The notes under the pieces: model-generated | The model's database searches: none | What the model was told of the DNA's origin: nothing | The model's input: only the letters and a program-made list of their open reading frames with translations | NCBI GenBank assembly: GCA_016350165.1 | Contig: CP066225.1 | Coordinates: forward strand, 3,286,001-3,350,000 | Direction of reading: 5' to 3' | DNA from: Planctomycetota bacterium | Lineage (GTDB): Bacteria > Planctomycetota > Phycisphaerae > Phycisphaerales > Phycisphaeraceae | Length of the DNA: 64,000 nt | Shown: piece after piece, positions 1 through 64,000 of the stretch | Layout of the letters: each line of letters begins with the position of its first letter | How positions within the stretch are numbered: position 1 is the first letter of the stretch | Translations under genes and position numbers: made by a program

Positions 1-428
1 TTGATGATGTGGGGTAAAAACGAGTCGACTGGGAGGTAGGCAATTTGTGCTGGCAGCAGATCTTTTCGTCGCCATCGGGCGGGGAAACCGGCGATTACTT
101 GCACTGAGGAGGCAAAAAGGACGTGCTGGATGTTTGCCTGTGTTGCGGCGTGGAAGATATTTGCGTTGATGGTGTTGTTGGTATTGAGGATGGTGTGACG
201 GGGAAATTGGTAACCGTGTGGGATGTTGGCTAAATGGACAATCGCGTCAATGTTTTTGAGTAGTGGCGTGATGGAATTGGGATCAGTTAGGTCGCAAATC
301 GTTATTGGATAAGGGGCATTTGGTGAGGGGGTGCGGTCGACAGCTAACACATCATGTGAAGAAGCGAGCAAAGCTTGGGCGACTGAAGTGCCGAGCATGC
401 CAGAAGCGCCTGTGAGAAGAATTTTCAT
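1..428 (-). CDS. NAD-dependent epimerase/dehydratase (5' part, cut by window edge)
   Basis: Translating the minus strand from the ATG at 428-426 gives an open frame to base 1 (142 codons), so the gene continues outside the window. It begins MKILLTGASGMLG, the GxxGxxG Rossmann nucleotide-binding motif of extended short-chain dehydrogenases. Further on are an acidic position before DRTPSP (end of the second strand), CDLTDP, DAIVHLANIPHG (the usual hydrophobic strand followed by HLA) and a conserved FASSVQV stretch, where the family places its first catalytic Ser. Such enzymes epimerise, dehydrate or reduce nucleotide-sugars. The catalytic YxxxK lies beyond the window, so the substrate cannot be named. 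It is divergent from the secretin gene. Confidence 0.8.
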   Translation of the reverse strand, partial: MKILLTGASGMLGTSVAQALLASSHDVLAVDRTPSPNAPYPITICDLTDPNSITPLLKNIDAIVHLANIPHGYQFPRHTILNTNNTINANIFHAATQANIQHVLFASSVQVIAGFPARWRRKDLLPAQIAYLPVDSFLPHII

Positions 429-877
429 AAAAATTAAACTCCGCAATGGTTTGGGCATCAGATTGTGGATGACTGGTGTTTTAGTGGATTATGCGTGTGG
501 TTGTGGAGTATGACAGTGTAGGTTGTTAAAAAAAGATGAAGAGTAGTTTTTACCCTATAAATGTAGCTTGAATTGTAAAAAACAGGCTATTGAGAGTGGT
601 GTGATTAGGTACAAAGTTGCGCGAATATGATGCTTAACATAGTTAGAAATTGATATCAAGAGATTTTTTCAGTCATTTAAGAGAATGAAATTGTTGTCAA
701 ATTAGGTCGCAACATTCACTTGCAGGCGCGGAGAGGGTCGTTTAGACTGCGTCACTGGTGGGAAATCAGATTTGTTGTATATGCTGTACCCCATTGGCTT
801 CACAGTGGTCCGCATTGTGAAGATCGTCGCAATCTACCGACGTTTACGTTCTTTCATAGCTCTTGGGAGGCTACGCG
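429..877. other. intergenic region between divergent genes
   Basis: About 450 bases between the minus-strand epimerase and the plus-strand secretin. It must hold both promoters, but I see no convincing -35/-10 pair and no hairpin. Short frames here (for example at 331 and 720) have no RBS or protein-like composition. Confidence 0.4.
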
Positions 878-3800
878 TTGTTCACCCGTCAGCACCTTTC
901 CGTATTCGTAGTGTGTACTGGTCTCATCACCGGTTCAGCACTGTTACTTAACGCCGCAGAAGAACCCGCTGCGACTGCCCCTACCGCTGCTGAATTGTAT
1001 GTGCGCGGTATGGATAAGTTTGATTCAGGCGAACTTCAGGCTGCGAAGGAGATCTTTCATCAGATCGATCCGATGCAGCTTCCAAAGGATCAGCGCGTAC
1101 GTTTGTACGAATCGCTGAAGTCTTTGGACGATGTCAAAGCAGAAGCAGAGCATGCCGACAAGGCAGAAGCTGTAGAAGCTGAGCATTCAGAAGAAGTCGT
1201 TGAAGCAACCAAAATCGTACCAGCAGAAGAAGTTAAGGCTCCATCAGCAGCAGATATGCTCGCTGAAGCCGATTCTCTCGTTGATACGACGAAGGCAGCC
1301 GCACTTTACGAGCAGATCCTTGCTAGCGAAGGAGCAGACGCTTCTTTGAAGGCGAGAGCAAAAGCTCGTTTGGCTCAGATTAAGCGCCAGCTTAAGTCCG
1401 ACCTCAATACAGCGCTAACCGCGCTTGCGATGGCAGAAGAAGACCTCAAAGCAGGTCGTCTGGACGAAGCAGCAGCCCGCCTTGAGATGATCAAGGAAGG
1501 CGGCGTTGAGCTTGGTTGGTTCGATAACGGTCGTATGAGCAGTCTCGCAAAGACTGTTTCAGAACGCCAAAATGCATTGGCAGCTGCAGAAGCTGCTCAG
1601 AAGCTTGCCGAAGCTGAAGCTGTAGAAGCTGCCAAGGTAGCTGAAGCCGCTGAAGTCACTAAGGCAGCGGATGCACTTGCTAAGGCTGATGCTGATAAAG
1701 CAGCAGCTGAAGAAGAGACCAAAAAAGCTCTTGAAGATCTCAATGCTGAGATGGCAGAGAAGCTTGCCGCAGCAGAAGCCAAGACTGACGTTGAAGTCAA
1801 GAAGGCAGTTGCAGCAGCAGAAGCCAAGAAAGCTGAAGAAATCGCAGCAGCAGTCGCAGCCGCTAAGGCTGAGGATGTTGAAAAGGCAGCAGCTGAAGAA
1901 GCAGCAGCCACAGCGAAGTCAGCTGATTTGATGGAAGCAGCTCGTTTGGCAGCAGCTAAGCGTAACTTCATCAAAGCTCAGGAAGCAAAAGCCAACGGCC
2001 AGAACGATTTGGCAGAAGCTTTGCTGAACAATGCTATTCAGCTTGATCCAGAAAACGAAGCATACAAGACTCAGCTTTCAGCTTTGAGTGCTACCAGTGC
2101 TGTTAAAGCACCAACTAGCGTTCTTGCAGATGTTGCACAGCAAAATGCTCTTAAGGAAGCAAAAGCCAAGGCCGACTACAAGCGTTACATGAATGACGCT
2201 AACGCTGGCCGTGTGCAAAAAGACTTCCCAGCAGCACGTAACGCTGTTGCAAATGCTAAGAATGCTCTTGCAAATGCACGCTTGGTTCTCTCAGAAGTTG
2301 AATACAAGCAACTTAAGACAGATGCAGAAACACTTGCATCAGTAATCGAAAAAGAATATCTCCAGTTTGCTAAGCTTGAAATCGAAAGAGAAAAAGTTAG
2401 GCAGCAGGAAGATCAGATCAAGAATGTGGAAGCTACTGATCGTGCGACACGTGTGAAGGTTGAATCATTGATTCGCCGTGCATTCGCATTGCGTGATGAG
2501 CAGAAGTACGAAGAAGCACTCGAGTTACTTGATAACGCTTTGTTCCTCGATCCACAAAACTTCGTCGCTAAAGGCTATCGTGACATGATTCAGGATGTCC
2601 TGTTCATGGTCGAAGCTAAGAAAGTCAACAGACTTCGTGACGTCGCACTTGCTGAATCAGCGTTGATGAACGCACAACGCACAATTCCTATCAATGAATT
2701 GATCACCTACCCAGCAGACTGGCCACAGCTCAGCGAAATCCGCTTCAAAGGTCTCGAAGAGAAAAGTGGCGAAGCAGAGCTTAACAACCGCGTTACACGC
2801 AAGCTTGCTGAACCAATCCCAGTAGAATTTGATAACTGGCAGTTGGTTAATGCTCTGAACTTCATCCGCAAGACCACTGGCGTAAATCTCTTCGTCAACT
2901 GGCCTGCACTTGAAAATGCTGGTATCGACCGTGACACATTGGTTGACCTTCAGCTCAGCAACATTCCTGCAGAGCAAGCTTTGAAGCTCGTTCTTCAGCA
3001 AGTCTCAGCAGAGGTTGAGTTCGATCCATTAGGCTACTCAATCAATAACGGTATCCTCACCGTGTCGACAGAACGCGATCTTCAGAAAGAAACTGATATC
3101 CGTACTTACGACATCCGTGACCTCCTCGTCCAAGTGCCTAACTTCTCCAATGCTCCAAGCTTCGACCTGAACGATGCACTTAGCAATACCTCTTCAGGTG
3201 GTTCAGGTGGCGGCAGCAGCAACAGTCTCTTCGGCGACGACAGCAGCGATGACGAGAATGCAAACGCACTTGATCGTGATGCAACCATCGAAATGATCAC
3301 CCAGTTGATCATTGACACTGTTGGTAGCTTTGAAGAGTGGGACATCAACGGCGGTGACGTTTCAAGTCTTAAAGAACTCAACGGTCAGCTGATCGTTAAG
3401 TCAACCCCACGCAACCACAAGCAGATTCTCGGTCTTCTTAGCCAGCTTCGTGAAACACGTGCTGTACAGATCAACGTTGAATCACGCTTCCTCGTTGTTG
3501 ACCAGAACTTCCTCGAAGAAGTCGGTGTTGACCTTGACCTCCGTTTGAACAACCTCGGTGGTGGCTTTGGCCCAATCGGTGTTAGCCAAGACTCATCAAG
3601 TCTTGCAAGCGGTGCAAGCACAACCTTGACTCCGTTCGACCGTTCAGGTGCTGAAGACTTTAGCTGGCTCGAAACTGACGACTTTAAACCAGGTACCGGT
3701 TTCGGTAATACACTCCGCAGCATGGACTTCGGTATCTCTTACATCGACGACCTCGAAGTCAACCTGCTCGTATCAGCCACTCAGGCTAACCAGCGTTCGA

Positions 3801-4435
3801 TCTCACTGACCGCTCCACGCTTGACATTCTTCAACGGTCAACGTGCATGGGTCACAGTTGCTCGCCAGATCTCATTCGTATCTGACCTCGAGCCTGTCTC
3901 AGACGCAGCTGGTTGGGACATCACAGTCTCAGTCCTCACAAGTGGTACCCTCCTCGACGTTCGTGGTACAGTCTCATCAGACCGTCGCTACGTAACTCTG
4001 ACCGTTCTCCCAAGCTTGAGCCGCACAAATGCTGACTTCGACAGATACCAGATCATTGGTACAACTGAAATTGACAACGGTGGCGACGATGAAAACGATC
4101 AGACAATCGTTCTCCAGGGCTTCATCGAAGTTCCAGAAGTTGAAATCACACAGGTTCAAGCAACAGTCAGCGTTCCTGACCGTGGCACGATCCTTCTCGG
4201 TGGCCAGCGTTTGGTCGAAGAAGTGGAAGTCGAAGCAGGCGTTCCTGTCCTCTCCAAGATTCCATTCCTCAACCGTCTGTTCACCAATACCAGCATGGCT
4301 AAGGACGAGCGTACACTTCTCATCCTTATCAAGCCTACGATTATCATCCTGAGCGAAGAAGAAGAAAAGAACTTCCCAGGCATGACACAATCAGCTGAGA
4401 GCTTCAATCTCGGTGCAACTATGTTGGCACAGTAA
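878..4435 (+). CDS. TPR/coiled-coil secretin (type II/IV secretion-type outer-membrane channel)
   Basis: A large exported protein (about 1185 aa) ending in a classical secretin domain. I chose TTG at 878 because TGGGAGG at 864-870 lies 7 bases upstream; TTG at 863 overlaps that RBS. Residues 1-27 look like a signal peptide. Residues about 230-360 are an extremely Ala/Glu/Lys-rich coiled coil. TPR-like repeats follow near 425-580. An STN-like domain lies at about 646-720 (FDNWQLVNALNFIRKTTGVN), then a Gly/Ser/Asp-rich linker at about 771-794. Secretin N and C domains run to about 1164, with the hallmark GVPVLSKIPFLNRLF and ERTLLILIKPTIII. Known secretins form multimeric outer-membrane pores for type II secretion or pili. 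No other secretion gene lies beside it, so the transported substrate is unknown. Confidence 0.85.
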   Translation: MFTRQHLSVFVVCTGLITGSALLLNAAEEPAATAPTAAELYVRGMDKFDSGELQAAKEIFHQIDPMQLPKDQRVRLYESLKSLDDVKAEAEHADKAEAVEAEHSEEVVEATKIVPAEEVKAPSAADMLAEADSLVDTTKAAALYEQILASEGADASLKARAKARLAQIKRQLKSDLNTALTALAMAEEDLKAGRLDEAAARLEMIKEGGVELGWFDNGRMSSLAKTVSERQNALAAAEAAQKLAEAEAVEAAKVAEAAEVTKAADALAKADADKAAAEEETKKALEDLNAEMAEKLAAAEAKTDVEVKKAVAAAEAKKAEEIAAAVAAAKAEDVEKAAAEEAAATAKSADLMEAARLAAAKRNFIKAQEAKANGQNDLAEALLNNAIQLDPENEAYKTQLSALSATSAVKAPTSVLADVAQQNALKEAKAKADYKRYMNDANAGRVQKDFPAARNAVANAKNALANARLVLSEVEYKQLKTDAETLASVIEKEYLQFAKLEIEREKVRQQEDQIKNVEATDRATRVKVESLIRRAFALRDEQKYEEALELLDNALFLDPQNFVAKGYRDMIQDVLFMVEAKKVNRLRDVALAESALMNAQRTIPINELITYPADWPQLSEIRFKGLEEKSGEAELNNRVTRKLAEPIPVEFDNWQLVNALNFIRKTTGVNLFVNWPALENAGIDRDTLVDLQLSNIPAEQALKLVLQQVSAEVEFDPLGYSINNGILTVSTERDLQKETDIRTYDIRDLLVQVPNFSNAPSFDLNDALSNTSSGGSGGGSSNSLFGDDSSDDENANALDRDATIEMITQLIIDTVGSFEEWDINGGDVSSLKELNGQLIVKSTPRNHKQILGLLSQLRETRAVQINVESRFLVVDQNFLEEVGVDLDLRLNNLGGGFGPIGVSQDSSSLASGASTTLTPFDRSGAEDFSWLETDDFKPGTGFGNTLRSMDFGISYIDDLEVNLLVSATQANQRSISLTAPRLTFFNGQRAWVTVARQISFVSDLEPVSDAAGWDITVSVLTSGTLLDVRGTVSSDRRYVTLTVLPSLSRTNADFDRYQIIGTTEIDNGGDDENDQTIVLQGFIEVPEVEITQVQATVSVPDRGTILLGGQRLVEEVEVEAGVPVLSKIPFLNRLFTNTSMAKDERTLLILIKPTIIILSEEEEKNFPGMTQSAESFNLGATMLAQ

Positions 4436-4460
4436 TCGAAGCTAACGCGTAAAAGAGCTA

Positions 4461-4494
4461 AAACCGCTGACTTGAAAAGGTCAGCGGTTTTTTT
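4461..4494 (+). terminator. rho-independent terminator of the secretin gene
   Basis: An 11-bp perfect stem (AAACCGCTGAC / GTCAGCGGTTT) with an 8-base loop is followed by a run of T, 25 bases after the stop codon. Confidence 0.9.
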
Positions 4495-4653
4495 ATTACA
4501 GTTTTTAAGTTCTGTTTGACATTCACGGACCGAAAGACTCCAATAATTAGAATCGATTCCATCTCATCAGGCATCAATTTGATCAGTTTTACAATGATGA
4601 ATTTGTCACACTGATGATTGTGATTTCTTTATTTCGGGTTAAGGCAGTTTCAT

Positions 4654-6075
4654 TTGATTACCAATCTCATACTATATTGTGCATACAGTCTTGGCATATG
4701 GATAGCTGTCGCATATCTGCTCTGGATTGCTAGAAAAAGTCAGCTGGTTTGGAGTAAACCACTCTGTGGGCGTTGTGGTTACGATTTGAGAAGTCAAATC
4801 AAAGGCGGCGTTGTCATGGGCGCTTGTCCTGAGTGTGGCTGCATGCTCGGTGGTAAAAAACAGGTTCACTATGTACGTGGGCAATTCAGCATACGGCACA
4901 CAGCTCTGGCTCTATCTCCACTACTACTTTGGGCAATGATGTGGGCCGCAAATAATGTGTATGCAACTTACTATTTACCCAATGTACACACGAAAAAACG
5001 TTTGCAAACCAAAGCGGTCAATCGAGTTTCTTATCTGAAACAGCTTGAGGCAGCCAATACGCAAAGTGAAATCTGGTCTTCTGTTTATAAGGAATTAAGT
5101 ACAGGTGGTTTTGATAAAGCACAAAAAGATGCCATCACTAAAAAAATTCGTAAGTGTGCCTTTCAAGAAGGTATGGGTGATGTGAGCCCAAGCTTTAAAA
5201 GATGTTTGCAGTATGCGAAGTTCGATCAGGAAATGAGTGATGAGGAAGCAGTTGCTCTAGCCAAAAAGTTTTATGGTGAAACATTACGCATTAAGCCTGG
5301 CGTGTTTTCAGAGCGTTTATACAGCGGCGATGAACAGGTCAGATTGGATGTCAGTTGTGAAGATCGTGATGCTTTAAAGCTTCTAGGTATTGATGACCTT
5401 GTTCATATCAAAGCAGTTCACTTGAATGATGTGCATGCTGAAATCGATATTAATCCAAGAATTTCAGAAATCGATATTTATTGGTCAGGCAATATCATTC
5501 CAGGTGAGCATTGGTTTACATTCTATTACGAACGTGCTTTTGTGCGCGGCGAATACGATTTTGATGAAGAAGATGACCGTGAGCAATGGCCAGATGATTT
5601 CCTCTACTACGAAGAAGGCGAAATAAAATATCCAATCTGGGTATATAAAAAAGCTTCAGAAGCGATTCGTCTTGTAAACGATTCAGAAATCACAAAAAAA
5701 TTGCATGAGCAACTCAAAGTCACATATTGCGTTGTGAGAAATGTCCAAGGCAAGCGTTATTTATATGTTAGATTATCGCCATCCGACAAAACGATAATTG
5801 ATGATATGCAGATCTCCTATGGCATCAGTTACTGGGCAAAAAACGACCTTAACCAAACCATCGGCTCAGTCAATAAACCAATTAAACTTAAAGATTGGAT
5901 GTCAGGTTTTGAACATGAACTGCCACCAGATTGGGACTATGACACAGTAAATCTAAAAATCTCACCAGATTTTAAGAATGTAAGTTCTGATGAAGATGTT
6001 GAAGAAATTTGGGGTGGCGAGATTGTTCTCAAACAAATTCCTGTTACGAGATATGATCGTCTAATTTATGAATAG
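4654..6075 (+). CDS. zinc-ribbon membrane protein, module copy 1, type A
   Basis: 473 aa, function unknown. A membrane segment at about 5-25 is followed by a four-Cys zinc ribbon (C38-x2-C41-x16-C58-x2-C61: CGRCGYDL and CPECGCML) and a second membrane segment at about 80-102. The remaining 370 residues look extracytoplasmic. Start is TTG with AAGGCAG 6 bases upstream. It is a paralogue of the gene at 7259: same Cys spacing, same length, a shared LG(I/V)xxLxHIK segment and a shared C-terminal pattern D-V-E-x-W-x-G-E-I ending in DRLxxE. It is the first gene of an A-B-A'-B' quartet, all on this strand. Membrane-anchored proteins with such ribbons are common in planctomycetes, but no role is established to my knowledge. 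Confidence 0.7.
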   Translation: MITNLILYCAYSLGIWIAVAYLLWIARKSQLVWSKPLCGRCGYDLRSQIKGGVVMGACPECGCMLGGKKQVHYVRGQFSIRHTALALSPLLLWAMMWAANNVYATYYLPNVHTKKRLQTKAVNRVSYLKQLEAANTQSEIWSSVYKELSTGGFDKAQKDAITKKIRKCAFQEGMGDVSPSFKRCLQYAKFDQEMSDEEAVALAKKFYGETLRIKPGVFSERLYSGDEQVRLDVSCEDRDALKLLGIDDLVHIKAVHLNDVHAEIDINPRISEIDIYWSGNIIPGEHWFTFYYERAFVRGEYDFDEEDDREQWPDDFLYYEEGEIKYPIWVYKKASEAIRLVNDSEITKKLHEQLKVTYCVVRNVQGKRYLYVRLSPSDKTIIDDMQISYGISYWAKNDLNQTIGSVNKPIKLKDWMSGFEHELPPDWDYDTVNLKISPDFKNVSSDEDVEEIWGGEIVLKQIPVTRYDRLIYE

Positions 6076-6126
6076 CCAATATACCTTGAAATATTAAGTG
6101 AATAAGCAGCATCATAATTTTTATAA

Positions 6127-7188
6127 ATGATTTTTATTATGACACACTGGTACAACTACATCGATTGGTATTCTTGGCTTTTCTGGGGCTATACACCTGC
6201 TGCCTTTGGAGCCTTAATCGTCATATGTTATGGCCTCTTCAGCCGTATTCCATGGGGCAGGGTGACTTGCAGGAAATGCGGCACGGTTCTTACAGATGTT
6301 GATCCGAAAGAGAATGAAAATTGTCTACACTGTAAAGTAGAATTGAATTCAATCAACGACATTAAAATTTCACGAGGTTTAGTCCCGAAACATTTTCTTG
6401 CTGCAATAATTGTTCTCACGCTTCCTTGGCTTGGTATCTACGTTTATGGCTACAGTAAATACTATTCAGATCGTGACGCGAGATTGCCCGAAACGCTTCA
6501 GTCATTAAATCATGAAACATTCATGTTGCAGTTTTCTGCTCAATACAGTGAAAAGTTACTGTGGCTTGAACTCATTGATCGTCTTAATAATCAAAAAATT
6601 ACGCGCAAAGATATTGCTCTCATTATGAAAGAGATTATTAGGCAAACTAAATTACAAACTAGAAAAGATTCTCCTGCACATTGTGCAGAAGCAATAACAA
6701 TTGCACATCAACAAAACCTTGTAAATGATAAAGATCTTGTTGCATTAGCTGAGCAATTAATTCCTGATCCAGAACCAGTTCAAATAATTGAACAATATCA
6801 TTATGACAAAAAAAGCTTAGAGCTTAGAACGCAGACTTTTACAAACATTGCAAACTATCGTGATTGGTCAAATCTTTTTGAAATATACTATTACGTAACC
6901 AAAGCTACTGCAGATGGATTTGATGCTGAAATTATCGATGGTTATGACGATATGGGGTTAGGGAAAATTTCCTTTTTCTATCCACTTCGATTAACCAACG
7001 GCAAAATGAAGCTTGATATCGAAGTGACGTACCATGTATTGCCACTTGATATGACTTATGGACTTAAAGACTTCAACCTTGAAGATCTTGTCGGTTCTCT
7101 TGGCAAATGGAAAAAAACAATGAAGACTACTTGGTACGTCGATTTGCAAGCGCAAGAGAAAGAACAATTTATTCTCAGTAAAAATTAA
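6127..7188 (+). CDS. zinc-ribbon membrane protein, module copy 1, type B
   Basis: 353 aa, function unknown. It has an N-terminal membrane segment (about 20-38), a ribbon with shorter spacing than type A (C48-x2-C51-x14-C66-x2-C69), and a second membrane segment at about 95-113 (ITLPWLGIY-like, with the LPW motif also in the type B paralogue). The tail is probably outside the cytoplasm. The paralogue at 8679 has identical Cys spacing and a matching C-terminus (DLVGSLG here, DIVGELG there). ATG at 6139 is an alternative start; neither has a clear RBS. It lies 51 bases after the type A gene and is probably co-transcribed with it. Confidence 0.65.
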   Translation: MIFIMTHWYNYIDWYSWLFWGYTPAAFGALIVICYGLFSRIPWGRVTCRKCGTVLTDVDPKENENCLHCKVELNSINDIKISRGLVPKHFLAAIIVLTLPWLGIYVYGYSKYYSDRDARLPETLQSLNHETFMLQFSAQYSEKLLWLELIDRLNNQKITRKDIALIMKEIIRQTKLQTRKDSPAHCAEAITIAHQQNLVNDKDLVALAEQLIPDPEPVQIIEQYHYDKKSLELRTQTFTNIANYRDWSNLFEIYYYVTKATADGFDAEIIDGYDDMGLGKISFFYPLRLTNGKMKLDIEVTYHVLPLDMTYGLKDFNLEDLVGSLGKWKKTMKTTWYVDLQAQEKEQFILSKN

Positions 7189-7258
7189 CACACAAAACTA
7201 CCATGCCAATTTCGCGTCATAAGCATTAACTAAACAGTTCTTGATGAGGCCGTATATT

Positions 7259-8668
7259 ATGAATTTCTTAATATGCATACTGCCAATAACCGGTATTTGG
7301 CTCGGCATCATATTCTTACTCATCTGTGCATATAAAGGCCGCCGCATTTGGATCGGCCCGCATTGTGCCATATGCAATTATGATGTGCGGCAACAAGTTC
7401 TAAGTAACAGCATCACAGGCTCTTGTCCCGAGTGCGGCCACGATCTTTCTCAACCTAAATCAGTTCACTTCACAAAAGGTATTCTCAGTTGGCCTCTTTT
7501 GGGTTCAGCAATCCTCGTACTTCTCCTCGCCATCGCGTGGCCCATTGGTTACAAACTTATCTACAAACAGTACATCCAAAAACCACAAGCCTCACAAGAA
7601 CTCTCACCCCGCGATATGAAAAAGCTTGCTCCCGATAAACTGCTCGAATATCTCGAAAAGAATAGTGATAAAACAAGAAGCCCATGGATCTGGGATGCAA
7701 TCAAAATCCATGTGCAGCAAAACGCTTATGTAAATGAAGATAAAATTAGAATCTTAAATGTAATCGAAAAAGTCAAAGCCAACGACGGTACAATTTGGCC
7801 TCACGATAACATGTTCGCATACATTAAGCAGTGGGTTCAAGATATCTACCCCGAAGAAGAACGCCCCGACGTACTCATCAAACTTTCAGGCGGCTACCCC
7901 GCATTACTTCAAAAAAATCGTGTTTTCTCAGGCAGAACCAAACCTCGCTTCACACTTACCGGAGCAACTTATCACGACACAAGAAAACTTGGTGTTACCT
8001 ATCTTCTTCATATTAAATCTGTCTACATCGATAACAAACAAATTGAACGTATTGACCAATTCGGACAGGGCGATCGTCATTTTTCAATCAGCCATGATTG
8101 GACCGTTGGGCAACATTCGATTGAAGTTGAATATGAGCTCATGTTGGTGAAAGGTGAAAAACACTTCTTTGATCGCAATAATTGGCCAGACAATCCACTT
8201 CTTCATAAAACCAGTAAAATTCAATTAACCGTTACTTGTCACGATGGCGATTTGCCAACCGATCACTTCGTTAAAAAAATAAAAGATCAATCAATTACAG
8301 AGCTACTAAATAAGCAACTGAAGATTCGCCGCTGTCATGTGAGAACACGCAAGGGCAAACGCTATCTGCAAATTTTTCCACAAGGCGTGCCAAGTAAAAC
8401 GGCGAACAACGATACTTATATTGATCTCGCTTTGAAAATTGATGCCGGTGATCAAGCATTCGAAGTTTTCTCGACAGCGATTCGAAACAGTAGAGACTGT
8501 TATGAAATTGAAATAGATGAAACTTTTAATGCCAAACAAATCAATCTGACTTTTATTGGTCAGAATATAAACTTCCGAGGCCGACTCGATGTTGAAAAAG
8601 CATGGAATGGTGAAATTCAATTCAATAACATCAATGTCATTTATCTAGACCGTCTAACTCAAGAATAG
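7259..8668 (+). CDS. zinc-ribbon membrane protein, module copy 2, type A
   Basis: About 469 aa, paralogue of the 4654 gene. I chose ATG at 7259 because GATGAGG lies 9 bases upstream and the N-terminus then aligns with the paralogue; TTG 7241 and ATG 7244 are upstream options. Membrane segment at about 3-24, ribbon C36-x2-C39-x16-C56-x2-C59 (CAICNYD and CPECGHD), second membrane segment at about 77-98. The outer part keeps LGVTYLLHIKSV, a W(P)DN segment and the C-terminal D-V-E-x-W-x-G-E-I ... DRL pattern. Divergence from copy 1 is large (mostly short matching blocks), so the duplication is old. The stop codon overlaps the RBS of the next gene, which suggests translational coupling. Confidence 0.7.
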   Translation: MNFLICILPITGIWLGIIFLLICAYKGRRIWIGPHCAICNYDVRQQVLSNSITGSCPECGHDLSQPKSVHFTKGILSWPLLGSAILVLLLAIAWPIGYKLIYKQYIQKPQASQELSPRDMKKLAPDKLLEYLEKNSDKTRSPWIWDAIKIHVQQNAYVNEDKIRILNVIEKVKANDGTIWPHDNMFAYIKQWVQDIYPEEERPDVLIKLSGGYPALLQKNRVFSGRTKPRFTLTGATYHDTRKLGVTYLLHIKSVYIDNKQIERIDQFGQGDRHFSISHDWTVGQHSIEVEYELMLVKGEKHFFDRNNWPDNPLLHKTSKIQLTVTCHDGDLPTDHFVKKIKDQSITELLNKQLKIRRCHVRTRKGKRYLQIFPQGVPSKTANNDTYIDLALKIDAGDQAFEVFSTAIRNSRDCYEIEIDETFNAKQINLTFIGQNINFRGRLDVEKAWNGEIQFNNINVIYLDRLTQE

Positions 8669-8678
8669 GAGCATAACA

Positions 8679-9710
8679 ATGTATTTCTCATCTTGGGCAT
8701 ACATGAAGTATTGGATGATCTATCTATACGCACCAGGCCTTGTCGCAGTCATCATTCTTCTCTATCTTAGCTTCCGCAATAAACGCTTGTGGAACAGGAT
8801 CGCCTGCAAATCTTGCAAGTATGACCTCTCTTTGCTCTCGCCGGATCAAACAACCGCTTGTCCAAGTTGTGATGCACCACTCAACTTCAAAAGGGGTTAT
8901 CGCATTTCGCGCAGTTTTAACTTACGTTACCTCATTTTGGCAATACTCTTAATTACACTTCCATGGGGCGGTCTTGCGATCAGCGATTACTACCGATTCC
9001 AAAATGCTCTCAAAAACGGCGGCCCATCTGCACTTAAATATTTAGACAACACGCAACTCGCGACACAACTCGCAGGTAAATTTTCTCAGCCATGGGTTTA
9101 TCATGAAATCAGAGATCGGATAAAAGCGGGCACAATCACCAAACACGAAATAGGCGTCATCCTGACAGCATTCATGAACGAGTGGCAAGCCGAAATAAAA
9201 AAAGGCAACAACCCGCACATTTGGACTTACACAGAAGATGTTTTCATTGAAGGCTACAGGCAAAATGTAATCGACTCAGATCAACTCATGATCATCGCGA
9301 ATCGTATATTTAAAAACAGTTTTCAAATCGTTTTTACGCCAAATGTCTATCTCACTAATCGTGCAGCCAAACCAACATTAAATCTTCATTTCAACGATAA
9401 ATCATTTGGCAACTCACTCGACCAAACCTTCAAAGTCATCAACGTCATCAACCAAATTCGCATCGATGGCAAACCCATCACATTCAACATCGAACGTTTT
9501 TCAGGTGATATGGCTCAAATTAAATGTGAGCGCAACGAACTCATGAAAGGCGTCTTTGATTTTGAATTGGATATCAAGCGTTATGTCATGCACGTCGACG
9601 ATGTTGCTGGCTTAGGTGATGTACTTGGTCAAAACTTCGATGAAAAAGACATCGTTGGCGAACTTGGCACCATCAAAGAAACACTCAAAGACAAAATTTC
9701 AATCGAATAA
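8679..9710 (+). CDS. zinc-ribbon membrane protein, module copy 2, type B
   Basis: 343 aa, paralogue of the 6127 gene. The start ATG has a strong RBS, AGGAG at 8667-8671, which overlaps the stop codon of the preceding type A gene, so the two are almost certainly translated together. Membrane segment at about 14-32, ribbon C43-x2-C46-x14-C61-x2-C64 (CKSCKYDL and CPSCDAPL), second membrane segment at about 80-98 containing LPWGG. The C-terminus DIVGELGTIKETL matches DLVGSLGKWKKTM of copy 1. The tight coupling of A' and B' implies the two types act as a pair, perhaps a heteromeric membrane complex (inference). Confidence 0.7.
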   Translation: MYFSSWAYMKYWMIYLYAPGLVAVIILLYLSFRNKRLWNRIACKSCKYDLSLLSPDQTTACPSCDAPLNFKRGYRISRSFNLRYLILAILLITLPWGGLAISDYYRFQNALKNGGPSALKYLDNTQLATQLAGKFSQPWVYHEIRDRIKAGTITKHEIGVILTAFMNEWQAEIKKGNNPHIWTYTEDVFIEGYRQNVIDSDQLMIIANRIFKNSFQIVFTPNVYLTNRAAKPTLNLHFNDKSFGNSLDQTFKVINVINQIRIDGKPITFNIERFSGDMAQIKCERNELMKGVFDFELDIKRYVMHVDDVAGLGDVLGQNFDEKDIVGELGTIKETLKDKISIE

Positions 9711-9735
9711 TCAAACTATCGTTTGAACCACATTA

Positions 9736-10875
9736 CTACCGAATCGATTCATCAACCTGTGGCGTTGTATGTTCCAAAATCGCCAACAAACAAATCACCG
9801 CAAACGTATTCACTGCCGCTAAAATCGCCTGCCACTTATCAAGCGTTCCCAACATAATTCCCGACAACCCCGTCACAATCGTGCACAGCCAGATGATCAG
9901 CACCGCCGACCTGCGTGACAATCCCTTACGCACCAGTCGATGTGAAAAGTGTTGATGATCACCAGAAAGTGGTGACCGTCCTTGCGCCAACCTGATTAAC
10001 GTCACTGAAACAAAATCATACAACGGTATCGCCAAAATCATCAGCGGCATCAATACCCCATACCAATGCCCTGGATGCACAGACGACTCCGGATCAAAAT
10101 ATGTCGTCCTAACCGACAGCACAGCTATCAACGTACCAATCACAAGCGAGCCACCATCACCCATAAACATTTTCGCAGGCGGAAAGTTAAACACCAAAAA
10201 CGCAATCAGTGCACCCAACAACAGTGCTGCCAACGTCGCTACAAACCATTGCCCACCAATCAACGTTGCCGCCAAATAAATCGCCGTACAGATCGCCGCA
10301 ACACCTGCCGACAACCCATCCATATTATCCAGCATGTTGAACGCATTAATGATCACCGTGAACCACAACACCGATGCACTCACCGAAATCACCGTGCCCA
10401 GCAATCCCAAATATTCCTCACCTCCCAAAAACTTCAACACATGCATATCTGCAAACACGACCAACGTCGTCGCAGCAATCAATTGCACCGCCAACTTCAC
10501 ATACGGTCCCAGTGGTCGTCTGTCATCGATCATCCCCATCAAATGTAAAATTGCCAAAGCAATCAATATCGCACCACCCATCGACGTTCGTGATCGCAAC
10601 CCATCCAAGTGCATATACACCGTCGGCAGATATTCTTCATACACCTCTTTAGGCACTATCCAGATCCCAAACAAAATCAAAATCATCGGGATCGCTACAG
10701 CCCAGAAAATCCCAATCCCACCTGTGTTAGGCACCGCTACCAAATGCTTCTTGTGCGCTTCTTCACCAATCTGATCAAGCAGCCCAGCACGACGTGACGC
10801 ATACAGAATCACAGCCATGATCGGAAACCCAATCAAAAACGAAACCACAATAAATGAAAGACATATCTGAACCAT
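9736..10875 (-). CDS. WecA/TagO/MraY-family polyprenyl-phosphate sugar-1-phosphate transferase
   Basis: A multi-membrane-span enzyme that moves a sugar-1-phosphate from a UDP-sugar to undecaprenyl phosphate at the inner membrane, the first step of O-antigen, wall-glycan or exopolysaccharide assembly. I chose ATG at 10875-10873, which starts directly with a hydrophobic helix (MVQICLSFIVVSFLIGF); the frame extends to 10995 but that stretch is not membrane-like. Family motifs are present: DDRRPLGP (about 117-124), NMLDNMDGLSAG (about 180-191), the catalytic MGDGGS (about 238-243) and HQHFSHR (about 307-313). The last motif is typical of the WecA/TagO branch, so I prefer that to MraY. It is convergent with the zinc-ribbon operon, only 25 bases away. 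Confidence 0.88.
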   Translation of the reverse strand: MVQICLSFIVVSFLIGFPIMAVILYASRRAGLLDQIGEEAHKKHLVAVPNTGGIGIFWAVAIPMILILFGIWIVPKEVYEEYLPTVYMHLDGLRSRTSMGGAILIALAILHLMGMIDDRRPLGPYVKLAVQLIAATTLVVFADMHVLKFLGGEEYLGLLGTVISVSASVLWFTVIINAFNMLDNMDGLSAGVAAICTAIYLAATLIGGQWFVATLAALLLGALIAFLVFNFPPAKMFMGDGGSLVIGTLIAVLSVRTTYFDPESSVHPGHWYGVLMPLMILAIPLYDFVSVTLIRLAQGRSPLSGDHQHFSHRLVRKGLSRRSAVLIIWLCTIVTGLSGIMLGTLDKWQAILAAVNTFAVICLLAILEHTTPQVDESIR

Positions 10876-11021
10876 GAGATGATCATTCTTTGAAAGGATC
10901 GCTAGGTTCAAGGCTCCTCGCGCCTCATCCAACCCAGCTTTTCGTAAGACCCCATTATACCTCAAACTCTCCCCCGCCATACATCTCCAATCCATTCCAC
11001 CTGTGGATAAGCCGCACCCAC

Positions 11022-11050
11022 AAAAAAAGCTGAGGACCTGAATCCTCAGC
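11022..11050 (-). terminator. rho-independent terminator of dapB
   Basis: Read on the minus strand: GCTGAGGA, a 6-base loop, TCCTCAGC, then seven T. It lies 27 bases past the dapB stop codon. Confidence 0.88.
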
Positions 11051-11076
11051 CTGTCATTTTAGTCTCATCCCCTTCA

Positions 11077-11880
11077 TCACCCATTCAGATTCAGCACGTC
11101 CTTCATCGTATATCGCCCCACTTTCTGATTCACCAGCCACGCCGCCGTCTTAAGTGCTCCTCTCACATAAGAATCACGTGACGTCGATACATGCTTAATC
11201 TCCAGCCTTTCACCCAATGCCGCAAAGTACGCCGTATGCTCACCCGGATGATCACCAATCCGCAGCGTCTGCACCGTGATCTCATTCGGCTTCCTCAAGC
11301 AATCATCCCCATATCGCTCAAAAACCACATCCTTCTCAAAATCATGGTCCGTCGCATCGCAAATATGCTTCGCTAGCGTGATCGCCGTACCCGACGGTGC
11401 ATCCTTTTTGAACCGGTGATGCGCTTCCATGATCTCAATGTCATATTCATCTCCAAGCAACTGAGCAGCCTTCGCCGCCAGCACGTTCAGCACGTTCACC
11501 ACCAGCGAAAAATTCGATGCCCAGATAATTGGGATCTCCTTAGCCGCCTCATCGATCATTGCCTCATGCTCAGCTCCAAGCCCCGTCGTCCCAATCACCA
11601 GAGGCAACTTTCGTTCAACACACACATCAATCACTTTTCCCAGCACCGCAGGCACCGAAAAATCAATCACAGCGTCCACATCAGCCCCTTCTGGCAGCCC
11701 ATCTGTCAGTGGGACATTGATCGTTCCAGCCCCCGCAAGCTCCCCTGCATCCCTTCCCAGCCGCTCACAGCTTCCTGAATCCACCGCTGCTGTCACACAC
11801 AACCCTTCACTTTCCGTGCCCAACGCCACCAATCGTCTTCCCATCCTCCCGTCAGCTCCGAATATCGCGAGTTTTGTCAT
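11077..11880 (-). CDS. dapB: 4-hydroxy-tetrahydrodipicolinate reductase
   Basis: 267 aa, the usual DapB length. It reduces 4-hydroxy-tetrahydrodipicolinate with NAD(P)H in the diaminopimelate/lysine pathway, needed for both peptidoglycan and lysine. Visible are the Rossmann motif FGADGRMG (7-14), GTTG (97-100), and the signature EAHHRFKKDAPSGTA (152-166) with the catalytic His pair and Lys. ATG at 11880-11878 was chosen over the upstream in-frame start at 11937 because GGGATGGA sits just before it and residue 3 then begins the first Rossmann strand. It is followed by its own terminator, so it is probably transcribed separately from the downstream WecA-like gene. Confidence 0.95.
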   Translation of the reverse strand: MTKLAIFGADGRMGRRLVALGTESEGLCVTAAVDSGSCERLGRDAGELAGAGTINVPLTDGLPEGADVDAVIDFSVPAVLGKVIDVCVERKLPLVIGTTGLGAEHEAMIDEAAKEIPIIWASNFSLVVNVLNVLAAKAAQLLGDEYDIEIMEAHHRFKKDAPSGTAITLAKHICDATDHDFEKDVVFERYGDDCLRKPNEITVQTLRIGDHPGEHTAYFAALGERLEIKHVSTSRDSYVRGALKTAAWLVNQKVGRYTMKDVLNLNG

Positions 11881-12307
11881 TTTCCATCCCAAAATTAAGG
11901 TTTTTTTGCCTGATCCACTGTTCCACAGGCCACTCATTCACAATAATCACACCGCTTCAACCGAGCAAATCTTTCTCATTCACCCCAATTCCACACGATA
12001 GGTTGGGTAATACAAATCAGTTTTAACGCCTTTCCACCGATTTGACCCCTATCAACCCTCAGGAATGCTATACACACGCCCATATATGCGTTAAAATCTA
12101 ATTGCACAAAGCGTGGCTTAAACCGCGCCTCCTGCCTGAATTAAAGCAATTATTATAACCAGAGTGTTTTTCTCTTGCTGCATGAATCTTGATTGTTTCA
12201 CGGAGCGTTTTCGCCTCGGGTCCCTTCAACCTTATACAGCAACAGGATCTCTCAAGTTTCTTGAGTCACTCGGTCCAGATGAACCTCATGTATTAGCGAG
12301 TGTAGCC
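11881..12307. other. intergenic region between divergent dapB and TPR gene
   Basis: About 430 bases. The stretch 12164-12307 is open in frame with the TPR gene and could be coding if a GTG at 12164 is used. Otherwise I see no hairpin, repeat or clear promoter pair. Confidence 0.35.
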
Positions 12308-13771
12308 TTGGCATTATTCGGTAAGAAAAACAAAAGCGAAGCTGAACCTAAAACGTTCAAACGGGATCTCAAAAAAGCACGCCGATTCTTCGAGCACGCC
12401 AACACATACGCAGATTCACGTAACTACGACGGTGCAATCGAAATGTATGTCTCCGGCCTCAAGCACGACCCCGATAACATGGAAGTGCACGAAGCTATCT
12501 TTGACGTCGCAAAACGCCGCAAAGTCGGCGGCGGCAAACCGGCTGGCTTCAAAGAAAAAATGATGGGTGGCGGCTCCACACCGATCGAAAAAATGCTGCA
12601 CGCAGAAAAACTCTGGGCCAAAGACATGCTCAACTGTGATCACATGGCCGACGTCATGAAGCACGCAGTCGATGCAACCTCCGAAGGCGATGACCTCCTC
12701 ATGGAAGACGTCGCATACTGGGTTGGCTCACAACTCATCGAATTCAACACTCAGCAAAAAAAATCAGACAAACTCTATCGCACCGCAGTCGATCTCTTCT
12801 CGGAAATCGGTGCATACGATAAAGCCGTCGAAGCATGCAAGTGGCTCGTCCGTAACAACGACCGTAACGACAAGCTACGCTTCGAACTCAAACAACTCGA
12901 AGCTCAGCAATACTCCATGGCTTCTGATGAAGGCTCCTCCTTCCGTGACACCATCCGTAACGAAGAAGGCCAAGCCATCACCGAAATCGAAAACGCAACC
13001 ACTGCTACAAAATCGCAGCTCGACCAACTCATCGACGCGAAACGCGCCGAAGTCGAAGAAGATCCAGCCGACGTCGATCGCAAACTCAAACTCGCCGAAG
13101 CACTTCTACGCAAAGAAGAAATGGACGAGGAAAACGAAGCAATCGACATCTTCCAGTCAGTCTTCGACGAAACAGGACAATACCGATACAAAGTCAAAAT
13201 CGGCGACATCGCTATCAAGCAAGGTAACCGAAAAATTCGCGCTCTACGCAATCAATACGCGGACAACCCCGGCGACGAAAACCTCAAAACTGCTTTCAAA
13301 CAAGCACGAAAAGAACAACTCGTCTTCGAACTCAAAGAATTCGGCGAACGTGTCACCAACTACCCAACTGACCTCGGCCTCAAATATGAACTCGGCCGCC
13401 GTCAGCATCAAGCCGGTCAAATCGATGAAGCCATCGGCACATTCCAGCAAGCAAAACAAGACCCCAAACGTCGCTCCGCCGCAGCCTTCTATCTCGGCGA
13501 TTGTTACCTCAAAAAGGGCTGGATGGACGAAGCTATCGACACACTCAAAGAAGGCGTCGAAAACCACAAGGTCCCAGACGACCGTGTCGCTATGGACCTC
13601 AACTACCTCCTTATGGATGCACTCGAAAAGTCAGCCATCAAGAAGGAAGACGCAGCACTCGCAAAAGAAGCTCGCGAAATCGGCTCCGACATCCTCCAAA
13701 TCAACATCAACTACAAAGACATCAAAGATCGCGTCAACAAACTACGCGCTCTCGTCGATAAGTTCTCATAA
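12308..13771 (+). CDS. TPR-repeat protein of unknown function
   Basis: About 488 aa, cytosolic, rich in charged helices. The most natural start is TTG at 12308, giving (M)ALFGKKNK followed at once by a TPR unit (FFEHANTYADSRNYDGAIEMYVSGLKHDPDN). The frame is open to a GTG at 12164, but those 48 residues look unlike a protein start. A Gly-rich linker (VGGGKPAGFKEKMMGGG) follows the first repeat. More TPR-like units lie at about 350-400 (YELGRRQHQAGQIDEAIGTF) and 405-430 (YLGDCYLKKGWMDEAIDTL). TPR proteins act as scaffolds; nothing here shows the partner. Codons end strongly in C on this strand, as in its neighbours. Confidence 0.75.
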   Translation: MALFGKKNKSEAEPKTFKRDLKKARRFFEHANTYADSRNYDGAIEMYVSGLKHDPDNMEVHEAIFDVAKRRKVGGGKPAGFKEKMMGGGSTPIEKMLHAEKLWAKDMLNCDHMADVMKHAVDATSEGDDLLMEDVAYWVGSQLIEFNTQQKKSDKLYRTAVDLFSEIGAYDKAVEACKWLVRNNDRNDKLRFELKQLEAQQYSMASDEGSSFRDTIRNEEGQAITEIENATTATKSQLDQLIDAKRAEVEEDPADVDRKLKLAEALLRKEEMDEENEAIDIFQSVFDETGQYRYKVKIGDIAIKQGNRKIRALRNQYADNPGDENLKTAFKQARKEQLVFELKEFGERVTNYPTDLGLKYELGRRQHQAGQIDEAIGTFQQAKQDPKRRSAAAFYLGDCYLKKGWMDEAIDTLKEGVENHKVPDDRVAMDLNYLLMDALEKSAIKKEDAALAKEAREIGSDILQININYKDIKDRVNKLRALVDKFS

Positions 13772-13800
13772 GTTGATGCATAGCGAGGATGTGAATCCTG

Positions 13801-13834
13801 CAATTCAAGTAGCCGCGACCTGACAGGTCGCCGG
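13801..13834 (-). repeat. intergenic hairpin element, copy a (variable-arm type)
   Basis: On the minus strand: CCGGCGACCTGTCAGGTCGCGG, an almost perfect palindrome (GCGACCTG-T-CAGGTCGC), followed by CTACTTGAATTG. The tail matches the copy at 56407 (GGCTACTTTGAATTG), while the hairpin arms are completely different. It lies 30 bases downstream of the TPR gene. Confidence 0.6.
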
Positions 13835-13856
13835 TCTTTGAATCAAAACGAACGCT

Positions 13857-13882
13857 AAAGCCCACGTTTATCGTGGGCTTTT
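13857..13882 (+). terminator. terminator of the TPR gene
   Basis: A 10-bp stem AAAGCCCACG / CGTGGGCTTT with a 5-base loop, followed by a short T run. It lies 85 bases after the stop codon, beyond repeat copy a. Confidence 0.75.
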
Positions 13883-13925
13883 CCATAAAAACAACATGCA
13901 CCAACAGATAAACATATAATCAAGC

Positions 13926-13970
13926 AACACAATAGCCGCCAATCCACGATCGGCGCGCTCACCCCTCAAA
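13926..13970 (-). repeat. intergenic hairpin element, copy b
   Basis: On the minus strand: GAGGGGTGAGCGCG, then a hairpin GCCGATC-GTG-GATTGGC, then GGCTATTGTG. Its 5' flank and hairpin are almost identical to copies l (56407) and o (63285), which have GATCGGC in the second arm. Confidence 0.65.
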
Positions 13971-14038
13971 ACCTCCGCACCCCAGATTAAGTAACTATTG
14001 TCATCTATCCGCATATTAGACATACAGGAAACTCTCCA

Positions 14039-14806
14039 ATGTCAGCAAGAGCAATCGCCGTCATCCCCGCCAGATACGACTCCACCCGTTTTCCGGGCAA
14101 ACCACTTGCCGACAAAACCGGCAAGCCCCTCATCCAACACGTCGTCGAACAAGTGCGTCGCACACACCGAGTCGTACGCATCATCGTCGCCACTGACGAC
14201 CAACGCATCATCGACGCCGTCGAAGCCTGTGGCAGCGAAGCAATGATGACACGCAAAGATCATCCCAACGGCACATGCCGCATCGCCGAAGTCGTTGAAA
14301 AGTTGCAAACCGAATACCGCGAAAAAGGCGAAATCATGCCACGCATCATCGTCAACGTGCAAGGCGATGAACCCGACGTTGAACCCGAAGTTATCGACAA
14401 ACTCATCGACGGCCTCGATAACGATTCCGAAGCAGGCATGGCAACCCTCGCTTCAGAATTCGCACCAGACGAAGACCCCGCCGACCCCAACATCGTCAAA
14501 CTCATCCTTAATCAAAAGGGTCACGCCATCTACTTCTCACGTTCACTCATCCCACACGACCGTGACGGCAAAGGCGAAAATAAGCCACTCAAGCACCCCG
14601 GCCTATACGCCTACCGCCCCGACTTCCTCATGAAGTACGTTACCCTTGAAGAAACCCCACTCGAACGCACCGAAATGCTCGAACAGCTCCGCGCTATCGA
14701 ACATGGCTACCCAATCGCTGTCATCAAAGCCAACATCCAACATCACGGCATCGACACCCCCGAACAATACGAAGAATTCCTCCAACGCTTCAATCAAAAC
14801 AAATAA
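14039..14806 (+). CDS. kdsB: 3-deoxy-manno-octulosonate cytidylyltransferase
   Basis: 255 aa, the normal length. It joins CTP and Kdo to make CMP-Kdo for the inner core of lipopolysaccharide, so the organism should make an LPS-type outer membrane. The N-terminal nucleotide-binding signature is clear (AVIPARYDSTRFPGKPL), as are VATDD (about 50-54), VNVQGDEP (the metal-binding Asp, about 108-115) and the C-terminal HPGLYAYR and LEQLRAIEHGY. The usual H-x-SGTDR motif reads HPNGTCR here, a mild variant. The ATG has CAGGAA 8 bases upstream. No other LPS gene adjoins it, and repeat elements flank it on both sides. Confidence 0.95.
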   Translation: MSARAIAVIPARYDSTRFPGKPLADKTGKPLIQHVVEQVRRTHRVVRIIVATDDQRIIDAVEACGSEAMMTRKDHPNGTCRIAEVVEKLQTEYREKGEIMPRIIVNVQGDEPDVEPEVIDKLIDGLDNDSEAGMATLASEFAPDEDPADPNIVKLILNQKGHAIYFSRSLIPHDRDGKGENKPLKHPGLYAYRPDFLMKYVTLEETPLERTEMLEQLRAIEHGYPIAVIKANIQHHGIDTPEQYEEFLQRFNQNK

Positions 14807-14928
14807 CGAACCACTACACATTCATGATCCCAAACCACCTCAACCACTACATAGCTCACCTCACTAAACCAACGACACATTAGAGTGAAAAAACTCAGTA
14901 GGTTAAAAATATAATCAAAAAACAAACA

Positions 14929-14947
14929 GTCTAATCCATGATTAGAC
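14929..14947. repeat. CTAATC-N3-GATTAG palindrome
   Basis: Perfect 8-bp arms GTCTAATC / GATTAGAC around CAT. One of several similar short palindromes found next to gene ends in this window (21391, 50469, 51006, 51373, 53880). Confidence 0.5.
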
Positions 14948-14964
14948 TAATGAGCGATTAGAAT

Positions 14965-14996
14965 AAAAACACCGACTCTACCAGTCGGTGTTTTTA
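14965..14996 (+). terminator. terminator-like hairpin after kdsB
   Basis: AAAAACACCGACT and AGTCGGTGTTTTT form a long stem flanked by A on the left and T on the right, so it could work in both directions. It is 160 bases after the kdsB stop codon. Confidence 0.75.
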
Positions 14997-15021
14997 TTTG
15001 ATTGATGATTCAGAACTATCA

Positions 15022-15090
15022 GCCAACGATACGCTGCAGCGAAGCAACTCAACAATAGCCAGCGAGCCTCGCTCGTCGTGCGCACCCCTC
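15022..15090 (-). repeat. intergenic hairpin element, copy c (full length)
   Basis: On the minus strand: GAGGGGTGCGCAC, hairpin arms around CGAGCGAGGCTCGC, then TGGCTATTGTTGAGTTGC, then TTCGCTGCAGCGTATCGTTGG. It carries both the hairpin half and the conserved GCGTATCGTTGG half of the family. Confidence 0.65.
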
Positions 15091-15126
15091 ATTTTTCACT
15101 CTACGCACACTTTAATGACAACCACC

Positions 15127-15190
15127 AACCAACGATACGTTGTAGTGAAACATACTTCCCTAGCTGCGGATCTTTCCGAGAGACGTTCCG
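15127..15190 (-). repeat. intergenic hairpin element, copy d
   Basis: On the minus strand the 3' block reads GTTTCACTACAACGTATCGTTGG. Upstream is a different small hairpin (CGGA-AAGA-TCCG) followed by CAGCTAG. It is in tandem with copy c, same orientation. Confidence 0.6.
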
Positions 15191-15372
15191 TTGAAGTATT
15201 ATCTCCTCCCAATCTAAGATCACGATCAATCATCCATCAACACAATCTACCATCCAACTTTCCCTAAAAACGATCAAAGCAAATCATGTCTTACGACCAC
15301 ATCACCCCACCTACTGCCAACACAGTAGATGGGTCGCGCCGAATTTTACCAGCCCGCATAAACGCATTCAGA

Positions 15373-15546
15373 AGGGCAGCAGCGCGCACGAAAATGAAAG
15401 TTTTTGGTTTTTGGCCTGATTTCTGATGGTTTTGGACCATTTCTAGCTGATTTTTGACCAGAACGTTCTATTTCTGACTCGTTTTAAACCGCAATTTGGC
15501 CAATATTGAGCTTTCATGCGCGCTGCCCAAACATTTCGTGCGCACA
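15373..15546. repeat. segment bounded by inverted repeats
   Basis: The left end GGGCAGCAGCGCGCACGAAA (continuing ATGAAAG) is matched in inverted orientation by CTTTCATGCGCGCTGCCC at 15513-15530 and by TTTCGTGCGCAC at 15535-15546. The interior (about 110 bases) has repeated CTGATTT/TTTTGACC words and no open frame of interest. It could be a very small mobile element or a structured RNA. Confidence 0.4.
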
Positions 15547-15590
15547 AATACGCAAAAATCGTGCTGCATATGGAAACCAATTTGATATAT

Positions 15591-15624
15591 AAAAAATGGG
15601 AAGCAACCAACGAGGCTGCTTCCC
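15591..15624 (-). terminator. terminator downstream of the spondin PEP-CTERM gene
   Basis: Read on the minus strand: GGGAAGCA, loop, TGCTTCCC, then ATTTTTT. It is about 170 bases after the stop codon, so the transcript would have a long 3' tail. Confidence 0.7.
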
Positions 15625-15797
15625 GCGTAAGCGTAATAACGGAAAGTTATTGTTTAATCGAGAATATTGACCAGATGCTCAATGACGGCTTGGTTGCAAC
15701 TGCATGGCAGTACTTGGTTTACCGGCATCAAACATCTGATCAACGAGGACGGCGTTCATTGAACGCACTCAAAGTAGTCTTCTATTTAAATAATTAC

Positions 15798-16631
15798 TTA
15801 GCTACGGACTTTGTTTCGGCGGCGTGCCATCAACGGCATTGCAGCTAAACCAAGAAGCGCAAGTGATGATGGCTCAGGGAGTTGCGTGATCGTGATCCGG
15901 GCCAGTAGTTGATCTGAACCGATGATGTCGTTGCCAAAAACTGTTCCCGCAGCCGTGCTGCCACCCAGAATATTCCCATCCGCCAAGAGTCCGCCATGCG
16001 TCCCTACCGTGTTACTTTCACTCAAACCTTGGTCAGGCCCGGTCTGGCCGCCCGTGCCGGTGAGGAACGCAACTCCTTGCTCATCATTGACTTCCGTTCC
16101 TGCGTCGAGAACATCTGATCCGAAAATATCGATCGTGATTGGGCCAGCGAAGTTACCTGCCGCATCAAAAAGCTGGTACGCAGTCGGGTTGCCATTGGCG
16201 ATGAACGCGTCGTTAGATGGGATGACCATCGACACGTAACTGAAGAATTTATTTGAACTTACATCAAGGTCGGTGAACATTGCGGTTGCAGATGTGCCGG
16301 GTGCGATCGGCCCGCCGTTAGCGATCACACTGTCGATTCCACCTGCGCCACGGGTTGTGATCGCAGCAAATTCCTCAGATAAAAATGACGTAACTCCATC
16401 TTCTGCAAGACGTTCTAGTCCCGCAGTCGCAGTTGCATCCATGTCATATGAATCGAATGATCCATCATGGAAGCCAACCCAGAGCGGCGTGAGAAAGAAC
16501 CCATCGGAGGTCGTGAGATTCTCAACAGTGACTTGTATTCCCGATGCGGAAGCTGTTGTTGCTAAAGCAGTTAGCGCGAAAGCGGATGATGCGACGGTGG
16601 TGAGTACGGCGGCTCTTGTTTTCCCAATCAT
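15798..16631 (-). CDS. spondin-domain protein with PEP-CTERM anchor
   Basis: 277 aa, secreted. ATG at 16631-16629 has AGGAG 9 bases upstream; an in-frame GTG six bases earlier is too close to that RBS. A signal peptide ends near ATTASA. The body resembles spondin_N proteins (VTVENLTTSDGFFLTPLWVGFHDGSFD, then a FAAITTRG region and AMFTDLDVSSNKFFSYVSMVIPSNDAF). The last 25 residues are a PEP-CTERM signal: PEPSSLALLGLAAMPLMARRRNK, in which an exosortase would cut near PEP. Such proteins are exported and anchored or released at the cell surface. No exosortase gene is in the window. The ligand is unknown. Confidence 0.85.
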   Translation of the reverse strand: MIGKTRAAVLTTVASSAFALTALATTASASGIQVTVENLTTSDGFFLTPLWVGFHDGSFDSYDMDATATAGLERLAEDGVTSFLSEEFAAITTRGAGGIDSVIANGGPIAPGTSATAMFTDLDVSSNKFFSYVSMVIPSNDAFIANGNPTAYQLFDAAGNFAGPITIDIFGSDVLDAGTEVNDEQGVAFLTGTGGQTGPDQGLSESNTVGTHGGLLADGNILGGSTAAGTVFGNDIIGSDQLLARITITQLPEPSSLALLGLAAMPLMARRRNKVRS

Positions 16632-17406
16632 AAACACAGGCTCCTGGAGCTGATTACTTGATTCGCTTGGGACAGTTTCCTCTGATCGCTTCTATAAATA
16701 GTTATCACAACAAAAATAATGTTACTGATATACATTGGCCGGGCGATGTTTTGGGTGTGTGTCTTAGGGCTGATTCGTGTAATCGACTCTGTAAAATAAG
16801 TGAAAGATAAGTTTTGCAACATGACACGATGTTATGTTGCTGTCAGAAATTACTGTGGGACATCTAACGCTGCGATGGAGGGATTGCGGGCAGGTGAAAA
16901 ACATCTGTAACGCGGGTAAACGCACTAATCAGTAGTTAGATGCTACGTTTTATAAGGTTTTTGTAGGAGAAAAAGGTTTGTGAAGTTGACGGTGGTGACA
17001 TGCTGCAGATGTATTTGTATTGATGATTGAAGCGGCATGTAGTTTGGGTGTCGCACTTTGTTGAGTCGTTGGCGACTGCGTGTCGGTGTGGTGATCCACA
17101 CGTTTGAGTGGTGTTGTCACAGGTATTGTGACGGACATATAGAAAATCGAGTTAGGTTGATTCTTATTCCCCGATACGAGACTTTTTTTGTACTTATTCC
17201 AAAGTAGGGTGATGGAGTGTTTTGTTTGTGTCCTTTACGAGGCAGATTATGGAAATCGGTATTGAGAGGTGAGCAAAGAGTTTGGGTGATGATGGTGTAG
17301 AAATTTTTGAGGTGAGGGCATGTTGTTGTTGGATGGCAAGGAAGGAGGGGGTGCTATTGATTAGCGGTAAATGTTAGTTGCAGGAGAAGTGTTGAGTGGG
17401 ATGAGG

Positions 17407-17472
17407 CTTTCACGAAGCGTGGCTCAGCGGCGAGATTTATAAGTTTCACTTGAGCGTATCGTTGGAATGCGG
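17407..17472 (+). repeat. intergenic hairpin element, copy e
   Basis: Small hairpin CACG-AAG-CGTG, then GCTCAGCGGCGAG, then the conserved TTTCACTTGAGCGTATCGTT block. Confidence 0.6.
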
Positions 17473-17616
17473 GTGAGCATTTTGAGAGAGTGAGGGGGAT
17501 GATGCGGGATGGTGTTGTGGGCGGCGGCTTTCGGATCGTGGCTAACAATGAGACTTGTATAGCTAAGAAAAAGGGTGTGAAAATATGGGTAAGGTTTGTT
17601 TTGATGCAGTTTTTGA

Positions 17617-18027
17617 GATTTGGATGGCCAAGAGGGAGCGTGTCACTAAATGGTAGGGAATGTAAGAAGATACTGGGTGGGGTAAGTAGTTTTGGAAGTT
17701 TCTGATGTGGGGTGGTGGCTTCCGCAGAGTATGGCTCCGCGGCTAAGGTTAGAAGTTTCACTTGAACGTATCGTTGAATGGCGAGTCGGTGTTTTGAGGG
17801 GGAGAGGTGGATGAGGTGGGGTGTTGCTGGTTAGTTGTGGGGATTTGGATGGCCAAGAAGGAGCGTGTCGCTAAAGGGTAGGGAATGTAAGAAGATACTG
17901 GGTGGGGTAAGTAGTTTTTGGGGGATTTTGATGTGGGGTGGTGGCTACCACGAAACGTGGCTCCGCGGCTAAGGTTAAAAGTTTCACTTGAACGTATCGT
18001 AGGATGGCGAATCGGTGTTTATGAGGG
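17617..18027 (+). repeat. direct duplication of about 185 bp (contains hairpin elements f and g)
   Basis: Two diverged copies start 225 bases apart, 17617-17800 and 17842-18027. Both run GATTTGGATGGCCAAGA, GGAGCGTGTC, GGTAGGGAATGTAAGAAG, ATACTGGGTGGGGTAAGTAG, TGATGTGGGGTGGTGGCT, then a hairpin, GGCTCCGCGGCTAAGGTTA and TTTCACTTGAACGTATCGT. Copy f has a hairpin disrupted by changes (CCGCAGAGTATGG), copy g an intact one (CCACG-AAA-CGTGG). Neither copy has a common long open frame. Confidence 0.7.
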
Positions 18028-18069
18028 GTAAAGGGTGTTGGGATTGGGATGGCGATGAAGGGTTGCGGT

Positions 18070-18112
18070 GAGGTTGAGAGGTTTCACTTGCGTGTTTCGT
18101 TGGTTGGCGAGT
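18070..18112 (+). repeat. intergenic hairpin element, copy h (partial)
   Basis: Only the 3' block is present: GGTTTCACTTGCGTGTTTCG followed by TTGGTTGGCGAG. The hairpin half is missing. Confidence 0.45.
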
Positions 18113-18325
18113 GATCGATTTTAAGGGAATTAGGGGGAGGATAGAAGGGAATGAGGTGGGGTGATGGTGGATTGTGGGGGTGGTTTGGTGGGAAAAATTA
18201 GGTGTGGGCGGAAAAGTTTGTATGGATGCAAGGTCTGGGCAAGCAGGGGGATATGATTATTAACAAGGTGTGGGGGGAGGGGGGTGGTAACTTGAACGGG
18301 GTCAAGCAGCGTGGTACGGTAGGAC

Positions 18326-20119
18326 ATGCCCACCAAAGAAACCAATCAAAAAACGCAAGAGTTGTTAACCAAGGCCGGCCATCAGACGCAGGACTCGGAG
18401 TTTTTCAATCCAATTCCTGAAGGCTACATTAAGGGCCGCCATAAGTATGTTGTCGTGCTCGGCACGGTGATCAGTGGTTTGGGTAAGGGGATTTTCAGCA
18501 GTTCACTTGCGAAGCTATTAAAAGATAAAGGTTTGAAGATTGCTCCCATTAAGATGGAGGGTTATCTCAATATCGACTCAGGGACTTTGAATCCGTATCG
18601 TCACGGCGAAGTGTTCGTTTTGGATGATGGTCTTGAAACAGACATGGACCTGGGTACATACGAACGTATTCTGAATCAGAATCTGACTCGCGATAACTAT
18701 ACGACTTCTGGACAGATTTATAGAACTGTTTTGGATCGTGAAAGAAGTGGCGGCTACTTAGGTCGTGACGTGCAGATGATTCCGCATGTGACGGGTGAAG
18801 TGAAGTATCGCTTGCGTGAGTTGGCACTGAAGCAGAATGCGGATGTTGTGTTTATTGAGGTGGGCGGCACGGTTGGTGACTACGAAAACAGTTTTTATAT
18901 TGAAGCGTTGCGTGAACTTGCTTTTGAAGAAGGCGAGAAGGCGGTTAGCTTTGTTGCGCTGACGTATGTGATTGAGCCACCGGCATTGGGTGAGCAGAAG
19001 TCGAAGGCGGCGCAGTTGGGTTTGAAGAAGCTGATGGAAGCTGGGATTCAACCTGACGTGATTGCGGTTCGTGCGCAGAAGCCTGTTGAAGCGAGTGCAT
19101 GTCAGAAGATTGCGATGTTCTCGAACGTGCCGATTAAGCGCGTGTTCTCGATGCATGATAGAGATTCGATTTATACGATTCCTGATGCGATGCGTGAAGG
19201 CGGATTGGATCGTGAAGTATTGAGTATGTTGAATCTTCATGATCGTGTTAATGTTGTGCATGAAGACGAAGCGCGTATTAGTTGGCGAAACTATGTGCGT
19301 AAGTTGTTGTCAGAGCGTCAGCACAAGGTGAAGATTGGTATTACTGGTAAGTATGCGTCGTTGCGTGATGCTTATGCTTCGATTGATAAAGCGATTGAGC
19401 ATTGTGCGACACACTTGGGGGCTGATGTTGAGTTGGATTGGTTGGATACGACACAGATTGCACCGGAAGATATTCCTGCGGCTTTGAAGGGTTATGATGG
19501 GATTGTTGTGCCGGGCGGATTCGGTCACCGTGGTACTGAGTCGAAGATTGCATGTGTGAAGTATTGTCGCGAGAACAACGTGCCTTACCTTGGGATTTGT
19601 TTAGGATTCCAGATGGCGGTTGTTGAGTTTGCGAGAAATGTTTGCGGGATGAAGGATGCGGCTTCGACGGAGTTTGATCAGAAGACGAAATCGCCTGTGA
19701 TTGACTTCCTGCCTGAGCAGAAGAAGATCGAAGGGTTGGGCGGTAACATGCGATTGGGTGGTAAGGATGTTTTGCTTAAGCCTGCAACGCTTGCTTCGAA
19801 GTTGTATGCGGATCACTATACGAAGAAGGAACACAAGGACGGATTTACGATTCGTGAGCGTTTCCGTCATCGTTATGAAGTTGATCCGAATTTCATTGAG
19901 AAGCTAGAAGCTAAGGGATTGGTTTTCTCGGGTCGTCATCCTGAGCAGCCGATCATGCAGATTTTGGAGTTGCCTAAGGACGTGCATCCTTACTTCATTG
20001 GTGCACAGTTCCATCCGGAGTTAACGAGTAGGCCACTAGATCCGCAGCCGATGTTTATGGGATTGGTTGATGCGGCGATTAAGCACGCGAATCCGGAAGA
20101 TGCTGCTGAGAGTAAGTAG
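18326..20119 (+). CDS. pyrG: CTP synthase (divergent type)
   Basis: 597 aa, against about 540 for the usual enzyme. It aminates UTP to CTP using glutamine and ATP. An N-terminal extension of about 40 residues precedes the synthetase domain, which has [14 protein letters not shown] (P-loop) and [18 protein letters not shown]. The segment [20 protein letters not shown] differs from the usual [31 protein letters not shown] is the usual GGTVGD region. The glutaminase half has [10 protein letters not shown], the nucleophile Cys in [10 protein letters not shown], and the catalytic HPE in [12 protein letters not shown]. The ATG is preceded by GGTAGGA at short spacing. It sits alone between a repeat-rich region and its own terminator. 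Confidence 0.92.
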   Translation: [597 protein letters not shown]

Positions 20120-20165
20120 TAACTGGGCGGATCGGGGGAGAACCATAATGTAAAAACGATGTAAG

Positions 20166-20197
20166 AAAAAAAGGCTGCTTTTTGCAGTCTTTTTTTG
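20166..20197 (+). terminator. terminator of pyrG
   Basis: AAGGCTGC, a TTTTT loop, GCAGTCTT and a run of T, 47 bases after the stop codon. Confidence 0.85.
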
Positions 20198-20300
20198 TGT
20201 CAGTCGGTACTAGTTATTTGCGTGTATGGTTGATCTAAACTATAAAAAAGGTCTTGAATCATAGATAAACATAGAGCGAGAACTTCCGCAGAGGTATGAG

Positions 20301-21353
20301 ATGAAAGTGTGTGTCACGAGAGTCTTGATAGCGTTGAGTGCTACGTTGAGTATTGGTGGTTTTGTTGTGGGTGAAGAAGTTGTACTAACCAACGGCGATA
20401 CTTTGAATGTTGTGGTGAAGGAGGTGACGGCGAAGGGTGTTGTCGCTGAGCACGCATTGCTGGGTGAGTTGGTTATTCCGCTTGAGAATATTGAAAGTCC
20501 CAAGTTCACGAGTGGTAGCATTATTGCTCAGGAGATGAGTAAGAAGCTGACGGAGACGAAAGAGAAGGATAGCGCAGAAGAAGTAGCGAAGAAGAAAAAG
20601 CTTGCTGAGGAAGCTGCGAAAGCTGATAAAGATGCGCTGTTGGATGAGTTGGGCGTGGGTGAAGTAGAAGAGAAGCAATGGTATGAGTATCTGCTTTTGC
20701 CGGGTTGGAAGAAGAGCGTACAGCTCGGTTTTTCAGGGAGTGAAGGTAACTCTGAAACGACGAATATCAATGGTGGTTTTAAAGCGAAGATCGATACCGA
20801 TACGTATATGTGGGATTTCGACAGCGCGTTCTTTTATGGGAAGACCGATGGGGAAGAGACGAAGAATCAGGCTTATGCGCAGTTGAAGCGTGATTTTAAG
20901 CTGGTTGATTCGAAGTGGTTCCTGTTTACGCAGGCACGATATGACTACGATACGTTCCAGGATTGGCGTCATCGTATTGCGCCGAATGCTGGTATCGGTT
21001 ATCAGATTTTTGATGAAGAGACTTTTAAGTTGAAGGCACAGGCGGGTCCTGGTTTTGCTTACAACTTTGGTGATGTTGAAGATAAGTTTGTGCCTGAACT
21101 GTCGTTTGGTTGGCAGGGCAGTTGGAATGTGAATGAAAGTAATACGATCACAGGCAGCACGCAGGTGTTTCCAAATTTAGATGAGTATGAAGAGTATCGT
21201 GCGACATCGAGTTTGGACTGGAAGATTACGATGGATCAGTTGACTGGTCTGAGTTTGAAGTTTGGTTTGCTGCATGAATACAACTCGATGGCTGAGGGTG
21301 ATACGAGTAAGAGTGATGTGAAGTATTACGGCTCACTGGTTTATGATTTTTAG
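20301..21353 (+). CDS. DUF481 (YdiY-like) outer-membrane protein
   Basis: 350 aa. Signal peptide at 1-24. Residues 25-75 form a small domain (LTNGDTLNVVVKEVTAKGVVAEHALLGELVIPLENI) like those often preceding DUF481. A charged helical stretch rich in K/E/A follows (about 80-125). The C-terminal two-thirds are DUF481-like: KSVQLGFSGSEGNSETTNINGGFKAKIDTD, alternating aromatic/polar strands, ending LVYDF, as in outer-membrane beta barrels. DUF481 proteins are salt- or stress-related outer-membrane proteins of unclear function. It has its own terminator and no co-directional partner nearby. Confidence 0.8.
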   Translation: MKVCVTRVLIALSATLSIGGFVVGEEVVLTNGDTLNVVVKEVTAKGVVAEHALLGELVIPLENIESPKFTSGSIIAQEMSKKLTETKEKDSAEEVAKKKKLAEEAAKADKDALLDELGVGEVEEKQWYEYLLLPGWKKSVQLGFSGSEGNSETTNINGGFKAKIDTDTYMWDFDSAFFYGKTDGEETKNQAYAQLKRDFKLVDSKWFLFTQARYDYDTFQDWRHRIAPNAGIGYQIFDEETFKLKAQAGPGFAYNFGDVEDKFVPELSFGWQGSWNVNESNTITGSTQVFPNLDEYEEYRATSSLDWKITMDQLTGLSLKFGLLHEYNSMAEGDTSKSDVKYYGSLVYDF

Positions 21354-21390
21354 TTTAGTGACAGGGAAGACGTAAGCTAGGCATAATGCG

Positions 21391-21406
21391 CCTAATTGAT
21401 GGTTAG
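21391..21406. repeat. CTAA-N-TTAG palindrome downstream of the DUF481 gene
   Basis: CCTAATTGATGGTTAG lies 38 bases after the stop codon and just before the terminator; imperfect member of the CTAATC/GATTAG group. Confidence 0.35.
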
Positions 21407-21423
21407 AATATTAAATAGAAATG

Positions 21424-21452
21424 AAACTGCAATCGTTTGGTTGCAGTTTTTT
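21424..21452 (+). terminator. terminator of the DUF481 gene
   Basis: Perfect stem AAACTGCAA / TTGCAGTTT with an 8-base loop and a T run. Confidence 0.85.
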
Positions 21453-21468
21453 AATGTTTAACGAGCGA

Positions 21469-22980
21469 TTAGAACTGTGTACGAAGGCGGAGGCCCCAGA
21501 GGAAAATGATGTCGTCTTCGGGGTTTTCTGCAGGGTTGAAAATGACCTGAAAATCAGGAGAAAACTGCATGTAGTTGGTGATTTGTACACGGTAGAAGGC
21601 CTCAAGGTTGGTTTCTTGGCGGAAGTCGTCATCGGAAGGGTCGGTCCATGCGGCAGCGACGCCTAGCATGTCACCGATGCGGTTGAATGGGGAGATGACG
21701 GTGATGCCGCCTGCGACTTGTTGGCGAGCGGGTGATACGGCTTGATCACCGAAGCCGTAACGGAAGAATGGGACGATGCCGTGCCCGATATGCTGTTCGA
21801 CGATGAAGGAGAAACCGACGCCTGATTGGTCATTGATTTTTGATTGCCAAATGATGCCATGCCATCTACCGCGACCGACTTTGGGGATTTTGGGTTTGAA
21901 GATGAGGTCGGCCATGAATCCATAATCGCCTTGGTCGAGTGATGTGATGTTGATGGTGTTTGCGTCACCGATGTTGTTGATCATGACGCCGTGGAAGGAG
22001 AACCAATCAGTGGGTAGGACTTGTACGGCGAGGCCAGAAGAGTATGTGCCGATGGAGGGGATGACTTGCCCGCCGTCGAAGGCGGCGTTGGTGAACTGGA
22101 GTGATTCGTCGTTTGCGACGGTGAGCAGGGCGATGTACTGATTGGGGTGGATGCGGCCTAGGGTGACGAGGACTTCGTCTTTGAAGAAGGATTGCGTGTA
22201 GGAAAGGATGTTGAGCGATGCGTTGGTGTCCTGGAAGAGTGAGTTGGGGTTTGAGATGGCGCCGGTGGCGGTGTTGAGGTTGAAGAAACGCGAGTTGTGG
22301 TCGATGTTGACGCCTGAACGGAAGAGGAATTCGACCCACCCATTGCCGATGAAGGGGTAGATTTCAGGTGAGTGTTGGAAGACTTCCCAGATGATGCCGA
22401 CGTCGAGGCGGTTGTATGTTTGGTTGTGTGGTCCGCCGCCGATGACGTTGGAGGCTTGCTGAAAGAAGATGGTGTCGAAGATGTTGGTACGAAGGCGAAT
22501 GTCTTCGAGTACTTTGAATTTGAATTCTTCCCAAGGATAGCGGATCTGTGGGAGAGGTGAGGGCATGATGAGTGGATCGAGGTTGATGGGATTCCACTTG
22601 CGTGAGACGGGCATGATGGCGGGGGCTGCTTCATGAGGGGGCGGTGGGGCTTCGGCGGCGTCGGCGGTTTTGGCTGCTTTTGATTCGCCTTTGCTGTCGT
22701 TTTTGTCAGAGTCGTTGGTTGAGGATTTATCGTCGGTGTCTTTGGGTGTGGCGGATTGTTTGGTGTCTGATTTTTCAGTGGGTTTTGCGTTTTTGTCGGT
22801 TGAAGCGGTGGGTTGTTTAGAGGTGTTGTTTTGTGAGGGGGTGGATTTTTTTGCTTCGGGTTTGTTGGGTTTGGAATCGGATTGAGCGAGCAGTGGAGTG
22901 GATATGAGGATCGCGCAGCTTAGTAGCATGCAGCAGAAGCAGCGGCCAAGCGGGCGTGAGGAGGTATGAAGCGAGGTCAT
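21469..22980 (-). CDS. OprB-type carbohydrate-selective porin
   Basis: About 503 aa. I chose ATG at 22980-22978; TTG at 22992 is an alternative. An N-terminal signal peptide ends at LLAQ. Residues about 35-120 are a low-complexity linker of Lys, Ser, Thr, Asp and Pro (PNKPEAKKSTPSQNN and similar), uncommon in porins and possibly a periplasmic spacer. The rest resembles OprB porins: RLDVGIIWEVFQHSP, SFFKDEVLVTLGRIHPNQYIA, AVQVLPTDWFSFHGVMINNIGD, PFFRYGFGDQAVSPARQQVAGGI, ending in an aromatic residue (LRLRTQF), as outer-membrane barrels do. It would admit sugars through the outer membrane. Confidence 0.82.
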   Translation of the reverse strand: MTSLHTSSRPLGRCFCCMLLSCAILISTPLLAQSDSKPNKPEAKKSTPSQNNTSKQPTASTDKNAKPTEKSDTKQSATPKDTDDKSSTNDSDKNDSKGESKAAKTADAAEAPPPPHEAAPAIMPVSRKWNPINLDPLIMPSPLPQIRYPWEEFKFKVLEDIRLRTNIFDTIFFQQASNVIGGGPHNQTYNRLDVGIIWEVFQHSPEIYPFIGNGWVEFLFRSGVNIDHNSRFFNLNTATGAISNPNSLFQDTNASLNILSYTQSFFKDEVLVTLGRIHPNQYIALLTVANDESLQFTNAAFDGGQVIPSIGTYSSGLAVQVLPTDWFSFHGVMINNIGDANTINITSLDQGDYGFMADLIFKPKIPKVGRGRWHGIIWQSKINDQSGVGFSFIVEQHIGHGIVPFFRYGFGDQAVSPARQQVAGGITVISPFNRIGDMLGVAAAWTDPSDDDFRQETNLEAFYRVQITNYMQFSPDFQVIFNPAENPEDDIIFLWGLRLRTQF

Positions 22981-23271
22981 GAAGTTGCTCAAGAAGTTGT
23001 CTCAGAAACGGACAGCTGGGGTTTGGTGGATATGAATCTGTTATTGGGACAACATCGACAAATTTTGAGGTTATGGGTCAATTTTGAAGGATAGGGTGGT
23101 CTTAAGTTGAATGAGGTTCTGGATAACTGAGGGGGAGTGCTGGTGCGGGTAAGGGGGAAGGGGTGAATGTCGCAAATGTGTGATGTAAGGTGTTGGTGAA
23201 GATGGGGTTGAGGTGGGTGAGATGAGGGGTGAGGGTGCGGTGAAAAGAGGCATGTTTGTGGGAGTTGCGAT

Positions 23272-24990
23272 ATGATATTGCACATGCATGAGGATCAAGT
23301 GAACAATGAATCGCAGGGGCGTTTGCCTGAAGTGAATCCGCTGACAGGTGAGGGGAATGAGGGGGTGTTGGCGTGGGCGAACTGGAAGAACACGCTGCTA
23401 CTAGTGGCGGGGTTGTTTGTGGTGCGATTTTTGTATTTGTATTTGCTTGGGCCTTATGAGTTGGCGGGGGATGAGGCGCAGTATTGGGATTGGTCGCGGC
23501 ATCCATCGTGGTCATACTTTACGAAGGGGCCGGGGGTAGCGTGGACGATCTGGCTGTCGACGAAAGTGTTTGGTGTGTCGGCATGGGCGGTGAGGTTGCC
23601 AGCGTTGGTGTCGTTTGTGGTGATCATGCTTGCGGTGGCGAAGTTGGCTACGTTGATTGCGAAGGGTGATGAGCGGGTTGGATTTTTTGGTGCATTGTTG
23701 GTTGCGTTATGTCCCCCGTTTTTTGCGGCAGGTCAGTTGATGACGATTGATGAGCCGTTCTTTGCGTGCTGGGCACTGAGCGCGTTGTTTGCATATAAAG
23801 CATTTGTGAATCAGAGAGTGGGAAAGTCGCCTGCAGGATGGCTGATGTTGTTGGCAGTCGTGCTTGGTGTTGGGTTCCTGTATAAGTATACGATTGCTTT
23901 GTTGATACCGGGGTTTGTGGTGTATGCGATTGTGAAGCGGAAAGAGTTGGGGACGTTTAAGGCGAAGAATTTGTTGCTTGTTTTGCCTGCGTTTTTGGTG
24001 TTTTTGGTTGTGATATCGCCGGTGTTTATTTGGAATGCGCAGAATGATTGGATCACGGTGAAGCACTTAGTGGGACATCTGGGGATTGAAGGTGGGGACC
24101 GTGTAATAACGGAAGCGAAACCTTGGTTTACGGTACAGAAGTTGGTATTGAACCCGTTGGAGATGGTGGGTACGCAGATTGGTTTTTATGGGATACCGTT
24201 GTTGATACTGACGATTGTGTCATGGCGATATTTGAAGAAGTGTAAAGATGCAATGCCTAACTTATGGTTAGATGTGTTGTTTTTGATTTATACAGCGGCG
24301 CCGGTGATTCTGTTTTACTTTTTGGTTTCGTTCATCAAGAAGGTTCAGCCGAATTGGCCTGTGGCGGGCTTTGTGACGTTGTTGCCTTTGGCGGCGTTGC
24401 CTGTGGTGGTGGAGATGGGGGCGTTTAAGCGTAAGCGTGGTGAATGGGAAGCTGGTGGCAAAGAAGGGAAGAAACCTAAGTTTGCGTGGCAGCAGAATTT
24501 TAGTGGGACGGTGATTTGGGGGACGGTTGCTGCGATGCTGATCATGTTCATACCGTATATGTCGCTTATTTATCCTGATTTTCCTGGGATGCGCAGAGTG
24601 ACGGGGTTTAGAGCGGATGCGGCGTTGGTGCAGAAACAGATTGAAGAAGTGGAGAAGGCGACGGGTGAGAAGCCGATTTTGATAACGGATAATTATCAGA
24701 AGACGGCGAAGTTTGCATTTTATTTGCCGGGGAATCCGACGGTGTTTTGTGCTCAGTATTATTATGGTGAGCGGCCGACGGACTATGACCGGTTTGCTGA
24801 TACGGATTTGAAGAATCCTAATTTGAAGGGACGTACGGCGATTTTGATCGGTCTTACACCTGAAAAATGGGAGAAGGAATTTAAGTTTGGATCGGTTGTT
24901 GATTCGGATATTAAGACGTCGTCGAGTACGTATCGGATGATGGTTGGGACGAATTATGAGGGCCCGAAGCATGAACCGGCGAAGCATTGA
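23272..24990 (+). CDS. ArnT/PMT-like (GT-C fold) membrane glycosyltransferase
   Basis: 572 aa with about ten hydrophobic segments. ATG at 23272 has GGGAG 7 bases upstream. After a 40-residue cytosolic tail comes a membrane helix and the first outer loop, ELAGDEAQYWDWSRH, carrying the acidic catalytic site typical of GT39/GT83 enzymes, followed by YFTKGPGVAWTIWLSTKVFG. A soluble C-terminal part (about 440-572) contains ITDNYQKTAKFAFYLPGNP. Family members transfer a sugar from a polyprenyl-phosphate donor to lipid A, a protein or a glycan on the outer face of the inner membrane. The acceptor cannot be told. The PAP2 phosphatase gene follows after 75 bases and may recycle the lipid carrier. Confidence 0.82.
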   Translation: MILHMHEDQVNNESQGRLPEVNPLTGEGNEGVLAWANWKNTLLLVAGLFVVRFLYLYLLGPYELAGDEAQYWDWSRHPSWSYFTKGPGVAWTIWLSTKVFGVSAWAVRLPALVSFVVIMLAVAKLATLIAKGDERVGFFGALLVALCPPFFAAGQLMTIDEPFFACWALSALFAYKAFVNQRVGKSPAGWLMLLAVVLGVGFLYKYTIALLIPGFVVYAIVKRKELGTFKAKNLLLVLPAFLVFLVVISPVFIWNAQNDWITVKHLVGHLGIEGGDRVITEAKPWFTVQKLVLNPLEMVGTQIGFYGIPLLILTIVSWRYLKKCKDAMPNLWLDVLFLIYTAAPVILFYFLVSFIKKVQPNWPVAGFVTLLPLAALPVVVEMGAFKRKRGEWEAGGKEGKKPKFAWQQNFSGTVIWGTVAAMLIMFIPYMSLIYPDFPGMRRVTGFRADAALVQKQIEEVEKATGEKPILITDNYQKTAKFAFYLPGNPTVFCAQYYYGERPTDYDRFADTDLKNPNLKGRTAILIGLTPEKWEKEFKFGSVVDSDIKTSSSTYRMMVGTNYEGPKHEPAKH

Positions 24991-25065
24991 TGTCTGGTGT
25001 GGATGATGTGGGAATGAGTAGAATTACTAGACCGTGAGTGGGAAGAGGGATACGCTAAGGGACAG

Positions 25066-25821
25066 ATGAAACAGATTGATCCGGACAAATTGTATTCGCC
25101 GCTGAGCTTGAAATTTCACCTTGTGAAGGTTGTTGGGTTTCTTGCGGTGTCATTGGCGTTGATGGCGGTGGCTGTTTATTTAGATTTTCCTGCGTGGGAT
25201 TTTTCTGTCAGACATAATGAAGGTTTACAGGAGTGGACTGAGTCTGATTCGTATCGGATGTTGCGTGTGATGGGTTACTTGCCGGTGTGGATTGTGATAA
25301 CGGTTGCTTTGATTTTGCATGACACGCGATACTTGCGGAAACTGGGGTTTGGGATTTGTGCAGGGCGTGGTTTGTTGTTGATTTTGACGACGGGGGCTGC
25401 GGGGATTTGTGCGGAGCTGGTGAAGTTTTTGGTGAAAAGGGAGAGGCCGCCGAAGACCTTGGAAGATTTAGGGCATCAGGCGTATCAGTCGTTTGATTTG
25501 TATACATTCAGGCCGTTTTGGGGGACAGAGACGCGGGCGTGGCATGAGACGGGTGGATTAGGATTTCCATCATCGCATGCGATTGTTGCGTTTGCGGCGG
25601 CGTTTATTTTGACGAAGCTGTTTCCCCGTGCGATTGGTTTGTGGGTATTGCTTGCGGTGGGTTGTGCGGCGACAAGAGTGTTGCGGTTTGGGCACTATGT
25701 TTCGGATGTTACTGCGTCAGCAATTTTTGCGTATGCGATTGCACAGTTTTTCTGGAATTGGCATTTGTATAATCAACGCGAGTTGATTCGTGAGAACGAT
25801 GGTAAGTTACCTATCGGTTGA
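25066..25821 (+). CDS. PAP2-family membrane phosphatase
   Basis: 251 aa with about five or six membrane helices. All three acid-phosphatase signatures are visible: KFLVKRERP (KX6RP), PSSH in FPSSHAIVAF (PSGH variant), and TRVLRFGHYVSDV (SRX5HX3D, with T for S). AAGGGA lies 5 bases before the ATG. Such enzymes dephosphorylate undecaprenyl diphosphate or lipid phosphates outside the inner membrane. Directly downstream of an ArnT-like glycosyltransferase, so carrier recycling or lipid A modification is plausible (inference). Confidence 0.85.
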   Translation: MKQIDPDKLYSPLSLKFHLVKVVGFLAVSLALMAVAVYLDFPAWDFSVRHNEGLQEWTESDSYRMLRVMGYLPVWIVITVALILHDTRYLRKLGFGICAGRGLLLILTTGAAGICAELVKFLVKRERPPKTLEDLGHQAYQSFDLYTFRPFWGTETRAWHETGGLGFPSSHAIVAFAAAFILTKLFPRAIGLWVLLAVGCAATRVLRFGHYVSDVTASAIFAYAIAQFFWNWHLYNQRELIRENDGKLPIG

Positions 25822-25852
25822 TTAGATGTGGATGGTTCTAAGTGAATTAATG

Positions 25853-25884
25853 AAAAAAGCGATCCAAGGTGGATCGCTTTTTTT
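25853..25884 (+). terminator. terminator of the glycosyltransferase-PAP2 unit
   Basis: AAAAAAGCGATCC and GGATCGCTTTTTTT form a strong stem with a 5-base loop; A and T tails could make it bidirectional. Confidence 0.9.
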
Positions 25885-25906
25885 GTTTTGAGGTAAGGGG
25901 CTTTGG

Positions 25907-25972
25907 GCCTTCCGTGGAGCGTGGCTCCGTGGCTAATGTTGAGTTGTTTCACTTGAGCGTATCGTTGATTGT
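25907..25972 (+). repeat. intergenic hairpin element, copy i (full length)
   Basis: GGAGC-GTG-GCTCC hairpin, then GTGGCTAATGTTGAGTTG, then TTTCACTTGAGCGTATCGTT. The middle segment is nearly identical to copy c (TGGCTATTGTTGAGTTG), again with different hairpin arms. Confidence 0.65.
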
Positions 25973-25989
25973 CATTACATCGTTCTTTT

Positions 25990-26023
25990 TAGTTTTTGCA
26001 CTCAAGCGTATCGTCGGTTGAGA
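25990..26023 (+). repeat. intergenic hairpin element, copy j (partial)
   Basis: Only a 3' block: GCACTCAAGCGTATCGTCGG. It lies 20 bases after copy i in the same direction and just downstream of the aldo/keto reductase stop codon. Confidence 0.4.
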
Positions 26024-26057
26024 GTAAGTAAGAGGGATGAGGGGGTGTAACGGATGG

Positions 26058-27050
26058 TTAGTAGCCGAGGATTTTGTCGATTTTTTTGAGAATATCCTCT
26101 TCGAGTGGTGGGGCGTCGAGGACTTTGACGTTTTCTTTGATTTGTTCGAGGCGGCTGGCGCCGATGAGGGCGCTGGTGACACGCTTGTCGCGGAGGGTCC
26201 AGCTTAGAGCGAGTTGTGCGAGGGATTGGTTTCGCTGGGCTGCGAGATCGTTGAGTTGTTTGAGTTTGCCAATGAGCTCTTCTGTGACGGCGGATTCCTG
26301 AAGGAAGCCATCGGGGTCGGCTGCACGTGATTTTTTCGGGATGCCGTTGAGGTACTTGTTGGTGAGGAGGCCTTGCGCGAGCGGGCAGAAGACGATGATG
26401 CCGAAGCCAAGTTCGTCGGCGGCGTCGAGGAGGCCGTCTTCGATCCAGCGGTCCATCATGTGGTAGAGGGGTTGATGAATGGTGAGAGGCACGCGGCCTT
26501 CACGGAGGCATTCAGAGGCGTGATGTGTTTGTGTGGCATCGTATGAACTAATGCCTGCATAGAGTGCTTTGCCTTGCTTGACGAGTTGCTCGAGTGCGCC
26601 CATTGTTTCGTCGAGTGGTGTATCGGGATCGGGACGGTGTGAGTAGAAGATATCAACGTAGTCGATACCCATGCGTTGGAGTGATTGTTCGCAGCTTGCG
26701 ATGAGATATTTTTTGCTGCCCCATTCACCGTATGGGCCGGGCCACATGTAGTAGCCTGCTTTTGAAGAGATGAGTAATTCATCACGGTGTTGGTTGAGAT
26801 CTTTTTTGAGCACCTTGCCGAGCATTTTCTCAGCGCGGCCGGCTGGAGGGCCGTAGTTGTTGGCCATGTCGATGTGGTTTATGCCGAGATCGAATGCACC
26901 GCAGACAAGTTCTTTGGTGGTGTCATATTCGGTAAAGTTGTGCCACCCACCGAAGGAGATTCGTGGGAGTTTGAGGCCGGAGCGTCCGCAGCGCGCGTAT
27001 TCCATACGCTCGTAGCGTGAGATGTTGATGTCTTTGTTTTTCTTGCTCAT
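26058..27050 (-). CDS. gpr: aldo/keto reductase, YghZ (L-glyceraldehyde 3-phosphate reductase) type
   Basis: 330 aa, NADPH-dependent (beta/alpha)8 enzyme. Identity with E. coli YghZ/Gpr is obvious in several blocks: YARCGRSGLKLPRISFGGWHNF, FDLGINHIDMANNYGPPAGRAE (catalytic Asp and Tyr), ISSKAGYYMWPGPYGEWGSKKYL (catalytic Lys), YVDIFYSHRPDPDTPLDETM (catalytic His) and GKALYAGISSYDA. The E. coli enzyme reduces L-glyceraldehyde 3-phosphate and methylglyoxal. The last strand-helix, SALIGASRLEQIKENV, binds the cofactor in the family. It starts 97 bases after the nadA terminator, so it is probably transcribed on its own. No hairpin terminator was seen after it, only repeat copies i and j. Confidence 0.9.
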   Translation of the reverse strand: MSKKNKDINISRYERMEYARCGRSGLKLPRISFGGWHNFTEYDTTKELVCGAFDLGINHIDMANNYGPPAGRAEKMLGKVLKKDLNQHRDELLISSKAGYYMWPGPYGEWGSKKYLIASCEQSLQRMGIDYVDIFYSHRPDPDTPLDETMGALEQLVKQGKALYAGISSYDATQTHHASECLREGRVPLTIHQPLYHMMDRWIEDGLLDAADELGFGIIVFCPLAQGLLTNKYLNGIPKKSRAADPDGFLQESAVTEELIGKLKQLNDLAAQRNQSLAQLALSWTLRDKRVTSALIGASRLEQIKENVKVLDAPPLEEDILKKIDKILGY

Positions 27051-27147
27051 AACACAGTCCTTAATGAATGATGTGTGTTTACTTCATATGTAATCTGTTG
27101 TTTGCTTTAACTATTTCAAATATTAGCTGTTGCGTTAGTTATATCCA

Positions 27148-27182
27148 TAAAAAAACCGTGACTTTGGGGTAAGCCACGGTTG
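27148..27182 (-). terminator. terminator of nadA
   Basis: Read on the minus strand: AACCGTGGCTT, loop ACCCCA, AAGTCACGGTT, then a T run. It lies 17 bases past the nadA stop codon. Confidence 0.88.
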
Positions 27183-27198
27183 GAGTTGTTTGTTTTGT

Positions 27199-28362
27199 TT
27201 AGGATGTAACGGGTGCTGCGCTGGTGACGCGGAGCATGCGTTCCATGGAGATCTTGGACCAGTGCTGAACAGCTTCTGGAACGATGATCTGGTTGACGAC
27301 TTCGCCTTCAGCAAGTTTGTCCATGGCGTAGAGAAGGTGCGGCATGTCGATGCGGTACATGGTGGTGCAGAGGCACTGACATTCGGAGAGCATGCGAACG
27401 GTGATACCACGCTCTTTGGCTTGATCGCGAAGACGATTGACCAAGTGTACTTCTGTACCGATGGCCCATTTGGAGCCGGGCTCTGCGTTCATGACGGCTT
27501 GGATGATCGCTTCAGTTGAACCTGCGAGATCAGCGGCTTTGACGACGGAGTGGTCACATTCTGGGTGAACCATGACAGTGACATCTGGCCAGTCAGCTTT
27601 GACTTGATCGACGTGCTCAGGACGGAAGAGTTTGTGAACGGAGCAGTGACCTTTCCATAGAAGGAAGGTTGCGCGTTGGATATCTTCTTCGCTGCACTCG
27701 TCGGGATTGTTGGGATCGTAGACGGTCATGTCCTGATCGACATCGAAGCCGAGATCGGCACCGGTGTTGCGGCCTAGGTGTTGGTCGGGGAGGAAAAGGA
27801 TTTTGACGGTTTCGCCTTCGGTGAGTGGTGTGTCGCCACCTGCGAGTGCCCACTTGAGCATCTTTTCTGCATTGGATGAAGTGCATACGGCGCCGCCATG
27901 TTCGCCACAGAAGGCTTTGATTGCGGCTGTGCAGTTCATGTAGCAGATTGGTACGACGCGAACGTTTTGGCCTTTGAGTGCAGCGTGGATGAGTTCCCAA
28001 GCTTCGATGGTTTGTTCGTAGTTGGCCATGTCGGCCATGGAACATCCGGCGGAGAGGTCGGGGAGGATGACGGCGACATCGTCAGGTGTGAGGATGTCGG
28101 CGGACTCGGCCATGAAGTGAACGCCTTCGAAGATGACGTATTTTGAGCCACGTTGGGTGACGGCTTCGGCGGCTAGTTGTGAGAGTTTGAAGCTGTCGCC
28201 TGTGAAGTCGGCGAACTGGATGACGTCGTTTTGTTGATAGTGGTGGCCGAGGATGACGAGATTGTCACCGAGTTCGGCTTTGCGTTTGTTGATGGCGTCG
28301 ACGAGCTGATCGTCGGGCATTTCGGTATATTTTGGCGGCAACGGCCCTTGCCAAAGCATCAT
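27199..28362 (-). CDS. nadA: quinolinate synthase
   Basis: 387 aa. It condenses iminoaspartate with dihydroxyacetone phosphate to quinolinate in de novo NAD synthesis, using an oxygen-sensitive [4Fe-4S] cluster. Visible family features: ILGHHYQ near residue 38, FTGDSFKLS, GCSMADMA (Cys107), VPICYMNCTAAIKAFCGEHGG, LPDQHLGRNT, WKGHCSVH (Cys240), VHPECDHSVV and LSECQCLCTTMYRI (Cys328, 330, 332). GGAG lies 8 bases before the ATG. The aspartate oxidase (nadB) and nadC are not nearby. A TATAAT on the minus strand about 90 bases upstream may be its own promoter. Confidence 0.95.
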   Translation of the reverse strand: MMLWQGPLPPKYTEMPDDQLVDAINKRKAELGDNLVILGHHYQQNDVIQFADFTGDSFKLSQLAAEAVTQRGSKYVIFEGVHFMAESADILTPDDVAVILPDLSAGCSMADMANYEQTIEAWELIHAALKGQNVRVVPICYMNCTAAIKAFCGEHGGAVCTSSNAEKMLKWALAGGDTPLTEGETVKILFLPDQHLGRNTGADLGFDVDQDMTVYDPNNPDECSEEDIQRATFLLWKGHCSVHKLFRPEHVDQVKADWPDVTVMVHPECDHSVVKAADLAGSTEAIIQAVMNAEPGSKWAIGTEVHLVNRLRDQAKERGITVRMLSECQCLCTTMYRIDMPHLLYAMDKLAEGEVVNQIIVPEAVQHWSKISMERMLRVTSAAPVTS

Positions 28363-28449
28363 CGTAGAAGCTCCAAATTGTTGAGTACACAGGCTTTAAT
28401 GCAATCCACGCCCCTGGCAAACCTCACGAGAGGGTGTGCTGAACGATGT

Positions 28450-28455
28450 ATTATA
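28450..28455 (-). promoter_or_regulatory. possible -10 box for nadA
   Basis: A perfect TATAAT on the minus strand (in GCGTATAATAC), about 90 bases before the nadA start. No good -35 box is visible 17 bases upstream, so this is tentative. Confidence 0.3.
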
Positions 28456-28520
28456 CGCCAAGTGGAGAGGGGGCTCATATTGGGGGAAGAGGGGGTGTGT
28501 AAGTTGTGATTGGTGAGCGG

Positions 28521-29549
28521 TTAAGGAATGTAAACTTCAAAGGTGCCGTCGGGGTTTTTCGTGCTTTTAAGGACAGCTTTGCCATCACGCCAGAGGTAGT
28601 TTTTGTCGGGTTCATGGGTTTTGAAAACGAGTGCACCTTCATCAATGTCGAGCTTGAAAATGTGGTCGGGGTATTCAGGAGAGAAATCAGCAGCATCGAG
28701 TGACCATTCGATTGTGCCTGCGTAAATGGTGTCGTCGAGGTTGGTGGTTTCGAAGTGGATTGAGGTTTTAGTTTCGAGCCAAAGCTTGTCGAATTGTTTG
28801 GTGTTGTGGACTTTGTAGATGACACGCGTTTGCTTGGAGATGGGTTCGTGTTTGGATTCATCGTAATCAGTAACGATGGATCGCATGACTTGTTTACCAT
28901 CACGAACGATTTCTAATTGCTTAATGAGTGGTCCTTCTTGCAGGCCAATCCAAAAGGCATATTGGCCGATGTCGCAGTTGATTTGCACGTAGTTATATTC
29001 TTTACTGTCTAATGTACGCTTAGATTCTTCAGTGATGTTGTTGCGGTATTTAGTGAGTATGTGAGGGATATCTTTTTTACCTGATAAAATGTAGCCAAAG
29101 ATATTATTGCCAATGAAAAGGCTGCGGAAAAATTCGGTTTTTGCATCCCGTGAGTTGTTGAAGAACACTATGTTTTGACCGTTGTAAGCACGGTTTGAGC
29201 GAATGAGTTCGTTGTTGAGGTACCAGTAGTGGTCATTGCTATCGGCTTTGGAGAAAGGTATCGTCATGGGTTTTTGTTCAAGGTTTTCCCATTTATACAT
29301 ATGGCCCTCGAATTGATTGTCTTTTGAATAGAGAGTTGCGTTGGTGTAAGTCCATGTGGTGGATGCATCTAGTGTTGTTGATGCGATTTGGTGCATTTCG
29401 AGTTTGCAGTTATTGAGCTTTTCATCACGTTGTTTGTAGTGATTGATGATGAAATCAGTGAGTGTTTGGTCGGCGTGGGTTGATGTCGTGATGTTGCATG
29501 ATGCTATGAGGAGAGCAAAGAATGTGTAGATGTGTTTATGGGTAAACAT
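28521..29549 (-). CDS. exported protein of unknown function
   Basis: 342 aa. It starts with a signal peptide (HIYTFFALLIASCNITTSTHA); the Cys could also be a lipobox cysteine, but the preceding residues IAS fit poorly. AGGTA lies 9 bases before the ATG. The body is rich in aromatic residues and Asn, with many beta strands: WTYTNATLYSKDNQFEGHMYKWENLEQKPMT, YWYLNNELIRSN, LKSTKNPDGTFEVYIP at the end. The layout (signal, helix with HYKQRD, then strands) recalls LolA/LppX-like periplasmic folds, but I recognise no family. It follows the 29632 gene by 82 bases on the same strand and may be co-transcribed with it. Confidence 0.6.
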   Translation of the reverse strand: MFTHKHIYTFFALLIASCNITTSTHADQTLTDFIINHYKQRDEKLNNCKLEMHQIASTTLDASTTWTYTNATLYSKDNQFEGHMYKWENLEQKPMTIPFSKADSNDHYWYLNNELIRSNRAYNGQNIVFFNNSRDAKTEFFRSLFIGNNIFGYILSGKKDIPHILTKYRNNITEESKRTLDSKEYNYVQINCDIGQYAFWIGLQEGPLIKQLEIVRDGKQVMRSIVTDYDESKHEPISKQTRVIYKVHNTKQFDKLWLETKTSIHFETTNLDDTIYAGTIEWSLDAADFSPEYPDHIFKLDIDEGALVFKTHEPDKNYLWRDGKAVLKSTKNPDGTFEVYIP

Positions 29550-29631
29550 TGATTAATACCTGTTAAAATGCGCAAGACATGCCGCGGAGTATGTTGAAGA
29601 TAATGATCGTATTAATACTGTGGTTGATGCG

Positions 29632-31422
29632 TTATTGTTCGTTGGATGATGAGTATTTTTCTTGAGGCTCTGCGTTTCGTCGATGGAAATAGTTGCGTTG
29701 TTCACGTTCCTGCATTTCGGTATATGTGTTGATTTGCTCCGGGAAGAGTTCTGTGAAGATTGCTTTTGGAGGTTGATCGGGATAGGTGAGGTAGATGGTT
29801 GGTTCGAGATCGTAGCCGTAGGAAGCGTAAGGGCCGAAATGTGTGAAGCCCTTTTCGTCGGTGTGGTTTATGCCAAGTGAGTAGACGATGCACCCGGTTT
29901 TGCCACGACGATAGAGGAATGGTGCACCTTGTTTGCTGAAGACGTCGGTGGGGATTTTGTCGAGGTATTGTGGTGTGAGGTCTTGGAGTGATTCTGGGTA
30001 GGTGGAATTAGCAAGTCGATAGCGTTCGAGTGCGATTGCAATGCGTAGGTGGTTTAGTGCATGGTTTGAGGACATGGCTTGGTTTGTGGGCCATGTGTAA
30101 GTGTTGCCGAAATGATTGCTGATAAGGTAAAGGCTTGGTGAGTTGTTGGTGAAGTCATAGCGTGGATAAATTTCGTGATCGGGCCGATTCGATTCTAATT
30201 GTTGAATAGAATTCTGATAATTTGTGAGAGAGTATTTAATATCGAGGTGTTTTATGCCAGTGTAATCCCATAGTACGGTTTGAGCCGGTGAAATGCGACC
30301 TGATACGTATTGCATTGTGTCAGGATCGTGTGCATTGTTGATTATTTCTAAAAAGTAGGCTCGTTCGGTTGCGAGCGTATTGATCATTGATTCACGTGAG
30401 ATTTTACGATCGCATAGATTGTCGAGTTGCTGCAATTGAGCGTCATTGAAGAGATGATTGTTGAGTGCGAGGTCGACTTCTTTGCAAAAATATGATCTGA
30501 TTTCAGTGTTCTCGAACATGCGGCCATAGGAATTGGGCTCGGTTTTATGAAGATCAATTATGTTGCGCATAGCGGTGAGAGTTTTAAGAGCTTCTCCGCT
30601 ATTCTTTAGCTGATTACACAGCCAATGGTAGGTGGCGAGGTAACGCACGGCGTCATTTGTTTTGCGGTAATAATCAAATGTAATGGACGTGTAGCCTGAC
30701 CAATCACCTGGCCAGCGATTACCTGTTAATGTGGGAGGGTTTAAGAGTTTTTGAAGGATTTTATCGGTGTTATTGATAAATGTTTGGACATCATTTGTTA
30801 GTTCTTCAGGTGTTTGGGTGAGCCAAATTTCCGGTGCCTTGCCGAAGTTGGGTAGGTCGAGTTGTGGGCTGTTCTTGAGTTCATCAATGCCGAAGCTATC
30901 GCGGAGCCCGTAGCTGAGTTTGTTTCGATCTTTGATATAAACTTCACCTTGATCAAGAACCCAAACGTTTGAATCCGTATCGGGGTCAAGGTCGTCGTCT
31001 ACTAAATAGCTGGCGTCGTTTCCACCGTTGTTATTGATCATTTCAAGGATTTGCTTGCGTTTGATGTTCCAGTTGGGATCGTACGCGTCAGCATGAACTC
31101 GTTTTAGTTCGGCGTTAAGGTCGTCAAAGATTGGTAAGTAATAATCCGCTGCATTTTTATCTGGAAATTCATAGCGGGTATTAACATCACTGCCTGTAAG
31201 GGGGTGGCCAGCTTCTCTAATCGATGCATAGAGAGATTCTGTTTGATTTTTCAGGTAGGACTGCCAACTGAAGTATGCGATGACGAGTGTTGTGAAGAGA
31301 AAAATAATCGTGATGGCAAATATTTTGATTCGTTTGCTAAAAGTGCGCTTGGTTTTATGCGGTTTGTTGTTTTTATTGTAACGTTCCCACTCTTTTTGCG
31401 CTCGTGCCTGCATGTTTTGCAT
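29632..31422 (-). CDS. membrane-anchored protein with a GspG-like C-terminus, function unknown
   Basis: 596 aa. GGGAG lies 7 bases before the ATG. A basic N-terminal stretch (KTKRTFSKRIK) precedes one membrane helix at about 30-50, so most of the protein lies outside the cytoplasm. The middle is alpha-helical. Near residues 465-520 is LRIAIALERYRLANSTYPESLQDLTPQYLDKIPTDVFSKQGAPFLYRR, a pattern shared with the C-terminal part of type II secretion pseudopilin GspG and with many planctomycete membrane proteins. The prepilin cleavage site of a true pseudopilin is absent. It is divergent from the RnfC-like gene, with 121 bases between the starts. No function is known to me. Confidence 0.6.
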   Translation of the reverse strand: MQNMQARAQKEWERYNKNNKPHKTKRTFSKRIKIFAITIIFLFTTLVIAYFSWQSYLKNQTESLYASIREAGHPLTGSDVNTRYEFPDKNAADYYLPIFDDLNAELKRVHADAYDPNWNIKRKQILEMINNNGGNDASYLVDDDLDPDTDSNVWVLDQGEVYIKDRNKLSYGLRDSFGIDELKNSPQLDLPNFGKAPEIWLTQTPEELTNDVQTFINNTDKILQKLLNPPTLTGNRWPGDWSGYTSITFDYYRKTNDAVRYLATYHWLCNQLKNSGEALKTLTAMRNIIDLHKTEPNSYGRMFENTEIRSYFCKEVDLALNNHLFNDAQLQQLDNLCDRKISRESMINTLATERAYFLEIINNAHDPDTMQYVSGRISPAQTVLWDYTGIKHLDIKYSLTNYQNSIQQLESNRPDHEIYPRYDFTNNSPSLYLISNHFGNTYTWPTNQAMSSNHALNHLRIAIALERYRLANSTYPESLQDLTPQYLDKIPTDVFSKQGAPFLYRRGKTGCIVYSLGINHTDEKGFTHFGPYASYGYDLEPTIYLTYPDQPPKAIFTELFPEQINTYTEMQEREQRNYFHRRNAEPQEKYSSSNEQ

Positions 31423-31543
31423 GAGTTCGCTCCCTCGGAATATGGGGTAGTAATGTTTTAACAGTATACACAGTGATCCTTATTAGATGATAGAAATACT
31501 TATGCTCATTTTCAGATGACGTTTGATCCGATACCATAATGAC

Positions 31544-32989
31544 ATGGCAGGAAAATTACATGGAGGCATGATATTTAACACGGGTAAGCCGTATCCTTGG
31601 CCGGCGTTGCCGCAGTCGCTACCTGCGCAGCCGTTGCGTATGACGTGTCCGAATACGCCTATTGTTTCTGTGGGGCAGGCAGTGGTGGCAGGCCAAAGGT
31701 TGACGGAGCCATTGCACCCGATGTCGCCATGCTTTTTTTCGCCTGTTGCCGGTACGGTTAGTGCGATTACGCCTTGGGAACCAGATGCGCTGTATGAGAA
31801 GAATCACCATCGTGATCCTCATACAAGGAAGCATCCTGCTAAAAAATTGTATGACGTACATATCCATCCCATAGTTGAGGATGATGGTGAAGAAGGGGAG
31901 GGTGAAGGTAAGGGTGTACCAACATCATTGAAGATTGCTGCACCGACGAAGCCTGATGTGAAAGAGTGGTTTGATCATTTAAGAAATTTTGGGCCTTGGC
32001 AACAAGATGAGATTGGTTGTGATCTGATCACGCAATTGGCAGCGTCGTTGCAGGCAAAGGGTAAATTGATCAGACATCTGGTTTGTATTGGTTTGGATGC
32101 GTATTCGCCTTACCCGGATCGTTCGTCGTTATTGATGACTTTTCCGGATGATGCGGTGTTGGGTTTGCAGATTTTGGGGAATTTGTTGGATATCAAGCGG
32201 CCGCGGTTATTGGTGCAGGATAATCCAGATTTGATTGATGTATTGAAGCGGCCATGCAAATCGTTTGATGTGAAGTTGGTTGCAGACTTCAATCGGTATC
32301 CAGCGGCTGATCCGACATTGGTTGCGTATCGACATTGTGGCGAAACGATGTTGACTGCGAATGCTGCGCCGACAGATGGGCGTATGGTGATGGTGACGCC
32401 TTGGACGGTAATACGTATTGCGAGATGGGTGACGCGAAGGCGATTGGATTTGGTGCAGCCTGTGATGATTGCTGAACCTCAAAGAGATAAACATCCACAA
32501 AGACACTATGCGTTTCCGGGTACAGAGATATGTGCGGTGGATCATACGTTGCATGGATGTCCACAACGTCTTGAAGGTAAATTGATCTCAGGTAATCCAA
32601 TGACAGGTTTAACGCTGCATGCGCCGTTGACTGAAAATAAAGGATTGCTGTCGCCGACGATCAGGCATTCAACACAGATGTTGACGATCCTGGCTTCATC
32701 TCATTTTCTGGATTCGACGCCTTGCAATACTTGCGGTTGGTGTACCGATGTATGCCCGACAGGTTTACAACCTGTACATTTGGCTGAATCGATACAAAAC
32801 TTCAATTCTACAAAAGAAAAGTTTTCAAACGTATCCTCAACAAAGCCAACGCAAACGGTTGAGTATCCAAAGCAAATTCAGAAGCAACTTGATTACTGCA
32901 TTGATTGCGGCTTGTGTACACACGTATGTCCAACACATTTGCCGATTGCTCAGACAATACGTGCCGCAATTGCGAAGCAAAAGGGATGA
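31544..32989 (+). CDS. RnfC-like iron-sulfur protein (orphan)
   Basis: About 481 aa. ATG at 31544 is the most natural start (MAGKLHGGM); TTG at 31523 is open in frame. The N-terminus resembles RnfC/NqrA: HGGMIFNTG, VSVGQAVVAGQRLTEPL, then SPVAGTVSAI. The middle has the NADH/FMN-binding-like part and an SLBB-like region. The C-terminus has two ferredoxin motifs, CNTCGWCTDVCPTG and CIDCGLCTHVCPTH, for two [4Fe-4S] clusters. In Rnf complexes RnfC takes electrons from NADH. A low-complexity acidic insertion (VEDDGEEGEGEGKG) sits at about 110-125. No rnfABDEG genes adjoin it on this window, so it may serve a different redox partner. Confidence 0.75.
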   Translation: MAGKLHGGMIFNTGKPYPWPALPQSLPAQPLRMTCPNTPIVSVGQAVVAGQRLTEPLHPMSPCFFSPVAGTVSAITPWEPDALYEKNHHRDPHTRKHPAKKLYDVHIHPIVEDDGEEGEGEGKGVPTSLKIAAPTKPDVKEWFDHLRNFGPWQQDEIGCDLITQLAASLQAKGKLIRHLVCIGLDAYSPYPDRSSLLMTFPDDAVLGLQILGNLLDIKRPRLLVQDNPDLIDVLKRPCKSFDVKLVADFNRYPAADPTLVAYRHCGETMLTANAAPTDGRMVMVTPWTVIRIARWVTRRRLDLVQPVMIAEPQRDKHPQRHYAFPGTEICAVDHTLHGCPQRLEGKLISGNPMTGLTLHAPLTENKGLLSPTIRHSTQMLTILASSHFLDSTPCNTCGWCTDVCPTGLQPVHLAESIQNFNSTKEKFSNVSSTKPTQTVEYPKQIQKQLDYCIDCGLCTHVCPTHLPIAQTIRAAIAKQKG

Positions 32990-33135
32990 GTTGGTGTGCA
33001 GGGGCTAGGGGATGGTTGGCATATCGAAGGGGGTAAAGATCATGCACGAATACTCAGGAATATCGCACGAATGATCTGCGATTTTTCCCTTGACCAGTGA
33101 TTTTGCACTAACTATTGTAACATTATCAGAAAATT

Positions 33136-33152
33136 AAATGTAAATTACATTT
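33136..33152. promoter_or_regulatory. operator-like palindrome before the lyase-like gene
   Basis: AAATGTAA-A-TTACATTT, a perfect 8-bp inverted repeat with one central base, 80 bases before the chosen start of the 33216 gene. A related palindrome, ATGTAAGCTTACAT, lies at 52903-52916 before the radical SAM gene. Likely a repressor or activator site. Confidence 0.45.
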
Positions 33153-33215
33153 TAATCTATGTCACTGTTCTTTATTTCTTTATCTCACTTCAAAACACTA
33201 AGAAAGATGACTGAC

Positions 33216-35099
33216 ATGAGACAAAATCGCATGGTTCTAAAGGTGCAGACGTGGTCTTGCATTGCTTTGTTAATGCTGATGTTGCAGTTTGCAGCAGGGG
33301 GATCAGCGAATGCAAGTGCTCAAGCAGATCAGGTTATTGCAGCGATTCCTAATCGGCAGACGAGCGTCATTAATCGACAGGCGAGTAATCCGTGGCCTAC
33401 GACAGGGTCTTACCGGCATGTTAACTACGCTCTGGGTTCCTACTGGAAAAATCAGAATATTGCTGATGCAGATCAGGGCCTGGTGACATATCGCGATACG
33501 ATTTTCCAAAATGAGTTGGATGATTTCCATTGGCGTGCGTATTTGCTAGAACGCATTTACTTCTTGTATTCGGTTAGAAGTGATGTATTTCCAGGACGCA
33601 TGGGGCCAACAGGTGAACAGGCTGTTTTAGATATGCTTTGGGATTGGGCAAAGCCTAACTGCAAGATAGAGCTTGCAGATACAGAGCGTATATGGTGGAT
33701 ATGGGGGAGTGAAAATCATCACCTGATGGCATGGGCGAGTTTCTGGGGTGCAGCTCATATTTTTAAAGATCATCCAAACTATAAAACCCGAGTCTATGAT
33801 GATGGTTCAACACCAGCTGAGATGGCCGCTGCTTTTGATAAGTTCTTCAAGTTGTACTTCAAAGAGCGTGCGAATAAGGGGTTGATGATTGAAGTCGCAT
33901 CGCCAACATATGCGAAGTATTCATCTAATACGTTATATAACTTTGCAGATTTTGCTGATGATCCAGAACTGAAAGAGCTTGCGAGCAACTTCCTGAATTT
34001 GTACTGGACAGACTGGGCAATCGAACAGATTGATGGTGTACGTGGCGGCAGTCGTCACCGTTGCTATCCCGGTACTTCATCGAATGAAAACAGTAGTGAT
34101 ACAGGTCAATCTTGGATTCACTTTGGCTTAAATAAACGTAGTATCCATCCGGGTGATATGTGTGCAGCGACAACGTTCTGGCGCCCTTCATCTGTTGTTG
34201 TTGATCTTGCTTTAAACTGGGAACAACGCGGTGAGTATGAGATCGTATCACGACGTCCAGGCTTGAATGCTGAAGATCATGTCGCACAATTCCCAACGAC
34301 CGGTATATTCCCCGCAACTGGATCAAGTAAATATACAATTGAGCCACGTGGTGGCGCGTTGCTTCGTTACTCATACTGCACGCCAGATTTTATTATGGGC
34401 ATGAGTATGTTGGAGGCATTACAGTTTGAAGATTGGTCCAAGATCAGCAGCCAAAACCGCTGGAACGGGATTATCTTTGCAGGTCATGATACAGCTCGTG
34501 TTTATACGCAAACACGTAAGCCGTCATCAGGCAGTGCATATAACGTTGAGTGGGGCGTACAGAAAAAAGGTGTCGCGATTATTCAACGTTTGAATACGCA
34601 TGCAAATGCTGTTGATCATATGGTTTACTTTGATAAAGCCTTGTCACGTATTGAAGTTGGTGGTTGGATTTTTGCTGAAGCGCCAGAAGCTTATGTTGCA
34701 GTTCATGCTGTTCAACAAGGCGGCACGTGGGAAGCTGATTCACTTACGCAACATCATCAAAACAAGGGTAAAACGAACCTGGGAGATTGGTATGTGCTTG
34801 CATTCCCAGATTCGCCAATCATTTTTGAGGTTGGTCGCAAGGAAGATTATGTGAGCTTTGGTGCTTTCCAAAGTGAGATTCTTGGCAACCAGTTGTCATG
34901 GACAAATAACTGTGTGAAGTACAAGAGCTCGTCATATGATGTTGAGTTGAGCTTGTATACCGATTACAGCAGCGATCCGGAAGTTGATGGAATGCCTGTC
35001 GACTTTACGCCGCCGTTTACATACAAGAGTCCTTTTATGGATAACTTCAACAAGACGATCAAGTATGATGGCGACGAAGTTGAGTATAAGTTCGAGTAG
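33216..35099 (+). CDS. secreted protein, probably an alpha-toroid polysaccharide lyase-like enzyme
   Basis: About 627 aa. ATG at 33216 is 9 bases after AAGAAAG and gives a clean signal peptide (to about residue 37, ending GGSANASA); starts at 33159 and 33207 are alternatives. The N-terminal half (about 60-330) is helical and rich in Trp/Tyr, with ERIWWIWGSENHHLMAWAS, where a conserved Asn-His-His may be catalytic, and YAKYSSNTLYNFADFADDPELKELA. That layout resembles the (alpha/alpha) toroid of uronate lyases and heparinases. The C-terminal half is beta-rich. I cannot assign a numbered PL or GH family. The DUF1961-like lipoprotein converges from the other side and a PL8 lyase lies 2.6 kb downstream, which supports a carbohydrate role (inference). 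Confidence 0.6.
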   Translation: MRQNRMVLKVQTWSCIALLMLMLQFAAGGSANASAQADQVIAAIPNRQTSVINRQASNPWPTTGSYRHVNYALGSYWKNQNIADADQGLVTYRDTIFQNELDDFHWRAYLLERIYFLYSVRSDVFPGRMGPTGEQAVLDMLWDWAKPNCKIELADTERIWWIWGSENHHLMAWASFWGAAHIFKDHPNYKTRVYDDGSTPAEMAAAFDKFFKLYFKERANKGLMIEVASPTYAKYSSNTLYNFADFADDPELKELASNFLNLYWTDWAIEQIDGVRGGSRHRCYPGTSSNENSSDTGQSWIHFGLNKRSIHPGDMCAATTFWRPSSVVVDLALNWEQRGEYEIVSRRPGLNAEDHVAQFPTTGIFPATGSSKYTIEPRGGALLRYSYCTPDFIMGMSMLEALQFEDWSKISSQNRWNGIIFAGHDTARVYTQTRKPSSGSAYNVEWGVQKKGVAIIQRLNTHANAVDHMVYFDKALSRIEVGGWIFAEAPEAYVAVHAVQQGGTWEADSLTQHHQNKGKTNLGDWYVLAFPDSPIIFEVGRKEDYVSFGAFQSEILGNQLSWTNNCVKYKSSSYDVELSLYTDYSSDPEVDGMPVDFTPPFTYKSPFMDNFNKTIKYDGDEVEYKFE

Positions 35100-35129
35100 C
35101 TTTTATGCAGTAAATGTAAGTTAATTAGA

Positions 35130-35161
35130 CAATGCGCTTCTCTGAGGCGCATTGTTTTTTT
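35130..35161 (+). terminator. terminator of the lyase-like gene
   Basis: CAATGCGC, 9-base loop, GCGCATTG, then seven T, 30 bases past the stop codon. Confidence 0.88.
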
Positions 35162-35164
35162 AGG

Positions 35165-35887
35165 TTATAGGTTTGGGTTACTTGTTTTGATTGTGAGATT
35201 TTTAATTGAGCAGCCAGCTAAGCCGTTGGCGGTGCCGCGTATGCGTAGAGCAATCCTTCCTGCGGTGCCAAGATCATTGCCTTGATAATCCAAAATGGTT
35301 TTTCCATCGACTTTAAGCCAAGCACGATCTTTAACTCGCCCAACTTCAACTTTATGCCATTTGGTTGTCATGACATTGTTGTTGTTTTCGATCAGAACAG
35401 CATCTCTAAAGGTTTGGCTACCTTCGAGTTTCTTTCGGATGAACGGTTTGCGATTATGTGATGCATTATGGAATGCAAAAAAAAGGTTGCGGCTACCTGT
35501 ACGCCACAATGAGATATTACCGTCGTAGTTGATTGGAAGTATTAAATCTTTATCTGAGTCAGACGCTGTGATACCAAGTAATGTAACAAGTACGCTTTGA
35601 TCATTATGAGGTTTGATATCGTATCGCAAGACGACATTGCGAGGGTAGATGGCATTGCTTAAAAGCATTGTGCCTTTTGAGTTTTTTGTTTCAGTCAAGT
35701 GAATTGTGTTATCAGCGGACCAGACTTCGCCAATGCCTAAGAAGGTCCAGTTATTGATAAGTTCTTCAGCATTGATGGATTGAGATTTCACTTCGTTTGA
35801 TTGTGTGGGTTGGTGCGTTGTAGAGATGCAGCCACATGTTATGAGAGAAATAGAAAACAACATTAATAGGGTACAGGCGCGTCGCAT
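35165..35887 (-). CDS. DUF1961-like lipoprotein
   Basis: 240 aa from the ATG at 35887-35885, which has GGAG 6 bases upstream; the longer frame to 36181 is unlikely to be used. A lipoprotein signal is visible (LLMLFSISLITCGC), so it is probably anchored to a membrane. The body is beta-rich and ends with FAFHNASHNRKPFIRKK, KWHKVEVGRVKDRAWLKVDGKTI and GTAGRIALRIRGTANGLAGCSIKNLTI, a concanavalin-like pattern that I associate with DUF1961 proteins. Those occur beside polysaccharide-degrading enzymes. It is convergent with the lyase-like gene, 65 bases apart. Family assignment is from memory of motifs. Confidence 0.6.
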   Translation of the reverse strand: MRRACTLLMLFSISLITCGCISTTHQPTQSNEVKSQSINAEELINNWTFLGIGEVWSADNTIHLTETKNSKGTMLLSNAIYPRNVVLRYDIKPHNDQSVLVTLLGITASDSDKDLILPINYDGNISLWRTGSRNLFFAFHNASHNRKPFIRKKLEGSQTFRDAVLIENNNNVMTTKWHKVEVGRVKDRAWLKVDGKTILDYQGNDLGTAGRIALRIRGTANGLAGCSIKNLTIKTSNPNL

Positions 35888-36379
35888 GAAGAACTCCGTT
35901 GGCAATAAGTGATATCTGTGGGCCGTTGCGATTAGCCATAATAATGGATTAGCAGGGGCTTGAATTTTTTTGAGGTGGTGAAGTGAGTTTACGTAAAAGC
36001 GAATGTGTTTTGGAGGGTCGGATTGGATATGCAGGCGATTTAGGTTGTGAAAAGGCTGGAAATCGTACAAAAATGAGATTTTTTCGAGAATTTTCATTTC
36101 CCCAACATGGGGTGGAAGGCAGTGGGGTGGGCCCGAAATGTTGTGCGGCAGGAGGCTGCAAAAACCGCAAAACCGTGACATTCCATACTTTATAACGGTT
36201 TTGAAGCCGTTTTTTTGTTTTTTATGCGTGTCACAGAGCTTTATAATGCTCTCCCATGTATGCGCAAACGTACCTTGGCATTGCCACTTGCGTATGCAAC
36301 TGATGACGCTCTGATCGGCTGGACGAGCACATCAGTGGAGAGAGATTGATTCAGCCCATCTTCACTATGGAGATACATC
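35888..36379. other. intergenic region upstream of the 36380 gene
   Basis: About 490 bases. It holds a terminator-like hairpin (36194-36216) with no clear gene before it on the plus strand; a 70-aa frame at 35983-36195 ends exactly there but has unconvincing composition and a GTG start. Between 36290 and 36345, CTGATG and CATCAG could close a 5'-leader stem ahead of the 36380 gene. Confidence 0.4.
36194..36216 (+). terminator. terminator-like hairpin
   Basis: AACGG, 8-base loop, CCGTT, then T7. The short stem makes it moderate. It may end an unannotated small transcript. Confidence 0.5.
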
Positions 36380-37501
36380 ATGCGAACAATCGTGACCGGT
36401 CAGGTCGGCATGGACAAGCGTACTTACTTCGAAAATACAATTGAATTTGCAGCATCACAAGGCTCTGAAATTCAACTATTTAATGTTGGTGACATGATGT
36501 ACGCCGAAGGGCGTGATGTACCCAAAGGTCGTATTCTTGACTTGCCCCTTTCAAGATTGAATGCACTTCGTCGTTCAGCTTTCAAAGACATCATCATGCA
36601 ATCTCAAGGCAAGGAAAATATTCTTGTCAATACACACGCTACTTTCCGCTGGCGCCATGGATTGTTTTCAGCTTTCGACTTTGATCAGATCAAAGCACTT
36701 GAGATTGATACATTGTTCTGCTTGGTCGATAATATTGAAGTCGTTTATGACCGTCTTCATTCAGAGCACACGATTGACGCGACACTAAAAGATTTGATGG
36801 TGTGGCGTGAAGAAGAAATCATGGCGACTGAGTTGCTCGCACAAGCACTCGGCTTGGGTAACAAGTTCTATGTACTTTCACGTGGCCGCCATGAGAACAC
36901 GATTGAGACTTGTTACAAGATGATTTGCCGTCCTGAAATGCGTACGGTTTATCCATCATTCCCAATGACTCACGTTGTTGGCATGCCAGATGTATTGGCT
37001 GAGATTGATGCATTCCGTGCTGAATTAGCGAAACACTTTATTACGTTTGATCCAGGCGATGTTGATGAAAAACTACTACTAGATCAGGCAATTGCTGCTG
37101 CGAAAGATGGTCAGGATTTTATCGAAACACAAGCTCACTCATTCAGTGGCAGTCAAGAACCTGTTCGTGTTTCCGTAAAGCAAGTGCTTGATATCGCAGG
37201 CGATATTGATGGCCAAATCTATGCACGCGACTTTAAACTCATTGACCAAAGTGACATTATTGTCTCGCTTGTTCCCGAGTTGCCAGATGGCATGCCGGGT
37301 CTTTCAAGTGGAGTTGAGCGTGAACTCCAGCACGCTTTCGAGCATGGCAAAGAAGTGTATGTCGTGTGGAAGCCAACTGTGAAAACGCCAAGCCCATTCA
37401 TTACCGAAACCGCAACCAAAGTCTTCAAGACCACAGATGAAGCACTCAACTACTTTGAGGAAAAAGGTATGTTCGGGTCAACCAACCTGTTTGGTGTTTA
37501 A
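36380..37501 (+). CDS. adenylate-kinase-like protein with a nucleoside deoxyribosyltransferase-like C-terminus
   Basis: 373 aa, cytosolic. GGAG lies 8 bases before the ATG. The first 200 residues resemble small nucleoside/adenylate kinases: a strand and an atypical P-loop (VTGQVGMDKRTYFE instead of GxxxxGK[ST]), NILVNTHATFRWRHG (like the Walker B region) and LFCLVDNIEVVYDRL. The last 120 residues look like a nucleoside 2-deoxyribosyltransferase fold: IYARDFKLIDQSDIIVSLVPE, then SSGVERELQHAFEHGKEVYVVW, in which an acidic residue next to the helix is catalytic in that family. Such a pairing suggests nucleotide salvage or nucleotide signalling. Both assignments rest on motif shape and need fold searches. 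It has its own terminator. Confidence 0.5.
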   Translation: MRTIVTGQVGMDKRTYFENTIEFAASQGSEIQLFNVGDMMYAEGRDVPKGRILDLPLSRLNALRRSAFKDIIMQSQGKENILVNTHATFRWRHGLFSAFDFDQIKALEIDTLFCLVDNIEVVYDRLHSEHTIDATLKDLMVWREEEIMATELLAQALGLGNKFYVLSRGRHENTIETCYKMICRPEMRTVYPSFPMTHVVGMPDVLAEIDAFRAELAKHFITFDPGDVDEKLLLDQAIAAAKDGQDFIETQAHSFSGSQEPVRVSVKQVLDIAGDIDGQIYARDFKLIDQSDIIVSLVPELPDGMPGLSSGVERELQHAFEHGKEVYVVWKPTVKTPSPFITETATKVFKTTDEALNYFEEKGMFGSTNLFGV

Positions 37502-37540
37502 GCAAGCGGGTGCCCGGTCAGAGGTTATGAGATTTTTGCA

Positions 37541-37566
37541 AGCAGCTCACAGGAGCTGCTTTTTTT
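37541..37566 (+). terminator. terminator of the 36380 gene
   Basis: Perfect AGCAGCTC / GAGCTGCT stem with a 4-base loop and T6. Confidence 0.88.
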
Positions 37567-37694
37567 ATGCGCACGTCAATCACTAGTAGCATGATTAAGT
37601 AAAAGGGTGATTGATTGATTTGTGCTATGATGTAGACAAATTACGATGGTTGCTTGTTATTGATTTCGCAGTGCTTTTATAGGCAGAGTTGAAA

Positions 37695-39860
37695 ATGGGA
37701 AATTTAAACTTGAGATGTATGAAGATTAGCTGTGTAGTAACTGCGATGATGTATGGTTCTGTGGTGAGTTCAGATATTAGCTGGGCTGAAAATGCAGATG
37801 ATAAAACGCAAATTTGTGAGGTTGTCATGGTTGATCAGGCAAAAGAAGTGCTCGACGCAAAGCAGCGTGAACTATTACGCAATCAGCTTATGGAAGTTGA
37901 TCGATTGACAGATAGTATTGCCTCACGTGCGAAACAATATGTTGCTGAAATAAAACCAGATGGCCATTTCGAGGACATTGATTACAACAGCAAACAGCGA
38001 TCAAGTTGGTTGGCAGCCAAACATGCTTTACGTTTGGTTGATATGGCAAAGTATTTTAAACAAGGTTTTGCTGACCATGAAGATTCTGTTGAGCGTGCAG
38101 CATGTCTTGATGCAATTCATCGTGGGCTGGGGTATTGGCTAAAACATGATTTTCAATCTTTAAATTGGTGGCATAATGAGATTTATCTTCCTCGTCAGTT
38201 AGGCACTTTGCTCATGTGGGTTGGCGATGAGTTTTCACAGCAAGAACTTGAAGGCATTCTCAAAATCTCACGTCGTGCAAAGATCGGTATGACAGGCCAA
38301 AACACTGTGATGCTTGCAGAAAACGTCTTTTATCGTGGTGTTTGGGAGGCAGATGCGGCACTTGTTAACAAGGCACTTGATGCGATTTTTAGTGAAATCC
38401 GTATATGCAATGAAATGAATCAGGAAGGGCTTCAAGTTGATTGGAGTTATCACCAGCACGGCTCTCAACAGCAATTCGGTAACTATGGACTCGCATATCT
38501 CAATTCAATGATGATGTGGGGTAATCGTCTCGAAGGAACAGTTTACGAACTGAATGATGAGCAATTAGCGATATTAAGGCCGTTTGTACTCAATGGAATT
38601 GGTGATGTCGCATACCGTGGCTATTTTGATATTAACTCTTGCAACAGACAACTTGCAAAAGGGGCGCAGCTTAAAAAAGCTAGAGCGTTAGTACGTGGCG
38701 TGAAGTCTATGTATAAATTAGACTCATCATATGCAAAAGATTATGACGTAATTATCAAAAGCAATGACCGTGGTAATTTAGATTTATCCGTTGAAAAAGT
38801 AGGGCAAAATTTCTTCTATCGATCGGATTATCTCGTCCATAGAGGACAGGGGTACATGTACTCAGTTAAGATGTGCTCGACGCGCGTTCGTGGTAGCGAA
38901 GCAATGAATGGTGACAATATGTCCGGCTATCATCTCGGTGACGGCGTTGCATGTCTTTACGAAGAAGGCAGTGAATACGAAGATATTTATGCGGTATGGG
39001 ATTGGCGCAAGCTACCGGGTATCACTGTTGTTCAAAAAAATGAGCCGATGATTGAGTTACCTTGGGATGGGTACACAAACGGCGACAGCTTTGTTGGTGG
39101 AGTCAGTGATAATCAAGTCGGCGTGATCACGATGAAATATGATCGTGATGATCTGACACTGAACAAAAGTTATTTCACATTAGCCGATCGAATTGTCTGC
39201 ATCGGATCAGATATTCAGTTCAAAGGCACACTCAAAGATGATCATAATATTTTTACATCCATCGAGTTCCGTAACGCTGATGCTAATGATGATGCTTACA
39301 CCAAACAGTTAACTGCTGATGCTCAACTTTTTGGGCACAATAAGACTGGTTACCTTGTACTCGAACAGGATGCAGAGGGTGGTGTTATGACAGCGAATGG
39401 TAGCTGGGATCGTGTTCGCAGTTTCGATTCGAAAGATCCTGTTTCCCAATCAACTTTCCAGCTTGGCATTGATCACGCAAATCAGACCGAAGTTGATCGA
39501 TACCAATACGTTATTTGGCCTCGACTTTCTGAAACCGGTCAATATGGCATGGATAACGTTCAGGATTTAGCATCCAATTGGCGATCCCAGCTGATCAATA
39601 CCAACTTTGCCCATGCATTATTAGCGGAGCAAGGCCAAACGTTAATGGCTGTTTTATACAAACCGCAGCAGATTAAGCTCGGAATTTGGCAGCTCAAAGT
39701 TGATCAGCCCTGCGTTGTAATGATCCGTGCAGGCAAGCTCTGGATTGCTGATCCGGACCAAACGCTCGAAGCGATTAATGTCGAAATTAATGGAAAACAA
39801 TACCAAATCTCATTGCCACAAGATGTCTATGCAGGCAAGACGATTTCGGTTGATCTATAA
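37695..39860 (+). CDS. polysaccharide lyase family 8 enzyme (hyaluronate/chondroitin/xanthan lyase type)
   Basis: About 721 aa, probably secreted (hydrophobic segment at about 10-25, ending SDISWA). ATG at 37695 was preferred to the TTG at 37689; MKISCVV at 37719 is another option. PL8 landmarks are clear: the NWW motif in LNWWHNEI (Asn at about 157), then DWSYHQHGSQQQFGNYG (His at about 253 and Tyr at about 264, the catalytic pair), YLVHRGQGYMYSVKMCSTRVRG, NGDNMSGYHLGDG and DWRKLPGITV. The order is alpha toroid first, then beta sandwich domains. PL8 enzymes cleave hyaluronan, chondroitin or xanthan by beta-elimination. The substrate here is unknown. The usual DGSF before the His reads DWSY. 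Confidence 0.88.
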   Translation: MGNLNLRCMKISCVVTAMMYGSVVSSDISWAENADDKTQICEVVMVDQAKEVLDAKQRELLRNQLMEVDRLTDSIASRAKQYVAEIKPDGHFEDIDYNSKQRSSWLAAKHALRLVDMAKYFKQGFADHEDSVERAACLDAIHRGLGYWLKHDFQSLNWWHNEIYLPRQLGTLLMWVGDEFSQQELEGILKISRRAKIGMTGQNTVMLAENVFYRGVWEADAALVNKALDAIFSEIRICNEMNQEGLQVDWSYHQHGSQQQFGNYGLAYLNSMMMWGNRLEGTVYELNDEQLAILRPFVLNGIGDVAYRGYFDINSCNRQLAKGAQLKKARALVRGVKSMYKLDSSYAKDYDVIIKSNDRGNLDLSVEKVGQNFFYRSDYLVHRGQGYMYSVKMCSTRVRGSEAMNGDNMSGYHLGDGVACLYEEGSEYEDIYAVWDWRKLPGITVVQKNEPMIELPWDGYTNGDSFVGGVSDNQVGVITMKYDRDDLTLNKSYFTLADRIVCIGSDIQFKGTLKDDHNIFTSIEFRNADANDDAYTKQLTADAQLFGHNKTGYLVLEQDAEGGVMTANGSWDRVRSFDSKDPVSQSTFQLGIDHANQTEVDRYQYVIWPRLSETGQYGMDNVQDLASNWRSQLINTNFAHALLAEQGQTLMAVLYKPQQIKLGIWQLKVDQPCVVMIRAGKLWIADPDQTLEAINVEINGKQYQISLPQDVYAGKTISVDL

Positions 39861-40282
39861 ATAAGAGACAAATCAGTCAAATAATTCTTCACATCTGCTC
39901 CAATTATTGGCAGAATATATCTAGAAACATGTCAGTGGGTTAACGAACCATGATGTTCGTACCTATCGTGCTTGCTTGCAGAAAAGGTAGGGGCGGGCAG
40001 ATGGAGTGCGTCTCAGTTGCAGGTGAATCGAAACTGGGGCCTTGGATTTGGGACTCGAGGGCTGCAGCGGCACGATGGCTTTTCATTTCCGGGTTGAGTT
40101 TTCGCAGTTAGTTAAATGCGATTTTGGTTTTTCCCATGGGAGAGGGGTGTTGTACATTTCATTTGGGTTTGAGTTGTAATGAATTTGTGCGTCGTTCGTT
40201 TGTCTTCAAGACCACGCACTGGGCGGGATAGATCGTTCGATCTTTTAGTTTGTGTTATTTAGTTACATCTCTGGAGAGTATG
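39861..40282. other. intergenic region
   Basis: About 420 bases, G-rich on the plus strand. No terminator-like hairpin follows the PL8 gene. I see no repeat-family copy or RNA gene here. Confidence 0.35.
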
Positions 40283-40966
40283 ATGGGCAAACTGCAATGG
40301 TTACAAAAGATTTGGGCAGCAGGTGGTGTTGCTGAAGCTTCAAAGTCAGACATGGAAACCTTCACGCATGACAAAGTCAAAGCGATGGGGAAATTGCTTG
40401 GGCACCGACACGAGTTTGTCTTCAAAGACATTCTCAAAGATGGCAAGTTGGAAGTCAGGGAGTATCAAGGTAAATTGCCCGGCACCGCAATGGCGACATG
40501 TCAACTCATTGGCCCCGATGGTGAAGGCCCCAAGCCCAATAAGCTAGGCACCTATGAACTCGTCATGTTCACGAAGGTCAAACGACCCGAAGGTTTCGTT
40601 GTCAGATACAACGCCAACGATGTCACCGAGTTCGATAGAGCTTACTTCAAGCTCTATCTCGTGCTTAGAGATATCATGGATAAAGTAGGCAAGATCGCGA
40701 TGGAGGATGTAATCGAACCCAAAGACGCTTTGGATGTCACATGTGAAGTGACAGGCCGCACTTATCACTGTGTATTCGATGAATTGAAATTCAAACGAAA
40801 TCACTTCGAATTTGAAGGTGAAGATCACGGCCTCCTTCTCTGTGTACTTGTTTTTGAGAGCGAATACCTCTACGCTAAAAACAACGGCGTGCGCGCACTC
40901 ATGAACGAATTCAAAAAAGCAGAAATCTATCCATACTCAAATCTCAAACGAAAACCGTTGATGTAA
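40283..40966 (+). CDS. conserved-looking protein, possibly suppressor-of-fused-like
   Basis: 227 aa, cytosolic. ATG at 40283 has GGAGAG 6 bases upstream; ATG 40280 and TTG 40250 are in frame. The first 45 residues are helical. The rest is mixed alpha/beta: EVREYQGKLPGTAMATCQLIG, TYELVMFTKV, and near the end DHGLLLCVLVFESEYLYAKNNGVRALM. The TYELVMFT segment and overall size recall bacterial suppressor-of-fused (SUFU) domain proteins, which sit in immunity and toxin-related loci, but the match is weak. It has its own terminator and no clear partner. Confidence 0.45.
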   Translation: MGKLQWLQKIWAAGGVAEASKSDMETFTHDKVKAMGKLLGHRHEFVFKDILKDGKLEVREYQGKLPGTAMATCQLIGPDGEGPKPNKLGTYELVMFTKVKRPEGFVVRYNANDVTEFDRAYFKLYLVLRDIMDKVGKIAMEDVIEPKDALDVTCEVTGRTYHCVFDELKFKRNHFEFEGEDHGLLLCVLVFESEYLYAKNNGVRALMNEFKKAEIYPYSNLKRKPLM

Positions 40967-40995
40967 AACTAAACATTCATGCATGGAAGTAATAC

Positions 40996-41022
40996 AAACG
41001 CTGTGTTTAAACGCAGCGTTTT
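40996..41022 (+). terminator. terminator of the 40283 gene
   Basis: AAACGCTG, 10-base loop, CAGCGTTTT. The T run is short. Confidence 0.7.
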
Positions 41023-41087
41023 ATATTGTTATGAAATTGAGATATGATTGATCAATAAATACAAAACCTGCAGTTTAGGCCGCTTAT

Positions 41088-41627
41088 ATGAAAGTTATCA
41101 AACATCACAAATATCCAAGCCAATCGATTATTTCTCAAAATATGATTGGCAATATTCACTACATGGATTCATTCAGTATCCAAATCCCCAAAGCAGAATC
41201 AGTCTCCGTTGACTACTTGAACGCATTGATATTCTCATCTGTGCCGCAATGGATTCGCGTGTTGATGGCAATACGTAATTGCCTAGTTAAACCCTTCGGA
41301 TTAGAAACAGGTAACATCCCACTGCCAAAAGAAGTAGACCCATCTATCCGCTTTGTCGAAGGGGAGAGCCCCATTTTCTTTACCGTTCTGTTACGCAATG
41401 AAAATGAAATCGTGATGGCTGAAAAAGACAAGCATCTCAACTTTCGTGCTTCAACACTGAAAGTCAAAAACACCGATGGCAGCGTGACACTTTATCTGAC
41501 CACAATCGTCCACTTTAATAACATCTGGGGACGGCTATATTTCTTGCCAGTAAAACCGTTCCATAAACTAATCATCAAAAGCATCCTAAAACGATTGCCC
41601 GTCACACTGGATAAAATAAAACGCTGA
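41088..41627 (+). CDS. DUF2867 family protein
   Basis: 179 aa. The pattern fits DUF2867: YMDSFSIQIPKAESVSVDYLNALIFSSVPQWIRVLMAIRN, then FGLETG, a strand with SPIFFTVLLRNENEIVMAEKDKHLNFRAS, and near the end NIWGRLYFLPVKPFHKLIIKSIL. The family is related by fold to START-like/lipid-binding proteins and is of unknown function. The stop codon lies inside the arm of a hairpin (41619-41645). Confidence 0.7.
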   Translation: MKVIKHHKYPSQSIISQNMIGNIHYMDSFSIQIPKAESVSVDYLNALIFSSVPQWIRVLMAIRNCLVKPFGLETGNIPLPKEVDPSIRFVEGESPIFFTVLLRNENEIVMAEKDKHLNFRASTLKVKNTDGSVTLYLTTIVHFNNIWGRLYFLPVKPFHKLIIKSILKRLPVTLDKIKR

Positions 41628-41645
41628 GCATCAAGCTCAGCGTTT
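41619..41645 (+). terminator. hairpin overlapping the DUF2867 stop codon
   Basis: AAACGCTGAGC / GCTCAGCGTTT, 11-bp perfect stem, 5-base loop. It includes the TGA stop. The T run after it is only three bases; it may serve both converging genes. Confidence 0.6.
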
Positions 41646-41678
41646 AGAAGATCGATCAATAATCATTCGTCATTATGG

Positions 41679-43064
41679 TTATGCAGACTCACCAAGATTT
41701 AGCAGCAATCTCGAAAGCGTCTTAATCCCAAGCATATGCCGATCAAGCCCAAAGTGCTCATTCGGCGAATGGATCGCATCAGTTTCAAGACCGAATCCAA
41801 TCAGTAGTGAATCGAGTCCCAGTACCCTTTTGAAATCCGCAACAATCGGTATCGTCGCACCTTCACGAACAAGTGCAGGTTTCTTGCCCGCAACCTGTTC
41901 TATTGCCTGAATAGCTGGCTTCATAAAAGGTGAATCCAAAGGTGTTGCCGTCGGATAAGCCACACCATGATTTTCAAGTTTCCAAGAGAGGTCTGCAATT
42001 GGCTGGTCATTCAACCAATCCGTAAATAGCTTAGCTGTACGAACCGGGTCCATCGATGAAGGTATACGGAATGACACTTTTGCCCCTGCAAATGAAGGAA
42101 TAACCGTCTTTGCACCTTTACCCATATACCCACCATAAAGACCGTTGATATCACACGATGGCCGCCCCCATCGCCTTTCAAGCGTCGTATAACGATGTTC
42201 CCCATAAGGCTTCGCATCAACATCACCTAAAAATTCATTTTCATCAAACGATAAACGATCCCATGATGATTTCTCTTCATCTGTAATTGGATCAACTTCA
42301 TCGTAGAAGCCCGGAATATTGATCTTGTTCTTATCGTCGAATAGGTTCCCCAGCACGCGCGTCAGTATATTACAAGGGTTCGCAAGTGTGCCACCAAACA
42401 CGCCAGAGTGTAAATCACGTGAAGGCCCATGCAACTGAATATCAAAATACAACAAACCTCTTAGCGCATATGTAATAGCGGGCGTTGTTGCATTCCACAT
42501 AGACGTATCGCAAACAACACAGATATCAGCATCCAACTTATCCGCATTGTCCTTAATAAACTTCGGCAAGTGTTCCGATCCACATTCTTCTTCACCTTCA
42601 ATCAACAACGTCACATGACAAGGCAACTTCCCATCCGCACTCGTTTCTTGCAACGCTCTTAATGCTTCAAGAAAACACGTCACTTGCCCTTTATCATCAC
42701 ACGCACCGCGTGCATAAATCTTTCCATCACGTACCGTCGGCTGAAACGCTGGCGTATCCCACAAATCCTCAGGATCAGGTGGCTGCACATCATAGTGCCC
42801 ATAAAACAAAACTCGTGGCGCATCAGGATTCGACACATGCTCATCTGTCGTTGCTGCATACACAACCGGATGGCCCGGCGTCTCCAATGCCTCGGCCGGA
42901 ATCTTTAAATCATTCTGGATCAACTCAACAAGAAAGTCAGCACAGATTCGTACATCATTCTTGTAATGTGGGTCCGTCGATACCGATGGAATCGAAAGCA
43001 ATTCAATCAAGCGATCTACTGCCGCTTCATGATTCTGCTCAATATATTGATTTAATTCTGCCAT
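41679..43064 (-). CDS. M20-family metallopeptidase (dipeptidase)
   Basis: 461 aa, a full-length M20 enzyme. Two-zinc site residues are visible: YGHYDVQPP (His and Asp), GACDDKGQ (bridging Asp), EGEEECGS (catalytic Glu and ligand Glu), CDTSM (Asp) and the C-terminal SPNEHF (His). The lid/dimerisation domain starts with LRGLLYFDIQLHGPSRDLHSGVFGG. This order matches the carnosinase-like/ArgE-DapE group annotated as dipeptidases. It hydrolyses peptides in the cytosol; exact substrate unknown. GAG lies before the ATG. It is convergent with the DUF2867 gene, sharing the hairpin at 41619-41645. Confidence 0.9.
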   Translation of the reverse strand: MAELNQYIEQNHEAAVDRLIELLSIPSVSTDPHYKNDVRICADFLVELIQNDLKIPAEALETPGHPVVYAATTDEHVSNPDAPRVLFYGHYDVQPPDPEDLWDTPAFQPTVRDGKIYARGACDDKGQVTCFLEALRALQETSADGKLPCHVTLLIEGEEECGSEHLPKFIKDNADKLDADICVVCDTSMWNATTPAITYALRGLLYFDIQLHGPSRDLHSGVFGGTLANPCNILTRVLGNLFDDKNKINIPGFYDEVDPITDEEKSSWDRLSFDENEFLGDVDAKPYGEHRYTTLERRWGRPSCDINGLYGGYMGKGAKTVIPSFAGAKVSFRIPSSMDPVRTAKLFTDWLNDQPIADLSWKLENHGVAYPTATPLDSPFMKPAIQAIEQVAGKKPALVREGATIPIVADFKRVLGLDSLLIGFGLETDAIHSPNEHFGLDRHMLGIKTLSRLLLNLGESA

Positions 43065-43317
43065 GATCTCAGGTCGCTTCTTCTGGTGGTTTACTGTCTG
43101 GTTTATCGAGGATTATTTACCTCATCCCCGCTGCGTGGCAGGAATGTATGGAAATCATCGACAGTGTAGGGGTTTGTCTGTGAATAAATCTTCAGCTGAA
43201 TAGATCTAAATGACATAAAAAGCCCTATAAAACGCCAATGTTTGCCAAATTTCTTAGCTTCGAGACAATACACGTGCTGTATTTATATTTTGGGGCAGGT
43301 ACAAGGATCACTCAACC

Positions 43318-44289
43318 ATGGATCAACTTGCGAAATACGAACGAATGATGCGCCGGCTATCAGCCTCCATGCTGAAAAAATACGAAGGCGATGATCTGCT
43401 CAACGACGGTAACCTCCCTTGGGAAAACCCAGGCGTTGGTATCGGTGCACCCGCTGGACGTATGCTCGTCAACGACAAGATCGCAAAGAAAGACATCCAA
43501 GGTTGGCTCGCTGGTCTCAAAGTCCTTGCCTCAGTCACTGAAGATTCACAGCTCTATGGCAAGTGTTCCCGCTTTGACGACACACTCGGCTTCACACGCC
43601 CTTGTTACCACCCAATGCTCGTTCACCTCCACTGGGCTGCCATGCAAAAACAATGGGAAAAACTTTCCGATGAGCAGCGTGAGCAAGGCAATGAACTCGC
43701 CGAAACGGCTACTAAAGCCTTCATTTGGCTCGCAGGCTACGTCGACCCAAACAAACCCATCCCAAACACTGAAGTTGAACTTGTACTCATGGGAGCTGCA
43801 TGCCTCAATTGGCTTCGTGATAAGCGAGCAATCGATGTCTTTGGCGATGCAATCTCTTCCTTCACCAACGGCTCCTGTGGCGACGTTGTTGATATCCTCG
43901 TAACACGCATCATCAGCCAAATGGGTGACGACGGTGAAATGCGACCTTTCGACGCTGACTCGGGTGATCTTCTCGATGCATGGTGGTACCGTGAGCTCGT
44001 CAGTTTGCACGGCCTCACCTCACTTTCCGTACAAACCGACCGCATCGATTGGACCTATTGCTGCAAGCGTGTCGCTGATCATCACCTCCGCAACACCCAA
44101 CCTGATCACACCACCGCTCAACCTTGGGGTGTCGCAACCTACGCCTCCGACCCAAACCTCTTCACCTTTGCTGACCAGCAACTTCATGATTGCGAAGCCA
44201 ATTGGCATCTAACGCGAGGTGGTAGTGGTGTAGTAGCAGCCTTAGTCCTTGCAGATGCAGCATTTGCAGCATCGCAAATGCTCCGCTAA
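43318..44289 (+). CDS. unrecognised conserved-looking protein
   Basis: 323 aa, no signal peptide or membrane helix. Helix-rich with regularly spaced Trp/Leu: GWLAGLKVLASVTEDSQLYGKCSRFDDTLGFTRPCYHPMLVHLHWAAM, then AWWYRELVSLHGLTSLSV, and a C-terminal LFTFADQQLHDCEANWHLTRGGSGVVAALVLADAA. The Trp-rich helical pairs recall an alpha/alpha barrel, but I recognise no family and no catalytic motif. The base use (C-ending codons) matches its neighbours, so it is not obviously foreign. No terminator was seen after it, so it may be read through into the PEP-CTERM gene 245 bases on. Confidence 0.6.
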   Translation: MDQLAKYERMMRRLSASMLKKYEGDDLLNDGNLPWENPGVGIGAPAGRMLVNDKIAKKDIQGWLAGLKVLASVTEDSQLYGKCSRFDDTLGFTRPCYHPMLVHLHWAAMQKQWEKLSDEQREQGNELAETATKAFIWLAGYVDPNKPIPNTEVELVLMGAACLNWLRDKRAIDVFGDAISSFTNGSCGDVVDILVTRIISQMGDDGEMRPFDADSGDLLDAWWYRELVSLHGLTSLSVQTDRIDWTYCCKRVADHHLRNTQPDHTTAQPWGVATYASDPNLFTFADQQLHDCEANWHLTRGGSGVVAALVLADAAFAASQMLR

Positions 44290-44534
44290 CACCATCAAAA
44301 ATCTTTGCCTGCTTATAAACAGCTCCACGCTGTTCGTTATCTATATGCCTGTTTGCATATCGACAACAAAATCTCTGGACCAACTTTCGCAAACAAACCG
44401 ACATTTATCCTTGATTTACACATCAAAATGTTACAATGAGGACTTCAAAGATCCGATATTAAACCTGAAAAGGTTCGGTTCGGACCGGATTTGGAGAAAC
44501 GCAAACTATTTTCAGGATGGAACGGAGCGAGGAT

Positions 44535-45512
44535 ATGAACAATTGGCATAAGTCGATCGCTGCAGGTCTATGTCTATCTGCAAGCACACTTTTTACTTCA
44601 GCAACAGCATCAGCAAACATTGATATCGTTTTTGATTACACATTCGATACGCTCGGCTTCTTTGATCTGGGCACAACTTTCGCCGACGGCTCAACTGGTG
44701 CCGAACGCAGAGCTCGTCTCGAAGAAGCTGCTTCATACTACGAGAACGTTTTCCAAGACACGCTCGCTCCAATCACCGGCGGCACTTGGAACGCAGAATT
44801 CTCACACCCCGGTACGGGCTCAATCACCACGGTTTCTAATCCAATCGTGGGTCAAGACCAAGTACTCATTTACGCTGGCGGCCGAAACTTCAGTGGCAGT
44901 ACATTAGGTCGTGGTGGCTCCGGTGGGTTCCCGCCGACAGGCGGCACAGCGAGCTTCTTAGACGCTCTCGTTAGCCGTGGTGAATTTGCTTTTGATACTG
45001 CTCCTGCCGCTCAAACCGACTTCGCCTCATGGGGTGGATCACTCACTTTCGACACACAGATCACAAATGGTGCAAGTAACTACAACTGGTTCTGGGGTGA
45101 CGCTAATGCTGAAGTGCCCGCACAAGTCGACAACGGCCCATCAGTCGTCTATGACTTCCTCTCAGTCGCTATTCACGAAATAGGTCACGTACTTGGCTTC
45201 GGTGGTGCAAACTCTTGGGATAACCTCATCACAAACAATGAATTCTTCGGCACCGCTTCAATGGGTGTCTTCGGCGGGCCCGTCCCAATCGACGCTGCCA
45301 GCCAAGCTCACTGGGAAGCAGATATCCTCGGCGACTCAACCGCAATGGACCCAAGCCTCAGCAACAACAGCCGTGCATTGCTTTCAATGCTCGACTACGC
45401 AGGCTTCGACGACATCGGCTGGGAAGTCGATTACGCAGCCATCCCTGAGCCAGCATCACTCGCGCTGCTCGCTCTCGGCTCGCTCACCATGCTTCGCCGT
45501 AAGCGTGCATAA
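44535..45512 (+). CDS. PEP-CTERM-anchored metalloprotease-like protein
   Basis: 325 aa, secreted. ATG at 44535 has GGAGCGAGG upstream and begins the signal peptide (NNWHKSIAAGLCLSASTLFTSATASA); ATG at 44517 is an alternative. The metalloprotease site is AIHEIGHVLGFGG (His about 214, Glu 215, His 218). The third ligand expected in metzincins (HExxHxxGxxH/D) is Gly here. That pattern fits the PEP-CTERM-associated metalloprotease group I know as NF038122, whose third ligand is further away. The C-terminus is a PEP-CTERM signal: PEPASLALLALGSLTMLRRKRA. It is likely exported and anchored by an exosortase not present in the window. Own terminator follows. Confidence 0.82.
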   Translation: MNNWHKSIAAGLCLSASTLFTSATASANIDIVFDYTFDTLGFFDLGTTFADGSTGAERRARLEEAASYYENVFQDTLAPITGGTWNAEFSHPGTGSITTVSNPIVGQDQVLIYAGGRNFSGSTLGRGGSGGFPPTGGTASFLDALVSRGEFAFDTAPAAQTDFASWGGSLTFDTQITNGASNYNWFWGDANAEVPAQVDNGPSVVYDFLSVAIHEIGHVLGFGGANSWDNLITNNEFFGTASMGVFGGPVPIDAASQAHWEADILGDSTAMDPSLSNNSRALLSMLDYAGFDDIGWEVDYAAIPEPASLALLALGSLTMLRRKRA

Positions 45513-45542
45513 ATCTCAACTCCCCCCAAATTGAATAATCAG

Positions 45543-45573
45543 AACCGAGAGCATCTTGTCTCTCGGTTTTTTT
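45543..45573 (+). terminator. terminator of the PEP-CTERM metalloprotease gene
   Basis: AACCGAGAG, 8-base loop, CTCTCGGTT and a T run. Confidence 0.9.
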
Positions 45574-45744
45574 ATTTCTACCCCAAAACACCTCCCAGAT
45601 TTAATGTAACCTATTGTCACGACAAGGATAACTGTGTGAACTCAACGACATGCCTCCCGTGACAGGCTTGCGAAAGAGCAGGGGGAATGAGATCATGCAA
45701 CTCAACCAATGTGTATGTAGATTACAGATGAGGGAAGAACAAGG

Positions 45745-47751
45745 ATGATCAATAAAATGCGACACAACAGCCTTCGCTTAATCGTGGCCGCAACGTGCGC
45801 ATTCACCTTCGCGTCCGGCATCAACGCCGAAGATAAACCAACTGAAAACAAGAATGCTACTTGGAATATCAAGGAAATTAAATCCGACGCTCGGAAGAAA
45901 GCAGAAGCCCTGGCCGCAAAAGAAAAAGCTGCCAAGGAAGCGGAAACCGCCAAAAAAGCTGAAGAGCAAAAACTCAAAGCTGCCAAAGAACAAGCCGATC
46001 GTGAAAACGAACAACTGCAGGCTCAAATCGCCAAAATGCAGGAAGAAATGGTCTCACTCAAACTCCAGCAGATCAAAGAGAAACTCCAACTCATTCAAGG
46101 CGAAATCAAACGCGATGAAGGCGTCTCCGATCGCGTCGCACGTATGCTCGATAAAATCGTCATCGAAGCTCGTGAAGCCGTCAAAGGTACCATCAGCCAA
46201 AAGCAAAAAGTAACTGCACTCAGCATCGAAGTCAGTGTCTACGACATCCTCGCACGCAATACAATCAATACGCAAAAGCTTGAAAAAGCAGGCGAGCATA
46301 TCAGCAATCTTATCGCTTCAAGCAGAAAGCTTATCAAGCTTAATCGACCAAACGGTAAAGTTCGTGGTGAGTTCTGGCAACTACAAGCACAACTCATGGA
46401 TAATCAGCGTTCGCAGCAAATGATTCAGCAGCGATCGGCCCAACTCGGCAAAATCGATCTCCGTAGCACCAGCGCTTATTGGCAGAACAAGTCTATTCAG
46501 CAGATAGAACAAGCTGCAAAACAGATCGAAGACATTGACGCAAAGACCAACGGCCGCCCAATGAATCAAAACGTTCGTAGTGATATGGGACGAGAAATTG
46601 TCGAGATACATAAAGTCGTCAAGCTCGGACTACTCTCTCTCTACGCACAGTCAGGTCAAACACAAAAATCAGGTATCCTTCTCGATGAAATTCAATTGCG
46701 TTGGCCAGATGATCAAAAAGTAAAGCAAGGTGTTATCGACGCCGAAGCCATGGCAGAAATGTTCGGCGAAAAACTTAATTTCCAGATCCAAACACTCAGC
46801 GGAAAAACATGGAAGCCCGAGGACTATCCCAATAAACGTAAGGTCATTGTCTTTACCGATGCACGCATGCTCGCAGGCAAAGAGTGGGAAGAAATGCGTC
46901 TATGGCTCTACAAAATCAGCCAGAAACATAACACCACCGGCGCACCTGTTCTTCAAGTCGTCGCCAGTGAACAAAACATCAATATCAAAAACTCACTCAA
47001 CGTTGATAGTTATCACCTCGCAAAAATCCGTCTCTCAGAAAACGACATCGTGGGTAAGCTCGGCATCACTAGCCTCCCTTGGGTGATTGTTCTTAATCAA
47101 GAAAACAAAGTGCAGGCCCTAGGCCAAAGCGCTGGTATCTTCCTCAATCAATTCAACGACATCAATAAAAAACCCGAAGTCGACCCCATTACCATCGGTA
47201 AGCAACTCAACGTAAAACTCTCGCCACTCAAAGGCTCAGGTTGGAACTCAACAGAACACAAAAACAAAGTCGTGCTCATGTACTTCGCTACCAAAGCGGA
47301 AAGCAAAAAACAGTTCAGCGAAGCACTCAAGCCCCTCATCGAAACCTACTCACAACCACACCTGCAAAAGCATCTTGAAATCATTTGTGTCACACCAACC
47401 AACTCAAGCGTGCAAGGCGAAATGCTCTTCTCCGAAGATATGAAGCCATGGAACTCATGCCTCATCTCAGGCTACACAGCTCAGGAACTGCTCGCTGCCA
47501 TTGATGTGAAAACATTCCCCACACTAGTCATCGCCGACAAGGGTGGTATGGTCCGCTACATCAGCAAAGACATCGAATCACTCAAACACATAAACAAACT
47601 CATCCCACCAAAACCGCAATCCAAGCCAGCATCTAAACCATCCGACAACGCATCCAAGAAGCCCGCCGATCAATCCAAAGAGAAGAAACCGGTCAAACAG
47701 CCCTTCGTCCTCCCCTCGTCGCTCATGGATTCAAAGGATGATAAGAAATAA
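45745..47751 (+). CDS. secreted coiled-coil protein with two thioredoxin-like domains lacking CxxC
   Basis: 668 aa. AGGGAAG lies 7 bases before the ATG. Signal peptide to about residue 28 (ending SGINA). Residues about 48-125 are a Lys/Glu/Ala-rich coiled coil. A helical region follows to about 340. Two thioredoxin/redoxin-like domains come next, at about 350-470 (LSGKTWKPEDYPNKRKVIVF ... SLPWVIVLNQENKV, with the cis-Pro position) and about 491-615 (VVLMYFATKAESKKQF ... FPTLVIADKGGMVRYI). Neither has the CxxC redox pair, so they probably bind rather than reduce. The tail (about 615-668) is Pro/Lys/Ser rich. Role unknown; likely periplasmic or surface assembly (inference). Confidence 0.65.
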   Translation: MINKMRHNSLRLIVAATCAFTFASGINAEDKPTENKNATWNIKEIKSDARKKAEALAAKEKAAKEAETAKKAEEQKLKAAKEQADRENEQLQAQIAKMQEEMVSLKLQQIKEKLQLIQGEIKRDEGVSDRVARMLDKIVIEAREAVKGTISQKQKVTALSIEVSVYDILARNTINTQKLEKAGEHISNLIASSRKLIKLNRPNGKVRGEFWQLQAQLMDNQRSQQMIQQRSAQLGKIDLRSTSAYWQNKSIQQIEQAAKQIEDIDAKTNGRPMNQNVRSDMGREIVEIHKVVKLGLLSLYAQSGQTQKSGILLDEIQLRWPDDQKVKQGVIDAEAMAEMFGEKLNFQIQTLSGKTWKPEDYPNKRKVIVFTDARMLAGKEWEEMRLWLYKISQKHNTTGAPVLQVVASEQNINIKNSLNVDSYHLAKIRLSENDIVGKLGITSLPWVIVLNQENKVQALGQSAGIFLNQFNDINKKPEVDPITIGKQLNVKLSPLKGSGWNSTEHKNKVVLMYFATKAESKKQFSEALKPLIETYSQPHLQKHLEIICVTPTNSSVQGEMLFSEDMKPWNSCLISGYTAQELLAAIDVKTFPTLVIADKGGMVRYISKDIESLKHINKLIPPKPQSKPASKPSDNASKKPADQSKEKKPVKQPFVLPSSLMDSKDDKK

Positions 47752-47779
47752 TCAATCCTCAATTAACGTAATTTTCAGC

Positions 47780-47812
47780 AAATCGAGCCTTCCCAGCTCG
47801 ATTTGTTTTTTT
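47780..47812 (+). terminator. terminator of the thioredoxin-like gene
   Basis: Perfect AAATCGAGC / GCTCGATTT stem, 7-base loop, then G and seven T. Confidence 0.9.
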
Positions 47813-48106
47813 AACAAATTCGTAACAAACCAGATTTCCAGCCGTGCCCAATCGCATTGATCCCACCTCCGCAATAATCACTCAAGCAGCACCGCCCAAG
47901 TCACACGCACCATGCCTATCTCACCTAATCTCTCCACCTTTTCTGTGGAAGATTATTCAAAATTGTTGAAAAAATTTGTGATAAATATGTGCAGACATGT
48001 CATGAAAAACAAATTTATTTCGCACGTAACCTGACTCGCATACACACTTTGCCGCTATTAGTATGTCAATTCTTGCGAAAACTGAACCCGCTCTGATGTG
48101 GACTGA

Positions 48107-48133
48107 ACCGGTCACACCGGTCGCTCCGGTCGT
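48107..48133 (+). repeat. three direct 9-bp repeats (CCGGTC core)
   Basis: ACCGGTCAC, ACCGGTCGC and TCCGGTCGT follow each other exactly, with CCGGTC starting at 48108, 48117 and 48126. Regular 9-bp spacing suggests a protein-binding array; it lies about 520 bases upstream of pckG. Confidence 0.5.
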
Positions 48134-48653
48134 GATAGTAAAAATCGGATAGACTGTAGCAGATTTGGAACTCTTTATTTCATCCGATCCTCAGACCACG
48201 CGATAAACTCAGCAAGATCAGTCGATCCCACTTGCCCCAAATTATTCTTTTTTCGCAAATGAATCGCATCAGGCGAGCGCCTAAAATGCACCTGAATTTG
48301 CAGAAAAAGGACGTATTGGTATCTTATTACGGGTGACTGGGACAGGAATAAGGGATAAGTAGGTGGCAATTGAATAATTCCGAGGCAGGGGAGAGATTAA
48401 TTCGGGGCGGGATAATGTGGATGAGTGAGGGGTGCGATCGACTTCGTGTCGGACGCAGACCTGAAAATACGAAAATAAAATTGCCCGTGTCGACCTGTGT
48501 TGACTTGGGCTCCGGCTCCGCTCACGCACGCTGTAACTGCAGACCTGATTTCAATGACGGTCAACGCTAACATCAAAATAATGTCGGCGACAGTGAACTA
48601 CGGAGCATTTGGACACCCAGTAACTCCTTTTTAACCATAGTTAAGGTGCTAAT

Positions 48654-50459
48654 ATGACGAATGCAACCCTGACCAATCACAAGAAACTTTTGGCCTGGAT
48701 TGACGAAATCAAAGAGCTGACCACCCCAGATGATGTTTACATCGCTGACGGCTCTAAGGAAGAGTACCAGAACATGCTCAACCTCATGGTTGAGGGTGGC
48801 ACTGCTCAGTGGCTCAACCAGGAAAAGAAGCCTAACTCAGTCTTGATCTTCTCTGACCCAGCTGACGTCGCACGCGTTGAAGACCGTACATTCATCTGCT
48901 GCGAAAAAGAAGAAAACGCTGGCCCAACAAACAACTGGAAAGATCCTAAGGAAATGAAAGACATCCTCATGCCTCTCTTCGAGGGTTGCATGAAGGGTCG
49001 TACCATGTACGTCATTCCTTTCTCAATGGGTCCTGTCGGTTCTCCAATCGCCCACATCGGCGTTGAAATCACCGACTCACCATACGTCCTCGCTAACATG
49101 CACATCATGACACGCGTAGGCAAAGACGTCCTCGACGTTCTCGGTGAAAACGGCGAATACGTCCCATGTGTTCACTCTGTTGGTGCTCCTCTCGCAGACG
49201 GCGAAAAATCAGCTGCATGGCCATGTAACGCTGAAAACAAGTACATCACTCACTTCCCAGAAACTAACGAAATCTGGTCCTTCGGTTCAGGCTACGGCGG
49301 CAACGCTCTTCTCGGTAAGAAGTGTTTCGCTCTCCGTATCGCTTCAACCATGGCTAAACGTGAAGGCTGGATGGCTGAGCACATGCTTATCCTCAAGCTC
49401 ACTAGCCCTGAAGGCGTTGAGAAGTACGTTGCAGCTGCATTCCCATCAGCTTGTGGTAAGACCAACCTCGCAATGATGAACCCAACGCTTGACGGCTGGA
49501 AAGTCGAATGCGTCGGTGACGACATCGCTTGGATGAAGTTCAAGGAAGACGGCAAACTCTACGCCATCAACCCTGAAGCTGGTTTCTTCGGCGTTGCTCC
49601 TGGTACAAACTACCACTCCAACCCGAACGCGATGGAATCACTCAAAGAAAACTCCATCTTCACAAACGTCGCTCTCACAGACGACGGCGATGTATGGTGG
49701 GAAGAAATTGATGGTCCAACGCCATCACACCTCATCGACTGGAATGGCAACGACTGGACTCCTGAATCAGGCAAGAAAGCAGCTCACCCGAACGCTCGCT
49801 TCACTGCTCCTGCAGCTCAGTGCCCTGTCATCGCTCCTAACTGGGCTGACCCAGAAGGCGTTCCAATCGACGCGATCCTCTTCGGCGGCCGCCGTGCAAC
49901 AACTCAGCCATTAGCTCTCGAAGCTTCTAACTGGGAACACGGTACATTCCTCGGTGCTGCAATGGCTTCTGAAAAGACCGCTGCTGCTGCTGGTGGACTC
50001 GGCGAACTCCGCTTCGACCCAATGGCTATGCTCCCATTCATCGGCTACAACATGGCTGAATACTGGGGTCACTGGCTTGAAATGGGCGACAAGGGCGGCG
50101 ACAACATGCCTAAGGTCTTCTATGTCAACTGGTTCCGTAAGGACGAAGAAGGCAAGTGGCTCTGGCCTGGTTTCGGCGAAAACTCACGCGTCCTCAAGTG
50201 GGTCGTTGAACGCTGTGACGGCAAGGCTGATGCAGTCGAAAGCCCAATCGGTATGCTCCCAACTAAGGAAGCTATGGACCTCTCAGGTCTCGATATGTCA
50301 GACAAGGATTGGGACAACCTCATGAAGGTTGACGCAACCGAGTGGCTCGACGTTGCAGGCAAGATTGAAGAGTACTTCGCTAAGTTCGGCGATAAACTCC
50401 CAGCTCGCCTCACTAAGCAGCTCGAAGCTCTCAAGGCTCGCCTTGAAGCAGCTAAATAA
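48654..50459 (+). CDS. pckG: phosphoenolpyruvate carboxykinase (GTP)
   Basis: 601 aa, normal length for the GTP-dependent enzyme. It converts oxaloacetate and GTP to phosphoenolpyruvate, CO2 and GDP: the entry to gluconeogenesis or an anaplerotic step. Recognisable are [30 protein letters not shown], the kinase-1 P-loop [15 protein letters not shown] (about 262-276) with the reactive Cys, [15 protein letters not shown] (kinase-2, metal Asp pair), [15 protein letters not shown] and [20 protein letters not shown] lies 6 bases before the ATG. Codon choice is narrow and C-ending, as in highly expressed genes. Strong terminator follows. Confidence 0.97.
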
Positions 50460-50468
50460 GCTGACATA

Positions 50469-50483
50469 CTAACCTAAAGTTAG
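50469..50483. repeat. CTAAC-N5-GTTAG palindrome after pckG
   Basis: CTAAC-CTAAA-GTTAG lies 10 bases after the pckG stop codon and directly before its terminator. Confidence 0.45.
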
Positions 50484-50486
50484 ACG

Positions 50487-50518
50487 CAACCCTCGGCTCA
50501 CGCTGAGGGTTGTTTTTT
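50487..50518 (+). terminator. terminator of pckG
   Basis: CAACCCTC and GAGGGTTG form the stem, extended inwards by GGC/GCT, followed by T6. Confidence 0.92.
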
Positions 50519-50692
50519 GTGCGCGCATCTCCTTTAACCCTTGTTTTATAGGGCTATCCACTCCCTAGGTTCCGCACCTATCACCGCTCGGGAACCAAGC
50601 TATACCCCTTTCTCATCCATTCCGCCGATCCTCTACAGATAGGCAGACTTAGCTTCGGGGTCAGCAACGTCTCTTTTTCCGGAGTCTGTGAC

Positions 50693-51004
50693 ATGACCGA
50701 GCAACATCCCCAGGAAAACGTGCCTTCTAGCACAAACGATGATGGCCGTGGCTTCGCTGTCTCTTCACTCGTCCTCGGTGTTCTCGGCCTCATCTGTTCT
50801 TGTGTACCCATTGGCGGGCTTCCCATGTCGATCATCGCCCTCGTCCTCGGTTCCATGGCTAAAAAACGTGGGCAAGACGGCATGGCAACCGCCGGAATCG
50901 TACTCGGCATTATTGGTATCGTGTTCGCCATCGCAGCTATGATCTTTGGTGGGTACGAAGCTATCGTTGAACAACAGCAATCAAACACAACAATGACACA
51001 GTGA
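50693..51004 (+). CDS. small DUF4190-type membrane protein
   Basis: 103 aa with two hydrophobic helices, about 22-45 (AVSSLVLGVLGLICSCVP...) and 65-88 (GMATAGIVLGIIGIVFAIA), joined by a short basic loop AKKRGQDG. The repeated G-I-V-L-G-I-I-G pattern and loop are those of DUF4190 proteins, small bacterial membrane proteins of unknown role. ATG is preceded by a GGAG-containing stretch (TCCGGAGTC). It lies 36 bases ahead of the pyrophosphatase-like gene, probably in one transcript with it. Confidence 0.7.
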   Translation: MTEQHPQENVPSSTNDDGRGFAVSSLVLGVLGLICSCVPIGGLPMSIIALVLGSMAKKRGQDGMATAGIVLGIIGIVFAIAAMIFGGYEAIVEQQQSNTTMTQ

Positions 51005-51005
51005 C

Positions 51006-51022
51006 TCTAACTTTCGATTAGA
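51006..51022. repeat. TCTAA-N7-TTAGA palindrome between two small genes
   Basis: TCTAACTTTCGATTAGA begins two bases after the stop codon of the DUF4190 gene; imperfect member of the CTAATC/GATTAG group. Confidence 0.35.
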
Positions 51023-51040
51023 CATGTAAAGAGGTTGATG

Positions 51041-51376
51041 ATGGATACTAAAAAGTTCATTGGTCGCAGAGTCAAAGTACTCGTCGATCGTCCCCTTGGC
51101 AGCACCGACCCAACCTTCGGCTACACCTACCCCGTTAACTGTGGCCACGTCCTTGAAGAATCCGATTGTTCAAGCAGTAACCTTGACGTCTATGTTCTCG
51201 GCTTATGCGATCCCATCAACGCCTTTGAAGGCGACTGTATCGCTGTCATTCACTCCGAAGACGCAACTCAGAATAAACTCGTTATCGTGCCCGCCGGAGC
51301 CATGCTCAGTGACGAAGCTATCATCGAAGGTGTTCAATTTAAAGAACGTCACAACCAACCACAAGTCGTACGCTAA
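51041..51376 (+). CDS. short inorganic-pyrophosphatase-like protein
   Basis: 111 aa. AAAGAGG at 51028-51034 is 6 bases before ATG 51041; TTG 51035 and ATG 51038 are also in frame. It resembles the short pyrophosphatase-like family: GRRVKVLVDRPLGSTDPTFGYTYPVNCGHV, then LDVYVLGLCDPINAFEGDCIAVIHSEDATQNKLVIVPAG. Compared with true family I pyrophosphatases the E-x-PKGS-x-KYE and D-P-x-D-x-L-x-L metal sites are reduced: YPVNCGHV replaces the usual NYGY, and DVYVLG replaces DPIDVLVL. Catalysis is therefore uncertain. The TAA stop sits inside a CTAATC-AGT-GATTAG palindrome. Confidence 0.65.
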   Translation: MDTKKFIGRRVKVLVDRPLGSTDPTFGYTYPVNCGHVLEESDCSSSNLDVYVLGLCDPINAFEGDCIAVIHSEDATQNKLVIVPAGAMLSDEAIIEGVQFKERHNQPQVVR

Positions 51377-51387
51377 TCAGTGATTAG
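51373..51387. repeat. CTAATC-N3-GATTAG palindrome at the stop codon
   Basis: CTAATC-AGT-GATTAG overlaps the TAA stop of the pyrophosphatase-like gene; extended by CG at both ends (CGCTAATC / GATTAGGCG). Confidence 0.5.
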
Positions 51388-51393
51388 GCGCAA

Positions 51394-51420
51394 TAAAAAA
51401 GGCTCGCATTAGCAAGCCTT
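51394..51420 (-). terminator. terminator of the radical SAM gene
   Basis: Read on the minus strand: AAGGCTTGC, loop, GCGAGCCTT followed by T6. It is 20 bases past the stop codon of the radical SAM gene, on the side of the converging small gene. Confidence 0.75.
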
Positions 51421-51438
51421 CTTATCCATCTTTTTTTA

Positions 51439-52854
51439 TTACTTATTTCTGCAGCACTTTTTGAACTTCAAACCTGAACCACACGGGCATGGCTCATTCG
51501 GCTTAACTTTCCTGTCCATCATGCCGGGATCAGCACGCAACTGCTGTTGTCGTTCAATCTCAACTTCCGTCGGCGGCAACTGGCCATAGTGACGATAGAA
51601 CCGTGCAATCTCATCAAGCGTTGGCATCGCATGTGCGAAGAACATCTTATAACCCTTGCACAAGATCGTCTTCTCAGTTTTATCACCACGATGTTGGCGA
51701 TGCTTCGGACATCCACCATAACAGAATCGCTGGAACTCGCACTGACCACACTCGTCTTCCGGTATGTTCATCTTGCGTGTTGCAAAATCGCCGAAATTCT
51801 CTGTATCCAAAGACTGATACCAGTCCTTCTCAAATGGCGAGTGTTCCCATTCAGGTCTTGCATCAGCAGGTGAAGCCGAAACAGTCAAAGGCACTGTCGA
51901 AGGTGTCGGCGGCGTCAACGGTTTCCACGTCTTATCCGAAACATGACCCAACTGCCAACGTGAGTTCACATAGTGGTCGCAGCCATAAACCGAACCATCA
52001 TGTTCAACAGTCACCTGATTATGGCATGAATCCGAGTGAATACACAACGATGATCGTGAGAACAGATACTGATTCAGCATCACGTCTATCGTCTGAATAG
52101 ACACATGCGTTCGGTGATGCCTGTTCCAAAGGTCAAACACTTTGCAAAGGAATCGACCATAGTCTTCAGGGTCAGGCGAAATATCTTTCAGCGGCGGATT
52201 CTCACCCGGATAACCACTCGTAAAGTTCTCCGCAGGTTCTTCCCACTCAATCGCAGGAATAAACTGCACGAACCTTGAACCTAAGTTCAAAATATAGTTG
52301 TAAACAAGCTCTGGATGCTTCACATTGACATTGTTCAGCACGCAAAGAATGTTGTACTCCACACCATGTTTTTGCAGCAACTTATGACCACGCATCACCA
52401 TCGAAGACGATGGCTCCTGCTTCACTGTATAACGATATAAGTCGTGCAAATGTGGTGGCCCATCACATGACAAACCAACTAAGAATTTATTTTCTTTTAA
52501 AAACTCACACCACTCATCGTTCAGCATCGTACCATTCGTCTGCAATGAATTTTCAATCGACTGCTCCGGGCGTTTGTACTTCTCCTGAAACGCCAAAGCC
52601 TTCTTGAAAAACTCAATACCTGCAAGCGTAGGTTCACCACCTTGCCAGCAAATACTTACATGATCTTCAAAGTGTGGCAGAATTGTCTTAAACATATTCT
52701 CCAACGTCTCTTCACTCATTCGGTGTGAAGGACGCTCATACAAATCATGCGTCGGCAGATAATAACAGTACTCACAATCTAAGTTACATGCTGCACCAAC
52801 AGGCTTAATCATCAAACTGACACTACTGGGATTAATCTTTGGTTTCGATAGCAT
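51439..52854 (-). CDS. anaerobic sulfatase-maturase-like radical SAM/SPASM protein with SEC-C tail
   Basis: About 471 aa from ATG 52854-52852 (the frame is open to 52899). Cys23-x3-Cys27-x2-Cys30 (GAACNLDCEYCYY) binds the SAM cluster. WQGGEPTLAG, NSLQTNGTML and LSCDGPPHLHD are typical of anSME enzymes, which convert a Cys or Ser of sulfatases to formylglycine. The SPASM cysteines are present (CHNQVTVEHDGSVYGCDHYV and CGQCEFQRFCYGGCPKHR). A Pro/Thr/Ser-rich insertion (TPPTPSTVPLTVSASPADA) splits the SPASM domain. The last 17 residues are a SEC-C zinc motif (PCPCGSGLKFKKCC). No sulfatase is in the window, so its client is elsewhere. Confidence 0.88.
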   Translation of the reverse strand: MLSKPKINPSSVSLMIKPVGAACNLDCEYCYYLPTHDLYERPSHRMSEETLENMFKTILPHFEDHVSICWQGGEPTLAGIEFFKKALAFQEKYKRPEQSIENSLQTNGTMLNDEWCEFLKENKFLVGLSCDGPPHLHDLYRYTVKQEPSSSMVMRGHKLLQKHGVEYNILCVLNNVNVKHPELVYNYILNLGSRFVQFIPAIEWEEPAENFTSGYPGENPPLKDISPDPEDYGRFLCKVFDLWNRHHRTHVSIQTIDVMLNQYLFSRSSLCIHSDSCHNQVTVEHDGSVYGCDHYVNSRWQLGHVSDKTWKPLTPPTPSTVPLTVSASPADARPEWEHSPFEKDWYQSLDTENFGDFATRKMNIPEDECGQCEFQRFCYGGCPKHRQHRGDKTEKTILCKGYKMFFAHAMPTLDEIARFYRHYGQLPPTEVEIERQQQLRADPGMMDRKVKPNEPCPCGSGLKFKKCCRNK

Positions 52855-52902
52855 AAGTGCTAGTCTAATCTCTCTGGGGCCAAAGTAAAGATAGCTCACA
52901 AC

Positions 52903-52916
52903 ATGTAAGCTTACAT
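52903..52916. promoter_or_regulatory. operator-like palindrome upstream of the radical SAM gene
   Basis: ATGTAAGCTTACAT, perfect 14-bp palindrome, followed by another TTACAT. Core TGTAA/TTACA is shared with the site at 33136 near the lyase-like gene, though the spacer differs (two bases here, one there). Confidence 0.4.
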
Positions 52917-53062
52917 TACATTTATTACGCTTTTTACGTTATCATAGCCCTTAATGATCTTTTGTTTTTACAAAAAATCATCACAGCACTCACAACAGTC
53001 AATCGTTACGATTGTTACTGTTTATCTAGCTTTTCACGCATCTTGTAGATACCGAGGTAGTT

Positions 53063-53716
53063 ATGCGTAAATTTGTCATAATGGGCGTGCAAGGCAGTGG
53101 CAAAGGCACCCAGTCCAGAATGCTCTGCAATACGTACGGTTTCAAGCACATCAGTACAGGGGATATGTTCCGAGAGGAAATTCAAAGCCAATCACCTATT
53201 GCTGAAAAGATCAAAAACCTTATTAATCAAGGCAATCTCGTCCCAGATGAAATCGTCTCTGAAGTCGTCCGCAAGGGCCTCTCACAGCTCGACGACTCAA
53301 AAGGCTTTATCCTCGATGGATTCCCACGTAACGCAGCACAGGCGCAATTCCTTATCGATAACATCGATATCGATGCCGTCATCGTCTTGGAAATCCCAGA
53401 CCAGGTCGTCATTGAACGCATCATGAGCCGCAGACTGTGCAGCGAATGTAAACGCGATTACAACATTGATTTCCGCCCACCTACCGTCGAAGGCATTTGC
53501 GACGATTGTGGCGGCAAACTCATCCAACGCGAAGACGACTACGAAGAAGCCGTCAAAAAACGCATCGCCGATTACCACGCCTCAACCTCACCTGCCATCG
53601 AACTGCTCTCAACCAAATATCGTGTTGAACGTTTCGACGTCACAAAAGGTTCAAAATACGCTCAGCCGCTCATTCGTGAATGCCTCGGTTTAAGTGAACT
53701 CGAAGAAGTGCACTAA
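53063..53716 (+). CDS. adk: adenylate kinase
   Basis: 217 aa, the long (zinc-lid) form. It balances ATP + AMP and 2 ADP in the cytosol. P-loop GVQGSGKGT (8-16), AMP-binding STGDMFR (about 31-37), GFILDGFPRN (81-90), and the lid with four Cys (C126-x2-C129 ... C146-x2-C149: CSEC and CDDC) for a structural zinc. GAGG lies 6 bases before the ATG. In many bacteria adk is in the ribosomal-protein cluster with secY; here it stands alone, between a radical SAM gene and a TPR lipoprotein gene. Confidence 0.96.
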   Translation: MRKFVIMGVQGSGKGTQSRMLCNTYGFKHISTGDMFREEIQSQSPIAEKIKNLINQGNLVPDEIVSEVVRKGLSQLDDSKGFILDGFPRNAAQAQFLIDNIDIDAVIVLEIPDQVVIERIMSRRLCSECKRDYNIDFRPPTVEGICDDCGGKLIQREDDYEEAVKKRIADYHASTSPAIELLSTKYRVERFDVTKGSKYAQPLIRECLGLSELEEVH

Positions 53717-53743
53717 CCCCGCAACGCAATAACGAATTGCACA

Positions 53744-53785
53744 ACCATCAGTCGGTCAGCCACGCTCGTCGTGCTCAGTTCCTTA
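53744..53785 (-). repeat. intergenic hairpin element, copy k (diverged)
   Basis: On the minus strand: GAGCACGACGAGCGTGGCTGA, with the 5' part resembling copy c (GCGCACGACGAGCGAGGCT). The 3' block is not recognisable. Confidence 0.4.
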
Positions 53786-53831
53786 TTGCCCCATTTCTGG
53801 ATCTGTACCAAATACCAAAATTTAATTAACA

Positions 53832-53866
53832 AAAAAACCGCATATTTCGATATGCGGTTTTTTATT
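53832..53866. terminator. bidirectional terminator between adk and the TPR lipoprotein gene
   Basis: AAAAAACCGCATA / TATGCGGTTTTTT with a 6-base loop. A run on the left and T run on the right allow both convergent genes to end here. Confidence 0.9.
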
Positions 53867-53879
53867 TTTTTATTAATAA

Positions 53880-53894
53880 CTAATCATTGATTAG
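53880..53894. repeat. CTAATC-N3-GATTAG palindrome at the stop codon
   Basis: CTAATC-ATT-GATTAG overlaps the stop codon of the TPR lipoprotein gene (minus strand), directly ahead of the terminator. Same arms as at 51373. Confidence 0.5.
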
Positions 53895-54931
53895 AGATCG
53901 CGGTAGCGATTCAGAAGATCAGCAATTTGCCCCTGGCCAGGCTTCACCTTCAAAGAACGACGCCACATCTGGAACGCATTCTTCTTCGCATCCATATCCT
54001 TACGGCCGCTCTGCAAATACTGTGTCATATAACAGCCGCCCATACCATTCAACGCGCCAACATGATTAGGACTCAATTTCAGTGCCTTCTCATAATTCAC
54101 CATCGCATCGCTGAACTCCTGCAGCTTGAAGCATGTGTAAGCAAGTCGTTCATAAAAGTCCGGATCATTCGTCGCTTCAACCACTGGCACAAGCAGATTC
54201 TTCGCACGCTCAAAATTCTTCATCTTGATATGTGCCGCAGCAAAAGCTGGAATCGCAGCTTCAGGCAGTGGACCCAACTCCGCAGCTGTACGATACGCAT
54301 CAATCGCTTCGTTATACATACCTAGCAGGTTCGACGTCGCAGCAAGATTGCACCAGACTTCCTGTGATTCAGGATCAAGCTCAGTCGCCTTTCTCGCATA
54401 CGCAATCGCAGCTTCTGGCGTGCCACGCTGCAAATATGCAGACGCAACATCACGATTCGCTTCAACGCGTTGTGGATCGATTGCGATCGCTCGCAGATAC
54501 TGTCTAATCGCAAGTTTGATCTTATCCTGCATCTGGTAAGACAAACCAAGATAGTAATTCGCATCGTAGTTATTTGGCTCAGCTTCCACCGCACGCTTGT
54601 ATGCGTTCTCAGCAACATGATCCACACCATAATCAAGGAAGATGTGACCCATACCCAAATGTGCATCGACTAATCCCGGATTCTCTTCCAGCGCCAGCCC
54701 AAACGTACCAAGTGCCGCATCCATCAAACCTTCGTCGCGGTACTTTGTCGCTTGATCGACCAAACTGTCTGCTTCTACAGCATCAACGACCACATAAGTC
54801 TTCTGCGGTGCTTTTGCATCTTGATTGACTGCTTGGTAATCGATCTCGAAAAATCGAGATGAGCAGCCGGTTAGGAGCAGACTGCCGGACAATAGTGCCA
54901 TGGTGCTGAGTGAGCGTTTATTTTTAATCAT
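53891..54931 (-). CDS. TPR-repeat lipoprotein
   Basis: 346 aa. A lipobox is clear (LLSGSLLLTGC-S), so it is lipidated at about Cys23 and membrane-anchored on the outside. From residue 57 there are seven or so TPR units: LVDQATKYRDEGLMDAALGTFGLALEENP, AHLGMGHIFLDYGVDHVAENAYKRAVEAEP, ANYYLGLSYQMQDKIKLAIRQYLRAIAIDP and so on to YMTQYLQSGRKDMDAKK. Such proteins scaffold outer-membrane or secretion assemblies; PilF/PilW-like help to assemble secretins, but nothing here proves that. The stop codon lies in a palindrome and shares a terminator with adk. Confidence 0.85.
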   Translation of the reverse strand: MIKNKRSLSTMALLSGSLLLTGCSSRFFEIDYQAVNQDAKAPQKTYVVVDAVEADSLVDQATKYRDEGLMDAALGTFGLALEENPGLVDAHLGMGHIFLDYGVDHVAENAYKRAVEAEPNNYDANYYLGLSYQMQDKIKLAIRQYLRAIAIDPQRVEANRDVASAYLQRGTPEAAIAYARKATELDPESQEVWCNLAATSNLLGMYNEAIDAYRTAAELGPLPEAAIPAFAAAHIKMKNFERAKNLLVPVVEATNDPDFYERLAYTCFKLQEFSDAMVNYEKALKLSPNHVGALNGMGGCYMTQYLQSGRKDMDAKKNAFQMWRRSLKVKPGQGQIADLLNRYRDL

Positions 54932-55332
54932 CTTTTTTCGCTTTACAGGGTGTTAAAATAGGCAATCTAACAACGATGAGACGCTCATTATCGCTTTTCT
55001 GGGGCGATTGTTAAGCGCGTATCGGCGGTTTATGAAATAATGCTGTCTGTACCAATAAAACAGCCATCTAAGTCTTGATCGTCGCGATTGATAGGTAGGT
55101 TAAGCAAGATATTCAGACGTAATGTGGGTTACACACACATCACTTGTTAAGTCATTGTTGAATAAGTTGTTAGCAACTTCGTTTGCGCAAAGAAAAACAC
55201 CGGTCCGCAGAGCGAATCGGTGTGTATTTCGATCTTGTACAGCAAACTGATCTGCGGATTTAAAACGGGTAAATTTCAGCCAGTTTTTCGTGCAATGTAT
55301 TTTCACAAGCTGTGAGTTGTGGCAGGACGGGT
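54932..55332. other. intergenic region between two minus-strand genes
   Basis: About 400 bases with the terminator-like hairpin of the upstream gene (55193-55223). The promoter of the TPR lipoprotein should be here. No repeat copy or gene seen. Confidence 0.35.
55193..55223 (-). terminator. possible terminator of the TPR-YggX gene
   Basis: Read on the minus strand: ACACCG, loop with weak inner pairing, CGGTGT, then TTTTTC. It is 110 bases after the stop codon. Confidence 0.5.
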
Positions 55333-55971
55333 TTATTTACCCTTTTTGATATCATCGATTTCTTCATCGGAGACGCCGAGCCATTCGAACATGTACTTTT
55401 CGTATGTGTCCTGATGATTAGGGTCAGAGAAATCTAACCTCAGTTCATTAATGACTTTAGTACCTTGGCGGATCCATTCACGCCAAGTGTCTTGGCCGAA
55501 GTTTTGGAAGATGAATTCGCCGACGGGGCCACGCATTGGCGGGTCGGGAAGCTTGGGTTGAGCTTGCCCGGTGCGGCGGTCGAGGACGGTATCACCTGAG
55601 GCGGCGATTTCCTCGCGCTGTTTATCGATTTCTGAGGTATCGGGCAGTTCGCGGCCGAGTTTTTCGGTCAGCAGTGAGCCGATGGCCTTTTGGGGCATGA
55701 CGTCGCCACGTTGAGCAGCGATTTGGTAGCCTTGTTCGAGATAATCGGCGGCAGAGTCGTTGCGATCGAGTTTGAGAAGACACTGGCCAAGGAACTGATA
55801 AGCCCTTGACATGCCATTGTTTAGCTCGATAGCACGGGTATATGCGCCAGCGGCATCTTCGAATCGTTCAGCTTCACGGTAAGCGTTGCCGAGTGAGAAG
55901 AAAGCCATGTCATCAGGAGCGGCTGCTGCCATTTGCTCCCACTGTTCGATACGTTCTTGAATCGTTGCCAT
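55333..55971 (-). CDS. TPR protein fused to a Fe(2+)-trafficking (YggX-like) domain
   Basis: 212 aa from ATG 55971-55969; the frame is open to 56121 but MATIQERIEQWEQMA is the natural start. Residues 21-85 are two TPR units (FFSLGNAYREAERFEDAAGAYTRAIELN and AYQFLGQCLLKLDRNDSAADYLEQGY). Residues about 146-200 resemble YggX: PVGEFIFQNFGQDTWREWIRQGTKVINELRLDF, then DTYEKYMFEWLGV, matching the helical core that holds iron-trafficking activity in enterobacteria. The YggX N-terminal Cys motif is missing: the whole protein has one Cys (64). It may therefore bind iron differently or use the fold for another purpose. A variant of this fusion occurs in other planctomycetes as far as I recall. Confidence 0.78.
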   Translation of the reverse strand: MATIQERIEQWEQMAAAAPDDMAFFSLGNAYREAERFEDAAGAYTRAIELNNGMSRAYQFLGQCLLKLDRNDSAADYLEQGYQIAAQRGDVMPQKAIGSLLTEKLGRELPDTSEIDKQREEIAASGDTVLDRRTGQAQPKLPDPPMRGPVGEFIFQNFGQDTWREWIRQGTKVINELRLDFSDPNHQDTYEKYMFEWLGVSDEEIDDIKKGK

Positions 55972-56406
55972 AGTGAATACTAGCTTACAGAGATTCAGTC
56001 TCAATTGGAAATGGGATTGAAAGTGTACTAATGCGGTGGTGATTTGGCTGCCTGGAATCAGATCATTTTGTGAGCGCGGACGGGGTTGCGAGCAGATTTG
56101 AAAATGCGGTTTTGTGCGCACGTTTTTTCGCTGCTGCGCGCATGGGCATGCGCAAGTAGTTGTTGGGTTTGTGGTTGCGGTTTGTGTAAAACTGCGGAGA
56201 AATTGGATTTGCAGATATGCGAAAACAGGTCGAAATGGGGTGAAATGGATGGAAAATGATCGGTTTTGGGCAGGGTTTGGTCAGGATGGTCGAGAAAAGC
56301 GGAAAAACGGTTGTGGATTGTGTGGGTATAAAGTCAGAGGCAGTGTTTTTGTGTGCGCTTTGTGGAGAGAAAGTTGGGGCATAGTTTTTGAGAGGTGAGC
56401 GTGGGG

Positions 56407-56477
56407 ATGAGGGGTGAGCGCGCCGATCGTGGATCGGCGGCTACTTTGAATTGTTCACTACAGCGTATCGTTGGATG
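56407..56477 (+). repeat. intergenic hairpin element, copy l (full length, best example)
   Basis: GATGAGGGGTGAGCGC, perfect hairpin GCCGATC-GTG-GATCGGC, GGCTACTTTGAATTG, TTCACTACAGCGTATCGTTGG. All blocks of the family are present, so I use it as the reference copy. Confidence 0.7.
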
Positions 56478-56496
56478 GAAGTGGGTTAGTTGGTTG

Positions 56497-56530
56497 GGTT
56501 GTTTCACGACAGTGTAACTTTGGTTAGATG
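56497..56530 (+). repeat. intergenic hairpin element, copy m (partial)
   Basis: GGGTTGTTTCACGACAGTGT followed by AACTTTGGTTAG: a decayed 3' block 20 bases after copy l, same direction, as copy j stands to copy i. Confidence 0.4.
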
Positions 56531-56656
56531 AGTGATGGTTGGGGGTGACGGGGTGGTGACGGGGTGGTGACGGGGGGGCATTGGGGCGGTTTTGTGGGGT
56601 TGTAAATGCGCAGGTTGAAGGGGGTTAGGATGTTGTGGGTTGGGTATACTGGGGGG

Positions 56657-59600
56657 ATGGAAAGAGAGCGAATATTTTTAGGGTGGGACCGGTCGGCATT
56701 ATTGGGAGCGGTGGCATTTTTGCATGACAGATACGCCCCCCGACCCCCCCTGAAGTCAGCTTGTGGTGGTGAGGATGATCAATGCGCTGCGAATCAACCC
56801 CTGAAAAGAGCGGGGTTGGAAGATATATCTGACAAGCAGGGGGGGGACGTTTGGGATATGCGTGATGTGGTGGTTGTGGTGCCGGTGGCGAGAGCGGGGA
56901 GGCGGTTGTTGGAACTTTTGGTGAGACGGTCTGAACAGTCAGGTGGTGGCGGTCTAATCAATGACTGTATCCCTGGAGCCTCCGGAAGTGATGATGCAGC
57001 GGTGCGCTGCAAGTCGAGCGAGGGGGTGGAAGGTAAAGCCGACGCAACAGGGGGAGGCGGGTTGTTTCCGCCGCGGATTGTGACGGTGGGGGAGTTGCCT
57101 GAGCTGTTGTATGAGCCTAAGCGCGGGTTAGTCGATCAGCTGAGGGGGAGACTGATGCGGATGGAGGTTTTGAAGGAGGCGGGGAATGAAGTGTTGGGGA
57201 AGGTGATGGAAGCAGGGATGAGTGGTGAATTGAGTGATGATCATGGTGGGGGGCTTAGTGGTTGGGGGATGGCAGAACAGTTTGAGAAATTGAGTAGTGA
57301 TTTGGCGGCGGGGCGGCTGCGCGCTTGTGAGTTGATTGATAAGTGTGAAGAACTTGGTTTGGATCTTGGGGGTGAAGGTGCACATGAAAGATGGGCATCT
57401 ATTCATAAGTTAGATGATACATATCATGTGAAGCTGAAAGAGCTGGGGTTGAGTGATCGGCAGTGGGAGCGATTGGAAGCAATTGAGGAGGGGCGTTGCA
57501 GGTTTAAAGGTGATCTGGTTTTGGTTGGGATTGCGGACCAGAATGCGATGCTGGGAGCGATGATAAAACAAGCAGCTTTGGCAGAGGGGGAAGGACGGTT
57601 TAGTGCGCTTGTTCATTGTGAAGAAAAGCATGCGGATGGGTTTGATGAAGTGGGGGGGCTGGTTGTGAAATACTGGGAAAAACAAGGGGTTTCGGTGGGT
57701 AATGAGCAGTTGCGGTTTGTGGAGAAGGAGAGCGATCTAGGTGGTGAGGTGGTACGGTCGATTGCAGAGTTAGGTGTTGCGAAGGGAGAGTGTATTGACG
57801 CGGATGATGTGACGGTGGGTTTGTGTGATGAGGGAATGGCGGGTGAGATTGGGCGGGCGATGGATTTGGCTGGGTTGCCTGTGAGGTATGCGGGTGGGAA
57901 GCCGATGATGTGGAGCGGGCCTGTGGTGATGTTGGGGGCACTGGGACGATATGCGGATGGTCAACACTGGGAAGATTTTGCGGCGGTGGTGAGGCATGTT
58001 GATTTTGAAAGGTATGTGAGGGATCAGGTTGAGGTTGATGGGACTAATCAAGAGTTAGGCGAAGTTGAGTTGCCGAGTGAAACGCTGAGTGAGTATCTGG
58101 TGAAGATGGATGGTTATGCGGCGGAGCATATTCAGGGGCGACTGTTGGGTTTGGTGGGTGATGAGGATAAAGAGGTTGTTGAAATTTTGAGGGGGTATGT
58201 GGATGGGTTGCTACCTGAGGATGTTGGTGAGAAGAAGGGTGTTGGCGAGTGGGGGAAGGCGATCGCGGGGATGCTTCGGAAGGTTTATGGGGAGCGGGAG
58301 TTGAAGCGGTATGCGGAGCGAGATGAGCCTGTATATCAAGTATTAAAAGGCTTGGGGCGAGTTTTAAAGGGGATGGTGGAACTTGCGGAGTGTGAGGGGG
58401 ATGGATTTAGTTTGGAGATGACATTTAGTGAAGCAGTGGGTTTGGTTTTGGGGCAGTTGAAGGAAGTTGGGGTTCCGCCGTTGGGTGGGGATAGTGCTGT
58501 AGAGTTGATGGGAACATTGGATTTGCAGATGGATGATGCTTGGGGTTTGGTGGTGACGGGTTTTAATGAAGGGAAGTTGCCGGCGAGTCGCAATGCGGAT
58601 GCGTTTTTGCCTGATGGACTTAGGGCAGGGTTGGGATTGATGGATAATGCGCGGCGATATGCACGTGATGTGATGATGGTCAATGCGCTGATTAGAAGTC
58701 GGGGGGTGGTGAGGTTTATTGCGGCGAAGAAGACGAGGGAAGGTGATCCGTTGATGCCAAGCCGGTTGATGCTGGCTTGTGGTGATGAGGAATTGGTTGG
58801 AAGAGTGATGGGGTTCTATCGTGAGGATAGAGAGGTGGCGGGTGATGAGGTTGTACTGATGAAGCCTGGGGTTGGTGAACATGGATTCTTGGTGCCTCGT
58901 CCTGATGAGAGGGGTGTGAAGAAGATGTACGTAACGGGGTTCAGAGATTATTTGGCGTGCCCGTACCGGTTCTATTTAAAGCATGTCGCGAGGTTGGGTC
59001 GTGTGGATGATGATGTGGTTGAGTTGGATGGCGGCGGATTTGGATCGCTTGCACATAAAGTGCTTGAGGGGTTTGGGAGAGATGAATCGATTCGAGACTG
59101 TCAGAGTTCGGTTGAGATTATGGACTATCTGTCGAATAGGCTGGATTATTTGGTTGCGAAGAAGTTTGGAAAGTATGTGAGGGCGGCGGTGAGGATACAG
59201 GTGGAACAGTTGAGAGAACGGTTGATGGTTTTTGCAGGTGTGCAGGCAACGCGAAGGATGCAGGGTTGGAAGGTGAGAGGCGATTTGGTGGAATGGCGGT
59301 ATGCGATGGATGTTGTGGTGGATGGTGAGAAAAGCCTACAAATCGTGGGGAAAATTGATCGGATTGATGAGCATGCAGATGGGCGGTTGTGTTTGATTGA
59401 TTATAAAACGGGTGATGGTGGGAAGAAGCCTGAAGCGGTTCATCGGCGGGGAGGTGAGTGGGTGGATCTGCAGTTGCCGCTGTATGTGGAGATGGTGAAG
59501 GATGCGGGGTTGGTGAATGATGAGGTGGAAGTTGGGTTTATGAATTTGCCGCGGCGATTGGAGGATACGGGACTGCAGTTGGCGAGGTGGGATGATGAAG

Positions 59601-59776
59601 AGTTGAGTGAGGCGCGGGGCGTGAGAGATGAGGTGATCCGGCAAGTGACGGGGAAAGTATTCTGGCCGCCACGCGAGCGGAGGGGGGCGATGTTTGAGGA
59701 TGGTTTTGAGCGAATTTGTGGGGATAAGGTTTTTGATTGGGAAGAGCTGATTGCGCGTAGCGGGGAGGTGAAGTGA
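56657..59776 (+). CDS. AddB/RexB-like PD-(D/E)XK nuclease-helicase subunit
   Basis: About 1039 aa. ATG at 56657 directly follows a G6 run and starts MERERIFLGWDRSAL; the frame is open to 56606. The inactive-helicase-like N-terminus has VVVVVPVARAGRRLLELL and PPRIVTVGELPELLY. Two low-complexity insertions (about 33-70 and 95-140) interrupt that region. The C-terminal nuclease domain has GSLAHKVLEGF, VGKIDRIDEHADGRLCLIDYKTGDG (catalytic Asp and Lys near 900-914) and DLQLPLYVEM. DYLACPYRFYL is the usual start of this domain. The four-Cys iron-sulfur staple of classical AddB is not seen. With the next gene it would form an end-processing enzyme for double-strand-break repair. The stop codon overlaps the next start. 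Confidence 0.8.
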   Translation: MERERIFLGWDRSALLGAVAFLHDRYAPRPPLKSACGGEDDQCAANQPLKRAGLEDISDKQGGDVWDMRDVVVVVPVARAGRRLLELLVRRSEQSGGGGLINDCIPGASGSDDAAVRCKSSEGVEGKADATGGGGLFPPRIVTVGELPELLYEPKRGLVDQLRGRLMRMEVLKEAGNEVLGKVMEAGMSGELSDDHGGGLSGWGMAEQFEKLSSDLAAGRLRACELIDKCEELGLDLGGEGAHERWASIHKLDDTYHVKLKELGLSDRQWERLEAIEEGRCRFKGDLVLVGIADQNAMLGAMIKQAALAEGEGRFSALVHCEEKHADGFDEVGGLVVKYWEKQGVSVGNEQLRFVEKESDLGGEVVRSIAELGVAKGECIDADDVTVGLCDEGMAGEIGRAMDLAGLPVRYAGGKPMMWSGPVVMLGALGRYADGQHWEDFAAVVRHVDFERYVRDQVEVDGTNQELGEVELPSETLSEYLVKMDGYAAEHIQGRLLGLVGDEDKEVVEILRGYVDGLLPEDVGEKKGVGEWGKAIAGMLRKVYGERELKRYAERDEPVYQVLKGLGRVLKGMVELAECEGDGFSLEMTFSEAVGLVLGQLKEVGVPPLGGDSAVELMGTLDLQMDDAWGLVVTGFNEGKLPASRNADAFLPDGLRAGLGLMDNARRYARDVMMVNALIRSRGVVRFIAAKKTREGDPLMPSRLMLACGDEELVGRVMGFYREDREVAGDEVVLMKPGVGEHGFLVPRPDERGVKKMYVTGFRDYLACPYRFYLKHVARLGRVDDDVVELDGGGFGSLAHKVLEGFGRDESIRDCQSSVEIMDYLSNRLDYLVAKKFGKYVRAAVRIQVEQLRERLMVFAGVQATRRMQGWKVRGDLVEWRYAMDVVVDGEKSLQIVGKIDRIDEHADGRLCLIDYKTGDGGKKPEAVHRRGGEWVDLQLPLYVEMVKDAGLVNDEVEVGFMNLPRRLEDTGLQLARWDDEELSEARGVRDEVIRQVTGKVFWPPRERRGAMFEDGFERICGDKVFDWEELIARSGEVK

Positions 59777-62700
59777 TGGGTTTATTTGAGCAGGATGTTG
59801 TCATAGAAGAAGGCGTGAATCCACATCGAGTTATTCGTGCTTCGGCGGGAGCTGGTAAGACGTATCAGTTGACAACGCGGTACCTGTTGTTGCTGCGCGC
59901 GGAGCAAAAGCCTGATGAGATTCTGGCGACGACATTTACGAGGAAAGCAGCGGGTGAGATTCTAGGGCGCGTGTTGGGGAAATTGGCGAAGGCATTGGTG
60001 GATGATGAGGCAAGGCGGGAGTTGAGTGTTGAATTGGAGCGGGAAGCATTCTATGAAGCGCTTAGACGGCCGATTGATGAGGGGGAGTGTTTGGAATTGC
60101 TCAGAAGGTTGGTGAGTAGTATTCATCGGCTGTCTATCTCCACATTAGATAGTTTCTTTCAGCGGATTGCATCGAGTTTTCGGCTTGAAATTGGTTATCC
60201 GAGTGATGCAATTATGGCAGATGAAAGGGGAGTGATTGCGACGCGGTTAAGGTGGGATGCAATTGAAGCGATGCTGGGAGGTGCGACGGGGAATGAAGAA
60301 GATCTGAAGACGATGTTGCGGCTACTGAAAGAATTGCATCATGATAGTTTGAAGCAGACGGTGACGGGAGCAATTGATGAGATTGTTTTGGGGATGTATG
60401 AGTTGTATCAGGAGGCGCCGGAGAAGAGGCTTTGGAGTCAGATTGTTGTAGAGGGGAAGTTGGATGAGAGTGAGTTGAGGGCGGCGATGAATCGGCTTGA
60501 GGGGATGGAAGGTGAGCTTGCGCGGACGAAGGCGGGGAAGGTGAATGCGAATTGGTTGAAGTCGTGGCAGAGAGAGGTTGAGGCTGCAAAACAAGGGAAT
60601 TGGGATGAATTTGTGAGTAAGGGTTTGGGGAGTGCGGTGCTTAAGGAGGAAGAAAAATTCAGTCGCGCGGAGATTGAGGGTGAGGTGAGAGATGTGTATG
60701 AGGTTTTAATTGATCATGCGAAGGGGGTCATGCTGGAACGACATAAGAAGCAGACGGAATCGACGTACCGGATGCTTCATGATTTTGATGTGTATTACAG
60801 AAGGTTGCGTGATCAGCGGTCGGTGGTGCTTTTTAATGATGTGACGATGAGGTTGGCAGGGTATTTGGATGGGGCGGAGCATGGGGTTTTGGAAGAGATT
60901 TATTTTCGGTTGGATGGGCAAGTGAAACATGTGTTGTTGGATGAGTTTCAGGATACGAGTAGGTCGCAGTGGTCGGTGTTGGAGCCGATGGCGGAGGAGG
61001 TGAGTGCGCATGCTGAGGGTTGGGGTGAGCGAAGTTTGTTTTGTGTGGGTGATACGAAGCAAGCGATTTATGGTTGGCGTGGTGGGTGTGCGCGATTATT
61101 TGATGAGGTGGAGAGGCTCCCTGGGATTGATGGTGAGAAAAGCTTAAGAAGGCTAGATAGCAGTTATCGATCGTCGCAGGTGGTGTTAGATGCGGTGAAT
61201 GATGTGTTTGATGGAGTGGGTGATGCTGAGCTGTTGAGTGAGGATGTTGAGAAGGTGATGGCGGGGGTTTTGATGGGAAGGATGTATGGGCAGCATCAGG
61301 CGGCGAAGCGTGCGTTGGGTGGGTATGTGAGGTTGGAGAGTTCGCTAGTGGCGGTGGAGAATGAGGATAGTGGGGATGAGGTTGATGAAGTTGTAGGGCA
61401 TGTAGGGTTTGTGGCGGAGCGGGTAAAGGAACTGGCAGAGCAGCATGAGGGGGTGTCTATCGGTGTGTTAGTGAGTCGAAATGATACTGTTAATCGCGTG
61501 CTTTTTGAACTGAAAAAGTTGGGGGTTGAGGCGAGTGGTGAAGGTGGGGGCGTGATTACAGATGAGCCTGCGGTGGGGGCGGTGCTGAATGCGATGAGGT
61601 TGGCGGATCATCCGGGAGATGAGGCGGCGGTGTATGGGGTGGTGAACGGGCCGATGGGGGAGTTATTGGGATTGAAGTCGGTGAAGGATAAGGAAGGGAT
61701 TGGACGTGTGGGGCGGATGATACGTGAGGAGCTATTGCGTGATGGATATGCGAAGTTGGTTGGGAAGTGGGCGCGGGCGCTGAGTGGGTGGTGTGATGCG
61801 GGGGCGGTAAAGCGGCTGAGTCAGTTGGTTGAGGTTGCGGAGAGTTATGAGAGAGAGGGGATGGGTGGCGCTGGTGGTGAAGGGTTGTTGAGGCCGGGGA
61901 GGTTTGTGAGTTATGCTGAGAGTGCGCGGCTGAGTGAGACGAGTAATGCGATGGTGCGCGTGATGACGGTGCACCAGTCGAAGGGGCTTGAGTTTGATGT
62001 GGTGGTGCTGGGTGAATTGGATCAGGCGTTTCGTTGTCAGTGGCCTGCAGTGGCGGCGCGTGATGAATCAGGGCGGATTGTGGCAGTCTATCGGACGGGT
62101 GATGAAGCGATCAGAGCGATGTGTGAGCCGTTGCGTGAGGCGTATGAGGTAAAGTGCGCGGAGCAGTGGCTTGAGGAGTTATGTAAGTTATATGTTGCGA
62201 TGACACGTGCGAAGCATGGGTTATATATGATCGTGAAGGGGGCGGGGTTGACGAAGGGTGGGAAGCTTAGATCGCGTGGTAGTAGTTATGGTGCGCTGCT
62301 TGTTGAGCGGTTGAAGGCGAGTGATGTTGAGGAAGAGGGGGCTGGTGGGCAGGTGTTTTATGAACATGGGAATGTTGATTGGTATGTAAATGATGGTGAG
62401 GCGAAGAAGGAAGATGGAGATGAGGCTAATCAGAATGAGGAGTGTGTTGGGTCTATTGATAAGTTAGAGGCTGGGAAGGTTTTGGATGTTTTGGGGGCTG
62501 TGTTTGGGAAGGGTGATGAAGAAGGGGAGGGTGGTGTTGAGCGGATGTGGACGACGGTAAGTCCGAGTTCATTGGAGGGAGCTGGGAGTGTGATGGCGGG
62601 GGATGTGTTGAGTATTGAGAAGCAGGAGAGTGGGGGGCGGTTGTTTGGATCTCTGATTCACGAGTGGTTTAGTTTGTTTGGGTTCTGGGGTGATGAGCCT

Positions 62701-63201
62701 GTGGTGGGGGATGTTGGGAAAGTGGAGTCGTTTGAGCTTACGAGTGAAGCGGATGCGGTGGATAGTTTACTTGTTGAGGTGGGTGTGAATGCGGTGCAGG
62801 GGTTGACGGATGATGAGGTGAAGGAGCGGATTGGGCCGTTCAAGGCGATGTTAAAGCGGGAGGGTGTGCAGCGCACGCTTAGGCGGCGCGATGGTGGTGA
62901 TGGCGATGAGTTATGGCGGGAACGCAACTTTGCGGTGCGTATTGAGGGTGGGAAGTTGATGCGCGGCGCGTTTGACCGGGTGGTTGTGCATAAGAATTGT
63001 GGTCAGGTAGTTGGCGCGACGTTGATTGATTACAAGACGGATAAGTATGAGGGGGAAGTGGGGTTGAAGGAGAAGGTGGATGTATATAGGCCACAGGTTG
63101 AGGCTTATCGAGTGGCGATCTGTAAATTGTTGAGGTTGCGAGAAGAGCAGGTTGAAGTGAAGTTGTTGTTTGTCGGGAGTGGTGAGGTCGTGTCTATTTG
63201 A
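59776..63201 (+). CDS. AddA-like UvrD-family helicase/nuclease
   Basis: About 1141 aa. ATG at 59776 overlaps the TGA of the preceding gene, with GGGAGG 9 bases upstream, so translation is coupled. Superfamily 1A motifs in order: RASAGAGKTYQLTTRY (Walker A, about 22-37), ATTFTRKAAGEI, LLDEFQDTSRSQW (Walker B, about 388-400), GDTKQAIYGWRGG, DSSYRSSQ, MTVHQSKGLEFDVVVLGEL and LYVAMTRAKHGLYMI. The C-terminal PD-(D/E)XK nuclease has GAFDRVVVHK and LIDYKTDKYEG (near 1082). It would unwind and trim broken DNA ends. Codons are strikingly G-rich: over long stretches the coding strand has several times more G than C. Confidence 0.9.
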   Translation: MGLFEQDVVIEEGVNPHRVIRASAGAGKTYQLTTRYLLLLRAEQKPDEILATTFTRKAAGEILGRVLGKLAKALVDDEARRELSVELEREAFYEALRRPIDEGECLELLRRLVSSIHRLSISTLDSFFQRIASSFRLEIGYPSDAIMADERGVIATRLRWDAIEAMLGGATGNEEDLKTMLRLLKELHHDSLKQTVTGAIDEIVLGMYELYQEAPEKRLWSQIVVEGKLDESELRAAMNRLEGMEGELARTKAGKVNANWLKSWQREVEAAKQGNWDEFVSKGLGSAVLKEEEKFSRAEIEGEVRDVYEVLIDHAKGVMLERHKKQTESTYRMLHDFDVYYRRLRDQRSVVLFNDVTMRLAGYLDGAEHGVLEEIYFRLDGQVKHVLLDEFQDTSRSQWSVLEPMAEEVSAHAEGWGERSLFCVGDTKQAIYGWRGGCARLFDEVERLPGIDGEKSLRRLDSSYRSSQVVLDAVNDVFDGVGDAELLSEDVEKVMAGVLMGRMYGQHQAAKRALGGYVRLESSLVAVENEDSGDEVDEVVGHVGFVAERVKELAEQHEGVSIGVLVSRNDTVNRVLFELKKLGVEASGEGGGVITDEPAVGAVLNAMRLADHPGDEAAVYGVVNGPMGELLGLKSVKDKEGIGRVGRMIREELLRDGYAKLVGKWARALSGWCDAGAVKRLSQLVEVAESYEREGMGGAGGEGLLRPGRFVSYAESARLSETSNAMVRVMTVHQSKGLEFDVVVLGELDQAFRCQWPAVAARDESGRIVAVYRTGDEAIRAMCEPLREAYEVKCAEQWLEELCKLYVAMTRAKHGLYMIVKGAGLTKGGKLRSRGSSYGALLVERLKASDVEEEGAGGQVFYEHGNVDWYVNDGEAKKEDGDEANQNEECVGSIDKLEAGKVLDVLGAVFGKGDEEGEGGVERMWTTVSPSSLEGAGSVMAGDVLSIEKQESGGRLFGSLIHEWFSLFGFWGDEPVVGDVGKVESFELTSEADAVDSLLVEVGVNAVQGLTDDEVKERIGPFKAMLKREGVQRTLRRRDGGDGDELWRERNFAVRIEGGKLMRGAFDRVVVHKNCGQVVGATLIDYKTDKYEGEVGLKEKVDVYRPQVEAYRVAICKLLRLREEQVEVKLLFVGSGEVVSI

Positions 63202-63239
63202 TGGTTAGTAATAGGGGGGACGCGAGCGTGGGGGAAGGG

Positions 63240-63266
63240 GGAGTTGTTTCACTATAGCGATGAGGA
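63240..63266 (+). repeat. intergenic hairpin element, copy n (partial)
   Basis: GAGTTGTTTCACTATAGCGATG: part of the 3' block only. Confidence 0.35.
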
Positions 63267-63284
63267 GTGTGTTAGAGGTGTGAG

Positions 63285-63338
63285 GTGGTGAGCGCGCCGA
63301 TCGTGGATCGGCGGTTACTTGAGTTGTAAGAGGTGCAT
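63285..63338 (+). repeat. intergenic hairpin element, copy o
   Basis: GGTGAGCGC, hairpin GCCGATC-GTG-GATCGGC, GGTTACTTGAGTTG. It is nearly identical to copy l through the hairpin, then diverges. Confidence 0.65.
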
Positions 63339-63385
63339 TGGTTGTTGTAATCTTAATTTTGAGGTGATGAGAGTTTTTAGTTTGT

Positions 63386-64000
63386 TCATTGGTCGTTATT
63401 GATTGTGATAGATTTTTCTTTAAGTTCTTCGATGTCGTAGATGGATATGCCGCAGTTGTTGATGGGACTGAATGTTTTGCTACCAGCGGGCATGACTCCG
63501 TATTGACTGTAAAAACCGATCCAAAGTTTGTTGTCACTTAGATCGCTTGTGACGGCGTATTCAACAAATTCTCCGGCATCACTATGGATTTGTAAACGGA
63601 CAAAATCGGTGTTCGATAGTGGGGTGTTTTTATTGTAGTTGAAGCCGAGAGCTTTTGTGCCGCCTATTTGCTTTATTTTGAGGTTTGTTGCGTAGAAATC
63701 GTGAAGTAATACTGCAGTGTTGGTTAGATCTAAAGGCGCTGTTTGAAATGGTCTGCCAACTTCATAGGTGGGTAAATTAACTGGTTGTGCTTCATCGAGT
63801 TTTTTTAGTTTGTTGTCAACGAGATGTGTCCAGTAATAATTGTTTTCAGGTTTACTGAGGATTCTAACAACATTATAGACAGGTGTATCTTCTGGAATAT
63901 CATCCAACTCAGTTACGTAGGTTAGTTTCAGGTCTTGAAAAATAGTGGTTTGATCACGTTTGACGTTGTCGAGTGAAAGGGTTGTGGCTTTGATGGTTGG
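63386..64000 (-). CDS. unrecognised protein (5' part outside the window)
   Basis: Minus-strand frame open from the stop at 63386 to the window edge (about 204 codons seen), so the TTG at 63907 is probably not the start. The part seen has no signal peptide or membrane helix. It reads as beta strands: IFQDLKLTYVTELDDIPEDTPVYNVVRIL, NLPTYEVGRPFQTAPLDLTNTAVLLHDFY, KALGFNYNK, and ends DIEELKEKSITINNDQ. Codons are A/T-rich compared with the adjacent AddA-like gene. I recognise no family. Confidence 0.6.
   Translation of the reverse strand, partial: PTIKATTLSLDNVKRDQTTIFQDLKLTYVTELDDIPEDTPVYNVVRILSKPENNYYWTHLVDNKLKKLDEAQPVNLPTYEVGRPFQTAPLDLTNTAVLLHDFYATNLKIKQIGGTKALGFNYNKNTPLSNTDFVRLQIHSDAGEFVEYAVTSDLSDNKLWIGFYSQYGVMPAGSKTFSPINNCGISIYDIEELKEKSITINNDQ

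What the first reader, a model, noticed from the sequence alone, without database searches (positions are those of the whole stretch)
4654..9710. Two diverged copies of a two-gene zinc-ribbon membrane module (A-B-A'-B')
A and A' share the Cys spacing x2-16-x2, B and B' share x2-14-x2, and each type has its own length and C-terminal signature. A' and B' are translationally coupled. Retention of the pair in alternating order after a duplication this old suggests that A and B work together and that the two copies have separate jobs. I know of no assigned function; a membrane complex with cytosolic metal ribbons and large outer domains could be a transport, sensor or envelope-assembly system.
Basis: partly seen in the sequence, partly recalled or inferred. 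Interest (0 to 1): 0.62.

Follow-up and report, generated by a model that had tools for sequence, protein, structure and literature searches.

The report
Paired fast-evolving zinc-ribbon membrane proteins
A marine planctomycete carries seven copies of a two-gene unit for membrane proteins with a metal-binding knuckle inside and fast-changing domains outside; they fit no named family we searched and their job is unknown, but they look like a matched pair that recognises or builds something at the cell envelope.

Summary
A-B-A'-B' is real. The same genome (length identical to Poriferisphaera heterotrophicis ZRK32) has two more arrays, A-B..A-B and A-B-A-B-A-B: seven A-B pairs, always A first. 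The congener, matching P. corsica KS4, has four, one with B broken by an in-frame stop. A and B distances agree, so pairs multiplied as units. A and B are homologous: B is A without the last beta domain. Both belong to an unnamed superfamily of the class, also seen in other tandem arrays. For the window proteins no Pfam or NCBIfam model reached its cut-off, and PHROGs, PADLOC and PDB gave nothing convincing. Full-length B was found only in this genus; A-like genes elsewhere stood alone in four of four loci examined. Likely orthologues are 27-38% identical beside flanking genes at 74-89%, so low identity does not prove great age. Predicted build: cytosolic ribbon, helical stalk, one (B) or two (A) Ig/FN3-like outer domains. 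I favour an A-B receptor or scaffold pair with a conserved ribbon and changing outer surface; function is inferred.

The parts
4460..4491 (+). intrinsic-terminator-like stem-loop between the secretin gene and A; suggests that the four genes are a transcription unit of their own
   Evidence: 14-pair stem then T-rich tail; 6 terminator-like sites found, 4.3 expected, so a consensus match only
4654..6075 (+). gene A, 473 aa: TM, zinc ribbon, TM, helical domain, two beta domains
4765..4836 (+). zinc ribbon of A (residues 38-61, C-x2-C-x16-C-x2-C)
6127..7188 (+). gene B, 353 aa: as A but without the second beta domain
6268..6333 (+). zinc ribbon of B (residues 48-69, C-x2-C-x14-C-x2-C)
7241..8668 (+). 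gene A', 475 aa
7247..7342 (+). A' first membrane helix (residues 3-34)
7364..7435 (+). A' zinc ribbon (residues 42-65), predicted cytosolic
7490..7573 (+). A' second membrane helix (residues 84-111)
7607..7885 (+). A' helical domain (residues 123-215), predicted extracytoplasmic
7901..8242 (+). A' first beta-sandwich (residues 221-334), Ig/FN3-like
8321..8635 (+). A' second beta-sandwich (residues 361-465), absent from B
8679..9710 (+). gene B', 343 aa
8805..8870 (+). B' zinc ribbon (residues 43-64)
9321..9704 (+). B' single beta domain (residues 215-342), low-confidence model

Best explanation
Shown: A and B are homologous proteins that multiply as an A-B unit, and both belong to an unnamed superfamily found in the class Phycisphaerae. 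The tree favours, without proof, one genus-level branch for A and B. Predicted: two membrane helices with the N-terminus out, a zinc-ribbon loop in the cytosol, and the C-terminal part outside the inner membrane, made of a helical stalk and one (B) or two (A) Ig/FN3-like beta-sandwiches. Inferred: A and B are made together, often by coupled translation, and sit together in the cytoplasmic membrane as a mixed complex. The long arm of A and the short arm of B contact an extracytoplasmic partner or ligand that changes quickly in evolution. The more conserved ribbon joins, on the inside, a partner common to the copies, or simply holds the two helices together. Each array would be an isotype with its own outer specificity.
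For: A-B order in 7 of 7 A genes of the genome and 4 of 4 found in the congener. A stop/B start overlap in 6 of 11 pairs, other A-to-B gaps 10-51 nt; B-to-next-A gaps 52-154 nt in 4 of 5 cases, the fifth split by another gene. Largely congruent trees and Mantel r 0.86 over 10 pairs, 0 of 20000 permutations as high. In the hydropathy scan 22 of 23 proteins show at least two membrane segments, and in all 22 the ribbon loop has more K+R than D+E. Models: mean pLDDT 68.7 (A') and 59.9 (B'); Foldseek tops for A' are mostly two-domain FN3/Ig-like proteins. P_A1/cP_A1: ribbon 62% identical, dN/dS 0.14; helical, beta1 and beta2 domains 29-38% and 0.66-0.78; four flanking genes with finite dS 0.09-0.16.
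Against: No ligand, partner or phenotype. Linked duplication alone gives congruent trees. In the 45-protein tree three A proteins (the Q array) stand with B rather than with the other A (87/74; one A clade is not rejected, p 0.21), so A and B may not be two clean types. The B comparison shows the ribbon contrast only weakly (0.42 against 0.43-1.20). A' and B' have no counterpart at the matching site of the congener, and one B there is broken, so the units look dispensable. Fast change may be relaxed constraint, not recognition. Models rest on two-sequence alignments, and fold matches (Z at most 7.1) are nonspecific.
Confidence: 0.35

Rival explanations
1. Envelope scaffold or assembly proteins: A and B are structural parts of the planctomycete inner membrane or periplasm, where the beta-sandwiches pack against each other or against wall or surface polymers, and sequence drift is tolerated because only the fold matters.
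For: Arrays lie among genes that look like housekeeping genes, with no repeated enzyme or transporter neighbour noticed; two-domain beta-sandwich model with nonspecific matches that include the biofilm scaffold RbmA and a pilus chaperone; many copies in one genome.
Against: Strong difference in copy number between two species of one genus (23-24 other family frames against 5) and a broken B argue against a core structural role; neighbours were read, not tested statistically.
Confidence: 0.25
2. A largely dispensable paralogous family that grows by tandem duplication and decays: weakly constrained membrane proteins without a shared specific function for the A-B pair; adjacency reflects duplication of a linked pair only.
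For: dN/dS 0.33-0.57 in the three A/B comparisons where it could be measured; one B broken in the congener; short forms without the second beta domain fall in at least two separate places of the tree (one origin for all of them rejected, p 7e-7; one origin for B and the G168/G228 short forms not rejected, p 0.097); copy number differs between congeners.
Against: Ribbon cysteines kept in nearly all copies although most are only 20-40% identical; 21 of 22 A and B frames of the genus intact; A-then-B order in 11 of 11 pairs; overlap of A stop and B start in 6.
Confidence: 0.25
3. Metal- or redox-responsive membrane sensor or transport adaptor: the ribbon binds zinc (or a redox state) in the cytosol and gates the outer domains or a partner transporter.
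For: The four-cysteine ribbon between two membrane helices holds most of the invariant columns and is the slowest part of P_A1; very weak resemblance of the B' ribbon to the PqiA/YebS model (E 0.049, 12.7 bits against a cut-off of 260).
Against: No transporter, sensor kinase or metal-uptake gene noticed beside the arrays read; ribbons are not uniform (C-x6-C in four A, C-x13-C in cP_A1, C-x-C in Q_B3); ribbons of this kind are often only structural (recalled).
Confidence: 0.12

Closest known systems
Unnamed Phycisphaerae superfamily defined here ('C-type', 447-651 aa, motif DDHPxCxKCGYDLxG..CPECG)
   Same: Same architecture from the first membrane helix to the C-terminal W-x-G-E-I..V-x-V motif; profile-profile E 4.9e-39 to A and 2.4e-25 to B; also in tandem arrays
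   Different: No alternating long-short order seen, apart from one short form in L012; ribbon context mostly DDHP instead of WSxP; often longer.
Two-domain FN3/Ig-like ectodomains (class I cytokine receptors, pilus chaperones, RbmA)
   Same: Two tandem beta-sandwiches in the A' model; Foldseek E 4e-5 to 8e-4 in the 50 rows listed
   Different: TM-scores are low (at most 0.29 in those rows), 7-12% identity, and no defining receptor or chaperone motif was tested; a common arrangement only
PqiA/YebS family
   Same: Membrane protein with cytosolic four-Cys ribbons (recalled); weak ribbon-region hit for B'
   Different: Far below the curated cut-off (12.7 against 260 bits); topology and partner genes differ as far as recalled, not tested
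General zinc-ribbon domains (DUF1451, DZR, Zn_ribbon_3)
   Same: Ribbon of two C-x2-C knuckles
   Different: Below the cut-off for the window proteins; best E 0.009-0.03 in other members, whose cut-offs were not printed

Membership tests
Phycisphaerae zinc-ribbon superfamily (defined here) | TM - four-Cys ribbon - TM at the N-terminus | tested here: met
   23 of 23 A and B proteins have four Cys in the loop (six with other spacing in one half), 22 of 23 at least two hydropathy peaks; window A's second peak is under the threshold, Q_B2 has a third
Phycisphaerae zinc-ribbon superfamily (defined here) | profile similarity beyond the ribbon, through helical and beta domains | tested here: met
   hhalign A-C over 428 columns, prob 100; A-B over 297 columns, prob 99.9; B-C over 291 columns, prob 99.7
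Phycisphaerae zinc-ribbon superfamily (defined here), long form | second beta domain with C-terminal W-x-G motif: A and A' | tested here: met
Phycisphaerae zinc-ribbon superfamily (defined here), long form | second beta domain with C-terminal W-x-G motif: B and B' | tested here: not met
   alignment to A ends near A residue 313; B and B' are short forms
PqiA/YebS transporter subunit | score above the NCBIfam cut-off of TIGR00155 | tested here: not met
   12.7 bits against 260.35, B' only
PqiA/YebS transporter subunit | MCE-domain partner gene next to it (recalled) | not tested
   neighbouring genes were read, but no MCE profile was run on them
DUF1451 / double zinc ribbon families | score above the Pfam gathering score (window proteins) | tested here: not met
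   15.4 against 26.1 bits (DUF1451, B'), 12.6 against 27.3 (DZR, B)
Known anti-phage defence proteins (PADLOC) | match to a PADLOC model | tested here: not met
   no family at E up to 1 for the four window proteins
FN3/Ig-like two-domain receptors | tandem beta-sandwich fold | tested here: inconclusive
   Foldseek E 4e-5, VIA-align Z at most 7.1, model pLDDT 68.7 from two sequences
Zinc-binding protein | binds Zn(II) through the four Cys | not testable with these tools
   needs metal analysis of purified protein

The most novel reading that the evidence does not exclude
A lineage-specific diversifying recognition system: each A-B pair is a two-chain envelope receptor whose outer helical and FN3-like domains change several times faster than neighbouring genes while the cytosolic ribbon that reports to a common partner changes less. 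Arrays of pairs would give a cell a repertoire against changing outside agents such as phages, competitors or surface polymers.
Probability: 0.15. Interest if true: 0.78.

Novelty: new variant of a known kind. Interest (0 to 1): 0.45.

Why it matters
Few Phycisphaerae are in culture (PMC11266412, start of abstract in listing), and 37-38 frames of this one's genome belong to one membrane-protein superfamily that no library searched here names. The A-B pair gives a defined, testable unit: eleven pairs in two cultured species, always in one order, with fast protein change in the outer part and, at least in A, a more conserved inner ribbon. If the outer change is adaptive, it marks an unknown point of contact between planctomycetes and their surroundings; if not, it is a clear case of a large family under weak constraint.

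Tried and rejected
Known family: not found. The four window proteins reached no cut-off in Pfam or NCBIfam, nothing better than E 0.056 in PHROGs and nothing in PADLOC. Weak single hits that I set aside: LIC11086 family to B' (E 0.0028, 17 bits against 350); among 13 A proteins one hit to L544_NTransf (E 3e-4) and one to Shr-like_HID (E 0.0011), whose place and cut-off were not printed; ribbon families in a few A and B members. The A profile hit Hax3 chains in the PDB (E 3e-4), but no single stretch passed on its own; the B profile hit cytochrome c3 at E 0.03, over the Cys region.

Plasmid, phage or viral carriage: A found no relative in plasmids or phages by tblastn at E 0.01. A ribbon pattern gave none in viral contigs, but that pattern has the spacing of other A proteins and does not fit the window's own A. 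B, A' and B' were not searched there.

Great age from low identity: rejected as proof. Cys spacing as type signature: rejected. Three or more origins of the short form: not shown. Counting helical repeats with simple patterns gave nothing useful. A wider alignment for the structure models was not obtained: the search for related loci in genome contigs found no relative, and my pattern scan was mistyped by one base (checked), so its zero says nothing. The models therefore rest on window sequences only. Fold searches gave only common beta-sandwich or mixed matches; the helical stalk was not tested alone.

Literature: three searches for the family (listings only) showed no paper on it among the rows listed.
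Full report
What is there. The four genes are present as described: A 4654-6075, B 6127-7188, A' 7241-8668, B' 8679-9710, all on the + strand. A terminator-like stem-loop at 4460-4491 separates them from the upstream secretin-like gene (a consensus match; 6 found against 4.3 expected). The genome is one contig of 5,234,020 bases. That is exactly the length printed for Poriferisphaera heterotrophicis ZRK32 (PMC10945688, passages). The same-genus genome G001 has 4,291,168 bases, the length printed for P. corsica KS4 (PMC10945688 and PMC7783415, passages). The two names are inferred from these lengths.

More pairs. Searching the genome with A and B led to two further arrays. The first (L009, minus strand) is A527-B354, then an oppositely oriented gene, then A544-B353. 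The second (L010/L024, minus strand) is A545-B350-A508-B340-A495-B340. So 7 of 7 A genes are followed by a B. In G001 four A genes were found: A537-B355-A532-B353 beside the same peptidase-like gene as in L009 (U32 type, name recalled), A526-B346, and one A518 at the site that matches the window. At that last site the secretin, glycosyltransferase, DapB and TPR genes flank it in the same order (the last three names recalled from sequence). Its B has one in-frame stop: frames of 141 and 219 aa, each about 33% identical to window B. Thus 4 of 4 are followed by a B, one broken.

Coupling. In 6 of 11 pairs the A stop and the B start overlap by 1-4 nt. The other five A-to-B gaps are 10, 30, 39, 44 and 51 nt. 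B-to-next-A gaps are 52, 101, 102 and 154 nt, and in L009 a gene lies between. Starts are the mechanical first start codons.

The pair multiplies as a unit. A and B trees agree in the main: Q1 with (Q2,Q3), and P1 with cP1. The two window B proteins stand together; of the window A proteins, A stands with the congener's A at the same site, and A' is unresolved. Over 10 intact pairs the distance matrices correlate with r 0.86, and none of 20,000 permutations was as high. Physical linkage alone could give this, so it does not prove contact.

A, B and a larger superfamily. A and B profiles match over 297 columns (prob 99.9, E 1.2e-34): B is an A without its second beta domain. Both match a set of 14 other Phycisphaerae proteins (C-type): A over nearly its whole length (E 4.9e-39) and B with E 2.4e-25. 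With the C-type profile the genome has 23-24 further open frames besides the A and B genes, and G001 five, at E 1e-8 (frames that matched in two pieces counted once). C-type genes also lie in arrays. In a tree of 45 proteins B is one group (90/83) and genus A and B together are one (88/87), neither starred. The Q-array A proteins stand with B (87/74), though one clade of all 11 genus A is not rejected (p 0.21). One origin of all short forms is rejected (p 7e-7), since one lies inside the C-type; one origin of B and the G168/G228 short forms is not (p 0.097). Many branches are long, so deep order is unsure.

Distribution. The B profile gave matches at E 1e-12 in 26 of 397 class genomes, G000 and G001 included. 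Full-length B was seen only in these two; the rest are partial matches, mostly to longer proteins, and B-sized tandem genes occur in G168 and G228. In that search at most five candidates per genome were scored. The A profile gave 15 of 397 at E 1e-18, at most three scored per genome. Whole-length A-like genes outside the genus are in G014, G017, G161 and G284, and a nearly whole one in G391. I examined four of these five loci; each has one gene of this kind (L049 also has an unlike 180-aa ribbon frame on the other strand). The C-type profile gave 26 of 120 class genomes, at most 11 scored each, and 2 of 149 phylum genomes, both inside the order, at most nine scored each, all at E 1e-15. Absence is therefore weak evidence.

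Topology and fold. Hydropathy gives exactly two segments in 21 of 23 proteins, three in Q_B2 and one in window A, whose second is under the threshold. In the 22 with two or more, the ribbon loop has more K+R than D+E, which by the positive-inside rule puts the ribbon in the cytosol and the C-terminal part outside. AlphaFold models from window sequences only have mean pLDDT 68.7 and pTM 0.44 for A', and 59.9 and 0.40 for B'. They show two membrane helices, a small beta ribbon, a helical domain, and two beta-sandwiches in A' or one in B'. Foldseek matches for A' are mostly two-domain FN3/Ig proteins (best E 4e-5), and VIA-align Z is at most 7.1. For B' nothing reached E 0.001, and Z was at most 6.6. 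Viral models gave mixed matches with low TM-scores. These show a common fold, not a function.

Fast change. Between the two species five flanking proteins are 74-89% identical. Likely orthologous A and B proteins are 27-38%. Third codon positions differ about as much in five A/B comparisons (0.49-0.69) as in three flanking genes (0.48-0.60), while second positions differ far more: 0.38-0.46 against 0.06-0.16. A Nei-Gojobori estimate gives dN/dS 0.57, 0.55 and 0.33 for three A/B comparisons and 0.09-0.16 for four flanking genes; two A/B comparisons and one flanking gene are saturated. Within P_A1/cP_A1 the ribbon stands at 0.14 and the helical and beta domains at 0.66-0.78; TM1 is 0.52 and TM2 saturated. 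Within P_B1/cP_B1 the ribbon is at 0.42 and the other parts at 0.43-1.20, so the contrast is weak there. The domain limits were set by eye, the estimate is rough at this divergence, and the controls are five conserved genes, not a random set of envelope proteins.

Reading. The shown part is a homologous, co-duplicating pair in an unnamed superfamily. The inferred part is a mixed membrane complex with a conserved inner ribbon and a changing outer surface. I put 0.35 on a receptor- or scaffold-like A-B complex with a changing outside partner, 0.25 on a structural envelope role, 0.25 on weakly constrained family growth, and 0.12 on a metal or redox sensor or adaptor. The most novel reading, a diversifying recognition repertoire, is not excluded.

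They weakened two statements: three separate origins of the short form are not shown, and A and B are not shown to be two clean clades.

Noticed in passing
L047:4067-5200 (minus): At the site in G001 that matches the window, B is split by one in-frame stop into frames of 141 and 219 aa while the frame otherwise stays open: recent loss, sequencing error or read-through cannot be told apart.
   Followed up: partly
L012:2869-11001: A C-type array with a long-short-long-long order: a 346-aa short form without the second beta domain sits between 593- and 605-aa forms.
   Followed up: partly
L098:8297-10489 and L099:4530-7144: Two relatives outside the genus have tandem short forms only (351 and 371 aa; 362, 145 and 361 aa) at one shared place; the best tree puts them apart from B, but one origin is not rejected.
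   Followed up: partly
G000 and G001 whole genomes: 23-24 C-type frames in the window's genome against 5 in the congener: a large copy-number difference inside one genus.
   Followed up: partly
window 863-4435: 1190-aa protein with TPR-like and Ala/Glu-rich stretches and a C-terminal secretin domain (Pfam E 9.8e-21; best NCBIfam MshL, 96 bits against a cut-off of 250); 74% identical in the congener.
   Followed up: no
L009:5858-6961: A gene on the opposite strand (looks like an old-yellow-enzyme type flavin oxidoreductase, name recalled) lies between the two A-B pairs of this array; the congener's array has no gene there.
   Followed up: no
window 8001-20000 and 56001-64000: Strong GC skew that changes sign near 16 kb (-0.27/-0.19 to +0.33) and reaches +0.55 at the right end; it may follow gene direction.
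   Followed up: no
L009:9711-12941 (minus): Two further membrane-like proteins of 734 and 338 aa lie directly upstream of the array on the same strand, 44 nt from the first A, and look alike by eye; not searched.
   Followed up: no
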